A stretch of DNA of 64,000 bases. It comes from Macrocystis pyrifera. Taxonomy: Eukaryota > Sar > Phaeophyceae > Laminariales > Laminariaceae. How positions within the stretch are numbered: position 1 is the stretch's first letter; every line of letters starts with the position of its first letter. The stretch covers positions 5,421,501 to 5,485,500 of the forward strand of contig JASSKH010000023.1 in the NCBI GenBank assembly GCA_031763025.1. Reading direction: 5' to 3'. The position numbers and the translations under genes are program-made. The notes beneath the pieces were generated by a model. The model saw only the letters and a list, made by a program, of their open reading frames with translations. It did no database searches and was not told where the DNA came from. Positions 1 to 64,000 of this stretch are shown in pieces.

Positions 1-458
1 TGCTCATTTTTGTGCAAGTTCTCTCCAGTCGGTTGGTAGGTCGGTCAACTGTCGGTTTGTGGATCGATCGGTCGGTCGATCCTGCCGTGGATTTTACTCT
101 CGTCTTTTATTTTCTCTCCTTCTGGCTCTGTTTGAAAGACTACACATCTCGGACAAATGATGCGATTCCCACAGTTCATGATCTAGACCCTTTCAGGGCA
201 GATGTGTTTATGATCTGTATGATCTAGTTCATGTTGCCGGGTGAGAGCTGCATGATCTGGATGAAATAGGACGTGTTTTCTGCATTGGATCTGTTACTGT
301 ACAGATCGTTCACAGCACCTCGTAAAGGCAGGTTAAGATGTAGATGTGGTCTATTGAGAGATGGCCATATACCCGACGTGTGAAACGTTTACGTTTGATA
401 CAAGGGCGCCGGAACCAGAAAAATGTGAAGCGTCACAGATTTTTTTTTCGCTAGACCG

Positions 459-498
<40 letters not shown>

Positions 499-766
499 CT
501 GGAACCAAGTGAAGAAAAATAAAAAAAATGTGTGTGTGTGTATTTTTTTCTTCCTTTTTCTTATTTCATCCTGTGATGGTTGCAACGGTTTTCCATTCCA
601 ACCTCTGGGGTGGGTGGGGTGTCGTTTTTTTCTTTTTCACCGACGCCCCTGTTGTTTTTTTTTTTTTTATACGTGCTTGTTTCTATTCATGCCTGTTTGT
701 CTTGTTTAACTGTCTGTCTCGAACTGTTTTCAATCTCGACTCCGTTTTTTTGTCGTTTATTTTCAG
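1..766 (+). other. Probable intron upstream of the dehydrogenase last exon
   Basis: No convincing coding segment is seen. The stretch holds GATCATGATCTAG-type palindromic motifs around 170-300 (repeat family M6, also at 17.9, 34.2 and 57.5 kb), a pure G run of about 33 at 463-495, and T-rich sequence leading into the acceptor TTATTTTCAG at 757-766. I read it as the 3' part of an intron; the donor lies outside the window. Confidence 0.55.
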
Positions 767-883
767 CTGCCCATCGACCACTACATCACACACAACTTCG
801 ACGGCGTGGAGAAGACCAACGATGCCATAGACGCCCTTCACGAGGGCAGCTGTCTGCGAGCGGTGGTCACGTACGATCACTGA
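767..883 (+). CDS. Last exon of class III alcohol dehydrogenase-like gene (partial)
   Basis: A T-rich tract and CAG acceptor precede 38 codons and a TGA stop. The peptide starts LPIDHYITHNF, continues with a TN-x-AIDALH helix and ends CLRAVVTYDH. This layout (P-I/V-D-x-(Y/F)-ITH, then an amphipathic helix with ALHxG, then CLRAVV) is the C-terminus of zinc-dependent medium-chain alcohol dehydrogenases, closest to class III S-(hydroxymethyl)glutathione dehydrogenases. Those oxidise the glutathione-formaldehyde adduct with NAD in the cytosol. The catalytic and zinc-binding residues would lie in upstream exons that are not in the window. The exon begins in phase 0. A shortened copy of its end lies 200 bp downstream. 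Family call from recalled C-terminal patterns, not from a search. Confidence 0.7.
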   Translation: MPIDHYITHNFDGVEKTNDAIDALHEGSCLRAVVTYDH

Positions 884-1170
884 TTGAAGGGAAGAAAGGG
901 GTGGGCCTTTCGTGTCGGGCGGTTGGGGAGCTGAGATTCTGTTTTTCAAGCTGATGGCGCCTGCTTGTTCTGTGCTCGAGGGGGTAGTGCTTCGAGGTGT
1001 CTCGTAGCGTTGCACAGGGAAAAGCTGTTTTGCGAGCGAGCGGTGGTCGAGGTCGTTACTCGTGTGTGGCGTTGCAGGGAGGCTGTCTGCGAGCGGTGGT
1101 CAAGTATGACCACCGACAATTAGAAAAACGCTTGAGAAGGAGGGCTGAGGAGGAACAACACTACGTACTC
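884..1170 (+). other. Duplicated dehydrogenase 3' end / possible alternative last exon
   Basis: After the stop, CTGTCTGCGAGCGGTGGTCA of the exon end (about 851-870) recurs at 1083-1102, with a weaker partial copy near 1032-1055. The second copy follows GTGTGGCGTTGCAG, a good acceptor, at 1064-1077. From 1078 the frame reads GGCLRAVVKYDHRQL, then a charged tail to a TGA near 1173. It may be a decayed tandem duplication in the 3' flank or an alternative terminal exon giving a different C-terminus. No transcript evidence is available. Confidence 0.4.
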
Positions 1171-1240
1171 TGACCCAAAATATAAGGACCGTTTTAATTC
1201 AATAATTATGTTCTAAAGGTCCCTATAATTTGGGTCAAGA
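1171..1240. mobile_element. Small palindromic element, family M3
   Basis: Near-perfect inverted repeat: TGACCCAAAATATAAGGACC on the left answers GGTCCCTATAATTTGGGTCA on the right, about 70 bp in all. Related copies lie at 9280-9348 and 24925-24993. Size and hairpin form fit a MITE. Confidence 0.6.
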
Positions 1241-1506
1241 GTGGTAGCTCGTAGTGCTTCCCGACTTGGCCTACATTAGTTTCGATAAACAAAAAAAAAT
1301 GGGTCAAAGACACTTCACCTTGAACCCTACCGCCTGGGAAATTTCTCTGGAAAATTCCTCGGCATGAAAGGGCAAATTTGAGGAGATAGTGTGGACTAAT
1401 TGTCACTAACTACCAACCATGTTGTCCCAGCTGGGCCGAGCGGTATAGAAAACACTACTCAGTCTTGACGATGTGCTTGCACGCGTGCTGCACGAGAAGC
1501 GCCTAC

Positions 1507-1616
1507 TACGGGGGACCATAGTAAATAAGACCTTCGGTACACACAAAAAACCTATATATTGACCTATTTCTAATAACAATATTTGGTCCTATTAAATATG
1601 CCCCCCCCCCGTAATA
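1507..1616. mobile_element. MITE family M1, copy 1
   Basis: About 110 bp with terminal inverted repeats of the form TTACGGGGGACCATAGTAA ... TTA(A/C)TATGGTCCCCCGTAA, an AT-rich middle with CCTATATATT, and TA at both edges. Here the right terminus has drifted to a C10 run. This description covers the family; copies recur throughout the window. Confidence 0.8.
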
Positions 1617-3110
1617 GGAGATTGTGAATGTTCTCTGAATGAAAATGTATGAGGAGGTAGTATGGGCTATCTATCTCAAACCATTTTGTCCAACCTGGGA
1701 GAAGCCGTAAAAGTAAACACTACTACCTGTGCTGGGTCGCGCGCGTGTGTGCCGCAAGCCAAGCGCTACGAACACTGCGACAGGATTATGGGCGGTCGAG
1801 CTAAGTAGGCGTTTTTCTTTTGGTATCGCTCTGCCCCTCCCCCCCCCCCGCCCCCCCCCGAACACCGCCCCCGACCAACACCAACACCGAGGGACCCAAG
1901 AGGGCCAAAAGAGAGAATGCAACCCACGACACGTTGCCGCAGCGTCGGTCCCCTCAGCCGGAGCTTGAGCGTGCGCGCTATTGATAGCAAATTAGACTAC
2001 ATGAAGTTGTTAGTGTACTACGTCGATGATGGGGGTACACGCTATTTGAGAAATTAGACTATTAATAAACGTAAACGGTACTTTTAAGGCATGTCGATGT
2101 GGTCACTTGGAAGATTTTAGGATTATGAGTCTCCATGCTCCCACTCCAGAGTCATCATTGCATTGGAGTCTCGCCTGCGACCACGGACTGCATTGAGACG
2201 ATGAGTTAATGTCATGACAGCAACAAATCAAGGGTCATGCATGAGCAGAGCTTGCCATGGTCCTTTACCTCCCCGTAACGGCATAGGAGACAATTTTTTT
2301 AGGTTTCTCACCCAGCAACCCATCCTCGATAAATATCGAAAAAAAAAACTATTATAAGTGAAGCCCGATACACGAACCAAATAAATGGGCCTGTGAACAG
2401 TACTATGAGATACACATCCCGATACACCATCAAATGGACTTGCAAAATAGAACTATGCAATACACATCGGATTAAAATATAATGGGTACGTGCGTGGCTC
2501 AGTGGAGGAGCTCCTTCAGGGGGAAGCGTTTGGGCTATACTATAATCAAGTAAAACCCCCGCCGTGGTACGGCTGTCCCTCCCTCCCTACCTCCCTCCCG
2601 CCGTTCTCCTGGCCAGACCCCGGGCCCAGTCGCGGACACCATCAGGAGGAGGTGGTAACTATGTGGGGAGAGTGAACGCGCGCGCAACGACAGGATCCCA
2701 TCCATATCGATCAAACCAAGCCACCTAGACGAAAAAAACACAAACATAAAGAAGAGAAGACTACGACATGAGAGTTCAAGAAAAGCTGCAGAGGCATCAC
2801 AAGCACATCGCGAGAATATTTCGCTGTACTTGCGCGCCCTGCTCCTCACCCCCCCCCCCCCCCCTTCTGCCTCATCGCCATGATGTACACATCGCCGCCC
2901 CCCTCTCTTCTTGCCCCGCCCTCGCCTCCCCGCGCCCCCCACCCCCAGGCCGAGGACAATGAAATCATCTACTTCGTATACCCTATAATTACGCGGGTCT
3001 AACCAGTCCGGAAACCCTACACACAAAATTATGGCATCGTTTTGGTTTCCGAAACAATCAGCCCCAGCAACATTTCGTCGCTACCGCCACCTTCAGCGCT
3101 ACCACCAGCC
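1617..3110. other. No recognisable gene; C-rich tracts
   Basis: Open frames here are short and follow base composition (proline/glycine-rich from C runs at about 1840-1858 and 2850-2866). No splice-bounded coding segment or named repeat was found. A small ATCCCGATACAC/AATACACATCGG repetition is seen at 2365-2480. Confidence 0.5.
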
Positions 3111-3119
3111 CGCCTAGTC

Positions 3120-3780
3120 TACACCGTCGACCACAAGTCAAACGCCACAATCACAGCCGGCATGGCAGCCAGGGCACACAACAGCCCAGCCCAGGAGGGC
3201 ATGTGCTGTGGGGCGCCATCGCCCACATATGCTACCACCGAGCGCAAATCAAAGCGCTACTGTAGTCATCATAGCCGGCAGCCGCTGCGACCTGGCGCAG
3301 CATGGCGCAGCGCGTCCGCTGCTTTTCGACAGCCGCCAATATAAAAAAAGGGCTGAGCCCCACACAGCAGCCGCGACCGCTGCCACAATCGTGTATCTCC
3401 TAGGCCACACGTGCCGTCGAGCGCCAATCGAAACCCTACGATCACAGCCGGCGGCCGCACGCAGCAGCTTTTAGCGCAAGCGCGTCCGCTGCTTTTCGAC
3501 CTCTGCCAGTTCAAAAGGGGATCGTCCCGCACACCAGCAGCCACTACCACCGCCGCCGCCGCTGCCCCCACTGGCACCGCCTATAGGCCGTACGCTCTAC
3601 CGCCGAGCGCAAACGAAACGCTCACATCATAGACGACGACAGCTACGGCTACTGCAGCTTAGCGCAGCTTGGCTTCGCGCTGGTCCGCTTCTCGACAGCC
3701 TCGAGTTCGAAACAGGGCTGTACCTGCAAACCACCCACCCCCTCCACTATAGCGACCGCCACCACCAGCGCTATCGTAAT
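3120..3780. repeat. Degenerate tandem repeat, unit about 200 bp
   Basis: Three to four diverged units share ACCGCCGAGCGCAAA, CACAGCCGGC, GCGTCCGCTGCTTTTCGAC and a variable CAGCAGCCAC segment. Frames through it are proline/alanine-rich and differ between units, so coding is not supported. Confidence 0.6.
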
Positions 3781-3819
3781 CGTGCCGACAGTTGGAGAAG
3801 TTCTCCACCAGGTATATCT

Positions 3820-4260
3820 TACAACCCACGCTTGTTGGCGTACCGGGCCGAGAACAAATATAGACAGCGTTTCAAGCGACAGACTGTCGGTACAGACCGC
3901 CACGTTTGCGGACCAATCGGACCAAAAGCGGGCAAGATACAAAATATGCTGCCAATGAAAAACCGCCACGCAAGCCGACCTGGCTTGCCGGACTATTGTA
4001 GTAGCAGAAATACAAAAATGGTGCAATACCTTATCGGCACAATCCGTCATGTTTGCTGCTGACGAACCGAGCTGAACCGAACCGAGCCGATCCGAACGGA
4101 GGTCGAACCGATCCGAACCGAACCGAATAGAAAGACAGTGCGCAACGTATTGCCAGTACAAAATCACCCCGCTTTTCTGGCGGACCCGAACGACAGAAAG
4201 ACAGCGTGCAAGACCTTGTCGGTACAGAATACGCCACGTTTGCGGGCAGAGAGGCAAGGA
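3820..4260. repeat. Diverged tandem repeat with an AACCG pentamer block
   Basis: Motifs such as GACAG..GTCGGTACAGA and CCACGTTTGCGG recur with spacing near 80-180 bp (about 3860, 3950, 4140, 4210). At 4065-4130 lies a block of GAACCGA / CCGATCCGAACCGAA, an AACCG-type pentamer array. Confidence 0.55.
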
Positions 4261-4521
4261 AAACATACAGACGGCGAACAGCAACACCGCGCAATAAATA
4301 ACCACGCTGCTGCAGCAACAGCAAGAGCGATGATACACAGCAACAGCAAAGCAAAGACTGAAGTAGCAACAGCGGCAACAGAAACAAACGCTGAATGAAG
4401 CAGCTACGGAAAACCAGCAAATCGCACCCGCAACAAGCAGCATCCAAAATAACATATCGTTACTATTTAGCTTCTTCCTCTCCTCCTCCTCCTCCTCGCC
4501 CCTATCTAAACCCCTCTAAAT

Positions 4522-5913
4522 TTACATCCCGAAAACGCGCGGAGGCTGAGGACTCGGGACGTCCACGCCCATCTTACGCGAAAAATTACGCACCATTTCC
4601 GAAACCGCGCTAAGTTCGGGCACTACTGCCACGTTCATACGCCGCTCAGTGCGGGTAAGAGTCAACAGTGGCGGCGGCGCTGCCGCCGTCGACGAAAAAT
4701 CACCGCCAGCTTCCCCAGACCCCGCCCTAACCCGCGAGCCGAGCCCCCCCCCCCCCCCCCCCAACTGCCCGAGCGATTGCTGTCGCCCCCACCCGGCACC
4801 ATCCGCCCCCGAGGCCGACGAGGAACCTCTCCTTGCGTCTCGGTGGTGGCTGAGGAGAAACCGGAGAGCCGGGGTATCCTCGTCACCTTGCGGGCTGCCT
4901 TTACCACCGCCACCGCCGCGACCGCCGGCGCCCGCGCCCGCGCCCGGGTTAGAGCTGCTGCCAACGCCACCGCTTCCTGCTCTAGAAAAAGACGAAGACT
5001 GCGGTCGCTTCGAACCCACCACCCAGATCTCTTCCTCCACGACAGCCTTGACTCGCACGAGATGCACGGCGACCGACACATCCGCCCCTCCGTGGGCGCC
5101 GACAGCGCTAGCACCGCCCCCACCCCCGCCCCCGCCGATGCCACCGTTGCGGTGGCCACCAACACTTCCTCCTCCCCGGCCTCCGCGACCCCCCCCTGCT
5201 TTGCTGCTCTCGTACGGCCTTCCTTCACGAAGGTAGATGTCGAACGTACTCGGCACGGTCACAAGCACGTGAACGTCATCCCCCCCCCCCCCCCTCTCCC
5301 CGCCGATGGTCTTCCTCCTCGCCGGGGCGGACCGCGGGGGACGCTCTTCACCAGTCCCCCCTCCCCCTCCCGATTTTCCACCGCCTCCGCCACCGCCACC
5401 ACTGCCGCGGCCTTTAGATTTACCCGCGTCCTTGGCGGGCTTGGGCTGCTGCTGCTCGTTTAGGAACTCGACCGAGATCGGCGACTCCTGGCAGTGCACG
5501 GGCACGACAAGCTTGTCCGCCGTGCAAAAGAGAGCGACGAGGGCGAAGTACGCGTCGCCCCCGGCCCCCGTCCTCGACATCGCCTTAAACACCTCGCTTG
5601 TCGTCGCCACGGCACGCGCCTTGTTCCACTCCTCCGACGCGAGCGCTCTAGCCTTGTCTATTACCACCGGCGGCGTCGCCGACGCCGCCAAATTTCCTAC
5701 CCCGCCCCCTTCCCCCCCTGGCGTCCCCGTCGTGACCGGTGCCCCTCCGGTACCCGCAGCGTCTGTGGGAGACGCGACGCGCAGCAGGCCGTCCGTAACC
5801 CTAGCCTCCACCTTTGCCCAGAGTTCTTCGTGCCAGGTGTGGGGTTTGTCCGAAGGGCTGCCCCAGAACGCCATCTCTTTTCCGTCAAGAATAACGCGCT
5901 CGCGGGCGGTGTC
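4522..5913 (-). CDS. Unknown protein, exon 3 (last) of a three-exon gene
   Basis: The exon starts after acceptor CACGTAACAG (reverse strand) and reads DTARERVILDGKEMAFWG, joining in phase 0 to the preceding exon. It runs 463 residues to a TAA. Structured blocks are a W-rich N-part (WHEELWAKVEARV), a helix around KARALASEEWNKARAV, a hydrophobic stretch AYFALVALFCTADKLVVPVH, beta-like pieces (DVHVLVTVPSTFDIYL; VAVHLVRVKAVVEEEIWVV) and a C-terminal ERRMNVAVVPELSAVSEMV. Long Gly, Gly/Lys and Gly/Ser tracts separate them. No signal peptide or clear membrane anchor is visible. I do not recognise the family. An internal ATG at 5872-5874 could be mistaken for the start, but the open frame continues upstream exactly to the splice site. 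Confidence 0.8.
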   Translation of the reverse strand, partial: DTARERVILDGKEMAFWGSPSDKPHTWHEELWAKVEARVTDGLLRVASPTDAAGTGGAPVTTGTPGGEGGGVGNLAASATPPVVIDKARALASEEWNKARAVATTSEVFKAMSRTGAGGDAYFALVALFCTADKLVVPVHCQESPISVEFLNEQQQPKPAKDAGKSKGRGSGGGGGGGGKSGGGGGTGEERPPRSAPARRKTIGGERGGGGDDVHVLVTVPSTFDIYLREGRPYESSKAGGGRGGRGGGSVGGHRNGGIGGGGGGGGASAVGAHGGADVSVAVHLVRVKAVVEEEIWVVGSKRPQSSSFSRAGSGGVGSSSNPGAGAGAGGRGGGGGKGSPQGDEDTPALRFLLSHHRDARRGSSSASGADGAGWGRQQSLGQLGGGGGGLGSRVRAGSGEAGGDFSSTAAAPPPLLTLTRTERRMNVAVVPELSAVSEMVRNFSRKMGVDVPSPQPPRVFGM

Positions 5914-6660
5914 CTGTTACGTGACAAAAAAGGGTATATACGGCAAGTTAACGACATAAGAGTGAATTAAATGCATCCAAGAATAAAAGTATGAACATTT
6001 TGCGAACCTAATAAGGGCGGGGGAATACTTCTTGTATGATCGTAGTCCCGTTTGGAGGACAAACCAGTCAATTTTCAAGTAATTTCGTTCCCAAAACGGA
6101 AAGTTCGTTCGAATAAAAATAAGGTCAAGTTAATCCCGCCGCACTTCGCCAATCTGACCGACCGTGCGCCAATCATATCGGCGCGCGCTAAAAACAAAAA
6201 AAAACAGTAACAACCAACTTTTGTCCAGTTTTTTTTTTTTTTCCATGCTTCCAGAATTATTGGAGCTCTGCCATGGTTGATTCATAACACGATCTGCAAT
6301 TATGGCGACGAGTTTACTCTTTTTTTATCGCAAACATTATCCTACACTACTTCAAAGGTGGTTTGGCCCGCCAAAAACGTCAGGGCATACTGAAAGAGGT
6401 ATATGCGACAACAAATAGTCACAACGAAACCAACAAAAAACACCAGCGCCGCCACCAAGCAACAAAAAAATACCACCAGCACCCAGTAACAAAACCACCA
6501 CCACCACCACCACCACAACAACAACAACACGCAGTAACGCAAACAAACAAACACCGCCAACACTCAACACCAACAACACCACCCACAACAAAAATCTCGA
6601 CCGCGCGACCACACGCGTGCGCGCCAATCCCGCTCCGCCAGTCCAACCCACCTTCTTGAC
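5914..6660 (-). other. Intron 2 of the three-exon minus-strand gene (747 nt)
   Basis: Donor CAG|GTCAAG at 6660 and acceptor AACAG|GAC at 5914 on the reverse strand. It contains a family M2 hairpin at 6045-6112 and a (CCA)n/(CAA)n block at 6490-6530. The neighbouring exons meet in phase 0, which supports the junctions. Confidence 0.75.
6045..6112. mobile_element. Hairpin element family M2, copy 1 (partial)
   Basis: Core GTAGTCCCGTTTGGAGGACA ... GTTCCCAAAACGG forms an inverted repeat. Family M2 has termini like CCCTTTxAGAACTGCAGTCCCG and a TTTGGGGACAAACCACT arm, 85-110 bp when empty. This copy sits in an intron. Confidence 0.55.
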
Positions 6661-6839
6661 CTGCTGCAGGTCAATCTCCCGAGAGCGCGCGTGGGGCAGG
6701 GCGAGGCACTCCAGCCGCTCCGCGTAGTCCTCCAGGAGGCTCTCCACAGCCTCCTTCGTGCGGGCGTTCGCTACGCGGGTCTGAAACGACAGCCGCTTGT
6801 CGGCCGGCATCTCCTTCACCAGCTCTCGCAGCAGCGCGG
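6661..6839 (-). CDS. Unknown protein, exon 2 of the three-exon gene
   Basis: A 179-nt internal exon with acceptor CCGCACCAG and donor CAG|GTCAAG. It begins with two bases that complete the split codon of exon 1 (giving Ala) and ends in phase 0. The peptide is highly charged and helical: LLRELVKEMPADKRLSFQ, then ARTKEAVESLLEDYAERL, then ALPHARSREIDLQQ. The phase agreement on both sides is the main evidence that the three pieces form one gene. Confidence 0.8.
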
Positions 6840-7103
6840 CTGGTGCGGCAGCGCGGTCGTTTCAGTTGTATGAGTTGTATGTGCGTGTTCGTGTGTATGT
6901 TCATTGGTTGTATGTGTTGTTCGTGCGTGTTTGCGTGGGGGGGTGTTGTATGTGCGAGCGTATATATTGCATGTGAAGCGGGGGTGTATGCGCACGAGGA
7001 GAGCCGAGAAAGGCAAGTACGGGGGGGGGGGGGGGGGGGGGGAGGGGCGCCGCGGGGGGGGGGGGGGGAAGGGAGGGGGGCGACGGAGGGAGGGGCGGCG
7101 GGT

Positions 7104-7136
<33 letters not shown>

Positions 7137-7618
7137 GCTGCCGCCGTGGGCAAAAGAAGTGCAATGCAAATCAGAGCACAAGACGCCGATCTCTAGGGTG
7201 GGAATGCGCAAGCGAGACGGAACCCCCCCAAAAAAGAGCGCGCGGCCAACCACGCAAACCTTGGCACTCCCTCTCCCCTCTCTTCCCCGTCCCTCCCCCC
7301 GTGTCCTCTGCAACGCATTACCAGATACCTAACATTGACTCAGCCCTCTACAAAACACTACTCCAAAACGGTTTCGCCTTGCGGCCTACAGCAGTATCTA
7401 CCCTTGGTAATTTTTACAAAAATCAAGACAAGAAAAACCCAAAAAACACTTGACAAAAAAAAAAAAAAAAAAAAAACACCTCAAAGAGCAAACCAAAAGC
7501 AAGCAACAACAACAAAAAAAAAAAGTCAAGTGAGCAAAAGAAAAAAAAATCAATCACAATTGACAAACGAAACTGTTGCTGCACTTGCTCCCCAAACTCA
7601 TACCCAACCCTTGCTCAC
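6840..7618 (-). other. Intron 1 of the three-exon gene (779 nt)
   Basis: Donor GAG|GTGAGC at 7618. The intron carries long pure G runs on the plus strand (7021-7041, 7108-7132), an A-rich tract at 7458-7476 and GTATGT/GTGTGT-rich sequence near the acceptor. Open frames through the homopolymers are artefacts of composition. Confidence 0.75.
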
Positions 7619-8195
7619 CTCGGTCAGTGTAGTAGTCAACATTAGTCGGCAGCCGCCAGGATGGGTCGCAGCCCTCAAGGTCTATCTCCTCGGCGGCTTG
7701 CTTCGCCGCGGCCTCCAGCCGAGCGACCGCCTCGGGGTCTCGCCTGCCCGGAGCCTTCCCATTCGCCGGCCGCCTCACGCCGCCCCCGTTGGCCCTCCCT
7801 GAACTGTGCCTTGACAGCGTCGACCCCGATCCAGACGCCTTATCCCTCCCTTCCCCGCCCCCACCACCGTCTCCGGCACCACCAACGCCGTTAGCGCTGC
7901 CAGCGGAGGCGCTATCGGCACTGCCGCCCTCACTTCCATCCCTACCGGAAAAGCCACGGCCGCCGTTAACGCCGCCGTTGTCGCTACTGCCGCTACTGCC
8001 GCTGTTTTTCCGCCGGTACTCCGACAGCGTTCGCCGAAGAGGCGTTATCAGGTCGAGCAATCCGCCCCCTGTTGATCCCGGCACCGACCTCGATCCAACC
8101 CCGTGGCCGCGGGCGAGGCCGCCGCCGCCGCCGCTGCCGCCGCCGCCTCCTGCGCTGGTGTCGCTCTTGCTGGGTTTCACGGGGGTCGGGGGCGG
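7619..8195 (-). CDS. Unknown protein, upstream exon of the three-exon gene (5' end not found)
   Basis: Open from acceptor TTACCTGCAG (minus strand, behind a pyrimidine-rich C run) to donor GAG|GTGAGC, 192 codons plus one base. The first 130 residues are Gly/Ser/Asn low complexity with one ordered patch, LLDLITPLRRTLSEYRRK. From about residue 135 it becomes a charged helix (DPEAVARLEAAAKQAAEEI) followed by GCDPSWRLPTNVDYYTDR, which runs into exon 2. With exons 2 and 3 the visible protein is 715 residues. It begins PPPTPVKPSKS with no ATG, so at least one more 5' exon is expected beyond 8196. Function unknown; the ordered segments are too coherent across junctions to be chance. Confidence 0.75.
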
Positions 8196-8540
8196 CTGCA
8201 GGTAAGCGCGCGGAGCGGGGGGGGGGGGGGGGGGAGGAGCGAGTCGTCGAGAACGCGTGGTCGAAGAGCAGCACCGAGGGGTAAAGACATATTACTAAAA
8301 AGGATTGCGAAAACACTCGGTTGAATTCACAGCTGACGTGTTGGTAATAAAACAAAAAGTAAAAAAAGTACGAAGCGATTTCGAGGAGTAGATTAGAGGT
8401 GGCGGCGGCGGGGCTGGCGGTGGCGTTCAAAGATTAGGGCAAAAAATCTGGCAGACGGCGTCGATTGTTATCAAATACATACATATTTACTGCCGTGTAC
8501 CGGGAACTTGAAAAACAGTACCGGGTAGAACATAGGTACT

Positions 8541-8648
8541 ATTACGGGGGACCATAATAAACAGGACCAAATATTGTTTAGTAAAAATACCTAAATATAT
8601 GGCTTTTTATGTATGCCATAGGTCCTGTTAACTATGGACCCCCGTAAC
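8541..8648. mobile_element. MITE M1, copy 2
   Basis: TATTACGGGGGACCATAATAA ... TTAACTATGGACCCCCGTAA; complete hairpin. Confidence 0.8.
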
Positions 8649-8771
8649 ATAATATTTACAGGAGTACCACTCCGTTCGGAAATGTAGCGATCGTTTGGGA
8701 ATAAATAAGAGACGGTCCACATGTACGGGCGGATGGTGCCTGGATGTACCAGGTGGACAACTTACTATGAT

Positions 8772-8877
8772 ATTACGGGGGTACATAGTTAATAGGACCT
8801 ATGGTATACATAAAAACCTATATAATTACCTACTTTTACTGACAAAATTTGGCCCCGTTAACTATGGACCCCCGTAC
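8772..8877. mobile_element. MITE M1, copy 3
   Basis: ATTACGGGGGTACATAGTTAA ... AACTATGGACCCCCGTA, only 120 bp from copy 2. A partial M4-like motif (TACCACTCCGTTCGGAAATG) lies between the two. Confidence 0.8.
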
Positions 8878-9279
8878 TATCATAGTAATGTTATTGTTAT
8901 TGACAGTACGCAAAACGTTGGGCAACGCGGTGTGTCATGGTTACCCGCCCGACTCGCGAGGTACCAGGCATGCGTCTTGTCGCTCCGCAGGCTGTTTTGT
9001 CTATAATTTTATCGTACACCAGGTACAACACACACGACAACAGAAAAACCCGCTAGGAAATTTACCGGAGCTGATTTTTCTTGACAACGGGGAGGGTACA
9101 CAAACAAACGCCGAGCGCCGTGTCTTATGGAAATACGAGTATGATCTCGCCGAGATATTTCCGACGCCGCCAACTTCGTTGTGTGTGCCCGGTTAGTCTC
9201 GGGGGAAAAAATGTCGAAAAAATCCGTCGCAGGGGGTGTGTCGTGGTGTGTGGCCATGTCTTGAAGTGTTACCAATGCT
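8878..9279. other. No recognisable gene or named repeat
   Basis: Short open frames on both strands overlap without splice support or recognisable protein motifs. Confidence 0.4.
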
Positions 9280-9348
9280 GTGCCCCTAAACATAGGGACC
9301 GTTTGTGTTGAACCTTGATGTACAAACGTTTTGTTATATTTTGGGACA
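9280..9348. mobile_element. Palindromic element family M3
   Basis: TGCCCCTAAACATAGGGACCGTTT pairs with AAACGTTTTGTTATATTTTGGGACA in inverted orientation; diverged relative of 1171-1240. Confidence 0.45.
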
Positions 9349-9705
9349 TATTGGTATGTACGGTAGTTGTGAAGTTGACCGAGCGTTTTTACGGCGTGCA
9401 AGAACGCCAGCCGATACGCTCATCAGGCCCGGGAAACGTCCCCTATATAATAACCCCACAAAACGGTGAAAACCCCGTCTAAGCAGTGAGCAGCGAGCAC
9501 CTCAGGGTTTGCGGCCAGTATGATCACGGTACAGGAGTGGTGCCTTGGTCAAATAAGAACGCTGTCGTGTAAGTTGTGCTATGTGGCGAATTTCATCAAG
9601 TCCCACGGTATACCGTTTTCTGGATAATACACTCGAAATGTTGTACTGGTACCAGGTATCGCATTGAAACGTCGTGTAGTGTGGTGCCTGGTATATATTG
9701 TACGT

Positions 9706-10267
9706 ACTGCTGCGGCCGTTCGGTATGTATTTTGATATTTTTTTCCCTTCTTATCCTTATGAAAGAAGTACTACATAGTGGGTGGGTGACGAGCGTATTT
9801 TGGCCCACTCACTATTGCTCTTTTCACTTAGTTAAGTGTTCACCGGGATGCATAGTCCCCTTTTTCCTTCTCGTATCTTTCCCCTTGCACGTCCCTTTTG
9901 GCTCATGCTCGGGGTAAGTATGTATGTGTCTGAGCTTTGGCTTCCAATTTTATTTATCTATTTGGGATTCTTCTCCTTTTCTTTTTCTTTTTCTTGTTCT
10001 TGTTCGGTTTGGTTTCTTCGTTGCTTCTCTTTCTTTATGGTGTATTTTGGTTGCTGGCGTATGTATGTATGTATGTTGTGTCGGCCGCACCTAGTGCGAA
10101 GGCATGGTATTGCGTAGGCTATTAATGCATTACGGTGTGTTGTCTCTGTGTCGTAGTCTGTGACCACAGAGCTCGTATCTTTCTAGGGTGAAGAATCAGC
10201 GCGGACACTGGGCTTGCTGGATGTCGACGAGTAGAAGAACGGTTTAATGTGAAGAACACACACACAC
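9706..10267 (+). mobile_element. 5'-truncated LINE-A copy (3'UTR only)
   Basis: Nearly identical to 44383-44940, from CTGCTGCGGCCGTTCGGTAT to GTGAAGAACACACACACAC. It holds only the untranslated 3' region and the (AC)n tail, the usual product of incomplete target-primed reverse transcription. The open frames inside are in this UTR and are not genes. Confidence 0.85.
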
Positions 10268-11226
10268 TATTATTAATATTAATACCTGTAGCTCGGAGAT
10301 GAATCATCCAATGGACGAGATGACGGGAGCACTTGAAGGGACGCTGGCGCCCAAGTGTCCCCTGGTTCCCGGGTTTCCGGCGACTCTAATCTCTAGATGT
10401 TTTATCGGAACAGAAAAAAAAAACATTGCTGCGTTTAGAACTTCGGCTGGTTCGTGCTCACCGGAGAGCGACGGTGACTTCTTACAGGTTCACCACAGCA
10501 GCTTGGGTTTCTCTCGAGATTAAACCCCCGCAGGTTCTCAACAGAAGCCTACACCTCGACTACGAGGTGCTCCAGTGGTCGAAGTTGCCCGAAATTTGGG
10601 GTGCACAAAGTGAGACAAAAAAGAACACCCAGCTCAACGTATGCACTTCACTTGCGGACGGCTACAGCTCTTCACAAGAAACTACAGCCCGCGAAATCGA
10701 GGGATGCTCGTGACGGGGTCAGTGAGAGGGCGTCGGGTGCGCCAGACGGCAGTCGTAGGCAGCGAGAAACGACGCACGAGGTGTTTTCGTGCATTCGAAG
10801 TTGCGAGCGAGTACCACAAAGAGCTCGCAAAAACGCTACGAACAATGCTTCATTTCACGCAAGGGAGCATTCGTAGCACAATGGCCACATCACCGATGAA
10901 GAAAGGGCTTTCACTAGAAGATTGCTGTTCTCCAGGCGGATGATATATCTCTTAGGCAGTCGTCGCTGAAGATGCTGCCTGGCTCAGAACTACGTTCCCA
11001 TTAAGGGTAGGAAGTTATTGGGCCAAAAAAAAAGCGCAAATATGGGCTAAAAAGCTCAGGATTCTCGGATATTTGCGTCAACCATTCTACAACCACGAAA
11101 TACGGATCTTGGTTGCAAACCCCTCACTACAATTCCAAGTCGTATGTATATGCTGCCGAAACGCCTACGCGCGGGTACTTGACGACGCATTCCTGAGCGT
11201 GCTATTAATAGCGTCCCCTTAAGTGC
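10268..11226. other. Unassigned degenerate sequence between LINE copies
   Basis: Several 70-100-codon frames on the plus strand with no consistent frame across the region. It may be an older element relic, but it does not match the coding part of LINE-A or LINE-B seen elsewhere here. Confidence 0.35.
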
Positions 11227-12942
11227 ATGTCAAATTGGAAAGCTGTTGGGCCAAGATGGCCTCCCGGCCGAACTCCTAAAAATCGACCACCCCAAGCTCG
11301 CCCCGTGCTTTCACAACATCCTTATCAACGTTTGGGGTATAGAAAAAGTCCCCCAGCAATGGAAAATATGCGATCATCAAGGCCCTTCACAAAAAGGACC
11401 GCACTAATTGCAACAACTACAAAGGGATTTCGCTTGGTGCCCCCGCAGGCAGGCAAAGTGTTGGTGAAAGTCGTCGCGTTCCGCCCTAGCAACTACTGCG
11501 AGACCGAGGGATTACTCCCCGGGGGAACAGAGCGGCTTCCGCCCCGCACGGCCAATGATCGATATGTTGTTCGTCGTGCGCCGGTTGCAAGCGCTCGGAC
11601 GACAGAGGAAAACCTCCTGTACGTTTCCTTTATCCATTTGCAGAGAGCGTACGACTCTGTCGACCGAGAGGTGCTGTGGGAGGTACCCACACGCCCTGGC
11701 GTACCAACTAAGATGCTTACAATGATCCGCAATTTCCACGAAGGGAAGGGGGCTCGCGCGCGTACGGATGACGGGCGAGCACTCGGAATGGTTTGATGTC
11801 ACGAAGGGGCTGCGGCAAGGCTGCGCGCTATTAACCGTTACTGTGAAAATGTGTTCTTCGCTGATGCGTTACACGTCATCTTGGTACACTTCAGCAATGA
11901 CGAAGCCATCGTAAGGGGTATGGTTCAACTCAATGATGCTGGGGCAGTCGGAACAGAAGAGCAGGAGCCATTGGCGTTCGTGCGAGGGGCTACACGGGGC
12001 ATATTGTACGCCGATGACGCAGTACGTGTCTCGAAATCGGCTGAAAGGTTCGCTAAAAAGGTGGCGGTCATCGTGAAAGTCGTCGAAGCAGCAGGCCTCA
12101 CGGTATCGGAAAACAAGACAGAGACAATAACTCTACGAACACCAGACCAGACAACCCTCGCCCCACCGCTCGTCATCGAAGCAGCACGCCAAAGTATAAA
12201 CAGACAGCCCAGTTATTATACCTAGGCGGCATTATCCACGAAAACGCTAACCTCTCGCTCGAAATCGACCGACGGATCCGTCTTATGCGGGCATACCTCA
12301 AACGGTTCCGCCCGGGGTTGTATGATAGCACGACCGCCCCGCCTAGTCTGAAACTCCGGATTCTGAAGGCCGAGGTGATTGAGACTCTGCGATACGGGCG
12401 TGTAACGCGGACCCTCCGAGCGGAACACTTTGCCAAGCTTCAAACAAAAGTTCTCTTGCGAGTCATTGGTTTCCCGCGCCGACTTCGTACCGACCACGCC
12501 ACCCTCTCGTACTCGAAGGCCCTCAAGATGACACGTTGCCAGAGCATCGAAACGACCATCCGTAAACGGCGGCTCTTTTTTGCGGGGGGCGTGGCGCTGG
12601 AAAGCAAGGAGCGACTACCCAGCCGGGTATTGTTCGGGACGCTGGCTGGCGGGAAGAACCCGAGACTTGGCGGACACTTCAAGACTTGGCATATATGCAT
12701 AGTCGAAGACCTCAAGGAGTACCGAGGGATCAACGGAACCCTCCCGCTAGGTGTTTGGAGTTGAGACCGCGCTGTGGGCCACTGCAGCGAACAAGGCGGG
12801 GACGCGGTGGGTCCTTGAGGCAGCCGGACGGTTCATGGTGAGGTGGCACGAGGATGAGGCACGGCTAGGTAGGCAGCGCCGCGCATCCGCCGTGGGTGGT
12901 GCCCAAGGGAATGGGGGGGAGGGGGGGCAACAGAAGGAGTAG
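11227..12942 (+). pseudogene. LINE-B reverse transcriptase remnant
   Basis: Recognisable motifs remain in different frames: [15 protein letters not shown] (catalytic Asp block A), LRQGC (block B), ILYADDAVRVSKSAE (block C, YADD box) near 12003-12045 and GLTVSENKTE. Compared with LINE-A at 42496-44272, frame changes occur at least near 11290, 11800, 12210 and 12750. Not expected to make a working enzyme. Confidence 0.85.
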
Positions 12943-13655
12943 AAGGGAAACCGCGGTGGACGAAAGTAGGAAAGAAACGGCAGACAGGGCAGGAATGCAC
13001 CAAGCCGACTATTTGATAAGTGGAGCATGTCTATGCTACTCGTGCCACCAACCGCTGCAGCTGGTTTGAACGTGGTTTTCCTTAGTTTTCTTGTTCTTTT
13101 TGCGCTTTGATCCTCCGTGATTTTCTTAATGTCACTTTATTTATCTATCGTTCTTCCTTCTTGTCCTCATGACAGAGTCTTGTGGCGTGGGTGGATGACA
13201 AGCCTGCTTTGCTTGTTTCGTATTGTCTGACGCATCTTCTCCGAGGGTGAGGCATATAGTTGACGAAAGCAGGACGGAGACGGCAGACAGGGTAGCAAGG
13301 TGCCAGACTGACTATTAACAGTACCTGGTAGGCAGAACCTGGCTATGCTACTACGAGTACTACTCGTGCCAAACGGCTGCGGCTACCTGGAGGGTGTTGT
13401 GCCTTTCGGTTTGTCTGTTACTCTTCCCTCGGTCTTTCTGTTTACATACAGCAGTGGTATTGTTTGTTGGCTCGTTTTTTAGTGTATGTCACATCCCCGG
13501 CGGGGGGGGAAACGACAGTTTTTCGTTCTATTTTTCAATTTCTCTTTCGATTTTTTTGTTCTGTTTCTTTTATTTTCTCTCCAATAGAACGTGTATGTCG
13601 TGCCTGTCGTATCCAGTACCCGGTATGATGACTTGCTTGGCATTACTCTGCGTAC

Positions 13656-14000
13656 TTTTTTTTTTTTTTTTTTTTTTTTTTTACTCATCACTTTCACTTT
13701 CCAGCCTAATTCGTAAGAGGTTTTACCCTCGACGACCTTCTGGACAAGCCGTGGTCACAGGTGTCTTCCCTTCTCCCCCCCGGTACGTGCCTTTATTTTT
13801 TATCGTGCATAGGGTTCAGCATTCCCACTGCTCGTCGATTTTCATCGAATGTAGCTAACTCACGCTCTCGCGCTTTCCGCTAATCAATCTCTTTTATGCA
13901 AGAAAAAGCCCCTACGAGCATGCACTCGGTGAGACTTGAACCCACGAAATTAATCTTGATAGGCACGCGGACCACCTACCACGCCACCGGGGACGCCGTA
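13656..14000 (-). mobile_element. tRNA-headed SINE inserted in LINE-B 3'UTR
   Basis: On the minus strand it begins GGCGTCCCCGGTGGCGTGG, carries box A-like GTGGCGTGGTAGG and box B-like GGGTTCAAGTCTCAC with a paired T-arm, then a tRNA-unrelated body (GCGAGAGCGTGAGTTAG; ACCACGGCTTGTCCAGAAG) and ends in an A run (T run at 13656-13681). Flanking copies of CTGCGTAC at 13648-13655 and 14001-14008 form an 8-bp target-site duplication inside the LINE-B 3'UTR. Confidence 0.85.
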
Positions 14001-14282
14001 CTGCGTACCAATGAAATATCTATCTGTGCCGTACACGTAGTTTTGTGCCCACAGAACTCGTATCTGTAGAAGATTGAAGAATCGGCACGGACACTGGTTG
14101 TGCTGGATGTCGACGGGCAGAAATAAAAGTGTAAAGTGAAAAACATAAACACAGATATGACAAAAATACATAAACCAACTGATATATCTATCGTACGTAG
14201 TCTATCTCTGGTACTGCTGTACCGGTATATATACCAGGTGTACTCATAGAGTCGAATGAATTTTTTCGTACATACCAGGTAG

Positions 14283-14426
14283 TATTCAGTTCCAGGTGGC
14301 TTGGTAGGTAGGTGGTCGGCGTGCAATTCGTGGGTTCGAGTCTCACCGAGTGCATTCTTGTACGAGTCATAGGGACTCGTTCTTGCATAAAAATTGATGA
14401 GCCGGAAGCGCGAGAGCGTGGGTTAT
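14283..14426 (+). mobile_element. tRNA-headed SINE, head part
   Basis: Plus-strand copy of the same SINE: GTGGCTTGGTAGGTAGGTGG (box A region) and GGGTTCGAGTCTCACCGAG (box B), then CGCGAGAGCGTGGGTTA, where MITE M1 begins. The body continues, rearranged, at 14606-14800. Confidence 0.75.
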
Positions 14427-14528
14427 AACGGGGGACCATAGTTAATAGGACCTACGGTACACACAAACACCCATATATTTTCATATTTTTACTAACAATA
14501 TTTGGTCTTGATTACTATGGCCCCCCGT

Positions 14529-14530
<2 letters not shown>
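14425..14530. mobile_element. MITE M1, copy 4, in a SINE
   Basis: TAACGGGGGACCATAGTTAA ... TACTATGGCCCCCCGTAA, followed by a T run of about 30. It separates the SINE head from SINE tail/body pieces. Confidence 0.75.
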
Positions 14531-14561
<31 letters not shown>

Positions 14562-14800
14562 TCATCATCACTTTTACTTTCCAGCCCACTCGTAACTCGT
14601 AGCAACATTCGATTATAATCGACGAGCAGTAGGAATGCTGAACTCTATGAGCGCTAAAACTGTTGGCACGTGTACCCGAGGGGAGAAGGGACGAGACCTG
14701 TTATCACGGCTTGTTCAGAAGTTCGCTGTGAGGGGTAAAACCTCCTACGAACAACGCGAGTTAATTAAGCTGGAAAATAATTGCGACGAATAAAACAAAC
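14531..14800. mobile_element. Rearranged SINE pieces
   Basis: First a minus-oriented SINE end (T run, then CATCATCACTTTTACTTTCC to about 14600), then a plus-oriented body (ATTATAATCGACGAGCAGTA to CCTCCTACGA). Two SINE copies in opposite orientation have been joined, which could form a hairpin. Confidence 0.6.
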
Positions 14801-14934
14801 AAAAATAGTTGACAGCATTCTACATTTCATTTGTCAGGCTTCATGAAAAGAAACAGTTTCCGTTGACGGGTACCAAGCATGTCGCGTGATGTAATTATAA
14901 TAGTACCTTGTACGTGGTCCAGCAGTAGTGGTCC

Positions 14935-15090
14935 CTATATAGTGCCGGTTGAGTAGTGCCGGCTGCCCGCTACGAATAGTGCCTGTGAAGTCGCTTGACT
15001 GTATACAAGTATGGCAGTGTGCGGAGTAATTAGTGCCGGTTGCTGCTATATATAGTGCCGGTATTGTTGCCTGGCGCATACCGGCACTAC
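14935..15090. repeat. Diverged TAGTGCCGGTTG repeat
   Basis: TAGTGCCGGT(T)G or close variants occur at about 14938, 14955, 14978, 15030, 15053 and 15085 with irregular spacing. Non-coding. Confidence 0.5.
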
Positions 15091-15114
15091 TGTTGTACTC
15101 GTAGAGGGACTAAC

Positions 15115-15553
15115 TATTACGGGGGGCCATAGTAAATGGGACCTACGGTACACACAAAAATCTATATATTTCCCTATATTGGGTCCTATTTACTATATAT
15201 ATATATATATTTTTTTTTCATCATCACTTTTACTTTCCAGCCCACTCGTAGGAGGTTTTACCCTCGACGATCTTCTGGACAAGCCGTGGTCACAGGTGTC
15301 GTCCCTTCTCCCCCCCGGTACGTGCCTTTAGTTTTTATCGCGCATAGGGTTCAGCATTCCCACTGCTCGTCGATTTTCATCGAATGTACAGCTAACTCAC
15401 GCTCTCGCGCTTTCCGCTAATCAATTTTATGCAAGAAAAAGTCCCTATGAGCATGCACTCGGTGAGACTCGAACTCACGAAATTGATCTTGATAGGCTCG
15501 CGGACCACCTACCAAGCCACCGGGGACGCCGGTATAGGCTGGTCCCCCGTAAT
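15115..15553. mobile_element. MITE M1, copy 5, split by a SINE
   Basis: The left part 15115-15198 runs ATTACGGGGGGCC to GGGTCCTATTTACTA; the missing right end GGTCCCCCGTAATA appears at 15541-15554, after the SINE. Together they rebuild one M1 unit. Confidence 0.75.
15201..15530 (-). mobile_element. tRNA-headed SINE inside MITE M1
   Basis: Same family as 13656-14000, about 90% alike by eye: T run then CATCATCACTTTTACTTTCC at the left, GTGAGACTCGAACTCACG (box B complement) and CCGGGGACGCC at the right. It lies between the two halves of an M1 element. Confidence 0.85.
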
Positions 15554-15555
15554 AC

Positions 15556-15612
15556 TATGTTGTTTTCTTCACATTAAACCGTTCTTTCTACCCGTCCACA
15601 TCCAGCACAACC
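15556..15612 (-). mobile_element. LINE 3' end fragment (A/B type)
   Basis: Minus-strand copy of the common LINE-A/B terminus: TTCTTCACATTAAACCGTTC then GTCCACATCCAGCACAACCA. Severely 5'-truncated, with an AACAA-type tail. Confidence 0.65.
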
Positions 15613-16487
15613 AGTACTATACTATACTATATACTGACTGTATATTTATCTGAATTCGATAGAACGTTAAACTTGTAAGCATCCAGATCAGCATAGCACC
15701 ACCACCAGCACCAGCACCACCACCAGCACCAGCAAAGAGGACTTATCACACCTCGGCTTCACAGAGGGGAAACCCCATAATACCATCAGACCCCTATTAA
15801 TAGGCAGTTGATATGCTTCACGGACTGTCCCAACACATCCAAGGTATATTATATAGCGATAGCGTTTTGTATGTACGACGCACACAGGTACTACAAGTAT
15901 AAAACAAGCCGCCATATGTCAAATACTACCCGCAATATGATAAGACACACCCGCTGGGACGAACTTCAGACCCGGTTTCCTCCAAGAACATGTCTTAACG
16001 GGGGCACACACAACGAAAGTCATGGCTTTGGAAATATTTCGTTTGAGGAGGTTGCATGTATCTATATACATTGTATCTGTATAGACGCATCGCTCGGCGT
16101 ACTCAGTACGCCCTCCTCCCCGTTGTCGAGAAACGCCAGCGTTGAAAACCCCCCGAGAGGCCAGAGGGGGTGTGTTTATCTTATCACCCGAGTGTGATGC
16201 GGTACACAGCAGTAAACTACCTGGTACTACGTAATAGGTGTCTATACACGTACAATAGCTACCAGGTACAAATTTGAAGGAAGGACGAGAGGGTACACGA
16301 CAACATCAACACACCGTGTCGCTACACAGCAGCAGTAGTCGCTACTACTGCTGTGTCCGTGGTAACCCTCAACTTGAAAGCACCCCTGGGATGTTTTGTT
16401 CGAGCCGAAGTTCTCCTAAATCCTAGACAAGAGGGCACACACAAGCGACAACAACACGTAGTGGCGTCCGAAAGACCTCGTCGTTTA
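15613..16487. other. No gene seen; (CACCAG)n tract
   Basis: Contains ACTATACTATACTATA near 15614-15632 and a CACCAG/CACCAC tract at 15697-15732. No splice-supported coding. Confidence 0.45.
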
Positions 16488-16703
16488 TTAACCCTTTGAG
16501 CACTGCAGTCCCGTTTCCGGGACAAACTACTTAGAATTTTACTGGTCTGTCCCCAAAACGGGACAGCACTATTACGGGGGACCCAATAGTAAATGGGACC
16601 AAATTTTGATTAAAAAAAAATGAAAAAATAGGTCAACATGTAGGTTTTTGTGTGCCGTAGGCCCTATTTACTATGGTCCTCCGTAATACTACCAAGGGGT
16701 TAA
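16488..16703. mobile_element. Hairpin element M2 containing MITE M1
   Basis: Left terminus TTAACCCTTTGAGCACTGCA, hairpin arms GTCCCGTTTCCGGGACAAAC / CTGTCCCCAAAACGGGACAG, right terminus AAGGGGTTAATA at 16693-16703. M1 lies at 16571-16687 inside it. Confidence 0.75.
16571..16687. mobile_element. MITE M1, copy 6, nested in M2
   Basis: ATTACGGGGGACCCAATAGT ... TACTATGGTCCTCCGTAAT. Confidence 0.8.
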
Positions 16704-17900
16704 TAGGACTCCTTCCCCCTGTCGGGGAGAGAAAACCGATCTACCCCTCAAGTTCAGCATCCCAGCTTCCATCCATGTCGAAGAGGGACGAAATATACCG
16801 CTATTCTGACCTGGCTGGCTCGCCGACCTGCAACGTATCAAAAGGCAGACGAAAAAGCTACCCTCGCCGTCCCGGCATGCCAGACACGAGACGAGGAGAG
16901 GTCTCGTTCCGTTAATACAGCAGCAGCAGTATCATAGCCCGCACAACAATAAAAAAATACGAAGACACAGCAGGGAGAGGTGTTGGTGAAAAATACGAGG
17001 TAAAATCCAGACTACGCTACACTGCACGGCTCCCAACCGCATGCCCGACGGGCAACATGACATGAGGTACATCACACAGATCCGGAAATTTCCTGCCCTC
17101 GGAAAAATCTACAGGAATCGGTCTATCCTGACATGGGGATCGGAGGTGATCTGTCCGATGTGTGTGTGATATAATCAGCGTTGGATGTCATATCCAATTT
17201 TTCGAAGATATATCAAAACATCGAAGTTTCGATACAATATATTCTAAGACTTTCGTTACATCGAAGTATCGGACGTGTTTCGCTCCCCCATCCCCTGCTG
17301 TCATCTCCCGTGTTTTGTCGTGTGCAGATACTGAACGAAAGCTTCATGTACGGTGGTACCAAACATCGAAGTCGTACGTATCGACTACGATCGTAGTTTT
17401 TCAAGTTTATCGGTATCCTATCGAACTCGAATCGATATCCAACCCTAACAATAGTTACCTCTGGTATGAATATACTCTGGCTTGGACAAATTTCGGGAGA
17501 AGAAGCCCTGCACACTCACTTCAGTTCGCTCACATGGCTCCCTCTCTGCCCGCGCTCGCACCGAACATCGCACCGAACATCGCACCACCACCAACAACAA
17601 CAACATCTTGGGGGGATGTCAAGCACGCGAGCCTCAAAGTGGGCAGCAGAGCACCGCCTCGCCTGCTACGTACGGACTCAGCGGCAACGCTTGAGCTTAA
17701 CTCAAAAGCGTATAAACTTGCGGGCGTCACAGCAGTAGCAGCCGTAGCAGTCGCCATAGTTTGGGCAGGAATCGTACAGCAGCAGTAGTCGAAGGAGTGC
17801 TAGAAGTACAACTTTTCAACTACCCGGCCTGGCCAGAGATGGCACATAGCAAATCGCACCCGCGTTCCACGTTGAGGGTAGAAAATAATTGACACCTATG
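16704..17900. other. No confident gene; one open frame to 17788
   Basis: A plus-strand frame at 17162-17788 ends with a hydrophobic stretch KLAGVTAVAAVAVAIVWAG and stop. It would give a single-pass, tail-anchor-like C-terminus if real, preceded by a Pro/Thr segment. The upstream part looks non-coding and no clean acceptor was found, so I give it low weight. Confidence 0.25.
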
Positions 17901-17902
17901 AT

Positions 17903-18240
17903 ACGACAGATCATGATCTAGATGATCTAGTTCCTTACCTGCCGTTGTGGAAGGTTGTGCAGGATCTGCATATTACGGGGGACCATAGTTAATAGGACCA
18001 AACATTGAGAGTAAAAATACGGAAACACATAGGTTTTTGTGTGTACCGTAGGTCCTATTTACTATGGTCCCCCGTAAATAGTACAGATCCAACCCAGGGA
18101 ACGAACATGCGCTAAAATCATGCAGATTATATGGCTCCCACCCGGCTATCACGAGTAGATCCTGCAGATCATACAAATCGTCTGCCCTGAATGAACTAGA
18201 TCATAAACTGTGGAAATCGATGATCTAGATTATGATATGT
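17903..18240. mobile_element. Palindromic element family M6 with M1 inside
   Basis: GATCATGATCTAGATGATCT at the left and GATGATCTAGATTATGAT at the right, with internal GTGCAGGATCTGCA / GATCCTGCAGATCAT inverted segments. Relatives at 170-300, 34136-34260 and 57455-57600. Confidence 0.55.
17972..18077. mobile_element. MITE M1, copy 7, nested in M6
   Basis: ATTACGGGGGACCATAGTTA ... TACTATGGTCCCCCGTAA, inserted just after GGATCTGCAT of the M6 repeat. Confidence 0.8.
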
Positions 18241-19338
18241 GCGAGGTGTGAATATACTTGGTATTACTACTGGAATTATATGGATAATTTCACTTTGGGC
18301 ACTCCTCGGCAGCTGATTGATCGACGTCATGTCCAATGTCGCTTGTTTCTTTTTTTGACATCAGACACGAACAAACCGAACACAGCAGCGGCAATGGGAC
18401 AACGGGAAAAAAAAAGTCCACAGCAGTCCACAATACAAAAGTATCCAACCAAACGAAAAAAGCCCTCTGTGTCTTTGGCCCCTTCGGCTTTTGGGCTTAC
18501 ATTATACCAGGTATGTGTTGCGGCCTTTTGGCCTTTTTGGAGAAAGTCCCCAAAGCTTGGCCGCAATCTCGATTATGATAAGCAGCACTTGGGCTACAAC
18601 CGGCTCGTGTTGTTATGCACTGCTTGCTGTGTAGGACCACCATACCATCTGATACGACACAATTCTGAGTACACTGACCGGTGTCTGGTACAGCAGCTAG
18701 TACCACCCGGTACAGCAGCAGCCCCCACCCAGTAAGGCGGTGGTTGGTGTGCCCGAGAGCAATAAGGCCGCCTTATGGGGGGAAGCCGCCTCATTCACTC
18801 CAGCTCAGGAGTGCAAATCCCCACTCGCGCCAAGCGAATTCGACCGTCTTCTATCCGGATGCCACCTTTCTCAGACCGCCATTGGATGGGGGGACCCCTA
18901 CACAGCTGCTGTACATAAACACGTACGTCTAAATAACATGCAAGGTAACAGCAGTCCCATCTGTCTATTAATATATGTCTATCTCCCCTCGGATGAATTT
19001 CCAATCTGACTTTCTCGACAACAACACAGGGAAAAGTACTCGGGACGTATTTTACATCAATAAATTGAAAAAAAACAACAGACTGCTTGTGAGCAAGCAT
19101 GTCAGGACACAGCATTTTCACCCCTTGACAGACAAGACAGCAACTTTGCCTCGAAATGCCTCGACTGACACCAAAATACTAGGTTTCAGTGTGGAACACT
19201 CGGCCCTACACCCTCGAGAGCGCACGTTGTTGCCTTGCTTGACATGTCTCCTGGACATCTCTGGCTGCTGTGAGAACGAGGGTCTCGTCGGAACTCATCT
19301 TCGCAAGCTGTGTCTTTGACACTTCGATCGCGCGTGTT
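18241..19338. other. No recognisable gene
   Basis: Overlapping short frames on both strands, no splice-bounded segment. A GGCC/AAAGGCC-rich stretch is at 18475-18565. Confidence 0.4.
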
Positions 19339-19429
19339 TTAGTACTGCAGGCCCGATTTGGGGATAAACCACTCTAATTCCAAGTGATTTATCCCAAAAA
19401 CGGGACTGCAGTCATAAAAGGGTTAATAA
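19339..19429. mobile_element. Hairpin element M2, copy without nested insertion
   Basis: GTACTGCAGGCCCGATTTGG ... CCAAAAACGGGACTGCAGTC, right end AAAGGGTTAATA. Useful as an empty-site reference for the M1-containing M2 copies. Confidence 0.75.
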
Positions 19430-20552
19430 TTACGGGTTTTCTATGGTCTCATGAAGGAAGTACAGTCCGCATACGCACATAACGAGAGAAAGACAAATCT
19501 GACGGTGCATGTGCACGTATGTGCCTGGCACGGTGAAAACAAACGCCCAGCGATGCGTCTAAGGATGGAAAGACCTCGATAATAACTTTCCAGCAGTGCC
19601 ATCATTTTCGTTCTGTGTGCCTGCCCCCTCTTCTTTTGGAGAAAATCGGCCTCCGGAGGTTCAGTGTTGAGTGAAGTGGAGCAGTTCTGTTGCGTACGGC
19701 ACTTGCTTGTTTTCTCGATTGATGCGCATTTTTTGTTATTTATTTTTACAGCATGTTTTGTGACCACACAGGTACAGCAGGCAGGATTTCAAAGCTGCAA
19801 AGGGAAGTGAGCTGATGTGAGACATCATCATTATCATCATCATCATCATCAGCTCAGCTTGGTGTGTTGCGCTACGATACGTACGAATGTATGTATACGT
19901 ACAGAAGTACCTGGTACTGCCTTGTACCGGAAGCTACAAGTTTACTCCGATAATGAGTTATATAAAAAAAAAAAAAAAAAAACATAAATACGCCCGAGCA
20001 AACCTCCGATACTCAATACGCACGCACCTTTTACCTATAAATAATATATCTCATATATGATAGGAGTGATTGCACTCGTCGACGATGCTGCCCTGCCAGC
20101 ATGCTGGCTGTGATTCATGACGATTATGCATGATTTCACCAGAACAGCAGAAAGATTATAAAAGGAGATAGAGAAGAGATACACGTCTATTTTGTTGCTG
20201 TCGTCGACGACGACGAGAGCGTGAATGATATGTGGAGGATGCATGATGATATGATGTGATGTCTGATGTCAAGTCGTGGAAATACATGAAGACCAGGTGG
20301 AGTCCATATACGTAGCAGCAGTATTCATCTTCTTCATGGCTCTAGACTGGCCTATGGGAGCGGCTGCTTGCTGCTGCTGTACCTTCAAGAAGAGTGTCGT
20401 TCGATTGATCTGACGGCACACATCTTCTCCGCATTTGACCGAGGGCGAAAGTCACGGGGCCTGCGCCGCTGCCGGCCACAGGCACGTCCGCCCTGGGGCA
20501 CTCGAGAACTCAACACAAGCACACCACAAGAAGCGCATGCTGAATGACTAAC
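19430..20552. other. No confident gene; simple repeats
   Basis: Holds a CATCAT tract at 19825-19850, an A run at 19965-19981 and GATGATATGATG-type repeats at 20240-20265. Confidence 0.4.
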
Positions 20553-20708
20553 CTTCGAGGTGGAGGAGGGGACAGGAGACCTTTGTTCCGAGTCCGAATC
20601 AGCATCCCAATCCTCCTCGTTCGCGTGCCACGCCCCGCCCATCACGCTAGCGAGCTCCTTCGCCTTGGCCAGCTCCAACAGATCATCGCCTACAAAAACT
20701 TCGGTCAT
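20553..20708 (-). CDS. Possible coding exon, unknown protein
   Basis: Reverse-strand frame from ATG at 20706-20708 (or continuing from further upstream) to donor AAG|GTTAGT at 20553/20552. The peptide is ordered then acidic: MTEVFVGDDLLELAKAKEL, then HANEEDWDADSDSEQ, then Pro/Ser. Codon-like composition and a good donor favour an exon. The next exon to the left was not found. The ATG could be the true start or an internal Met, since the frame is open upstream. Confidence 0.4.
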
Positions 20709-22194
20709 CCTTGCGAAGCCGCAGACAGGCCACGACCGCGTTGTAGGTTCAGATGTACCCGGATACCTTCAGAGAGGGAGAGCTGCTAGGGGCGGGAACA
20801 AATATGCGGCCCACGTATATTACAAAACCTGAGACGGGGACAGGGGAGATAATTCCACGGAATTGCGGAAAGAAAGAGCCGAAATCCCGTGATCCTGAAA
20901 ACCATTTCATTTATGAAATTCGCGCGAAATCGCGAAACCACACCCTCTCTTTGAATGGTTGTTGTTGTTGTTGTCGTCGTTGTGCTGTTGTTGTTCCTGT
21001 GTTGTTGCGTTGTTGTTTGCTATCGACTACCTGGTATTTATTGACCCTGGGGCGTTCGCTATCCAGGAGCGACCGGCTTACTATCTACATATCTTTATCG
21101 ACTAGGAGTCTATTACAGAGTGCTTTATTTATAAACAACGTGGAACAAACAAACGATAATAATAAACAATCAATCAATACAATATGGAGAGCACACACTC
21201 GACCGACTTTTCATGACACATCAGAAGCTGCAAGTTTAAGCACACAACATCAGCATCACAACCGACAACATTTTTTGCAGCTTTTTTGCATAATACAATA
21301 TACCAGGTAATATATAAGAAGGCCGACAGACAGACCCGCTCGGCTAAAATAGATTGATTTTGATAAAAATCATTGCATGCACCTTTTTTTCAAATAATAA
21401 TAGAAGAAGAGTCGAGATATTCGATTCGCTCTCTGCACCAAGACCACAACAACACCACCACATGTGATGGTTATACTATTACCTACTACCAGGTACTCTG
21501 TGAGCTATAGCATAGGGAGGGGTAAAGATCGATCGCATACCCAGCCCAGGGTACGAGTAATGCCTTTCAACACTCTCCCCCCCTCTGAACGGCGGGATCT
21601 TTGGGACGTCGGAACCGTATAATACGTCTGTACGCTGACCTACCCGCTTCGTTTCATTACCTGCCAGCAGGATAATCCTTATTTAAAAAAAAAAAATTGA
21701 AATACGTTTTATTATAACAACCACCACCAACATGTTCCACCAGACAGACAGATAGATGATACGATCTTCAATCTCCAACACACAGCACGCATTCCTTGCG
21801 CAATTTCTGTCTACGTACGGATGGGCAAACAGACGATGTATCATATTGCAAAAGCCCACGTCGCGTTCGTTTGTTGTTGCGGCACTTTTTGTTGCAAAGA
21901 ACGAACGAAGCATCGAAAATTGAAAATTGGAAATAGCGCCTAATAATATATAGTCCCCGTGGAAGGAACCAATCAATCGTGTTCGGGCATGCGCTTTGGC
22001 GCCAATGATGCGCGTTGTTGACTGTAGTACTACTGCTGCTTCTCATGTATTTGTTGCTTTAATTAATTATTTTGTTCGGACGGTCGTGGAGGCAACCAAT
22101 TTCAGCAACAAGAAGGCTTATAAATATGAGGTACAGCAGCTTTCTTTGTTGTAGTATTAATAGCATGTATCATATAATGTAGTAATATTAGTGG
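20709..22194. other. No recognisable gene
   Basis: AT-rich with GTTGTTGTT tract at 20958-21015. Open frames on both strands lack domain motifs. Confidence 0.4.
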
Positions 22195-22600
22195 AACCTG
22201 TGGAAAGGGGGATGCAATGCAGGAGCTATCGGAACTGGCTAGGAAGGCAGCTTCTTCTTCTTTTCTTGTTTAGGGGACTATCTTACTTGTAGTCCTCTTC
22301 ATGATGAGAGATGGAAGGGAGTAACTAGTTAGTGTGTTGAGAGTGATTCGATGGTGACTTGATTCGAGGCAACCAGCCCACTCTACAGCTCTTCTTCTAT
22401 TTATCCGCTACGTAGACGAGTGAAGACACTTGTCCGAGGAACTTTCCTCGGGTGCTTGTCTACTCTAAGACTTCTCCTACCAGCTATCCTAACCATTGGA
22501 CTGCAAGGGAAACTACAGAGCCCCAGGAATACTCTTCGGGCGTTCCAGGGGCTTTGATACTACGACTATCCCATGACCATTATATAGTCAAATACCACTA
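22195..22600 (+). repeat. Direct repeat R, copy 1
   Basis: Shares long blocks with 22895-23290, e.g. AGTCCTCTTCATGATGAGAG, GACACTTGTCCGAGGAACTT and ACTACGxCTATCCCATG. Copy 1 begins with GCAATGCAGGAGCTATCGGA, equivalent to the coding end described at 22790-22981. Confidence 0.7.
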
Positions 22601-22789
22601 CTCCACATCACAATAGCCCACCCTGGATAGTCGAATACGCAGACCACACGACGGTCGATGGATCCGATGATAACGGAATCCATCCGAAAAAAAAACGGAC
22701 GTCGAAGATGCGGCTATGCGAAGCAACGAAATGAGGCTATAGATTTCCCCACACCTCGTAGTGAGTCCTAGGCGTCACGGACAGCGTTA

Positions 22790-22981
22790 TTGTCACAAAC
22801 GCTCACTGAAAGAGGGGGTCGTAAACCAAAACAGAAATGGACAGGGGGCCGCGCTCCAAAGCTCAGTGTCACTTGGATCGACGCAAAGTGCAGTGGAACC
22901 AGTGGAACCCGAGTATCGTGGTTAGGGAATGGAATGCAGGAACTAACTGAGCTGGCTAGGAAGGTAGCTGCCGTTCTTTAG
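22790..22981 (+). pseudogene. C-terminal ORF end of an unidentified repeated element
   Basis: Frame LTERGGRKPKQKWTGGRAPK ... VTWIDAKCSGT ... GMQELTELARKVAAVL with stop at 22979-22981. The last 15 codons are also present, mutated, in the first repeat (AMQELSELARKAA, 22215-22260). It looks like the end of a mobile-element protein duplicated with its 3' flank; family not recognised. Confidence 0.4.
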
Positions 22982-23290
22982 GAGACTTCTTGTCTTGTTG
23001 TAATATTCATAGTCCTCTTCATGATGAGAGATGGAAGGGAGCTGTTGAGAGCGGTTCGATAGGGGCTTGACTCAAGGCATCGTGCCCACTCTGCTCTCCT
23101 TCTACTTATCCGCTAGACGGGTGAAGACACTTGTCCGAGGAACTTTCCTCGAGCGCTTGTCTATACCCTTCTTCTATCGGCTGTCCACACCATTGAACTG
23201 CAAAGGAAACTGCAGAGCCCCGGGAATACTCTTCGTGTGTTTCAGGGCTTTGATACTACGGCTATCCCATGGCCATTCTATAGTCCAATT
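22895..23290 (+). repeat. Direct repeat R, copy 2
   Basis: Second copy of the 22195-22600 block, about 700 bp downstream, roughly 80% alike by eye. The two could be ends of one element or a tandem duplication. Confidence 0.7.
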
Positions 23291-24560
23291 CTCCTCCATA
23301 TCACACAACCCGAAGCCTGTACCACAGGTATTTCGTTATAGTCTCCCCGCTGCTGTTTCAGGGGGGCGATGGGGGTCACGTTCGTTCGTGTTCAGGGAGG
23401 CGGTGTGTCTTGTGTCGTGGGTGATGGTGCCGTCCTGGGAGGATCGTATAATTGGTCAACAACAGCATGTTTTCCCCTTGCAGAAGGAAAAAAGGTATGG
23501 ATCACCGAATATTTTGCTTGTTGCTGGCAAGAAGTCTTGCGCGCGTGGTACTGGGGGCAGAGTGGAGTATCTATGTTGTTAGTAGGGGAGGTCCCCTTAC
23601 AATCTGGGAGAACGGATCTTTAGGTTGGTAGGCTGTTCAGGTATTTTGGTTCCTGTTGGGATCAAGGTGCGGGCGAAGACCCAGCCCAACCCCTGACTAA
23701 CCCTATCCCTAACCCTAACCCTGACCCTGACCCTTACCCCAAACCGCAGCCAAAACGAGCCAAAACTGGCCATAAACGCGGCGAACCAGGAAATTTCTCT
23801 ATTGCGGACGATGACTCCGAAGTGCAAACCACGCTACGCAATTTTCAAGTTAAAAACACCCCTAAAGATCCTTTCTCCCAGATTGCTAAACCTACTCTAC
23901 TCTAGTGGGGGCGGAAGCCAGCAAGCAAATCGGACGGGCGCGGCCACGTCCTTACGACACATATTCTACATCACTTGATCACTAGAAAGAGCGCGTTATC
24001 TCATGAGCACGCACACATACGGCACACATGACATCCGTCGCTCCCCAAACAGATTAAAATCGACTATTTTCTACCAGAAGATTGACAAAACAATAAGTTC
24101 GACCAACCCGTTTGCACAAGTGTTCCGATGGTCTTGGAGTCGCTTTCACTTGGAGATGAGCCGTCGGGCGCAAAAACCTTGCACTACAGTATACTGAAGT
24201 GTCAAGTTGTATGTATATTATGTTGTGTGCGCCATCCGACATTGTGCAGCATGAGCTTCAACGTCGATTACGCACATGAAACATCACAAAAAAAGAGAAA
24301 AGAAACAAAGAAACACCAAGGTAAACAGAAAAAAAGGAAAGTTGTGCAGGTACGTACGTACTGTTTGCGTAGTCTAACTCCCTTCCGTACCGCTAACTCT
24401 GGTTTAACATCGATCTACTTACAACCTACTGCCTTTGGTCCAAACTCCCTTCTCGTTACATGCCCCATCATCTATCTTCAGAATCCTCCCGTTGAATCCT
24501 GAGGCGTGTCCAATGCCCAGGCTTCATCCCCACGTCATGGGTGCGCGTCTGTCACCACCC
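23291..24560. other. No confident gene; telomere-like tract inside
   Basis: A plus frame at 23369-23623 reads smoothly (GKKVWITEYFACCWQEVLRA) but has no recognised domain. The telomere-like tract is annotated separately. Confidence 0.35.
23693..23742. repeat. Interstitial telomere-like repeat
   Basis: CTAACCCTATCCCTAACCCT then AACCCTGACCCTGACCCTTA: seven to eight diverged CCCTAA units. Short and degenerate, flanked by ordinary sequence, so an internal tract and not a chromosome end. Confidence 0.75.
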
Positions 24561-24924
24561 CACTCCTCCGTCTCGATCCTAACAGACTCACACGTTGACA
24601 CCAGGATGAAGAGACGTATCCTGATGCATGTGATATCAATATTAATAGTGCTAAATAAAGCTAGAATATGCAGGAGAAGTACGGGAAGGGAACGCGAAGT
24701 TCGTAAAACAGTTGGAAACAGCTGTACCAGGTATGTAGTATTAAAAGTACAGCTGGTGACAGCAGCCAAAAAAATACTATTAGATAGTAGGGTGCTCAAG
24801 TACGACGAGTTATACTACTACTACTGCTGTACCAGGTATGTATTAAGAACAGAACTGGGAATGCACGCACCCAAAACAAATAGAGACGTGAGAAAGTTAG
24901 AACGGCAATATGAAGTACTACTAT

Positions 24925-24993
24925 GTCCCTAAATATAAGAACCGTTTGAATTAACAATTTTTCTAAAACCATTGATTATATAATGGGACAAAG
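24925..24993. mobile_element. Palindromic element M3 in LINE-C
   Basis: TGTCCCTAAATATAAGAACCG ... TTGATTATATAATGGGACA; inverted-repeat ends. Confidence 0.5.
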
Positions 24994-25488
24994 TGGTAGG
25001 GAACATGCCAAGAAAGAGGTTGACAGCCATTATGTATGGTAGTAGATATAGTTGACAGAGCTGCATGGGAGAACGTAACAAAAGGGCCAGCTGGAATAAG
25101 GTGGGACAGCGTAGTTGAGAAAGTATGGAAGGATACAGGAGGGGACCAAGAAAGTAAGAAATGATGTCCACGGCGAAGTATGGGTGGTACAAGACACGAG
25201 TATAGGAAAGAACATAAAAAAGTGAAAGGCTAGCGTTACGAAACAAGGCGAAATCGGCGAAACACTTATTAATAGATATATACAGGGGATTAGGCGAAGA
25301 GATATGAATGAAAACGTGTTTGCAGGGCCAGACGGACCTCACGAAAACACTGAAACTGCGATTTCGTGTAAGGGATCTGGACCTGCCAGAAAGAAAAAAG
25401 AGGTAACCCAGTAGTAGCCGGGAGGAGAAGGAAGCAGATGCGCAGATGTGCCCGTGTGGCAAAGCAATATAGAGTAGAACTCACGTAG

Positions 25489-25868
25489 ACTAAGTTGAGA
25501 AAAAAGTTGAGAAAATGACGAGTAGTTGAGAAAAGAAAGTCTAAGCGGCAAACTTCTTCAATTCGTAAAACAATTCAAGTCTGATAGGCTCAAAAACTAT
25601 GTACTCTTCAACAGCAACCGAACGCACATACGTACTCGTAATGAACTCGAACGAGGTACAGCGAAAACAATCGTTTGCATTGAAAGATGAAGAATCCGCG
25701 GTAAATATGTTTTTTTTTCTATAACTCCGGCTGTATCCGGCTGTAGTTGCTGTTGAGTACAGCAGTGTACAGCTTTTGAGCCTACGATCAGACTGGAATT
25801 ATTTTACGAACTGAAGAAGTTAGCCGCTCACGCTTGTTTCTCTCAACTATACTTGTCAATGTCTCAAC
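25489..25868. mobile_element. Fold-back element (380 bp) inside LINE-C
   Basis: The left arm contains AGCGGCAAACTTCTTCAATT, then AAGTCTGATAGGCTCAAAA and CTCTTCAACAGCAACC. The right arm gives their reverse complements (GTAGTTGCTGTTGAGTAC, TTTTGAGCCTACGATCAGAC, GAACTGAAGAAGTTAGCCGCT). LINE-C sequence is interrupted between GTAGAACTCAC and AGGAAGTAGGAG. Arms about 150 bp with a short AT-rich centre. Confidence 0.75.
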
Positions 25869-26220
25869 TTGCAAATCCAGTGTAGGAAGTAGGAGAATAT
25901 GAAATGTATGAGGAGGAACGGGACGTGTTAGCCGGGGGAGATGAGAGAAATACACGAATGTGACATGGAGGAGGAGTTTGGTAGACTAGATAGTAGTGAG
26001 AAAACAATCGCTATCATCCTCGAGGAGATAGATAGTGGCCACAGGCGGCGGAACAGGAAGGGGATAGAACTAGCAAAAAGTTTCTATGTAATATATGGAA
26101 ACATCGTAATGAGCGCCCAACTGTTGGAGGTGTCTTTTAACAGGAGTAGGAACGGTGCTCCGTCTCGAAAGGGATGCGTGGTCAATGGTCAAATGACTAA
26201 TGCAAGCAACGAATGAGTAC

Positions 26221-26260
26221 TCCCCCCCTCCCCCCGGCTTCCCCCTCCCCCCCTCGTCCG
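26221..26260 (+). repeat. C-rich tail of LINE-C copy
   Basis: CTCCCCCCCTCCCCCCGGCT and further C blocks directly after GAGTA. It is an interrupted poly(C), consistent with an older tail. Confidence 0.6.
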
Positions 26261-27797
26261 GCTAGTTCTTGCTTATTCCTAAGCTGAATATTGAAGCGAC
26301 ACGCCCTCTCTCTGCAAAATGGCAACCTATCTGTGTGATCACCGGGACGATTTACAGCAGTAGGCGCTCTTTCGCCGCTCCCTCCCTCGCCACTGATTGG
26401 TCCTCCACCCTTCCTCCCCACGACGCTCTCGCTTCTAGCTGGTTGATGGGGTTGCTACCTTTCATCCCTAGGCTAGGTGCTCAAAGATTCATATTTATTC
26501 AGGTCAACGTGCCCAAACTCCAGGGGTAACAACAGCCTGTCTGTTCTGATGTTGCAACGGGAGCTATGGGCTAAATTCACACACGACACGAAATTGGAAC
26601 GTGGAAAGTGTGGTGAACTTAAAGCTTTTATATTTACCAATCCGCCGGAGGATAAAAAAAAAAAAAAAAAACAGTGAAAGTTTCAAGTTTGTTTGTGGTT
26701 CCGTTCGTCGAAGGACACATACGTACGTACACGATGTTGTACATGCTCCGAACGAACTTGGTGTCGGCGCTTGCGCGCCTTTCGAGGTAGACGAACCTGG
26801 TCCATCGTGGCCAGCGCTTCGTCCTCGCAGGTGGCTACGTGCGCTTACGGGTTTGCGTGGACGACGCCCAGCGGGACGGACGTGTCCCCACTTTCCCGGC
26901 TCAGAGCATGTGCCGAAGACTTGGCCTCCTTTCCTGACGACGATGTTCGTCTTCGGGTTATTGTCCGTCGTTAAGAAGGGTTCCGCGCTTTCAAACTTGG
27001 TGATATATCTCAAGTCACTTCAAAAGTGCCGGACATCGCAAGGAGAAGCAGCTCGTGCTGGCTCACGTGCTCTCATGCCCTGGGACAGATGCGTGCGTGT
27101 CGCGTGTCCGCGTCGTCTGCATCGCACCAGCAGGGGCACCCCAATGCCACGTGTTTCTCAATCCCCATATAACGCTTTCCATGCCCACGAACTCGGCTGT
27201 CGGTATGACATGAAGCGAGTCCGTCGGCCGCGCACTAAAAAAGCATGCGGTGGCTCATGTCCCATGCAGACTCCTGCAGCGATCCTTGGCGAAGCCTTGA
27301 TCCCCCTCCCCGCCAGCGATTTTTTCCGATCCCGGCGGGCTTGTCGTCTCCGGTTGCTGGTCCAGAGAGGTTGTGCGCGCTGCGTGGCGGCCCTGGTTGA
27401 CCAGCTAGCCCAACCGCTGTCGGGCTTCCGTGAGCCCGTGGTGAAAGCATCATGCCCAGTCAGCCTATCGACCTCTGGGGGGCTCGCGGGGCGGGTCCCC
27501 CTTGGTGCGCGGAGACCCCACTCCAAACCAGATTCGGGGACGATGCCTCTCATCGCTTCCTTCTCGTGATTCGGCACGTGTGTCGAACCTCCCCCAAGCT
27601 ACCTCCGGGATGACGGACGATGCTCGATTCAGGGAGCCCTCTCTTCGGTCGGTCACCTAATGGTCCGGTCAGGTCGATCTGCCAGAGCCTCCGCCAGGAC
27701 CCAGACCCTGCTCCCGATAGATTCGTACATTCGCCTCGCTATGCTTCCGTAGATATGTGTGCTTGGGGCTGCTGGTGAGGTTACAACGTCATCTGAT
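26261..27797. other. GC-rich unassigned segment, possible element relic
   Basis: Long open frames exist on both strands (26601-27569 plus; 26564-27013 and 27158-27577 minus), but none shows a recognisable domain. The arginine/proline content follows GC composition. It may be a decayed mobile element; I cannot assign strand or family. Confidence 0.35.
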
Positions 27798-27824
27798 CCC
27801 CCCCCCCCCCCCCCCCCCCCCCCC
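27798..27824 (+). repeat. Poly(C) run at LINE-C 5' junction
   Basis: Twenty-seven C in a row, immediately followed by LINE-C sequence truncated inside its endonuclease domain. Confidence 0.85.
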
Positions 27825-28038
27825 TCCTGGACATAGTGGGAATGCAAGAGCCGTGGGAGAAAGAGGGGGGGGAGATAGGATGCAAAGTTGGAGAGTACGC
27901 ATGGATAGGGAAAAAGAGGAAGGGACAGAATAGCAGGAATGGAGGGGTGGGGGGCGTGGGTTCCTAGTCAAAGAATACCTGTGTCACATAGTAGAGGTGA
28001 TCTAAGACACTAAATTCGATGAAAGCATATGGATTAAG

Positions 28039-28738
28039 ATGCCAGGGGAGCGGGGAGCGAAACATTACTTCTTAGCAAACATCTATATGCCCCCAGAGTC
28101 GAAGAATACGATAGAAGATAGACAGAGGAAGTTCGAACAAGTAGCAGTAGATGTACACAAGTATAAGAGGCAAGGAAAAGTAGTACTAGTGGGAGATTAT
28201 AATTCAAGAATTGGGAAGGCAAGCAAACTGAATGACAACATTGGACAATATGGGGAAGTAACGAAGAATAAGAATGGGGAAGAGATGTTGAAGTTCCTCA
28301 AGCACAACGAGATGAAGATGTTGAACGACAGAGTACAATAGGCAGAACCGGAATGGACTAGACAGTGCGCACAAAAGGGAGAAAGCTCTATCCTTGACTT
28401 TATAGTAGTAGAAAATGGAAGTGGTAAGGACACGGAACTGCATGTATGAGCAGCGGACGTAGGAACTACGGATCACTGTCTGATACGGACAGACAGTCAA
28501 CAGACGAGAGTTGTCCAAACGTAGACGAGGTAGGAAATTGCACAGATGGAGAATAGATACACTAGACGTAAAAGAGAAACGGGAAGAGTTCCAAGAAGAG
28601 ATGACCAAAAATGCAGAGAAATTTTCCGAGCTGTTGGAAAGAATAGGTACAACAAGGAACGATGTAGAAAGGGATGATGCAGGAGCTAGGATAATAGAAG
28701 GATGGGAGCAGTTGGTTGGTCAAGACCACAGCAAGTAA
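28039..28738 (+). pseudogene. LINE-C endonuclease remnant
   Basis: Endonuclease/exonuclease/phosphatase-type motifs: ANIYMPPESKNT, then VVLVGDYNSRIGKAS (the GDxN box; Asn contacts substrate) and ILDFIVVENGSG, then TTDHCLI (the DH catalytic pair, here with Thr before Asp). Split by stops at 28339-28341 and 28446-28448. In the living family this domain nicks target DNA to prime reverse transcription. Confidence 0.8.
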
Positions 28739-29711
28739 AGTAATAGGGAAGAAGTTGACAGTATGCAACAAAGCAGTAAAATGGTGGGATGAGGAAGGGA
28801 AAGAGGCTATAAGAGCAAGGAGAAAGGCACACGCAAGGTACACATCAAGTAAAACTACGACAGGATGGGAGGAATATGCTATAGCTAGAAAGAAAGTAAA
28901 AGAGATGGTAGAGAAGAAGAAGAAAGGGATATGGAAAGACGTAGTAAATAAAACGAATGAAGACTTTGAGGGCGGGATGAAGCAGATGTGGGTAGGGATA
29001 AAAGGGATACTGGGCAAACAAGCAGGAGAGGCAGACACGGGAATAGCTACCGTAAGAGCACAGAACGGTAAATGGTTAGTAGTTCGAAGGGGAAAAAGGA
29101 AGTACTAGTAGAGCATTACCGTAAGCTAGGAACACCCACAGCCAACGAAACGTTCGACGCAGAATTCGAGAAGGAAATCAACGCCTGGGAAGAGGCGGGC
29201 GTAGATGCGCATCAGAAAGGGGGGACAGTGGTTCGGAAGGGCTACAAAGAGAGTTCACAAGGGAAGAAGTAAAGAAGTGTGTAGCTAAACTTGAGAACTG
29301 AAAGGCAGCAGGGGCAGAACACATAGTGAATGAATTTATGAAGTACGGGGGAGAAGGAATGCTTACCATGATGGTTATGTAGTATAACTGGATATGGAAA
29401 AAACGAGTACGCACCTAGGAGGTGGAGAGAAAGAGTAGTAGTAAACTTATTCAAGAAGGGAGATAAGACTTACCCGGGGAACTATAGAGGGATAACGCTA
29501 ATAAGCACAGCAGGCAGAACATTTTGTGAGATTTTGAACGTTAGAATGGGAACGATGATGGAGAAGGAAGACAAAACAAGCGAAGGGCAAGCAGGGTTTA
29601 GGCCAAACCGTAGCTGCGTAGACCATGTGTACACCTTAGGTAAGATAATCCAAGGTAGGAAAGACGCGGGACTATCAACGCACTGTTTCTTTCACAGTAT
29701 GGAGAAATGGA

Positions 29712-30392
29712 TTGTGGAAACAACTGTGGGAAATAGGAATCAGAGGAAAGGTGTGGAGAATGATGAAAAAGATGACGGAATGTGCGAGAAGTGTTGTTAT
29801 GCTGGACGGGGAAATATCGAAGTATGTTGATATTTTACGAGGAGTTACACAGGGATGTACGTTGTCTCCCAACCTATCCAAGACATATATTAACGACCTG
29901 ATAGTAGCAGTCGAAGCAGCAAGGCAGGGAATCACGGCAGGAGAAGATACGGTGTCGGGATTGATGTTTGCGGATGACTTCACGGGGATATCAGAAACAC
30001 CCGAAGGATTGCAGAAACAAATAGAGAAGGCGCTAGCATTCACTAAGAAATGGAGGGTGACGGCGAACGTCAAGAACTTCGCAGTAGATGTTTGTAACGA
30101 AGATAAGGTAAACCCGGTAAATTTTAGTTGGAAGTGGGGAGAAAATGAATGGCCGATCGTAGACCAGTATACATACCTTGGCGTAGAGATCTCAAAAGAC
30201 CGCTCTTGGGATACACATATAGCAAAAGTAATAGGAAAGGGTAAAGCACACGTAGGCAAGTTGGATGCGATCCTAACAGACTCGAACCTTGACACCAGAA
30301 CTAGGAGATGTATCCTGATGAATGTGATAGTACCAAAGCTAGAATATGCAGGAGAAGTATTTAAAGGGAACGTGAAACTCGTAAAACAGTAG
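29712..30392 (+). pseudogene. LINE-C reverse transcriptase, fingers/palm part
   Basis: Open 226-codon frame with LRGVTQGCTLSP (block B), GLMFADDFTGIS (catalytic FADD at 29967-29978) and YLGVEISKDRSW (thumb entry). The preceding block A region (29534-29711) is in another frame after GFRPNRSCVDHVYTLGKII. Ends at TAG 30390-30392; the thumb/linker continues in a different frame (30408-30794). Confidence 0.85.
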
Positions 30393-30655
30393 GAAACAAT
30401 AGTACAGATGACAGCAGCTGTCAATACAAACAATCTAAGATGCTCAAGTACGACTATTAATAGTATTACAGTGTTAAGAGCAGAACTGGGAATGCACCCA
30501 CTCAAGACGAAAAGAGATATGAGAAAGTTGAACTGGCAATATAAAGCAAGAAACATGGCAAAAAAGAAGTTGCCAGCCATAGTTGATAGAGCTGTATGGG
30601 AGAAGGTAACAAAACGGCGAGCTGGAATAAGGTGGGATGGCTTGGTTGAGAAAGG

Positions 30656-31300
30656 ATGGAAGGATATAGGGGGGAACCACGTAGAGATGGTGTCCGGCGG
30701 GAAGCTTGGGAGGTACAAGGCACAAGTAGAAGGAAGCATAGAAAGAAGGGAAAGGCTAGCATTAAGAAACAAGGTGGAATCGGGAAACGCTTAGAGATAT
30801 ACGGGGGATTGAGTAAAGGAATAGGAATGAAAACGTATTTGCACGGCCCAATGGACTTCTCGAAAACGCTGAAACTGCGGTTTCGTGTAGGTGACCTGGG
30901 CCTGTCAGAAAGAAGAAAGAGGTACACCAGTAGCCGGGAGGATGAGGAAGTAGATGCACAGATGTGCCCGTGTGGCAAAGCATTAGAGAGTAGAACTCAC
31001 ATAGTAGGAGAATGTGAAATATACAAGGAGGAACGGGATGTGTTAGAAGAAGAGACGAGAGAAATGGACGACTGTGACACGGAGGAGTTTGGTACACTAG
31101 ATAGCGAGAAAACGATCGCTATCCTACAGGAGATAGAGGGTGGCCGCAGGCGGCGAAACAGGAAGGGGATAAGATTGGCATCAATTTTCTATGTAATATA
31201 TGGAAACAACGTAATGAGCGCCCAATTGTTGGAGGTGTCTCTATTAGGAGTAGGAACGGTGCTCCGTCTCGAAAGGGATGCGTGGTCAACGGTCAAATGA
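30656..31300 (+). pseudogene. LINE-C C-terminal zinc-finger region
   Basis: The frame contains HGPMDFSKTLKLRFRVGDL, then DAQMCPCGKALESRTHIVG followed by EC: a C-x-C-x7-H-x4-C arrangement typical of the finger found C-terminal to many non-LTR reverse transcriptases. It ends about 20 codons after LLEVSLLGVGT, just before the GAGTAC terminus. Confidence 0.8.
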
Positions 31301-31324
31301 CTAAGGCAAGCAACAAATGAGTAC

Positions 31325-31325
31325 G

Positions 31326-31356
<31 letters not shown>
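31325..31356 (+). repeat. Poly(C) between two LINE-C copies
   Basis: A run of about 32 C separates the 3' terminus of one LINE-C from the truncated 5' edge of the next. Confidence 0.9.
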
Positions 31357-32276
31357 TGGAAAGGTGACAGCAGCTGAAAAAATCCTCATGTGCTCAAGTA
31401 CGGCTAGTACTACAATATTCAGAGCAGAACTGGGAATGTACCCACTCAAGACAAATAGAGACATGAGAAAGTTGAAATGACAATATAAAGTAACGAACAT
31501 GCCCAAAAAGAGATTGCCAGCCATAGTTGATAGAGCTGTATGGGAGAAAGTAACAAAAGGGCGAGCTGGAATAAGGTGGGATGGCGTGGTTGAGAAAGTA
31601 TATTGAAGGATATAGGGGGAAATCAGGAAGAGGTGATGTCCGCCGGGAAGTTTAGGAGGTACAAGGCAGAGACAGAAGAAAGGATAGAATGAAGGGAAAG
31701 GCTGGCGCCAAGAAACAAGGTGGAATCGGAAAAACATACGGGGGGATTGAGCGAAGGAATAGGAATGAAAACGTGTTTGCATGGCCCAATGGATTTCGCG
31801 CTGAAACTGCGATTTCGTGTAGGTGACCTGGACCTGCCAGAAAGAAGAAAGAGATCTACCAGTAGCCGGGAGGAGGAGGAAATAGATGCACAGATGTGCC
31901 CGTGTGGCAAAGCAATAGAGTAGAACTCACATAGTAGGAGGATGTGAAATGCACAAGGAGGAACGGGATGTGTTAGAAGAGGAGATGAGAGAAGTAGACA
32001 TGGTAGATGAGTAGATGAACGTGACATGGAGGAGTTTGATACACTAGCTAGTAGCGAGAAAGCGATCGCTATCCTAGGAGATAGATGGGGGCCACAGGCG
32101 GCCAAACAGGAAGGGGATAAGATTTTATCATACATTTTCAATGTAATACATGGAAACAACGTAGTGAGCGCCCAATTGTTGGAGGTGTCTCTATCAGGAG
32201 TAGGAACGGCGCTCTGTCTCAAAAGGGATGCGTGATCAATGGTCAAATGACTAAGTAAGGCAAGCAACAAATGAGT
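31357..32276 (+). mobile_element. LINE-C, second copy in tandem (5'-truncated)
   Basis: Starts TGGAAAGGTGACAGCAGCTG, equivalent to about 30408 of the first copy, and runs through the finger region (31892 CPCGKAIE) to GCAACAAATGAGTACG. It sits directly downstream of the first copy's poly(C) and has its own C run at 32280-32306. Confidence 0.85.
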
Positions 32277-32307
32277 ACGCCCCCCCTCACCCCCCCCCCC
32301 CCCTCCT

Positions 32308-32530
32308 GGAAAAGCGACTGTGCCTCAACCGCTCCCGCGAGCTCAAGGGTATTCTCGTACGCCCACTGCGCGCCGCCGCCTGCCCTTCTGCATGCTTCGA
32401 GGGACGGCCCCTTGTCCAGAGCCCTTTCGAAGGCGGTGAGGGCCGCCGCTCGCTTGCCCGGCATGTGAGCGAGGCAGCGCGTGAGACAGTCCGCGCCTCC
32501 ATCCTTCACTACCCCCCCATTGCTTGCTCC
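32308..32530 (-). CDS. Host-like exon fragment abutting poly-G
   Basis: Minus-strand frame DCLTRCLAHMPGKRAAALTA, then FERALDKGPSLEACRRAG, then ending LAGAVEAQSLFQE followed by poly-glycine from the G run. Alternating Ala/Leu with ALxAFERAL resembles a TPR-type helix pair, but I cannot name the protein. The frame is open upstream to 32617; a possible acceptor (GGGGTAG) is near 32517. The exon has no GT donor at its right end because the homopolymer begins there, next to the LINE-C array. Unlike its neighbours, the sequence is GC-rich and codon-like. Confidence 0.5.
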
Positions 32531-32835
32531 AGCACATACTCGCCTGTGCCGATCAAAACACCACAGCCACCGCCGCCCCTCCTGCTTCGGCCATGCGGAC
32601 GTCGACGCTTTTTTCAAGGAGAAACATCACCCCACAGAGCCGCGCTACAGCGGTGGAGATTGCACGTTGGGTTGCACGTGTGACACCCAAAACACGTTGT
32701 TAGATTATCACCATAAATAAACCGAACCCCCCGGATGGTGATTTTTGTTGCTAGATACGCACCATAACACTGAGCTATTAGCCATCGCTGACTTATGGAT
32801 AAGCGATAGGTGTATATATATATATTATATATATA
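32531..32835. other. No gene; AT microsatellite
   Basis: Ends in TATATATATTATATATATATA at 32813-32838, just before the fold-back element. Confidence 0.5.
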
Positions 32836-34128
32836 TATCTGTCTGAGGTGGGATTTTGTATACATATATATATATTTATATAAAATAACGTCTGAGGTGT
32901 GATTTTATATATATAATGACATTAGCCAAAATAGGTATACCTACGCCTTTTGGGCCATTAAGAGGTACACTGCGCATTTTGTGCCCCGGAAAAAGCTTCC
33001 TGGCGCGGCCTGATACCCTGAAAATTGGCCTGCGCTCCATCGTACCTACGAATGCCTCAAAAGGCCAAGGTACACCTATTACGGGGGTCCATAGTTGACA
33101 GGACCTATGGCATACATAAATACCTATATATTTTCCTATTTTTACTAACAAAATTTGGTCCCGTTAACTATGGACCCCCGTAATAGTATCAGCTATTCAA
33201 CTTCCGTGTCACCTACTTCTGGCTTCAACTGCTGTACCTGTAAATGGCTCGAATGCATGATCACATGCTCGCTACTGAAATATAGACAGCAGTCGGCCGC
33301 ACCAGATGCCGGGATTGTCAACCAGCTGACCTTGGCCCGTCAGCACAAACGTCCAAAAAAAAGACTGCGGAAACAGCACGAACGCAGGTGACGCCGGAAA
33401 TAACACAGATCATCCATTTTTCTTCTGAACTTCATACCAATCCACACGTTTCCGAGCTTCTCATATGCATGATAGGAGGCGTGGCGGCGGAAGTAAAAGG
33501 CGTCGATCGATAATAGGGCAATTCACACACTAACTACGTAGACTCCTCTAGTATTGTGCTACACAAGCGTGCCGCCTCTACGTAGCTCTATCAAGAACTA
33601 GGGCACCATAAGAGCACGTGACAAGCTGAGCTTCTCGAATAAATATGAGAAGTTCGGGATACGTGGCGTGGTATGAAGTTCAGAAGAATGGATGACCTGT
33701 GTCTGTGTTGTCCCCGGCGTCACCTGCGTTCGTGCTGTTTCCGCGCAATCTTTTCGGGCGTTTGTGTTGACACAGGCCAGGTCGGCTGGTTGACAATCCC
33801 GGCATCTGGTGCGGCCGACTACACGCTGTCTGTATTTCAGTAGCGAAAAAGTGATCATTCGAGCCATTAATACTACAGGTACAGCAGTTGAAGCCAAAAG
33901 CAGGTGACACGGAAGTTGAATAGCTGATATTAATAGTAGGTGGACCTTGGCCATTTGAACCATTCGTAGGTACGATAGAGCGCTGACCAAATATCAGGGT
34001 ATCAGGCGGCGCCAGGAAGCTTTTTCCAGAGCACAATGCGCAGTGTACCTATTAATGGCCCGAAAGGCGTAGGTATACCTAGTTTTGGCTAATGCCCTAT
34101 ATATATATATAATCACACCTCAGACAGA
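32836..34128. mobile_element. Large fold-back element (about 1.3 kb, arms ~0.5 kb)
   Basis: Left arm 32836-33480 and right arm 33640-34128 are inverted copies. Termini are ATCTGTCTGAGGTG and CACCTCAGACAGAT; inner matches include TAGCCAAAATAGGTATACCT / AGGTATACCTAGTTTTGGCT and GATGCCGGGATTGTCAACCA / TGGTTGACAATCCCGGCATC. The centre is about 160 bp and non-coding. M1 sits in the left arm only. No transposase frame is visible, so it is non-autonomous. Confidence 0.8.
33079..33185. mobile_element. MITE M1, copy 8, in left arm of fold-back
   Basis: ATTACGGGGGTCCATAGTTG ... TAACTATGGACCCCCGTAATA. The right arm at about 33930-33945 is the matching empty site. Confidence 0.85.
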
Positions 34129-34135
34129 TAATCTA

Positions 34136-34260
34136 GCTTCCTGTGTTGGATGGTCTGCCCTACGGTATAAGGCAGATCCTGCAAATACATCATCCCACAA
34201 CGGCAGGTGAGGAGCTAGATCATCTAGATCATGATCTATCTGTAGATGATATGTCCTGGG
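34136..34260. mobile_element. M6-type palindromic fragment
   Basis: GGCAGATCCTGCAAATACAT and AGCTAGATCATCTAGATCAT, same vocabulary as 17903-18240. Confidence 0.45.
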
Positions 34261-34936
34261 TGTGCATATCTATCGGCAACGGAGCTCCTCAGCCGAGGAT
34301 TGGTTCGTTCCGATGTCCAATTTACTATAGTAGTCGTTACGTGCCTACGTAGCCTATCCCACACCGGAGTGATTGAGTATCGCGGGGCTTGCGCATACTC
34401 AGCTTGAATTAGGGTGGTTGCCAAGACTTTGGTTTGGAACCTGATCGGTTGGGTTTTCTTGTAGTCTGTTTTCCCATGTATTAGCGGTCCCCACCTCACG
34501 AAAAATTGGGATCATCCTGAAATGGTTGGGGGAAAAAAACGCGACCTAAAAATAATTTTTAAATCTACAGTACTTATTCTCGGGTTGGGTTAACTTTGTG
34601 GGCCTTCGGATTCACCTGTTTGACCAAGACCAGCTCCTCACGTTGGTCTGGTTTCAAGATATTTGAACGTATATCCCAATCGAAAGGGACTGTCCAAGAA
34701 ACGCCCTATTGTTTATCAAAACTGGTTGTTGGGAGGTATCGTATTTACTGAGCTCCTCGTGTCGGGAGCTCCAGAAAAACTAGGCATGTAGGTGATATAC
34801 CCCTCACGTACGGCATGCGTTCAAACCACATACCCTTTCGTTATCTACTCAACACAACCTCAATCATAGCATTCGGTAGCGAGGGGCCAGGAGGGAGGGG
34901 TACTGGGGGGGGGGGGGCAAAGCGTTGGGTGGGGGA
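34261..34936. other. No gene seen; G run at 34905-34917
   Basis: No splice-supported coding or named repeat. Confidence 0.4.
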
Positions 34937-34998
34937 AAGGGGAGGAGCCTGCGTACTTATTGGTTGCTTGCCATTAGTTATTTGACCATTGAGCAGCT
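34937..34998 (-). mobile_element. LINE-C 3' tip fragment
   Basis: Minus-strand AGCTGCTCAATGGTCAAATA then GGCAAGCAACCAATAAGTAC: only the last ~60 bp of LINE-C, lying immediately downstream (in element sense) of the poly(C) of the next copy. Confidence 0.7.
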
Positions 34999-35888
34999 GG
35001 GGGCGGGCGGGGGGGGGCGTACTCATTTGTTGCTTGCCTTAGTCGTTTGACCATTGACCACGCATCCCTTTCAAGACGGAGCGCCGTTCCTACTCCTATT
35101 AGAGCCACCTCCAACAATTGGGCGCTCATTACGTTGTTTCCATGTATTACATAGAAAATTGATGCCAATCTTATCCCCTTCCTCTTTCGCCGCCTGTGAC
35201 CACCATCTATCTCCTGTAGGATAGCGATCGTTTTCTCGCTGCTATCTAGTGTACCAAACTCCTCCGTGTCACAGTCGTCCATTTCTCTCATCTCTTCTTC
35301 TAACACATCCCGTTCCTCCTTGTATACTTCACATTACTCCTACTATGTGAGCTCTACTCTCTATTGCTTTGCCACACGGGCACATCTGTGCATCTATTTC
35401 CTCCTCCTCCCGGCTACTGGTATATCTCTTTCTTCTTTCTGGCAGGTCCAAGTCCCTTGCACGAAATCGCAGTTTCAGCGTTTTCGCGAAGTCCATTGGG
35501 CCGTGCAAACACGTTTTCACTCCTATTCCTTCGCTCAATCCCCCGTATATATCTAAGTGTTTCCCGATTCCAACTTGTTTCTTGGCGCCAGCCTTTCCCT
35601 TCATTCTATCCTTTCTTCTACTTCTGCCTTGTACCTCCCAAACGTCCCGGCGGACACCATCTCTTCTTGGTTTCCTCCTACATCCTTCAATATACTTTCT
35701 CAACCACGCCATCCCACCTTATTCCAGCTCGCCCTTTTGTTACCTTCTCCCATACAGCTCTATCAACTGTGGCTGGCAACCTCTTTTTTGGCATGTTCCT
35801 TACTTTACATTGTCATTCCAACTTTCTCATGTCTCTATTATTCTTGAGTGGGTACATTCCCAGTTCTGCTCTTAATAATGTACTACTA

Positions 35889-35990
35889 ATACGGAGGACC
35901 CATTTTAATAGGACCAAATATTGTTAGTAAAAATGTGGAAATATATAGGTTTCTATGTGTACCGTAGGTCCTATTTACTATGGCCCCCCG
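35889..35990. mobile_element. MITE M1, copy 9, in LINE-C
   Basis: TAATACGGAGGACCCATTTT ... TACTATGGCCCCCCGG, inserted between TGTACTAC and AGTAGTCGTACTTGAGC of LINE-C; slightly eroded ends. Confidence 0.75.
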
Positions 35991-36126
35991 GAGTAGTCGT
36001 ACTTGAGCAACTGAGGATTTGTTTTTAGCCGCTGTCATCTGTACTCTGTTTCCAGCTGTTTTACGAGTTTCGCGTTCCCTTCCCATACTTTTACTGCATA
36101 TTCTAGCTTTGGTGCTATCACATTCG

Positions 36127-36494
36127 AGGCGTTCTACGGTAGAGGTTCACCCTAAATTTTCTGAGGCTCCTCACTTGACCTTAAGGAGCCCCACACCTCA
36201 CCCGAAAACTGACTTCAGCAAAAATCAAATTGCATCCCGATAAATATTCCCATGGTCTTAAGTATACAATTACGTCATTTTTCGAAACATGATTGATATT
36301 CGGACGATTTTGGGTGAAGGGGCCCCGTCATTCAGAAAACTGTAGTTTAGCGGAAATATGCTATTACGGGGGTCCATAGTCAATAGGACCTATGGCATAC
36401 ATAAACACCTATATATTTACCTATTTTTACGAACAATATTCGGTCCTATTTACTATGGTCCCCCGTAACACCTGTCTCGTAGAATGCGTCGCTC
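36127..36494. mobile_element. MITE family M5 in LINE-C
   Basis: Terminus GAGGCGTTCTACGGTAGAGG at the left; the matching right end TCTCGTAGAATGCGTC follows the nested M1. About 260 bp without M1. Second copy at 60037-60292 in the other orientation. It interrupts LINE-C between ATCACATTC and GAGGATACATCTC. Confidence 0.75.
36362..36468. mobile_element. MITE M1, copy 10, in M5
   Basis: TATTACGGGGGTCCATAGTC ... TACTATGGTCCCCCGTAA, between GCGGAAATATGC and ACCTGTCTCGTAG of M5. Confidence 0.85.
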
Positions 36495-36747
36495 ACGAGG
36501 ATACATCTCTTAATCCTGGTGTCAAGGTGCGAGTCTGTTGGGATCGCATCCATTTTGCCTACGTGTGATTTTACCTTTTCCTATTACTTTTGCTATGTGT
36601 GCATCCCAAGAGCAGTATTTTGAGATATCTACGCCAAAGGTACGTATACTGGTCTACGATCGGCAATCCGTCTTCTCCCCGCTTCCAACTGAAACTGATC
36701 GGGTTCACCTTGTCTTCGTTACAAACAACTACTGCGCATTTCTTGAC

Positions 36748-36759
36748 GGGGGGGGGGGG
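36748..36759 (-). repeat. Poly(G) (poly(C) on minus) between D and LINE-C
   Basis: Twelve G separate the 3' end of element D1 from the truncated 5' edge of LINE-C, both read on the minus strand. Confidence 0.85.
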
Positions 36760-37276
36760 TTGTACTCATTTTCAGACACGGTCGTAGTCGTATGACCGTG
36801 GACCCTCGCCTCCCTACAATGCGGGGACGGAGCACGTCGGGTTTTCACCGACCAGGCAGACATTGCTTGCACCAGGCGCGAAGCGCCGTGAGGTGCTGGG
36901 CGAGTCGCATGAAGGGTGAGCTGCATCCCACTAAGAACCGCTCTAGAGGCGGATTGTCTTGCGTATGGATGACAGCATCAATGAGTTAGTTTAATTTCCG
37001 GTGTGGCTACTTCCAGAGACAGCACTGGGTTTACTACGTAACTGCCTCGTGGGTGCCTCACCATACACATACTTAACGTGATACATCATCCCCCTTATGC
37101 GGAGTAAGGGTTCTCCCCGCACAAAAAATGATTTAACTCGACCGCCAGCCGTGGTAAAAGCCAAAAAAAAAAAAAAAACCCACTATACCCTGGCTGTCTA
37201 GCTCACCGTGAGAGGCGTGTTTTAGAGCGTCGTCGCCAAACGACGCCAATCCAACCTCTATATACCAGGTATATAA
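36760..37276 (-). mobile_element. Element D, copy 1 (about 0.5 kb, non-coding)
   Basis: Minus-sense order: TA-rich 5' edge, GGxTTGGCGTCGxTTGGC, internal T run then a GCGGTCG-type segment, GCTGTCTCTGGAAGTxGC, GCCTCxxxAGCGGTTCTTAG, GCTTCGCGCxTGGTGCAAGC, TCGGTGAAAACCCGAC, TGTAGGGAxGCGAGGGTC, and terminus ATGAGTACA + poly(C). No ORF is conserved between copies. It has no obvious tRNA-like head. Confidence 0.8.

Positions 37277-37341
<65 letters not shown>
37277..37341 (-). repeat. Poly(G) of about 65, LINE-C tail
   Basis: Uninterrupted homopolymer; on the minus strand it is the poly(C) following GAGTAC of the LINE-C fragment and preceding D1. Confidence 0.9.
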
Positions 37342-37342
<1 letters not shown>

Positions 37343-37409
37343 ACTCATTTGTTGCTTGCCTTAGTCATTTGACCATTGACCACGCATCCCTTTCGAGACG
37401 GAGCATATA
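37342..37409 (-). mobile_element. LINE-C 3' tip fragment
   Basis: Only the last ~65 bp of LINE-C (GCTCCGTCTCGAAAGGGATG to ACAAATGAGTAC on minus) lies between two poly(C) tracts. Confidence 0.85.
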
Positions 37410-37418
37410 GGGGGGGGG

Positions 37419-37926
37419 TGTACATAACATCGTGCATAGCCGTGGTCGTATGACCATAAGCCCTCGTATCCCTACAATGCCGGGCCAGAGCACGTCGGGT
37501 TTTCACCGACCAGGCAGACATTGCTTGCACCAAGCGCGAAGCGCCGTGAGGTGTCCGGCGAGTAGAATGAAGGGTGAGCTGCATCCTACTAAGAACCGCT
37601 TGTGAGGCGGAGTTGCATACGGACGACAGCTTCAATGACGTAATTTATTTTCCGGTGCGGCCAGTTCCAGAGACAGCAATGGGGGGGTACTACGTAGCTG
37701 CCTCTTGGGTGCCTTACCGTGAACACTACGTGATACGACCATTCCCCTTGTGCGGAGTAAAGGTTCTCCCCCAGGTACAAATGATCTGTAACTCATTCGC
37801 CAGTTGTGACCTACCGCCAAAAAAAAAAAAAGGTACTCTGGTTGTCTACTGTAGTTGACTTAGTGAGCGGCATGTTTTACAGTGTCGTTGCCAACCGACG
37901 CCAAACCAACCTATACAAAATAAATA
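37419..37926 (-). mobile_element. Element D, copy 2
   Basis: Same order of blocks as D1 (AAACCCGACGTGCTCTGGCC, GCTTCGCGCTTGGTGCAAGC, GCTGTCTCTGGAACTGGC), 3' terminus TATGTACACC + poly(C), 5' edge CTATTTATTTTGTATAGGTT next to the 21-nt G run. Confidence 0.85.
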
Positions 37927-37947
37927 GGGGGGGGGGGGGGGGGGGGG
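37927..37947 (-). repeat. Poly(G) between LINE-C and D2
   Basis: Twenty-one G; minus-strand poly(C) tail of the LINE-C copy to the right. Confidence 0.9.
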
Positions 37948-38482
37948 TGCTAATTTGTTGCTCGCCTTAGTCATTCAACCATTGACCATGCATCCCCTTC
38001 GAGACGGAGCACCATTCCTACAGCTATTACGGGGAACCATAGTAAATAGGACCTAATATTGTTAGTAAAAACAGGGAAATATAAGGTTTTTGTGTGTACC
38101 GTAGGTCCTATTTACTCTGGACCTCCGTAATAGTAGAGACACCTCCAACAGTTGGGCGCTCATTTCGTTTGTTTCCATATATTGCATAGGAAATTTTTTG
38201 CTGGTATTTCCCCCCTCCTGTTTGGCCGCCTGTGGCCACCATCTATCTCCTAGGATAGCGACCGTTCTCGCTGCTATCTAGTGTACCAAACTCCTGCATG
38301 TCACTTTCGTCTGTCTCGCTCATCTCCTCTTCCAACACATCCCGTTCCTCCTTGTGCACGTCACATTCTCTTACTATGTGACTTCTATTCTATATTGCTC
38401 TGCCGCACGGCGGGTACATCTGCGCATCTACTTCCTCCTCCTCCCGGCTACTGGCATACCTCTTATTCTTTTTGTCAGGTGG
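37948..38482 (-). mobile_element. LINE-C copy (minus), 5'-truncated, with M1
   Basis: Terminus GCAACAAATTAGCAC + poly(C); truncated near the LPERRKR-equivalent region at 38482, beside a further G-rich stretch (38493-38501). MITE M1 at 38026-38132. Confidence 0.85.
38026..38132. mobile_element. MITE M1, copy 11, in LINE-C
   Basis: TATTACGGGGAACCATAGTA ... TTACTCTGGACCTCCGTAATA, inserted 5' of GAGACACCTCCAAC of LINE-C. Confidence 0.85.
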
Positions 38483-38940
38483 AGGCGGGATTGGGGGGGG
38501 GTCAAGGTGGGGTTGAAACCGACTTTAGGTGTGGGGTATCGGTAGATGTTATCGAAGATATTGGATTCATCAGGGTTCTGTCAACGATATCATCGAAGCA
38601 CTATTGCATGAGGTGATTAAGGGGAGGGTGGGAGGGGGGGGGGGAGATGGAAGGTTGGGGTGGGGGGTGGGGGATGGGGGGAGGTGTAGGGTCGGGGGGA
38701 GATGGAGGGGGGGTGGACATGGTAGACGAGTGTTTATGAAGTTATGGGGGGTGGCTGGGAGGGGGAGGGGGGGAGCTCGGAGGAGGAGGGGGGGTGGCGG
38801 GGTGTGTTGGGTGTGTGTGTTGGGGGTGTGTGTTGGGGGAGGGAGGCGGGGAAGGAAGGGGGAGTGGACGGGGAGGGGGGAGTGGAGACGCGCATGTGTG
38901 TGGAGGAAGCAATAGTGGAGGGGGCAAGAGTCGAGAGAGT
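38483..38940. repeat. G-rich low-complexity tract
   Basis: GGGGGTGG/GGAGGGGG-type sequence without a fixed unit. The open frames on either strand reflect composition. It links LINE-C (left) and D3 (right) and may be an eroded poly(G). Confidence 0.6.
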
Positions 38941-38951
38941 GGGGGGGGGGG

Positions 38952-39484
38952 TGTACTCGATAAGAGAGATGTACTCGATCTCATGCATGGCCGTAGCCGT
39001 ATGACCATAGACCCTCGCATCCCTACAATACCGGAACGGAGCATGTCGGGTTTTCACCTACCAGGCAGACATTGCTTGCACCAAGCGCGAAGCGCCGTGA
39101 GGTGTCCGGCGAGTCGCATGAAGGGTGAGCTGTATCCTACTAAGAACCGCTTTTGAGGCGGACTTGCGTATGGATGACAGCTTCAATGAGTTAGTTTAAT
39201 TTCCGGTGTAGCCACTTCCAGAGACAGCAATGGGGTTACTATGTAGCTGCCTCTTGGGTGCCTTACCATAAACACACTACGTGATACTATCAATTCCCTT
39301 GTGCAGAGTAAAGGTTAATGATCTAACTCGACGACCAGCTGTGGGCGACCGCCAAAAAAAAAAAAAAAAAAAAAAAAAAACGGTATCCTGGATGTCTAGC
39401 TCACGTAGTGAGCGGCATGTTTTACAGTGTCGTTGCCAACCGACGCCAACCCAACCAATATAATATATATATATATATATAATA
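38952..39484 (-). mobile_element. Element D, copy 3 (near full length)
   Basis: About 533 bp. The minus-sense terminus has two GAGTACA motifs (GATCGAGTACATCTCTCTTA, then TCGAGTACACC + poly(C)). The internal A/T run of 27 is at 39354-39380. The 5' edge is TATATATA followed by another C run (39485-39496 as G). Best copy together with 46767-47273. Confidence 0.85.
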
Positions 39485-39496
39485 GGGGGGGGGGGG

Positions 39497-39784
39497 CAGT
39501 TGTCTGCCGGTGGCGATGAATAACGGAATAGCTGTTGTTTAGGCACGCTCGATGAGGTAAAATGTCGAATACCTCCGCGTGAACGTATAACTAGCATCCC
39601 CAATCAGTCAGTCTACTGTCTTTCGCTGACCCTCATCCGTCATCATCGCGAGTAAAATCCTCCCGGGGCCAGGACGAGAATGGTGCTACATTTTAGCACA
39701 CTAGACGCTCGTACCGTCGTCGATGTTGGGGTGGAAAAGGGGGGGGGGGGGCTGGCGCTACGGTGAAGATTTTTTTTTTCCCGT
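39497..39784. other. No gene seen
   Basis: Unique-looking sequence with a G run at 39739-39750 and a T run before the MITE fragment. Confidence 0.4.
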
Positions 39785-39803
39785 GTATTACGGGGGTCTA
39801 TAG
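39785..39803. mobile_element. Left end of a MITE M1 split by LINE-A
   Basis: GTATTACGGGGGTCTATAG, the first ~18 bp of M1. The rest of this M1 resumes at 44941 after LINE-A. Confidence 0.8.
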
Positions 39804-39806
39804 AGT

Positions 39807-40612
39807 TCATCCCCGAGGCAGGACGGGTACATCACCACAGCAGAGAGCGCTGCGTGGGCAACCTGGGGAGAGGAGAGGCTGGCCACCGCGTGGGTACGCA
39901 AGCGCGACAGGAAGGACGGGGGTGTCGGAGTTGGCTGGGACGGCTGCACCCAACCAACGGAAACCAAGGCGCGAACCGGGCTACAAAGCGGAGAGCCAAT
40001 ATTATCATAGAGAAAAAGAAGAGACAAAAAAAAAGCAAAAAAGGAGGAGGGGACGAGCCTCTCGTCGGCTGGCAAAAAAAGCAGCACGCGAGGCTCGTAA
40101 GAGGCGGAAGGCGGCACTTGTGGTGGTAGCGACCTACAATGTGCGTACCCTGGCCGTAAAGGGGAAGAACGGGTACGGGCATGACGAGTGCGTACTTGCG
40201 AAAGGATGGCAACTCGGTTGTGACTTCATTGGTCTGTAGGAAACCCGACGGTCCGGCAACACGAGATTTCGTGCAGCTGGATACCAAGTTTTTTGTTCAG
40301 GTCAGGAAAAAAACAGCAGCGAGACAAGGGTTGTATGGGGTAGGTTTAGCAGTAAAAGCCTCAATATGCCGTACGTCTAAGTTCACTCAGCAGTTTATTG
40401 ACGAACGACTTATGTCTATGCGCTTTGAATTGGACGGTCGGTGCGATGCGGTTAATTTCGTCGTTGCGTACGCCCCAACTGATTGTACCAAAGACTCCAA
40501 GCAGAAAGGCATGTTCTGGCGAAAGTTGGAGGACCTGGTTGAGCAGATTCCTGCTAAAGAGTGTTTGTTTGTGCTTATAGATGCCAATGGGCGAACTGGG
40601 GGGAGGATGTTG
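39807..40612 (+). pseudogene. LINE-A N-terminus and endonuclease, first part (broken)
   Basis: Lys/Arg-rich segment (KKKQKRRRGRASRRLAKK), then VVATYNVRTLA, the N-terminal Asn box of apurinic-type endonucleases. A TAG stop at 40237-40239 stands where the family has Gln before the metal-binding Glu (xLQET box; here CTG TAG GAA ACC). After the A7 frameshift the frame gives GLYGVGLAVK, NFVVAYAPTD and LFVLIDANGRTG (the GDxN-equivalent box), then LINE-B interrupts. There is no evident separate ORF1. Confidence 0.85.
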
Positions 40613-41446
40613 TTGTTGTTTTCTTCACATTAAACCGTTCTTTCTACGCGTCGACATCCAGCACAACCAGTGTCCGTGCCGATTCTTCAAACCTAGAGAG
40701 ATACAAGTTCTGTGGTCACAAAGCTACGCCACAGAGATACTACGTTGCCACGTATGTAATGCAATGCCATGTCATCATACTGCGTACGACAGGCACGACA
40801 TACACATTCCATGACTTAGAGAAACAAAAACGAAACAAAGAGAAAAAACAAAAACAAAAACAAAGACAATTCGAAAGAGAAAAGAAACAAAAAAGAAACT
40901 AAAATATACCTGGTATATGTATATACTTCAGTATAGCAACAAACCATCGTACCCCCACGTAGGGGACGTGGCAGACTCTTGAAAGGAACGAGCTGGAAAA
41001 AAAAAGAAAAAGAAGAAAACACCACTAGTCGTCAACAGAGTAAGACTAAGAACCAAGGTAAAAATAACAGTCAAACCAAACAAAGCACAAGGCATGCTCC
41101 AGGTAGCGGCAGCAGTTTATGGTACGAGTAGCACAGCCAGGGTCTCCCTGCTGGCCCGCCTGGTACCTTGCTACCCTGTCTGCCACCATCGTCCAGCGTT
41201 CGTCAACTATGCCCGGCCCCTCGGCGTCAGACAGTATGAAACAAGCAGAGCAGGCTCGTCATCCACCCACGCCACACGACTCCTTCAATACTCGTAAGGC
41301 TTATCAATCGGAAAAAAAAGGAAGAGAAATGAAAATCACATAGGGTCACCGCAAAGAAGACAATAAAATGAAATAAAAATAAACAAAAACAACAGGAAGA
41401 CAAAGGAAGACCACGTTCGAACCAGCTGCACCAGTTGGTGGTACGA
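40609..41446 (-). mobile_element. 5'-truncated LINE-B inserted in antisense into LINE-A
   Basis: Minus-sense: starts in the LINE-B 3'UTR (ACCAACTGGTGCAGCTGGTT, compare 13048-13070), includes GGCGTGGGTGGATGACGAGC and ends GGTTTAATGTGAAGAAAACA + (ACA)n. It splits the endonuclease box segment from VLGAYGRD. The tail unit is AAC, unlike AC in LINE-A. Confidence 0.85.
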
Positions 41447-42538
41447 GATAGAAGGGTGCGGTGATGATGAATGTAGGGTGCTCGGAGCATACGGACGAGA
41501 TGTTCGTAGTGATAACGGCAAACGGCGTTTGTCGTTCGCTACCAGTTGCAAGCTAGCGCTCACCAACACATTTTTCAGCACGCGCAAGGGCGGAATATCG
41601 CATACATACAACGGCACCAGCCTGAATGATCGTAAGCGAATCGACTACATCCTAACTCGTCAAGTCCACCGACCTAGAGTACATAATGTTACAGTCGTCC
41701 CACAGCCCCCACCACCTGCTAAGGCTGATTCAGACCATAACATCGTGTACATCAAGGCCCGACTTAGTGGTCACTTTTCGTCTAACCGAAGATTGCTGAA
41801 ACCCCCAAAACGCCGAGAATTCGACAGGCAGCTTTTCTTATCCGATGGAGAGCGTCGACACCGAATAGTCGAGAGGGTCGTTTCCACTCTTAACCAACCT
41901 ACCCAGCCTCGTAACACGTCTGGCATGGTTGAGTTTTTCACCACAACTGTCATGAATGCTGTTGAGAAAGAGGTGCCACCTCCACCACGTCGCCACCACC
42001 GAAACGGTTGGTGTGAGACCCCCGAAACGGTGGCCGCTTTCAAAGTAGCATGGACAGCGAGGGAGGATGCGAGACAGCTCTTGCGTGTCTACCCCCGAGA
42101 TAGTACAGCGTGGAAGAAGTTGAGATCCGCCTGTGCGAATCTGCAGGAAGTAGTCGCCGCAGGAGTCAATGCGTATTTTGAAGAGTACCTCGCTGAAACC
42201 GAGAAATTCCTCGCGAGTTCCGATCAACGAGGGTTCTACAAGCACCTGAAGAGTACGGTAGGGTTGCAAGGTACGAAAGCGAGGAGTGAACAGTTTATCA
42301 TGGACGAGGATGGCACGCTGTTGCGGGATCAAGCGCGAATTCGTGAAAGATGGGCGGGGCACTACCACAAACTATTGAAAACGAAATCGCTGAAACTTGA
42401 CCCCACGATCATCGACCTAGTGCCACCACGACCGCTGAAACTATCCCTTGGAAATGAACCATCCATTGACGAGATGATGGAAGCAGTGAAGGGTATGTCA
42501 AACTGGAAAGCCGTTGGACCAGATGGTCTCCCCCGGTC
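41447..42538 (+). pseudogene. LINE-A endonuclease C-part and linker
   Basis: Open frame GAYGRDVRSDNGKRRLSFAT, ALTNTFFSTRKGG, RIDYILTRQ and ADSDHNIVY (the SDH catalytic box of the endonuclease), then a 250-residue linker with helical blocks up to [21 protein letters not shown], which begins the reverse transcriptase. The frame is lost at about 42535 by one missing base and ends at TGA 42546-42548. Confidence 0.85.
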
Positions 42539-44272
42539 GAAGTACTGAAACTTGACCACACCGCTGTCGTGCAGTATTTTCACAGTATCCTTGTTAACGT
42601 TTGGGTAACGGGAGAAGTCCCCCAGCAATGGAAAGATGCGATCATAAAAACCCTTCATAAAAAGAAGGATAGAACTGATTGCAACAACTACAGAGGTATT
42701 TCGCTTGTTGCTCACGCAGGCAAGGTGTTGCTGAAAATCGTTGCGTCCCGTCTAAGCAGCTACTGCGAGACCGAGCATATACTCCCTGAAGAACAGTGCG
42801 GCTTCCGCCCCGCACGGTCAACAGTCGATATGCTGTTTGTCGTGCGCCGGTTGCAGCAGCTCGGGCGGCAGAAGAAAATTCCCCTGTACATGTGCTTCAT
42901 CGACATGCAGAAAGCGTACGACTCTGTCGACCGAGAACTGTTGTGGGAGGTACTCACACGCCTTGGTGTACCAACCAAGATGCTCACAATCATTCGCAAT
43001 TTTCACGAAGGCATGCGGGCTCGCGTGCGTGCGGATGACGGTGAACACTCGGACTGGTTCAATGTAACCCAGGGGCTGCGGCAAGGCTGCGTACTATCGC
43101 CGTTACTGTCCAACGTGTTCTTCGCCGCTGCGATACACATCGTGCTGGTACGCCTCAGCAAAGACGAATGCATCGTAAGGGATTTGGTTCATCTCGAAGA
43201 GGACAGGGTTGTCGGAAAAGAGGAACCGTTGGCATGCGTGCAAAGGGCTGTGTGGGGCATGTTGTATGCAGACGATGCAGGAATAGTCTCGAAGTCGGCG
43301 GAAGGCCTTGCAAGAATGATGACAGTCATCGTGACTGTCTTCGAAGCAGTAGGTCTCACGGTATCCGAGAAGAAGACAGAGACGATGCTCCTACGAACAC
43401 CGGATCAGACGTTTACCACCTCACCGCTCGCGATCGAAGCTGTAGGCCAAAAGTATAAACAGACGACCCAGTTTTTGTACCTAGGAGGCATTATCCACGA
43501 GAACGCTGACCTCTCCTTCGAAATCGAGCGACGAATCCGTCTGATGCGGGCATGCCTCAAACGGTATGGTCCGGAACTGTACGATAGGACGAACGCACCG
43601 CTTAGTCTGAAAGTCCGGATGCTGAAGGCCGAGGTGATTGAGACCTTGCTGTACGGTTGCGTGACGTGGACCCTCAATGCGGACCACTTCGCCAAGCTTC
43701 GATCAGCCCACCACGAAGTCCTTCTGCGAGTCATTGGTTTCCAGCGCCGACTACGCACCGACCACACCACCCTCTCGTATGCGAAGGCGCTCAGGATAAC
43801 ACGATGCGAAAGTATCGAAACGACCATCCGTAAACGGCGACTCTTCTTTGCGGGGGCTGCGGTGCGGCAACACGAGGGGCGATTGCTCAGTCGGTTGATG
43901 TTCGGGACGATCGCTTGTGGGGGGAGCCCGAAACCAGGCGGGCAGCCCAAGACTTGGCCTAGGGCCATTGCTGAGGACCTTAGAGTGTTCAAAGCCACCG
44001 AGGGATCAAGGGAAGACTCCCCCTTAGTCTTTGGAGTTGGGACCGCACTGTGGCCCACTGCAGCAAAACAGACGGGAAAGTGGTACCGGGGAATCCTCGA
44101 AGCAGCTGAACAGTTCATGGGCAGGTGGCACGAGGCTGAGGCAAAGCTGAGTAGACAGCGCCGTGCATCCGCTGCAGGTAGTGTTAGAGGGAATGGGGGA
44201 GGGGTAACAGCAGGAGGGGTAGAGGGAACACCGTACAAGTGTATGGGGGCAGGGGGGGAACAGGAGGAGTAG
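42539..44272 (+). CDS. LINE-A reverse transcriptase and C-terminal region
   Basis: 567 uninterrupted codons from the first in-frame GTG/ATG region to TAG at 44270. Motifs: [25 protein letters not shown]-type entry, [29 protein letters not shown] (block A Asp), [11 protein letters not shown] (block B), [16 protein letters not shown] (catalytic YADD at 43264-43275), [22 protein letters not shown] (thumb), then [19 protein letters not shown] and [11 protein letters not shown]. It copies element RNA at a nicked target site. The intact frame suggests that this copy decayed recently. It lacks the CxC finger of LINE-C. Confidence 0.9.
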
Positions 44273-44940
44273 AAAGGAAACCGCGGTAGAAGAGAGTAGC
44301 AGAGAGACCGCAGATAGGGTAGCAAGGTACCAGGCCGACTAATAGGTTGGACTTTTCTTTGCTACTCGTACCGCCAACTGCTGCGGCCGTTCGGTATGCA
44401 TTTTGATTTTTTTCCCTTCTTATCCTTATGAAAGAAGTACTACATAGTGGGTGGGTGACGAGCGTATTTTGGACCACTCACTATTGCTCTTTTTACTTAG
44501 TTAAGTGTTCACCGGGATGCATAGTCCCCTTTTTCCTTCTCGTATCTTTCCCCTTGCACGTCCCTTTTGGCTCATGCTCGGGGTAAGTATGTATGTGTCT
44601 GAGCTTTGGCTTCCCATTTTATTTATATATTTGGGATTCTTCTCCTTTTCTTTTTCTTTTTCTTTTTCTTGTTCTTTTTCGGTTTTTTTTTTTTTCGTTG
44701 CTTCTCTTTCTTCATGGTGTATTTTGGTTGCTGGCGTATGTATGTATATTGTGTCGGCCGCACCTAGTGCGAAGGCATGGTATTACGTAGGCTATTAATG
44801 CATTACGGTGTGTTATCTCTGTGTCGTAGTCTGTGACCACAGAGCTCGTATCTTTCTAGGGCGAAGAATCAGCACGGACACTGGGCTTGCTGGATGTCGA
44901 CGAGTAGAAGAACGGTTTAATGTGAAGAACACACACACAC

Positions 44941-45036
44941 ATAGTTAACAGGACCTATGGCATACATAAAAATCTATATATTTACCTATTTTTACTTAAA
45001 AAAAAATGGTCCCGTTAACTATGGACCCCCGTAATA
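44941..45036. mobile_element. Right part of the MITE M1 split by LINE-A (copy 12)
   Basis: ATAGTTAACAGGACCTATGG ... TTAACTATGGACCCCCGTAATA, directly after the (AC)n tail. With 39785-39803 it makes one complete M1. Confidence 0.85.
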
Positions 45037-45920
45037 GTACCAGATGTTCCAATAATGTCCAGCACGGATGGGCTTCAACGTCGACAACTCATAATAATAG
45101 TGAAACATTTCCTCAAAGAAGAAAAACTACCTGGTACGTTCACCAAGGGAAACGTGATAAAAGTAAACTCAAAAATGAAAATTGTGGAGGGAACAGGGGG
45201 GCTGTTTGATGGTTGATGAGACGGTTCTCGGGTTCGGCGGAAAGTGCCGGAAGAAAGAGTAAAAATTGATAATTGAGCATCGCGTGCGGCGTTTTTTTTG
45301 TCGGTGCGGTGTGCGGTGACTTATTATGAAAAAAATAAAATGAGACGGTTGTGTGGAGAAGAAAAGAGGATTACTGCTGCAGCATGCTGCTGTAGGATTC
45401 CCTTGGTTCTCTTTCTGTCGTCGAAGGTTTTCATGAGTGATCAACGTCGAAGTTCATGCTAAACTTTGCCGGATGATGGCGTAAACACGTTTGTACGAGA
45501 AGGCAATAAGAATGATCTCTCTATGATATACGCGATATCTCGTTCCGTACACCTACAACTTGGAAGTTAATAATGGCCTTGATTGATGATTGATTGATTG
45601 ATTGATTGGCGTTGAACATGGTGATCATATCATACGATACCCGACACGGTCGAGGTGCTCTTACTACTTGTTTGCTGGTTTACCATCCGCCGACTGCTGC
45701 AGTAGATAATGTGCAGCAGCATGATGAGCTTCAACGTTGATGTTGATGATGTTGACGACGATGACGACGGCGGTGGTAGTGGTGTGGTGGTGATGATGTT
45801 CTGTAGCCACCACAGTCAGCGTGGACGAGACGGGAGAGCGTGTGTGTGCGGTCAGGTGTCAGGCGTGGCAACCTTACGGCACCACTGCAGGGTGTCCCTC
45901 CCGACCTTGAATTCACTGTT
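45037..45920. other. No gene seen; TTGA and GAT microsatellites
   Basis: (TTGA)n at 45580-45606 and GATGATGTTGAC/GACGAC tract at 45735-45775. A CAGCATGAGCTTCAACGT motif at 45718-45742 also occurs at 24248-24265. Confidence 0.45.
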
Positions 45921-45921
45921 C

Positions 45922-46136
45922 AACCCTTTCAGAACCGCAGTCCCGTTTTTGAGGACAAACCACTCTTATTTCAAGTAATTTGTCCCCGAAACGGGACTGA
46001 CTGCAGTTTGCCCTAATACGGAAGACCATAGTAAATAGGACCAAATATTGTTGGTAAAAATAGATAAATATATAGGTTTTTATGTATACCATAGGTCCTA
46101 TTAACTATGGACCCCCGTAATAGAAGGGGGTAACAG
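45922..46136. mobile_element. Hairpin element M2 with M1 inside
   Basis: CAACCCTTTCAGAACCGCAG, arms GTCCCGTTTTTGAGGACAAA / TTTGTCCCCGAAACGGGACT, then M1 at 46014-46122, then right end AAGGGGGTAACA. Confidence 0.7.
46014..46122. mobile_element. MITE M1, copy 13, in M2
   Basis: TAATACGGAAGACCATAGTA ... TTAACTATGGACCCCCGTAATA. Confidence 0.8.
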
Positions 46137-46204
46137 CAATCAGATCATCAGACCCACAGAGCGGTCTATTTCGCGGGTCTGAAAGCGTATCGCAATTCAG
46201 GGCT

Positions 46205-46345
46205 CTTCACGGGTCATGACCCGACCCGCGGGTCGGATCAGGAAGTTTATCAAAATATCGTGGGTCGGGTCGGGTCGGGTCGGGGATGGGTCGGGTCGAG
46301 TCGGGTCACCCATACCCGACCCGACCCGATCCGTAAACAGCCCTC
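46205..46345. repeat. GGGTC/GACCC pentamer array
   Basis: CGGGTCGGGTCGGGTCGGG and the complementary ACCCGACCCGACCCGATCC, a small array with inverted halves (46200-46300 and 46305-46340). Related to 58985-59960. Confidence 0.75.
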
Positions 46346-46430
46346 CCCGGAAAAAATTACTACGGAGTAGTACCAGGTACCTGGTACGTAGTAAGAAGCA
46401 GGCGGCTGTTTCACCCCCCCCCCTCCCCTC

Positions 46431-46552
46431 TAAATTGGTGCAAGCAATGTCTGCCTGGTCGGTGAAAACCCGACATGCTCCGTCCCGGCATTGTAGGGAT
46501 GCGAGGGTCTATCGGTCATACGACTACGGCCATGATGCATGATAATGAGTGC
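46431..46552 (+). mobile_element. Element D, copy 4 (3' part)
   Basis: Starts TTGGTGCAAGCAATGTCTGC after a C-rich tract, ends ATGATAATGAGTGCA + poly(C). Confidence 0.8.
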
Positions 46553-46570
46553 ACCCCCCCCCCCCTCTCT

Positions 46571-46744
46571 AAAGCGGTTCTTAGTAGCATGCAGCTCACC
46601 CTTCATGCGACTCGCCCAACATCTCACGATGCTTCGCGCTTGGTGCAATGTCTGCCTGGTCGGTGAAAACCCGACGCGCTCCGTCCCGGCATTGTAGGGA
46701 TGCCATCATATGACTACGGCCATGCATGATAATGAAATGAGTAA
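46571..46744 (+). mobile_element. Element D, copy 5 (3' part), in tandem
   Basis: Begins AAGCGGTTCTTAGTAGCATG right after the C-rich tail of copy 4, ends GATAATGAAATGAGTAA + C run of 16 (46745-46760). Confidence 0.85.
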
Positions 46745-46766
46745 CCCCCCCCCCCCCCCCTCCCCC

Positions 46767-47273
46767 GATATATATTATATATGGGTCGGGTTGGCGTCGG
46801 TTGGCAACGACACTGTAAAACATGCCGCTCACTACGTGACCTAGACATCCAGGGTACCGTTTTTTTTTTTTTTTTTTTTTTTTTGGCGGTCGCCCACAGC
46901 GGGTTGTCGAGTGAGATCATTTGTGCGAAGTAAAGAACCTTTACTCTGCACAAGAGAATTGATCGTATCACGTAGTGTTCAAGGCACCCAAGAGGCAGTT
47001 ACATAGTACTCTCATTGCTGTCTCTGGAAGTGGCTACACCGGAAATTAAACTAACTCATTGAGGCTGTCATCCATATGCAAGTCCGCCTCACAAGCGGTT
47101 CTTCGTAGGATGCAGCTCACCCTTCATGCGACTCGCCGGACACCTCACGGCGCTTCGCGCTTGGTGCAAGCATGTCTGCCTGGTCGGTGAAAACCCGACA
47201 TGCTCCGTCCCAGCACATGGTCATACGGCTACGGCCATGCATGAGATCGAGTACATCTCTCCCATCGAGTACA
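46767..47273 (+). mobile_element. Element D, copy 6 (near full length), in tandem
   Basis: Follows the C tail of copy 5 with GATATATATTATATATGGG, then GTTGGCGTCGGTTGGCAACG, T run 46860-46884, and ends ATCGAGTACACC + C run. Third unit of a head-to-tail trio. Confidence 0.85.
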
Positions 47274-47281
47274 CCCCCCCC

Positions 47282-47840
47282 GCGCCCTGCTCGCCAGGGT
47301 GCTCCTTCCGTTTCTTTCTTCCATCGTTTTCTGCTCTCTGCGGGCATGCTCTCCTATCTTTTTCGCTATTCGCATCTTGGTCGGATGTGGAGGGATGCCT
47401 CGTATACATCCTCAAACATCCGGGCAAGCCCTCAAACCACCTTCGGGCACACGCCTTCCTGCAAATAAGCAATAAAAAACTGATGTGAACAACGCTGTCC
47501 GATAAACATAACAACCATTTGGGATCTGATGGGAAATATTACAGGAGGGGTTATATTCACGGCGACGACACAGACAGAGTGGTGCAGCTTTAATCTTCTT
47601 CTCGAGGCGTGCATGCATGCAGCATGCGTGCATGATGACGTATTTCATGAAAACACATGGAATACAGCAAGCTATCTGTTAACCATACAAGGAAGCCGGG
47701 GGAAAAAAAAAAACTGAAAAAGCCACCACGTACACAATAATAGCGAAGCTGGCTCTTATCCTCCAGGCAGAGACTACTGCTGTGGTACGGGCGTTTTTTT
47801 CTCAGGCACCAGGAGGTATCATATACCACGGGTATATGTT
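47282..47840. other. No recognisable gene
   Basis: Palindrome-rich GCATGCATGCAGCATGCGTG at 47609-47630; no splice-supported coding. Confidence 0.4.
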
Positions 47841-47946
47841 TTTCGGGGGGGCATAGTAAACAGGACCTACGGTACGCACAAAAACATATATATTTCCATT
47901 TTTTTACCAACAATGTTTGGTCCTATTAACTATGGTCCCCCGTAAT
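47841..47946. mobile_element. MITE M1, copy 14
   Basis: TTTCGGGGGGGCATAGTAAA ... TTAACTATGGTCCCCCGTAATA. Confidence 0.8.
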
Positions 47947-48137
47947 AGCAAGGAGTGATCGCTTCAACATCTTCTACCTCCACTCCGTCGTACAGCCAGT
48001 TCTGCACTACTATTAATAACTGCTGCTGTGTGTAGTAAACGCATCCTGAACTATTGTGTCGAAGCCCATCAAAACAGAAGTGCAAATACAACCGAAATAA
48101 ACGCCTATTTTATCGACCGATCGATGGCGCGGCCAAG

Positions 48138-48138
48138 C

Positions 48139-48182
<44 letters not shown>

Positions 48183-48200
48183 TTGTATTATGATTAGGCC

Positions 48201-48237
<37 letters not shown>
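48138..48237 (+). repeat. (CAG)n, two blocks
   Basis: About 14 and 11 CAG units separated by GGATTGTATTATGATTAGGC. Poly-Q/S/A frames result, but no exon borders are convincing. Confidence 0.9.
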
Positions 48238-48433
48238 TAATGCCTGACATATGATACTCGTGTTATTACATTGCACCAGGTAACACATACCGTACATATG
48301 CATGTATCGGAGTAGTATCGTATCACACAGCTTGCAAACAACGAGCTTCGACGGCATCCTCGATTTCACAAGCAGCTGATGATAATAAGTTGATGTTGAT
48401 GTTTCGTTTTTTTATAGTGAATAATAAGATAAT

Positions 48434-48653
48434 CAACCCTTTTAGATAGAACCCGCGGTCCCGTTTTGGGGTAAGCTACTTGGAAAAGTTGACTGATTTG
48501 TTATTACGGTGGACCGTAGTAAATAGGACCTACGGTAAACACAAAAAACTATTTATTTACCTATGTTTACAAACAATATTTGGTCCTATTTACTATGGCC
48601 CCCCCGCAATAATAGTTCCCAAAGCGGGACTGACTGCAGTTTTTTGCCCTACC
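48434..48653. mobile_element. Hairpin element M2 with M1 inside
   Basis: CAACCCTTTTAGATAGAACC, arm GGTCCCGTTTTGGGGTAAGC, M1 at 48502-48611, then TTCCCAAAGCGGGACTGACT. Confidence 0.75.
48502..48611. mobile_element. MITE M1, copy 15, in M2
   Basis: TTATTACGGTGGACCGTAGT ... TACTATGGCCCCCCCGCAATA. Confidence 0.8.
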
Positions 48654-48672
48654 TCGTACTATACTTGTTGTG

Positions 48673-48842
48673 TAAGAGGGTCAACCTTTTTGGACGGCAA
48701 GAAGTGTATGCACTTCCAAATGTTCTTGCTTGCTTGGGGCGGGAGGAGGCTCGTCAGCAACGGTGGCAACATGCACCGCCACCACCACGCCCCATCAAAC
48801 ATCCTGCCTGTCGTACGAGGTCTCCGCGCATTCATCTGGCGG
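48673..48842 (+). CDS. Weak exon candidate
   Basis: Bounded by TTGTGTAAG (weak acceptor) and CTGGCG|GTAAGA (strong donor). Two plus frames and one minus frame stay open, e.g. LDGKKCMHFQMFLLAWGGRR. Strand and frame cannot be settled from the sequence. Confidence 0.2.
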
Positions 48843-49520
48843 TAAGAAATATACTTCCTCTCCGGCCCGAAATAGAACAACCGGTTGGAGTTTAATTTTC
48901 GCATCAAAACATGGATTATTTTCCCGCCCAACCGGTGTACAACACATATACATACACGTGCGGACATCACATTACAGGGCGAGAGGTTCTTTATTTTTTT
49001 ATTTTTTTGTCTTACGTATTGATAGCAAAACCATATATTATTATTATCATCATCCTTATTATCACCCCCTCTCTCGGCAGATCACACCAAACACCGCACA
49101 AAGCACACTCGTTTCTTGTTTTTTCTACCATCTAACACATCCCGTGGTCTAACCCAACTCAGCACAGCAGCAGCACCAGCAGCAGCAGCAACAGCAGCAG
49201 ACACAGCCACTCATCACCCTCACAAAAAAACACCTAAAATAAAGCAACACAAAAAAAAAAAAAAAAAGAGAAGACACGCTCCCGCCGCGCCGCGGCATAC
49301 ATTCCTCGCGGCCACTTGTCGGCTTTTTTTTGCGTATGTGCGTACGTAGGTACGTACGTACGCACTGCTTTTTTACTACGACACACATGGGTTTTTTTTC
49401 TGTACCATCCCCAATCTGTCTCCAAAACCTTTTCAATACCTTCCCTCACGAAATAATCAATCAAATCAAATCAAATCCATCCCACACATGGCCAGGTACG
49501 GTAATACTGTAAAATAGAGC

Positions 49521-49522
<2 letters not shown>

Positions 49523-49558
<36 letters not shown>
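49523..49558 (+). repeat. (CAG)12
   Basis: Pure trinucleotide run following GAGCGAG. A second, broken CAG/CAA tract is at 49165-49203. No reading frame with splice support crosses it. Confidence 0.9.
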
Positions 49559-49777
49559 TACCAGATCGACCGCCATGCATGCTGCATGCGCAGGCATGTG
49601 CCACGTTCCAACAAAACACCACGCAGAATAAAATCTACCAGCACCAAAACAGAGAAAACGAAAGAAAAACAGAAAAAAAAGAGAAAGTAGAAAGAGGCTC
49701 GTATCGCAAATAAATATCTGGTACTGCTTTTGCTGCGGCGGACGGACACCCCCGCGCACCACCCGCACCCACACATC

Positions 49778-49782
<5 letters not shown>

Positions 49783-49822
<40 letters not shown>
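49783..49822 (+). repeat. Poly(C) of about 40
   Basis: Long homopolymer with no LINE-C or D sequence beside it; an example of the many bare C runs here. Confidence 0.9.
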
Positions 49823-49823
<1 letters not shown>

Positions 49824-49921
49824 CCACCCCCTCCTTCTCTCTCGCGCACATTCATCTCTCGACAAAAAAGAAGACGGGAAGGAAACAAGAGCAAAAACAC
49901 GGTGTCACGACACTACTGTCT

Positions 49922-50010
49922 GTACCACTGTCCGGACGTACAAGCACCATTTAGGTATTAATAAAGACATACAAATGGTGCTTACATTCCGGGACAAAGT
50001 GGTACTTACT
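49922..50010. mobile_element. Hairpin element M4
   Basis: GTACCACTGTCCGGACGTAC ... TTACATTCCGGGACAAAGTGGTAC, with inner AAGCACCATTT / AAATGGTGCTT. Relative at 52153-52250. Confidence 0.65.
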
Positions 50011-50179
50011 TACACCACAGCCCCAAAGACAAGCAAACAGTATTATTACAATACAGCATACTCGTACATCTCCAGTGCAGTGTCGGCGTCTCTCTTGCTT
50101 CGCGTTTTCCGCGCCGCATTCTTCGCGAGACGGACCAATCATGGAACACCCCCCCCCCAACCCCTCGTCCCCTTTCCCC

Positions 50180-50277
50180 AGCGATGTCTGCCTGGTGGGT
50201 GAAAAACCGACATGCTCCGTCCTGGCATCGTAGGGATGCGAGGGTCTACGGTCGTATGACTACGACCATGCATGACA
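50180..50277 (+). mobile_element. Element D fragment, copy 7
   Basis: GCGATGTCTGCCTGGTGGGT through CGACCATGCATGACATCC; a 3' fragment downstream of C-rich sequence (50150-50180), tail eroded. Confidence 0.7.
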
Positions 50278-50724
50278 TCCCTCCCCCTTCACGCCACCGA
50301 AAATACTAGGAAACTCCGGTTTTTTACCCCTTTTGATTGACCGCCTACACTAAAACTAGCAAATTAAGATGAGGACAAAAGAGGTCTAGCCGAGCTCCAA
50401 AAGACGAGGATCCTGCGATGAGAGTTTTTGCAACCCCAACCGACTCAACCCCACCCCATCCCACAGCCCAGCCTACTTTCTAAGCGCTTCAAACAGCGCG
50501 TCTCTTATCAGCACAATCAGTATCAAGTACCGATTCGATGTAACACCGGACGTTTGAATTTTTTTCCGCCACCAACCACCACCACTTATGCACCAGACCC
50601 TCCACCACAAGACACAAACGAAACGGGCGAAAAAAAAACGGAGAGGGGGGGGGGGGGGGGGGGGCAACACAGACCGGTCCGTTGTTGGCCCTCCAATCTG
50701 TACGCCCACACCCTCGCTGTGACC

Positions 50725-50980
50725 CTACAGCTGCTGCACCATTTCGCAGAAGTTTCGCAACAAGTCGATTGATTCGCGAAAAGCACCAAACGCTCCAAAC
50801 GCTTTCCGCGACTTTCGCGAGTCCCCGACGATCTTGCTTCTATCCAAACAGCACTCAATCACGCACCGCTTGGCCCAGCCCCTGACCTCAAAAAGGCGAG
50901 TGATTGTACTGAATGCCTCAGGCATCGCCACCGAGAGCCAGTCAGCCAGCCGCCTTGCCGCCAAGTGACCCTTTCCCTTC
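50725..50980 (-). CDS. Probable last exon, unknown protein
   Basis: Minus strand: a pyrimidine tract (CTCCTTTTTTTTTTGGAAG) then GKGHLAARRLADWLSVAMPE, then FSTITRLFEVRGWAKRCVIE, then RESIDLLRNFCEMVQQL and TAG at 50725-50727. Mixed hydrophobic/charged helices and codon-like usage support coding. Upstream on the same strand, 51050-51205 (MTLRDDGPSCVPFKQTG, then MPSDILMAVGCFISKFGES) and 51255-51415 (YEHRKLFVLVSEIGR, then LNIFARLDRRQ) read similarly and may be earlier exons separated by C-rich introns, but I could not prove their junctions. No family recognised. Confidence 0.5.
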
Positions 50981-51019
50981 CAAAAAAAAAAGGAGTCTCT
51001 CCTCGCCTAGCCAAGCCTA

Positions 51020-51207
51020 GTCACGCCTCCCCCCCCCCCCCCCCCCCCCCCCTCCCACCACCACCACCACCGCTTCTCTCGTTGTGATTCACCAAATTTC
51101 GAAATAAAGCACCCCACTGCCATAAGAATATCGGACGGCATAGAAGCTTTCAATCCTGTCTGCTTAAAAGGCACGCAGGACGGACCGTCGTCTCTCAGTG
51201 TCATCTC

Positions 51208-51247
<40 letters not shown>

Positions 51248-51430
51248 CGCGCGCGCCCTGGCAACAGCGGTCGGTCTGTCTCTGGCTGTGGCCGTCACTA
51301 CTTGACGCCGATCCAACCGGGCGAAGATATTCAACGTCTCGCTCGTTCGGCCTATCTCACTCACTAAAACGAATAACTTTCTGTGCTCGTAGCGTACAGC
51401 AAAGCAGTCAAGTCTACACAATTACTCCGC
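51020..51430 (-). CDS. Coding-like segments upstream of the 50.7 kb exon (uncertain)
   Basis: Two minus-strand blocks described with the last exon, each flanked by long G/C homopolymers (51030-51052, 51211-51246). Splice sites inside or beside homopolymers cannot be placed by eye. Confidence 0.3.
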
Positions 51431-51956
51431 GTGAAAAAAGGGTGGTTGGCGATAACAACACTAACACACAACATGCCTTGTCCCCCCCCCCCCCCCCCCC
51501 CCCCCCCAATCCCGCCTCCACGCAACGCCATAAAAAATAAAACGACACGAGTATTCAAACAACAACGTATGCTCGCACTCGCGCGAGGAGCGGCGCCGGG
51601 GGGCCGGTACATACGTCCAAAAAATAAAAGCCAGAGACAACATAACGATATTACACAGCAGTACACACCCACAAGACACGAAAAAAGAGACAGCAGGAGT
51701 CCAGATTCGAAAAAAGAGAAGACAGAAACATTACGTAAAATACGTACGTACTACTATACTTAATCGAAGTCGCATGTGATGCAAGCAAACAGACAACCAA
51801 CAGGCATGCCGCCTTCTAGAAACCAACCTTCTGGTAGACTGGTGCACACCCCCCCCTCTCCCCCGCGTCCGACAAGAATGAGAATATAACAACCTGCGAA
51901 AAAAATCAAGTTTTCTTACTAATAAAAACACCCGGGACGAACGCCTGGCCACATCA

Positions 51957-52049
51957 TTAAAACCCCTTCAGAACTGCACCCCTGTTTTGGGGACAATGTC
52001 AATGTATTTGCGATGAGAGTGAGAGGTGAGTTTTGCAGGGGTTAAAGCG
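51957..52049. mobile_element. Hairpin-type element M2, diverged
   Basis: TTAAAACCCCTTCAGAACTG and TTTTGCAGGGGTTAAAG form matching termini; inner arm CCCTGTTTTGGGGACAATG. Confidence 0.5.
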
Positions 52050-52152
52050 TTTTCGGCTGCTTTCCTCCCGCACCACGATCATACCGCTCCCCCCCCCCCC
52101 CCCCCCGCGCGTACTTGTTCATACGAATACTCGATCGCGTATGTAACACCAA

Positions 52153-52250
52153 CAAGTACCACTGTCCGGAAATGTAGTAAACGTTTCGGTATTAAATTGA
52201 ACACCAAAACCGTTTCTTACATTTCCGGACTGAGTAATACAAACTTCAAG
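52153..52250. mobile_element. Hairpin element M4, copy 2
   Basis: GTACCACTGTCCGGAAATGT ... TTACATTTCCGGACTGAGTAA. Confidence 0.65.
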
Positions 52251-52734
52251 CACCTCCTTAACGTAGTCGCATGTAGTCCCGCGGTACCTTTTTCTCTTCT
52301 ATCCTATCAACTTTTTCGGTTTTAATCCTCCTCGGGAATCGCACCCGCCACGTTTTCGGGGGGAGGGGGGAGCAAACTATCAATGGTATCAATACTCGGA
52401 ATCAGAGTTGAACCGTTCTTCGGGGTTTGGTTGGTCGCTCACTCGAGGTCGGGTGGCATCTCTTGTAAATCGAAGCCCTTTATATCGATGGGAAAACATG
52501 GGATACGAATGAGGAGGAGGAGGAGGAGGAGGAGGAGGAGGAGGGGGGCATCATCCACAATAAGGACAACACCCCAACACCACCAACAACAATCTCATGT
52601 GAGCAATGAAGTCGTGGACCCTCCTCCCCCCCTCCCACCCCCCCCCCCCCCCCCCCCCACCCTTGCCCCCCTCTCCCGGAGCACTCAGCACAGCTATAGC
52701 GCCGAACGGTGCTCGTTCAAGGGAGCCCCTTATC

Positions 52735-53080
52735 TGAGGCAAGACATGAGGCAAGCCATGAGGCAAGCCATGAGGCAAGACATGAGGCAAAGCCATGAGG
52801 CAAGCCATGAGGCAAGACATGAGGCAAGACATGAGGCAAGACATGAGGCAAGCCATGAGGCAAGCCATGAGGCAAGCCATGAGGCAAGCCATGAGGCAAG
52901 CCATGAGGCAAGCCATGAAGCAAGCCATGAGGCAAGCCATGAGGCAAGCCATGAGGCAAGCCATGAGGCAAGCCATGAGGCAAGCCATGAGGCAAGCCAT
53001 GAGGCAAGCCATGAGGCAAGCCATGAGGCAAGCCATGAGGCAAGCCATGAGGCAAGCCATGAGGCAAGCCATGCATACAC
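52735..53080. repeat. 12-bp minisatellite (ATGAGGCAAGCC)n, about 28 units
   Basis: Unit ATGAGGCAAGCC with rare variants (GAC for GCC, one AAG for AGG). Because 12 is a multiple of three, five of six frames are stop-free (MRQA, EASH on plus; MACL, WLAS, GLPH on minus), which creates long false ORFs. Decayed units continue to about 53240 (CAAGCCxxxxC-type words). No splice site or codon bias favours any frame. Confidence 0.9.
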
Positions 53081-53416
53081 CAAGGCACACACCAGGGCAC
53101 AAGCCGACGCAAAAGCCAAGCCGAGCCGTAAGTCAAGTAATACACAAGGCCATAAGCCCAGCCACAAGACGAGCCGAAAGCCAAGCCAGACACCAAGCCA
53201 TAGGCCACTTTCGGACATACTGTTTCAAGCCAACTTGGGCATAGGCATGGCGGAAGCCAAGGTATGAGCCGATGCATCAACAAGCCAAGCCATTATTCAA
53301 GTTGGGCATAACCGGAGCCAATTAAATCCATAGTCGAAATAGACGACCACAGCAACAGCGACGACTAAATACCCCCTCGCCCCCCCCGCCACTCCTGCAC
53401 CATAATAGGTGCATCC

Positions 53417-53438
53417 CCCCCCCCCCCCCCCCCCCCCC
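53417..53438 (+). repeat. Poly(C)
   Basis: Run of about 22 C, 120 bp beyond the stop of the downstream minus-strand gene. Confidence 0.85.
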
Positions 53439-53560
53439 TCCTGCACCTCCACTATCACATCACACCACACTCCAGAGAGACCAAACCAACCAGTACTCCC
53501 ATACTCACCATCGCGGGGTACAGAAGAGATGAAGAAACACGAAGGGGGTTATCTTAAACG

Positions 53561-55039
53561 TTAGGTGGCCACGTTCGAAACCAGCAGCATCTCCTCGAAG
53601 CGCCGCTGGAGGCGCAGCAGCAGCATCGGCGAAGACGGATCGCTGTTGCTCGAACCCGCGACACCCGCGATGGGCTGGTGCTGGTGCTGGTGATGTTGCT
53701 GCTGGTGCTGCTCCGTAGCCCTCGCTACCATTGACGCAGCCCCTGGAGGCACTGCAGCAGGAGCAACAGCAGTAGCTGCAGTAGTGGCAGTAGCCGCCGC
53801 GGTAGTCGCAGCAGTAGCCATTGAATTATTTCTGCCGCTGAAACAGCAGCCCCCCAACCCCTCACCGTAACCATAGCCTCCCCCACCACCACTACCACCA
53901 CCGCCACCACCACCTCCAACTCCCACCGCCTGCACACTCCCCCCAGGCTGCTGCTGCTGCTGCTGCTGCTGAGACGAGAACAAGGGTGAGGAGGCAGGCA
54001 AGGCGCTCCCGCTCGCGCTCTCCCTGATAGCGAACAACCAACCCGCGTTTCCCTCGTAATCGTCCGCTGCCGGCTCATCGTCTTCCTGGCCAAAGCCCTC
54101 GATGCTGAAACCAGGGGATCCGGGATCCGCAATCAAGTCAGTGGAGGCGGTGGCGGTGATGGAGGAATAACGGGTGTGGGATAATGTTGTTGTTGTTGTT
54201 GTTGTTGTTGTCGCTGCTGCTGCTGTGCTGTGGCGCATGCGTTGCCCCCCTGCGCCGCCCCCGGCCGGGGAGGGCGAACCCCCCGAAACGGTGGTGTCCA
54301 CCACCGCCGACACCTCTGCCTCTTCCTCCAAAGCTGGCCCTGCTGCGGCCGAGAAGAAAGCGGTGGATGATCTTGCCCGATGTTGTTTTCGTTGTTGTTG
54401 CTGCTGGTGCTGCTGTTGATGTTGCGGAAGCTTTGGTGGCTCTTGTTGTTGCCTTGGTTGATGTTTTGGTGGCGATTGGTGCTGCTGCTGCTGCTGCTGG
54501 AGCTGGTGTTGATGTTGCAAAAACGGGCAACGCCCGGGGCCGGCGGTAGCGTTGCTACCGCCGTTGGCAGCGGTGGCGGCAGCGGCGACGGGCATCACCA
54601 CCTCCCGCTGCTCGGGGACGGTGCCGAAGCTGCCTACAGTAGGGGAGAAGAAGCTCACCCGCTGCGGCCTCCTCCCATCCCTCCCACAACCGCTACCACC
54701 GCTGCCATCGCCGCCGCGGCCGCTGCTGCCGCCGCTATCCCCGGCAGGTGCTCCTTCCTGCTCTATCCCTCCGTGGCTACCGCCGCAGCCGTTGCTGTCG
54801 CTGCTGCTGCTGCACGATGAGCCGCGGCCAAACAATACCCTCTCTCTTGCGGCTACCGCATCTCCTCCTCCCCCTCCTCCTCCTCCACCACGAAATTGCT
54901 GCTGCTGCTGCTGATGTTGCTGCTGCTGGGAAAGGCCTGTATGCACAGGTGCCACAGCAGCAGCTGCTGCCGCCGCCACCGCTGCTGCTGCTCCCTGCTC
55001 CTGCTGTCGCTGCTGCAGCAACAGCCGTTGTTGCTGTTT
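53561..55039 (-). CDS. Poly-Q/A/G, His-rich protein, large last exon
   Basis: 492 codons from K (55039) to TAA at 53561. Almost all low complexity: QQQ/HQQQ blocks, AAAAAV, GGGGG, TTTTTT, SSS. Ordered islands are RRPQRVSFFSPTVGSFG (near residue 130), TDLIADPGSPGFSIEGFGQE followed by DDEPAADDYEGNAGWLFAI (mid), and a C-terminal MLLLRLQRRFEEMLLVSN helix. The composition fits nuclear regulators, but no DNA-binding domain is visible, so function is unknown. An ATG at 55070-55072 could start it alone; I favour splicing to the upstream exon. Confidence 0.7.
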   Translation of the reverse strand, partial: KQQQRLLLQQRQQEQGAAAAVAAAAAAAVAPVHTGLSQQQQHQQQQQQFRGGGGGGGGGDAVAARERVLFGRGSSCSSSSDSNGCGGSHGGIEQEGAPAGDSGGSSGRGGDGSGGSGCGRDGRRPQRVSFFSPTVGSFGTVPEQREVVMPVAAAATAANGGSNATAGPGRCPFLQHQHQLQQQQQQHQSPPKHQPRQQQEPPKLPQHQQQHQQQQQRKQHRARSSTAFFSAAAGPALEEEAEVSAVVDTTVSGGSPSPAGGGAGGQRMRHSTAAAATTTTTTTTTLSHTRYSSITATASTDLIADPGSPGFSIEGFGQEDDEPAADDYEGNAGWLFAIRESASGSALPASSPLFSSQQQQQQQQPGGSVQAVGVGGGGGGGGSGGGGGYGYGEGLGGCCFSGRNNSMATAATTAAATATTAATAVAPAAVPPGAASMVARATEQHQQQHHQHQHQPIAGVAGSSNSDPSSPMLLLRLQRRFEEMLLVSNVAT

Positions 55040-55106
55040 CTGCGGGCCACCTTGAACCAAGGAAGGGCCCATTCACCAGCAAAGGTGGGGACGTGGAAGC
55101 AGCCAC

Positions 55107-55350
55107 CTCGGGCGAACTCGCGTACTGGCGCCACCTCGGCAGGTAGGCCGACTCCTCCGCGCCCTCGTCGGCGTAGCTCGCGGCAGCCGTCCGAGCCGTG
55201 GCCAGGGCGGTGGTGGGGCCTGCGCCGCCGAGACGTTTCAAGTTTGCGAAGGCGGACTTGCACCGTTTGAGTCGGTAGTGCTGGGTGCTCGTGGAACCTC
55301 TTTGGGCCGCCTGGGCGGACGCGTCCATCGAGGATACGGCTCGCTTCATC
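55107..55350 (-). CDS. Upstream exon of the poly-Q gene
   Basis: Begins near ATTCCTCAG|G (ATG at 55347-55349 lies just inside) and reads MKRAVSSMDASAQAAQRG, HYRLKRCKSAFANLKRL and YADEGAEESAYLPRWRQYAS, ending SSPE at GAG|GTGGCT (55107). The frame is then closed by a shift unless a 67-nt intron (55040-55106, acceptor GGCCCGCAG) is removed. Removal joins phase 0 to phase 0 with the poly-Q frame. The alternative is a single-base sequence error. The frame is open further right, to 55499, so the 5' border is uncertain. Confidence 0.55.
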
Positions 55351-57242
55351 CTGAGGAATCGACACAAGTACAAGACTTTTGCGCGGGGTGCAGTGATGCC
55401 ATGCGTTGCAGCAGAAGGAGAAGGGGGACATTGGGGGGATGGGGAGGGGAAGGGGACGGGAGGGTTGGGGGGGGGGGAGATTAGGGACTGGTGGGACACG
55501 AGGCAAGCATGGCCGCGGCGGGGTGATGATTATACAAGAAAAACCATGTTGAGCTTCGAAAAACAAAAAAAAAACAAGTCAAGCGAACGCAGGAGCAGCA
55601 GCAGGGACCAGAGAGCAGTGACGTTTGCGTTGTGTTTCGCCGACAAATAGTTGGCACGAACACAAACAACAAAAACAAACCAACAACAAAAAAACAGAAG
55701 CGCGGGAACCCCGGGCAAGGGGATTGAGGCCGAGGAAAGGCCCAGGACGAGGCCGATGCTTCCCCGCGATCGGTGGCAACAATGATTGCAAACGCTGCCG
55801 CAGCGGCGGGAGCATTCACGGGGCAAACCGCGCTGGGTTGGCTCGAAGTGGCCTCGAGACGGTTTTAAAAGAAGGATTTTTTTTTGTGTCTGTGTGCAAT
55901 GTACATGGAGACGGTGGGACCTCTCGCAAAATATCAGACCAACAAGGCAACGCACTGAAGCGCTCTGCGTTCGCACCTCCTTTGATCTCGGGTACCGAAC
56001 CGTCGCACTCGTCTTATCCCTGTCTCGGGGATTGCCGGGCGGGCTGCTATCGCAAGTGCTGGTGTCTGTGCTTGTCGTCTCGTCCTGTGCTTGAGGTGTT
56101 GTGAGTAGGAGGCTGGGCTCTTTCAACAATACAAGCCCTTTCTGAAAAAAAGGGTGTGTACGTACGAATTTATACGTACGGCCACGTTTGAGCTTGAGCG
56201 ACTCGCTATTTCTGCAAGTTGAACCTTTTCCAATATTTTTGTTTTTGTGTTCCATTTTTTACTTGGTTTTAGTATGTACCTTTTTTCGGATTAAATGGAA
56301 CAGGTATACCTTTTTAAGGCTCTTTCCCCTCTCCTCTTTTCAACCGCCTGGCTCATCAAAATTCAAAAATCGAAAAAAATGAAACCGCTAAAAAAAACAG
56401 AAAAAACTTTGTTCTTTAAAATAGTAATCCTTTTGATTTAAATATTGAATGTGTGTGAAACTTATATTCCGGGATGAAGTTGGTGCGTATTGATATGAAT
56501 GGTGTGTTATGGTGAGTCTATGCTCGAGCACACGGCTATGACCGTACGGGAGAGCTCACGTATTTGGTACCACACACAAGCAGCAGCTCTAGCAAGGGCT
56601 GCGCGGGCGCTACGGTATACAGCCTTAGAGGTAGAGAGCATCAGAAGCACACGGGGTGCAGCACACAGCAAGCCTCTCAGAGCTTACACGGCATGGATGG
56701 GGGGAGGGGACAGGTCCTCCAGCAGAGGCGTCGCCGCAATCGCTCGTCCGTGATTGCAGCAGCGCATCACCCCTATTATACTCGTAGTCGAACTTATACC
56801 GGCTCGACCGACTGAATAATATTGACAAGAGTGGTACCTGGTACCTGGTACCCTGGTACACTACAGCTACGCTACGTACAACTACAAGCACCAGGAAGCG
56901 TGCTTTGGCCACTAACGAACCGAGCGCGAAAAAATGAAGGTGTGTGGGCATGCGACAAGAGCGACCCCGTGCCACCGCGGCGGGAAACCAGCAGCAGAAC
57001 AGCCCAAACACGAGAAGAGCTTGTACCCGAAAAAACTATCGATGCCAGCCAGGACGAGTATGTACTCACTCAGTTCGAATTTTCAGAGCGTATCATGCGT
57101 GTACCTGTACATATGTGCGCGCATATATACAACAATGCCCCGTCTTTCGATAATTTCACATTTTACCGGTCGGTCCTGTATGATCCTAAGTTACTCCGCG
57201 CGTTGTGTTGTTGTGTTGTCCATGTCCTTGCCATGCTTGCAG
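55351..57242. other. Between two divergent genes; no confident coding
   Basis: A minus-strand gene starts near 55.35 kb and a plus-strand exon lies at 57.24 kb, so regulatory sequence for both could be here. Repeated TACCTGGTACC at 56836-56862. Open frames (e.g. 56499-56753 +) lack splice support. Confidence 0.4.
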
Positions 57243-57306
57243 ACGATCCAACTCTTTCCGGCGTTGGCGAAGAATCCCGCCAAGCTCCGGACCATCCTCG
57301 ATACAG
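57243..57306 (+). CDS. Candidate internal exon, unknown protein
   Basis: Acceptor CATGCTTGCAG and donor ACAG|GTATGT enclose 64 nt reading TIQLFPALAKNPAKLRTILD then T plus one base (phase 1). Both splice sites are strong and the peptide is typical of a folded protein. The next exon that accepts phase 1 in the same strand is at 61792, which would require a 4.5-kb repeat-filled intron or missed small exons. Confidence 0.5.
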
Positions 57307-57802
57307 GTATGTGTGGCATATGGCATGCATGCATGATAGGCGCGCTGTGTGCCTGCACGAGGGCCGGCGGGGGCTTCATTTTGTCAGGACTTCTCTCTAT
57401 ATCTATGTATCTATCAACATATATATTTGCGATTATTTTCACACCTATATCTGGGACAGATCATGATCTACCACTCTCCCTAAAAATAATGAGATGTTGT
57501 ATTGAATATTAGTGTAAAAATGATCGTCATATTTCGGTAACAGATAGAGCATTTAGTTCCTCGCCTGCCTGCCATTCGTTGTCAGAGGTGGTGTGAAGGA
57601 ATTGCATGATATTTTACAGATCGAATCCAGGAAAGTTGTGCTCGGTCATGCAGAATGTGCGTATATACGTACGGGTCCCACGCGCCAAAATGTCATGGGC
57701 TACTACCACCGCCGTGGATCATACAAGATCGGGAATAGATCAGATTATTATGATGTGGGAATCGATGAGCTACTATTAATACTGCTGTCCAAGGTGCGGC
57801 TT

Positions 57803-57899
57803 GTGTTACGGTCTTGGTCCGTTGGGCTGTTGGTAAAATTTAACCCTTTACCAATAAAATTTTACCAATGGCCCAACGGACTACGAGTAAGACCCTAAT
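57803..57899. mobile_element. Hairpin element M7
   Basis: ACGGTCTTGGTCCGTTGGGC and GGCCCAACGGACTACGAGTA are inverted, with inner TTGGTAAAATT / AATTTTACCAA. Confidence 0.65.
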
Positions 57900-58112
57900 T
57901 AACATATGGCGTCGACGGCAGGACAAAATATTCAAAAACCATCCCCAACCCAGCCCAAGAAAAAACTAACCAGTAACACACCGAGCAGAAAAACCACGAC
58001 CCGAAAACTCGGAAAACGTCAAGAAGTACAAAAAATACTTCTGGATCCCCAGGAATTGGAACCGCGTGTTGGTGGCACGTGGACCCGTATATCCGGTCCG
58101 TTCCAGGGAGGG

Positions 58113-58364
58113 AAGAGGGTTATAAGGCTTAGATTGGGTAGGCGATTGGTTAACCTTTTACCAATAGCCCAAAGGACTATTACGGAGGATCATAGTAAAA
58201 AAAGCAGTGGTAAGAGGGTTGTAACGATTACGGGGGACCACAGTAAATAGGACCAAATATTGTTATTAAAAATAGGTAAATATATAGGTTTTTATGTATA
58301 GCATAGGTCCTATTAACTATGGATCCCCGTAATAAGACCTTAACCAATCTAAGCCTTGTAACAA
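58113..58364. mobile_element. Hairpin element (M7-related) with M1 inside
   Basis: GTTATAAGGCTTAGATTGGG at the left and CCAATCTAAGCCTTGTAAC at the right; M1 occupies 58228-58334 and a second M1 left-end fragment (TATTACGGAGGATCATAGTA) is at 58178-58197. Confidence 0.65.
58228..58334. mobile_element. MITE M1, copy 16
   Basis: ATTACGGGGGACCACAGTAA ... TAACTATGGATCCCCGTAAT. Confidence 0.8.
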
Positions 58365-58429
58365 TGGTTCCAACTGATCGAACTTGAAGGGAAAGTTGCG
58401 TTGTTCCCACGGTATTATTCAAGGCTTAC

Positions 58430-58840
58430 CACGGCATATTGGCGGGACGGGAGCGACGGTAACGGCGGGACGGGACGGTAAAACCGGCGTCAAACTGGTC
58501 CCGTCGTCCCGTCCCGTCCGCAAATTCTCTAGCTGTTGTACAATACCGTCCCGTTGTTGTTGTGGTGCTGCCGATCTTGATCTTAGCACCGTCCCGTCAC
58601 CAAAATCTGCCCCGCTGTACTTTACTGTCCCGTCCCGTCGAGAAAATCACTCCCGTTGTACGGCTAGTCCGTCCCGTCCCGTCGAGAAAATCGCTCCGGC
58701 TGTCCATTTCCGACCCCCGTCCCGTCGAGATACCGTTGTTTACCGTCCCGTCCCGTCATCCAAACCTGCACCGTTGTCTTTACCGTTCCGTCCCGCCGAC
58801 AAAACTCGTCCAGTATTCACTCCTGTCCGTTGTTTTTTTT
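58430..58840. repeat. GTCCC-based minisatellite
   Basis: CCCGTCCCGTCGAGAAAATC followed by variable ~20 bp (CTCC..GTTGTAC), unit about 40-45 bp, roughly eight diverged units. Second array of the same type at 60430-60790. The arginine/proline frames are composition artefacts. Confidence 0.75.
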
Positions 58841-58984
58841 TTTTCCCGCCCATTCCCACCAAGAAATCACGAATTTCCGAATTTCAACATTTTGAAATCG
58901 TTTTTTATACAGAAATTCGTTTTATTTTTATTTTTCCACAGCAGATTTGCTGGTTCGTATTTACCAGAGCTTTTCGCGGGTCAT

Positions 58985-59300
58985 GTCAAACCTCACGGAT
59001 CGGGTCGGGTGGGGTCGGGTCGGGACCCGCGAAAATTTTGAGGTGTGTTGACTTGACCCGACACAACCCGCGAGAGAATGAAAGCCTCTTGGCCCGACCC
59101 GACCCGACCCGATCCGCTAAATTTTAAAAAATTTGACCCGACCCGACCCGACCTGTGAGAGTTGAAAATCTCCTGATCCGACCCGACCCGACCTGACCCG
59201 ACCCGCCACCTTCGGATTGACCCGTGAGACGCGGGTTTTATGCGGGTCGGGTCACCTTGACCCGCGAGACCATGTATCTTGACCCGCGGGTTCGACTCGC
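58985..59300. repeat. GACCC-based minisatellite, part 1
   Basis: CTTGACCCGACCCGACCCG with GTGAGAxxTGAAAA spacers, unit about 35-50 bp; orientation flips near 59010 (GGGTC) and 59240. Confidence 0.75.
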
Positions 59301-59361
59301 GGATCCCGCCCGTGGGACGACACGTCAAAAACAATTTTATATTCATTTTTGTACACCGCAG

Positions 59362-59386
59362 CGATGTGTGTGAAGAGATGGCCGAG
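59362..59386 (+). CDS. Possible 25-nt microexon
   Basis: TTTTGTACACCGCAG precedes CGATGTGTGTGAAGAGATGG and GTAAGG follows (59387). One frame reads DVCEEMAE. Its length would change the phase between 57306 and 61792, so another exon would be needed; treat as tentative. Confidence 0.25.
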
Positions 59387-59559
59387 GTAAGGGTAAGGAT
59401 ACTTCACTCATGTCACACATGTGGCCTGGCTGTGGTGGGTATGGATGGATGCGGGCATGCGTATATGGATTTGACAGCGATTTAATGTTTGAACATGATA
59501 CCAAACGGGTTTTATTGAGTATTGGTACGAGATAAACCTTTGGATAAGAGAGCGGGAAG

Positions 59560-59965
59560 TTTTTCAAGTGTCGGATCCGCGAGCCGGATGCGCGGGTCCG
59601 ACCCGCGGGTCAGCAGAAAACACCTCTCGGGTCATGCTGGCCCGACCCGCGAGTGACTCATTTATTGCGGGTCATGACCTGACCCGACCCGTGAGCTTTT
59701 CATCACCTCTTGAGCCGACCTGACCCAACACGTGATATTTGAAAGATTCTTGACCCGAACCGACCCGACCCATGAGATTTGAAAAACTCTTGACCCGACC
59801 GGACCCGACCCGCGAGATCTTGAAAACCTCTTGACCCAACCCGCCCCGACCCGACCCGACCCGTGAGATTTTGATCACTTCCTGACCCAAGCCGACTCGT
59901 GACGTTTTGAACACCTTGTGACCAGACTCGCGGGTCGGGTCATGACCCGCGCAAAGCCCTGGTAT
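59560..59965. repeat. GACCC-based minisatellite, part 2
   Basis: Same words as part 1 (GACCCGACCCGTGAGATTTTG); ends with GGGTCATGACCCGCG at 59936-59951. Confidence 0.75.
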
Positions 59966-60036
59966 TTACGTCAAGTTGCGGATTGACGATATTACGAAAA
60001 TATTAAAAATTTTGAAATATTGAATGTTGACAATTG

Positions 60037-60292
60037 ACGCGTTCTACGATAGAGGTAGCACATTTCCGCTAAAATGTTTTCTGAATGACGGGGCTCCTTA
60101 ACCAAAAATCGTCGGAATGCCAGTGTTGTTTCGAAAAATGACGCAATTATGTGCTTGGGCCATGGGAATATCCATCGGGATGCAATTTGATTTTTGCTGA
60201 AGTCAGTTTTCGAGTGAGGTGTGGAGCTTCTTAAGGTCAAGTGAGGAGCCCCAGAAATTTTAGGGTGAACCTCTATATTAGAACGCCTCAAT
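60037..60292. mobile_element. MITE family M5, copy without M1
   Basis: GCGTTCTACGATAGAGGT and ACCTCTATATTAGAACGC termini; inner ACTGAAGTCAGTTTTCGAG-type and TTCTGAATGACGGGGCTCC words shared with 36127-36494. Confidence 0.75.
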
Positions 60293-60429
60293 GGTTAACA
60301 TTAATAGTAACAGTCAGATCATAAATCATGAATCCGTATGAGTCTTCATCTTTCCAGTGGCAACACAAACACCCATCAAGAGCTGCCCCAACCCACTACA
60401 CGAACCCAGACCACACCACACACCAAACA

Positions 60430-60790
60430 CCTCCTCAGCAATCCCGTTTTATTTTGTTGTACCGTCCCACTGTGAAAAAATGTATTTGCCGTCCCGTCTC
60501 GTCGTGGAAAAAAATCCGGTTGTATTTTGCGTTGTGCAGCAGTCTTGCTTGCTGGAGCGTCTCGTCTCCGTCCCGTCCCGTCCCGTCGCGAAAAGAAAAT
60601 CCATTGTTCTGCACCGTCCCGTCCCGTCGTGAAAATCTACCCCGTTGAAATTTACCATTCCGCCCCGTTGAGAAATTAGCCACCCACTTTCCCGTCCCGC
60701 CCCGTTCCGCCATCTAGTTTTGTCGTCATTTTACAGTCCCGTCTTCAATTATTTCCCGCCAAACAAGTCAAAACAGTCCCGTCCCGTCTC
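60430..60790. repeat. GTCCC-based minisatellite, second array
   Basis: CGTCCCGTCCCGTCGCGAAA, CCGTCCCGTCGTGAAAATCT and similar; same family as 58430-58840. Confidence 0.75.
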
Positions 60791-61318
60791 GATAGTCGGC
60801 CGCTGTGATAAGCCTTGCTATTATTAATGAGCTTACTCTTAGGTTTTCCGTCTGGACTAAATCCCAAACCACTCGTAAATAAGTATTGCCCAGTTTCTTC
60901 CTTGAAAGAATAATGCTCGACCCCAATTATCGCAGTTTCTTGACGCTGATGATCGCGATTTTTGAGCCCGATGTATTAAGAGCATATCGCCATGTAGACG
61001 AGTTCAGTTCAATCAACCGACAAGCTGTTGTTGGCATTTAAAATCCTCATTCGTACAAGTACACGTATGCCAGGTGCTGTAGTGTGCTACACTTAGTTGT
61101 AGCGTTGCACTGGATAGCCGGCTGTAGCAGCCTAAGTAGCAAGCGCGGACTGCTTAGACTGCCAGGCTATCCATCCTCACTAATAGTGGTATAGCTAACA
61201 GAGAGGGCGTTCTCGTGTATAGTACTTCGCTATCTTCAGGAAATCCCGCATCGATGTCTGCTTACTTTAACCAATTGTGTTGTTCACCAACTCCAGGATT
61301 CACGCGTGGGGATGTCTC

Positions 61319-61423
61319 ACTACGGGACTCTAGTAAATAGGACCAAATATTGTTAGTAAAAATAGGGAAATACATAGGTTTTTATGCATACCATAGGTCC
61401 TATTTACTGCGGTCGCCCTGTAA
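61319..61423. mobile_element. MITE M1, copy 17
   Basis: ACTACGGGACTCTAGTAAAT ... CCTATTTACTGCGGTCGCCC; drifted termini. Confidence 0.75.
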
Positions 61424-61791
61424 AGTCCAAAATTGCGGGGGAGGGTATAAACGGGACTTAGAACTCATCAAATGGACCCAAAACACAGATTGTCCACCCT
61501 ATCTTCGGAGATCACATATATTACTGCAGTACGTTCTATCTACTGTGTATGCTCCGCCGTACATAGTACCAGTATAAATAAATCATATGATGGATGTTCT
61601 TGTACAACTATTGATATTATATCACTGTGAGTACTACTATTATTACTATTAATATTAGTAGTATACACTCCGCACGAACGAACAAACCGAACGATGATCC
61701 TCTGTGCATAAACTTCATATTTTTCTGACAGGAGATGCATGCGTGACTCTCTTTTTTTTCATCGTTATTTTGCACATTTTTCTCCCATCAG

Positions 61792-62411
61792 GACGCGACC
61801 GCACTACTGCTGGCAGCGTGCCCTCCTCCATCAGCAAGCCCCGCCTCCCCTGGTACCTCCCACGCCATGTGCGGCCCACGATGGTCAGCGACCAGGAACA
61901 GCACAGCCGCCGCCGGGCACCTTTCGGCGATTCGTTCGACTACCACGATGACGATGGTGATGATTGTGGCGTTTATGACGATTGCGATAATGATGGTGAT
62001 GGTGCTGATGATGACTGCGGTTCTTCGTTGACGGCAACTCGCACCAAAACGAAACGCACAAGGGTAGACGCGGCGACGGCCAGTAGTACCAGTAATAATA
62101 GTAGTAGTAGCTGCTGGGGTGGGTTGGGAGGAGGAGGAGGAGGAGGGGAGAGGAGAAGGAGGAGGAGGAGGAGGAGGAGGGGAGGGGGGGGGGGGGGGAG
62201 GAGGGAGGAGGAGGAGGAGGAGAGGAAAAGAGAAGGAGGAGGAGGGGGGGGAAGAGGCTCGTGTTATGTGGCCACCTCGTCGGCGACGACGTCCAAGAAA
62301 ACGATGGAGTCTCTCTCTGCTTCGGTGTACGACGAACTGCAGCCGTTTCGACTCGCCCATCGGAATTTAATTAAGGCGAGTCAAATAAATGAGCTGCTTG
62401 ATAAATACTAA
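61792..62411 (+). CDS. Last exon of a plus-strand gene, unknown protein
   Basis: Acceptor TTTTTCTCCCATCAG, then two bases completing a codon (phase 1), then 206 codons to TAA. Order: SISKPRLPWYLPRHVRPTMV, an acidic DDDGDDCGVYDDCDNDG region, TKTKRTRVDAATAS (basic, nuclear-signal-like), Ser/Asn, a Gly/Arg/Glu tract from GGAGGA repeats, and an ordered C-terminal block ASVYDELQPFRLAHRNLIKA then SQINELLDKY. The last block is the most protein-like. Pairs in phase with the candidate exon at 57243. Function not recognised. Confidence 0.6.
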
Positions 62412-62926
62412 ATATATTTTCCACACAGCCGCTTAAAATATGGAGAACCGTGTCTTTTTCAGATGTGTTGAAAAAAGCGGAGGTCTATGCACACATATTA
62501 CATACTGTACGTTCGACCGCAAATTTCCGAAAATAGGTGTATATTTTGTTTCTGCTATGCTCTTCACAGGCGCACACAGCAGTTACCAGTAGTTAGCGGC
62601 GGTTGTAAATGTCTACCAGCGCGGTTCTCAGCGATAGGTACAACGGCAACAACAACTACTACTACCCTATATCTCTCAGAAGCATCACTTACACAAAACA
62701 TATCGACATCGTCAATCAGCCGGTAAAAGCCAGCCAGCTGTCAGTGCTGAAATGAGCGGGAAAAGGTGTATGCCGATGTACCGGTACATCCTCCGCTCTC
62801 CACGCGGACCATCTTTCGCGTTCCGCTTCTTTTATGTATCTAGGTGTTGTACTCTCTCTCGTAGTTGCAAGGTTGATGAGTACCTGGGAATACATTTACA
62901 CGGATGGATCTATGCTGTAGGTCTTC
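62412..62926. other. 3' flank, no further gene seen
   Basis: TTCACAG at 62564-62570 resembles an acceptor, but no coding frame follows. Confidence 0.4.
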
Positions 62927-63250
62927 CCCCCCCCCCCCCCCCCCCCCCCTGGTGCAAAACTCAACGTCGACAATCATATCTACCCATGTGGTGGACAGCC
63001 TCCCCACCCCTCCCCCTGGTTACTACAGAACCCATAACCTTATCATTCTTGTATCGCGGACAAGCTCCCCTCCTCTGCTACAAAACTCAACGGCGATAAC
63101 CATACCATGCATACTACACATTATGGGCAGACTGCCCCTTTGGTGCTCGTACAGAACCCAACGCCGAAAACCAGCTCCAGGCGCACATTTTGGACAACTC
63201 CCCCCCCTTCCCTTGGTACATGACCCGACCCCGAAAACAACACCATAACC
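62927..63250. repeat. Poly(C) and a ~85-bp tandem repeat
   Basis: C run of 22 at 62928-62949. Then four diverged units share (T)CAAAACTCAACGxCGA / AGAACCCAxxxCC and CCCCTCCCCCTGGT words at about 62955, 63025, 63080 and 63150. Confidence 0.6.
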
Positions 63251-63294
63251 GCATGTGGAAACCCCCCCCCCCCCCCTCCCCCCCCCCCCCCCCC

Positions 63295-63543
63295 ACACCA
63301 GAAATTAAAATCAATTCATTGATGCTGTCATCCATATGCAAGAAAATCCGCCTCAGAAGCGGTTCTTTGTAGGATGCAGCTCACCCTTCATGCAACTCGC
63401 CGGACACCTCACGGCGCTTCGCGCTTGGTGCAAGTAATGTCTGCCTGGTCGGTGAAAGCCCGACATGCTCCGTCCCGGCATTGTAGGGATGCGAGGGTCT
63501 ATGGTCATACGACTACGGCCACGCATGATAATGAGTACGTCCT
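63295..63543 (+). mobile_element. Element D, copy 8 (5'-truncated)
   Basis: Starts ACCAGAAATTAAAATCAATT right after C runs (63262-63294) and ends CATGATAATGAGTACGTCC + C12. Confidence 0.85.
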
Positions 63544-63556
63544 GCCCCCCCCCCCC

Positions 63557-63704
63557 AAGAGATGTATCCTGATGAATGTGGTAATACCATAGCTAGAATA
63601 TGCAGGAGAAGTATGGGAAGGGAAGGGCAAAGTTCGTGAAACAGCTGGAAACAGCACGAGCGAGAGCAGCTAGTGAGAAACTACTAAGATGCTCAGGTAC
63701 GACT
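63557..63704 (+). mobile_element. LINE-C fragment after D copy 8
   Basis: AAGAGATGTATCCTGATGAA onward matches 30303-30445 of the main LINE-C. It begins directly at the poly(C) of element D and is interrupted at 63705 by M1. Confidence 0.85.
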
Positions 63705-63920
63705 ATTGCGGGGGACCATAGTAAGTAGGACCTACGGTGCGCACAAAAACCTATATATTTACCTATTTTTACCATTACGGGGGGTCCATAGTTAAGAGGA
63801 CCTATGGTATACGTAAAAACCTATATATTTACCTATTTTTACTAACAACATTTGGTTCTATTTACTATGCTCCCCCGTGATAACCGTATTTGGCCCTATT
63901 CCCTGTGGTCCCCCGTAATA
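63705..63920. mobile_element. MITE M1, copy 18, split by another M1
   Basis: Left part TTGCGGGGGACCATAGTAAG to ACCTATTTTTAC (63773); right part GTATTTGGCCCTATTCCCTG to CCCCCGTAATA (63885-63920). Confidence 0.85.
63774..63883. mobile_element. MITE M1, copy 19, nested in copy 18
   Basis: ATTACGGGGGGTCCATAGTT ... TACTATGCTCCCCCGTGAT; complete unit inside the AT-rich middle of copy 18. Confidence 0.85.
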
Positions 63921-63937
63921 GTAATACAACAGTATAA

Positions 63938-64000
63938 ATTCTTTAAGGGCAAACTGCAGCAGTTCCCTTTTGGGGGCAAAACCATTCAAGTTATAAGTAA
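63938..64000. mobile_element. Hairpin element M2, cut by window end
   Basis: CTTTAAGGGCAAACTGCAGC, CCCTTTTGGGGGCAAAACCA; left half of an M2 unit. Confidence 0.6.

Follow-up and report, generated by a model that had tools for sequence, protein, structure and literature searches.

L1 and Alu insert where the DNA is rich in A and T, and the A-tails of older Alus are among their targets; in tail-sharing SINE/LINE pairs a short element carries the 3′ end of the LINE. Zepp LINEs have poly(A) tails, and the R1 and Tx1 clades are among those that contain microsatellite-specific LINEs. Further microsatellite-specific non-LTR elements are described in Togen, which is found at (TG)n, and in some HERO families (PMC4640811). 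In published accounts of the L1-clade Zepp LINEs of Chlorella and Coccomyxa and of ZeppL in Chlamydomonas, nested self-insertion generates tandem arrays that consist mostly of 5′-truncated 3′ ends, and Coccomyxa Zepp is described as a single cluster on each chromosome (PMC8226300, PMC3446292).

Here we analyze a 64-kb stretch of the Macrocystis pyrifera genome (the window), in which pieces of a LINE (LINE-C) and copies of a short element (D) are joined by runs of C. Like those of Zepp, these arrays arise by insertion into the elements' own copies. Unlike Zepp, LINE-C and D are tailed with C rather than A, they also use C-tracts outside recognized elements and, among the matches scored, they are dispersed over many contigs, with several sites on one contig. 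LINE-C shares with Togen and HERO a target that is a simple repeat present many times, but here the repeat is a C homopolymer matched by the tail of the element, and whereas the Togen and HERO groups carry a restriction-like endonuclease, LINE-C looks APE-type on the strength of a weak match. The likeness to L1/Alu would lie in a homopolymer-tailed RNA able to pair with a nicked target strand, in an autonomous and a non-autonomous element using common machinery, and in tandem pairs formed through tail insertion, with C/G in place of A/T. The author of the preliminary description knew of no C-tailed, C-targeting homopolymer pair; none appears among the literature titles listed, nor does any title there describe a poly(C)-targeting LINE or SINE, in a search that covered mostly literature outside subscription.

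Results

The array that drew attention to this locus lies at positions 34937..39496 of the window and reads as follows, in minus-strand order.

39485..39496, minus: C12 tract 5′ of D3
38952..39484, minus: D3, a near-full-length SINE-like element; subfamily end ATCGAGTACATCTCT..ATCGAGTAC
38941..38951, minus: C11, the D3 tail
between the D3 tail and the next LINE-C piece, minus: ~460 nt, in part C/T-rich and in part unassigned
37948..38479, minus: 3′ part of a 5′-truncated LINE-C, carrying a MITE-like insert at ~38030-38130
37927..37947, minus: C21, at once the LINE-C tail and the front tract of D2
37419..37926, minus: D2
37410..37418, minus: C9, the D2 tail
37342..37405, minus: LINE-C tip of ~64 nt, beginning at the block common to the D 3′ end
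37277..37341, minus: C65, with the LINE-C tip on one side and D1 on the other
36760..37276, minus: D1, a near-full-length SINE-like element, used as a genome-search query
36748..36759, minus: C12, the D1 tail
35018..36747, minus: LINE-C 3′ piece with two inserts inside
34996..35017, minus: C-rich tail (C9 + GCCCGCCCCC) of the preceding LINE-C piece
34952..34995, minus: LINE-C tip, then more C-rich sequence

Re-mapping confirmed that the D and LINE-C pieces and their C-tracts share one orientation on the minus strand. The order of elements and tracts given in the preliminary description also holds, except that D3 is not contiguous with the next LINE-C piece; and while all of the elements and C-tracts are present, several tracts are impure and the LINE-C pieces are interrupted. 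The exact lengths of homopolymers in the assembled array, C65 included, are uncertain. The pattern extends beyond the region first noted, to five plus-strand intervals (24574-26220, 27798-32303, 46414-47281, 50150-50290 and 63262-63707):

24574..26220, plus: diverged LINE-C copy with impure C-rich tracts on both sides
27798..27824, plus: C27 tract 5′ of the longest LINE-C copy
27825..31325, plus: longest LINE-C copy in the window, starting inside the apparent endonuclease region, with reverse transcriptase (RT) and broken frames
31326..31356, plus: C31 tail of that copy, followed by a second LINE-C copy
31357..32279, plus: second LINE-C copy, with (C)CTGGAAA at either side, a likely duplication
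32280..32303, plus: C-rich tail of the second LINE-C copy
46414..47281, plus: array of three D copies, with C12 and C16 between copies, C10 before and C8 after
50180..50279, plus: truncated D copy with C-rich tracts on both sides
63262..63707, plus: C-tract, truncated D, C12, then a LINE-C fragment

In the three-D array the first D sits in the front tract of the second, with CTCTAAA on either side. The LINE-C fragment at 63559-63707 lacks both the 3′ end and a C tail.

A Pfam search matched RVT_1 at 3e-10 in window:29649-30392, and a LINE-C profile search returned matches to R2 and L1 chains; by protein similarity LINE-C is classed as a non-LTR retrotransposon with a LINE-type RT. The longest copy also has a CxCG..H..C motif near its C-terminus. 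A broken LINE-C copy gave an Exo_endo_phos_2 match at E 4e-4, under the Pfam curated cut-off, and on this weak match LINE-C looks APE-type. No intact LINE-C was found, and three further 5′ stretches that we retrieved were all 5′ truncated. Collections of prokaryote and virus contigs contained no relatives of LINE-C or D.

Of the copies that extend to the 3′ end, 90/98 D and 59/64 LINE-C are followed by a C-tract, and the LINE-C tail is C, with a median run of 17 in the 63 copies that have a C-run of at least 5 near the end. LINE-C copies vary in 5′ truncation and are constant at the 3′ end, and neighbouring copies differ in truncation point. The 3′-terminal ~70 nt of D are homologous to the LINE-C 3′ end (the best pair scored 52, whereas shuffled sequences reached at most 25), although 3 of 12 tail comparisons did not stand out from single-base shuffles (p 0.03, 0.09, 0.27). 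This homology, which is new relative to the preliminary description, argues that D is a tail-sharing, SINE-like partner of LINE-C. A stable 3′ hairpin was considered as an RT recognition structure and rejected: in three of four folds, shuffled sequences did just as well (z -0.26, -0.63, 0.31), and D1 gave z -1.81.

To compare insertion sites with random expectation, as the preliminary description had proposed, we scored 5′ flanks in the window, 57 outside loci, 20 random 3-kb stretches and the 3 further LINE 5′ stretches. A copy was counted as preceded by a C-tract when, on the sense strand, 9 bases out of 12 were C somewhere in the 30 nt on its 5′ side, and a relaxed score required 6 of 8. 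The genome search scored the best 40 candidates, so that seed copies are those most similar to the queries; the 44-nt LINE-C tip at 34952 is below the BLAST cut-off length and lies outside the counts. All 15 scored window copies stand behind a C-rich tract, one of them by the relaxed score only (D, 7/8, or 8/8 relaxed; LINE-C, 7/7). Across all scored copies a C-tract precedes 84/105 D and 44/66 LINE-C, or 128/171, and a G-tract precedes 0/171. The corresponding value for control positions was 1.55% (6.96% relaxed) in random genomic stretches totalling 60 kb and 2.88% inside the window, and a different LINE family had a C-tract in front of 0/14 copies. These figures support the earlier proposal that the elements integrate preferentially into poly(C), their own tails included.

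Among near-full-length D seed copies the tract was present in 28 of 29 (29 of 30 when one further chained copy is grouped in), a regularity that sets D apart from L1/Alu; the value for LINE-C seed copies was 15 of 21. The three additional LINE-C 5′ ends have C9, C20 and C17 in front. The share was lower in the random and extra loci (D, 3/8; LINE-C, 5/9). The 21/105 D and 22/66 LINE-C flanks that miss the criterion indicate either a strong preference short of strict specificity or wrongly placed boundaries in some old or split copies. The 5′ tracts are often impure, and some 5′ starts blend into the tract, as in tips that begin CCGTC.

Arrays had been proposed to grow by insertion at the tail of the previous element. 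Tails do serve as targets, but the target is C-tracts generally, since copies with no recognized element upstream still have one in front (38/49 D, 18/29 LINE-C). In three resolved cases, moreover, the newer element entered the tract in front of the older one.

Additional evidence comes from target-site duplications. A looser search separated poorly from mismatched pairs and an anchored test was used instead. In LINE-C, at least 5 nt matched beyond the tract in 5/46 copies, where shuffles gave a mean of 0.88 and a maximum of 4.1; D showed no excess (at least 5 nt in 3/79, against 3.51 in shuffles). Duplications lying within a pure C-run are invisible to such a test. The duplicated sequences are C8TCTAGATTA at locus L003, C9TATCAATA at L026, CCCAGACTGTCT at L046, CCCCGTACCACC at L039 and CCTGGAAA at window positions 31362-32279. 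In these cases the C-tract is separated from the element by target bases (X), in the arrangement C(k)X|element, and the C(k)+X duplications, few as they are, show insertion into pre-existing tracts. The duplicated target contains 3 C's at L046 and 4 at L039, where the tails have 17 and 19; in these single cases the tail holds more C's than the target, as expected of an element-borne tail.

The same duplications bear on whether an enzyme chose the target. Poly(G)/poly(C) is unstable (G-quadruplexes), and LINE-C cDNA might simply have been primed or joined where such sequence broke, independently of an endonuclease. The 5′ starts that blend into the tract, such as the CCGTC tips, are as expected from microhomology joining; L081 contains a direct duplication within the LINE near its 5′ end, and the endonuclease match is weak. 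We nonetheless consider capture at breaks improbable, given the staggered-cut-like duplications in L003, L026, L039, L046 and the window copy. The fixed orientation (C-tracts at 128/171, G-tracts at none) also speaks against it, although orientation alone fits priming of a C-tailed RNA at breaks as well.

It is less probable still that the 5′ C-tract was never a target, having been made at insertion by non-templated addition or slippage, or being the end of a co-transcribed neighbour in an array that moves as a unit. Such an origin would suit the C-tracts found on both sides of most copies and the frequency with which the array neighbour is another D or LINE-C. In the duplication cases, however, the bases X intervene, so that the C's do not adjoin the element; many 5′ tracts are impure, tracts also occur before copies with no recognized element upstream, and truncation points differ between neighbours. 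Finally, long homopolymers are difficult to assemble and C65 is extreme, but collapsed or misjoined repeats are a hardly credible source of one junction type at dozens of sites, on many contigs with unrelated flanks and with matching bases around single insertions that misjoins are not expected to give, and the matching published giant kelp assembly is described as the product of ~100x PacBio coverage of a haploid gametophyte, with a mean read length of 15.8 kb; for the array the concern is eased, not removed.

Discussion

In the reading that we think likely, LINE-C belongs to the APE-type LINEs, G-tracts serve as primers for its poly(C)-tailed RNA in target-primed reverse transcription (TPRT), and D is its non-autonomous partner. 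The RNAs of both elements would terminate in ...GAGTAC followed by a C run, and D would be mobilized by LINE-C proteins through its homologous 3′-terminal ~70 nt. The endonuclease would act on homopolymer-like C/G tracts, nicking the G strand, and the G-ended primer could pair with the C tail, allowing reverse transcription to begin. The second strand would be cut inside the tract or a few bases past its end, and the cDNA, often truncated, would be linked to the tract's 5′ portion. The predicted outcome is an insertion that lies between C-tracts, reads in sense along the C strand and leaves a fresh C-tract behind; the same tract could therefore be used repeatedly, and head-to-tail arrays would follow as a Zepp-like by-product.

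A further step is to regard the tail as the address. Chances are about even, in our judgement, that targets are set largely by pairing of the poly(C) RNA tail with nicked G-tracts, and that the pair thereby spreads its own landing sites and shapes the poly(C/G) landscape of the kelp. If G-tract priming is correct, LINE-C and D would be a C counterpart of the A-tail/T-primer logic of L1/Alu, and hence a natural test of tail/primer pairing against endonuclease preference; arrays that grow at the tails of their own elements would then not be peculiar to poly(A). The C-tract is a simple, self-renewing and synthesizable target, and it would explain the genomic placement of D and LINE-C repeats.

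D resembles tail-sharing SINEs in having a 3′ end homologous to its LINE, and may differ from them in its 5′ part. A search of the window yielded neither a tRNA nor any Rfam match that reached the gathering score. A twister-sister ribozyme candidate scored 17.4 bits in D1, 13.9 in the copy at 63 kb and nothing in D3, against a gathering score of 34, and was judged to be chance. An internal T-run of at least 6 is present in 41/41 near-full-length D copies and would be expected to act as an RNA polymerase III stop. These copies are 1.6-8.0% diverged from the majority of their type, and in 38 of the 41 the divergence is no more than 5.0%.

Layout of the array and sampling of copies

The window (G000:C204:5421501-5485500) comes from an assembly of 537,376,219 bases in 223 contigs. 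A published assembly of the giant kelp, Macrocystis pyrifera, has 537 MB in 35 scaffolds and 188 contigs with an N50 of 13,669,674 and was built from PacBio reads (~100x, average 15.8 kb) of a haploid gametophyte (PMC10498591). The order, orientation and C-runs of D and LINE-C given for 34937..39496 (minus strand) in the preliminary description were confirmed in the window sequence. The junctions are less tidy than described: the D3 tail and the next LINE-C piece lie ~460 nt apart, the C-tracts are partly impure, and the LINE-C pieces are broken up by MITE-like inserts. The C-tract/element pattern also occurs beyond this interval, at five further plus-strand places in the window. MITE-like inserts, with ends that resemble GGGGGACCATAGTAAATAGGACC, sit within LINE-C pieces or at other window positions:

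38030-38130, MITE-like insert
35892-35993, MITE-like insert
36126-36497, MITE-like insert
33084-33187, MITE-like insert

A separate tandem repeat at 52700-53250 has frames open on both strands, which read as MRQA or SHEA repeats.

Copies were collected by BLAST with D1, D3 and LINE-C 27825-31325 as queries. The sample comprised the window, 57 of 60 loci from a genome search (three lay inside the window and were dropped), 20 random 3-kb stretches and 3 extra LINE 5′ stretches. Candidate places numbered 6,091 (D) and 3,941 (3′ part of LINE-C) in a first pass of the genome search, and the best 40 of each were scored. A C-tract was scored when at least 9 C's fell in a 12-nt stretch no more than 30 nt 5′ of a copy, on its sense strand; flanks shorter than 30 nt excluded 3 of 108 D and 9 of 75 LINE-C copies.

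D and LINE-C copies lie behind C-tracts

Preferential integration into poly(C) tracts, the main interpretation in the preliminary description, stands. When flanks were compared with random positions on this sample of copies, a C-tract preceded 84/105 D and 44/66 LINE-C copies, as against 1.55% of positions in 60 kb of random stretches. By group, D scored 7/8 in the window, 29/30 among seeds (copies found by the genome search; this group combines 29 true seeds with a single chained copy), 45/59 among same-locus neighbours and 3/8 in random and extra loci; for LINE-C the counts were 7/7, 15/21, 17/29 and 5/9. The seed at locus L002 was the sole failure among true D seeds (28/29). With a relaxed score (6 of 8 bases), 91/105 D and 52/66 LINE-C copies passed, as did 6.96% of random positions. 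Among the same 105 D and 66 LINE-C copies, the original score found G-tracts ahead of 0/171, A-tracts ahead of 2 D and 2 LINE-C copies, and no T-tracts. For comparison, a different LINE family in the window (LB, query 41367-44400) had a C-tract in 0/14 rows and a G-tract in 1/14, six of the rows being from one locus.

C-tracts also followed 90/98 D and 59/64 LINE-C copies that reach the query end, and the three extra LINE-C 5′ ends were preceded by C9, C20 and C17. The 60 kb of random sequence held 21 C-tracts of at least 8, of which 5 lie next to a D or LINE-C copy recognised on the same strand, so unoccupied C-tracts are common.

Evidence that the tract precedes insertion and that the element carries its own tail

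Copies with element-free upstream sequence, duplications of the form C(k)+X, and insertion ahead of older D copies indicate that the C-tract predates insertion. A C-tract precedes 38/49 D and 18/29 LINE-C copies without a recognised upstream element (90 nt inspected for elements, 110 nt for GAGTAC-like tips). Some insertions are flanked on both sides by C(k)+X:

L003, C8TCTAGATTA
L026, C9TATCAATA
L046, CCCAGACTGTCT
L039, CCCCGTACCACC
window 31357-32279 (second LINE-C), CCTGGAAA

Matches of at least 5 nt beyond the tract were found for 5/46 LINE-C copies (mean 0.88, maximum 4.1 in 200 shuffled pairings); D showed no excess of such matches (3/79, against 3.51 in shuffles). At L003 and L026 the duplicated bases extend into an older D copy, and thus a newer LINE-C inserted into the tract ahead of it. 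The first D at window position 46435, ahead of a second D, has CTCTAAA on both sides and looks like these two cases. The proposed growth of arrays by insertion is borne out at these three places, as insertion into a shared tract.

The C tail belongs to the element, as seen at two loci and, in the simplest reading, at a third. The tail has 17 C's at L046 and 19 at L039, against three and four, respectively, in the duplicated target, and at L002 a D copy ends in nine C's. In the simplest reading, the L002 copy lies inside another D at a site that lacks a long C-run, and 18 nt, or about 21 if one indel is allowed, are repeated on both sides; an independent truncated D behind the tail is a possible alternative. 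Median tail C-runs, among copies with a run of at least 5, were 17 (63 LINE-C copies) and 11 (93 D copies). The C's of the RNA may come from a transcribed tail, slippage or addition.

A shared 3′ end makes LINE-C and D probable partners

LINE-C and D (~515 nt) resemble each other at the 3′ end. Over its final ~66 nt (from TGCTCCGTC), LINE-C aligns with the terminal ~73 nt of D, and GAGTAC or close variants followed by C's form the terminus of many copies of both. Seven of 12 3′-end pairs scored above all 2,000 single-base shuffles (best pair 52, shuffle maximum 25), and another two were equalled or exceeded by just one or two shuffles; the remaining three did not stand out (shuffle p 0.03, 0.09 and 0.27). 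Four LINE-C tips of ~65 nt begin exactly at the start of the shared block, position 3436:

window 37342-37405, LINE-C tip
L002:1307-1372, LINE-C tip
L008:932-997, LINE-C tip
L059:2181-2246, LINE-C tip

LINE-C 5′ starts fall within the 21-nt stretch 3425-3445 in 11/55 cases, a peak of uncertain size because the BLAST cut-off hides much shorter tips. The shared block would be a movable 3′ module, which D may have gained when a LINE-C tip landed at a short CCC in its ancestor. Near-full-length D copies are of the D1 type (32/41) or D3 type (9/41) and diverge from their type majority by 1.6-8.0% (no more than 5.0% in 38/41); this low divergence suggests a fairly recent spread.

Mechanism and relatives

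L1 and Alu insert at A-tracts, and tail-sharing SINEs are known. LINE-C is read as a LINE with a preferred target and D as the partner that shares its tail, a view well supported by the flanks and moderately so for mechanism. What may be new is a C-homopolymer target combined with a C tail common to a LINE and a SINE-like element; we did not meet it among the papers listed in the literature searches, which covered a minority of subscription titles. LINEs specific to microsatellites have been described before, for example Togen, which inserts at (TG)n (PMC4640811). In green algae, Zepp arrays form when new copies nest within older ones (PMC8226300, PMC3446292).

As a whole, the data are very probably best explained by a putatively APE-type LINE and its partner D inserting at C/G tracts by target-primed reverse transcription (TPRT). 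The nick would lie in the G strand of the tract, the nicked G-strand primer would pair with the C tail of the element RNA, and LINE-C proteins would mobilise D. Given such a nick and pairing, TPRT predicts the orientation rule observed: the element sense strand is the C strand, with 0/171 copies reversed. The LINE-C reverse transcriptase (RT) is LINE-type by Pfam and profile matches; an endonuclease piece matched Exo_endo_phos_2 below the cut-off (E 4e-4). No intact LINE-C was seen among the copies examined.

Among the RT matches listed (120/205), the named relatives are from the brown alga Ectocarpus except one from a bacterial MAG. This protein (P0001, labelled Hyphomicrobiales) shares 88% identity with the RT of LINE-C and probably stems from algal DNA that was binned with bacterial sequence. 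At L081 (~3323-3670, sense in reverse-complement orientation), ~120 nt of internal sequence are directly duplicated at the 5′ end of a LINE-C copy, as a jump during reverse transcription might produce.
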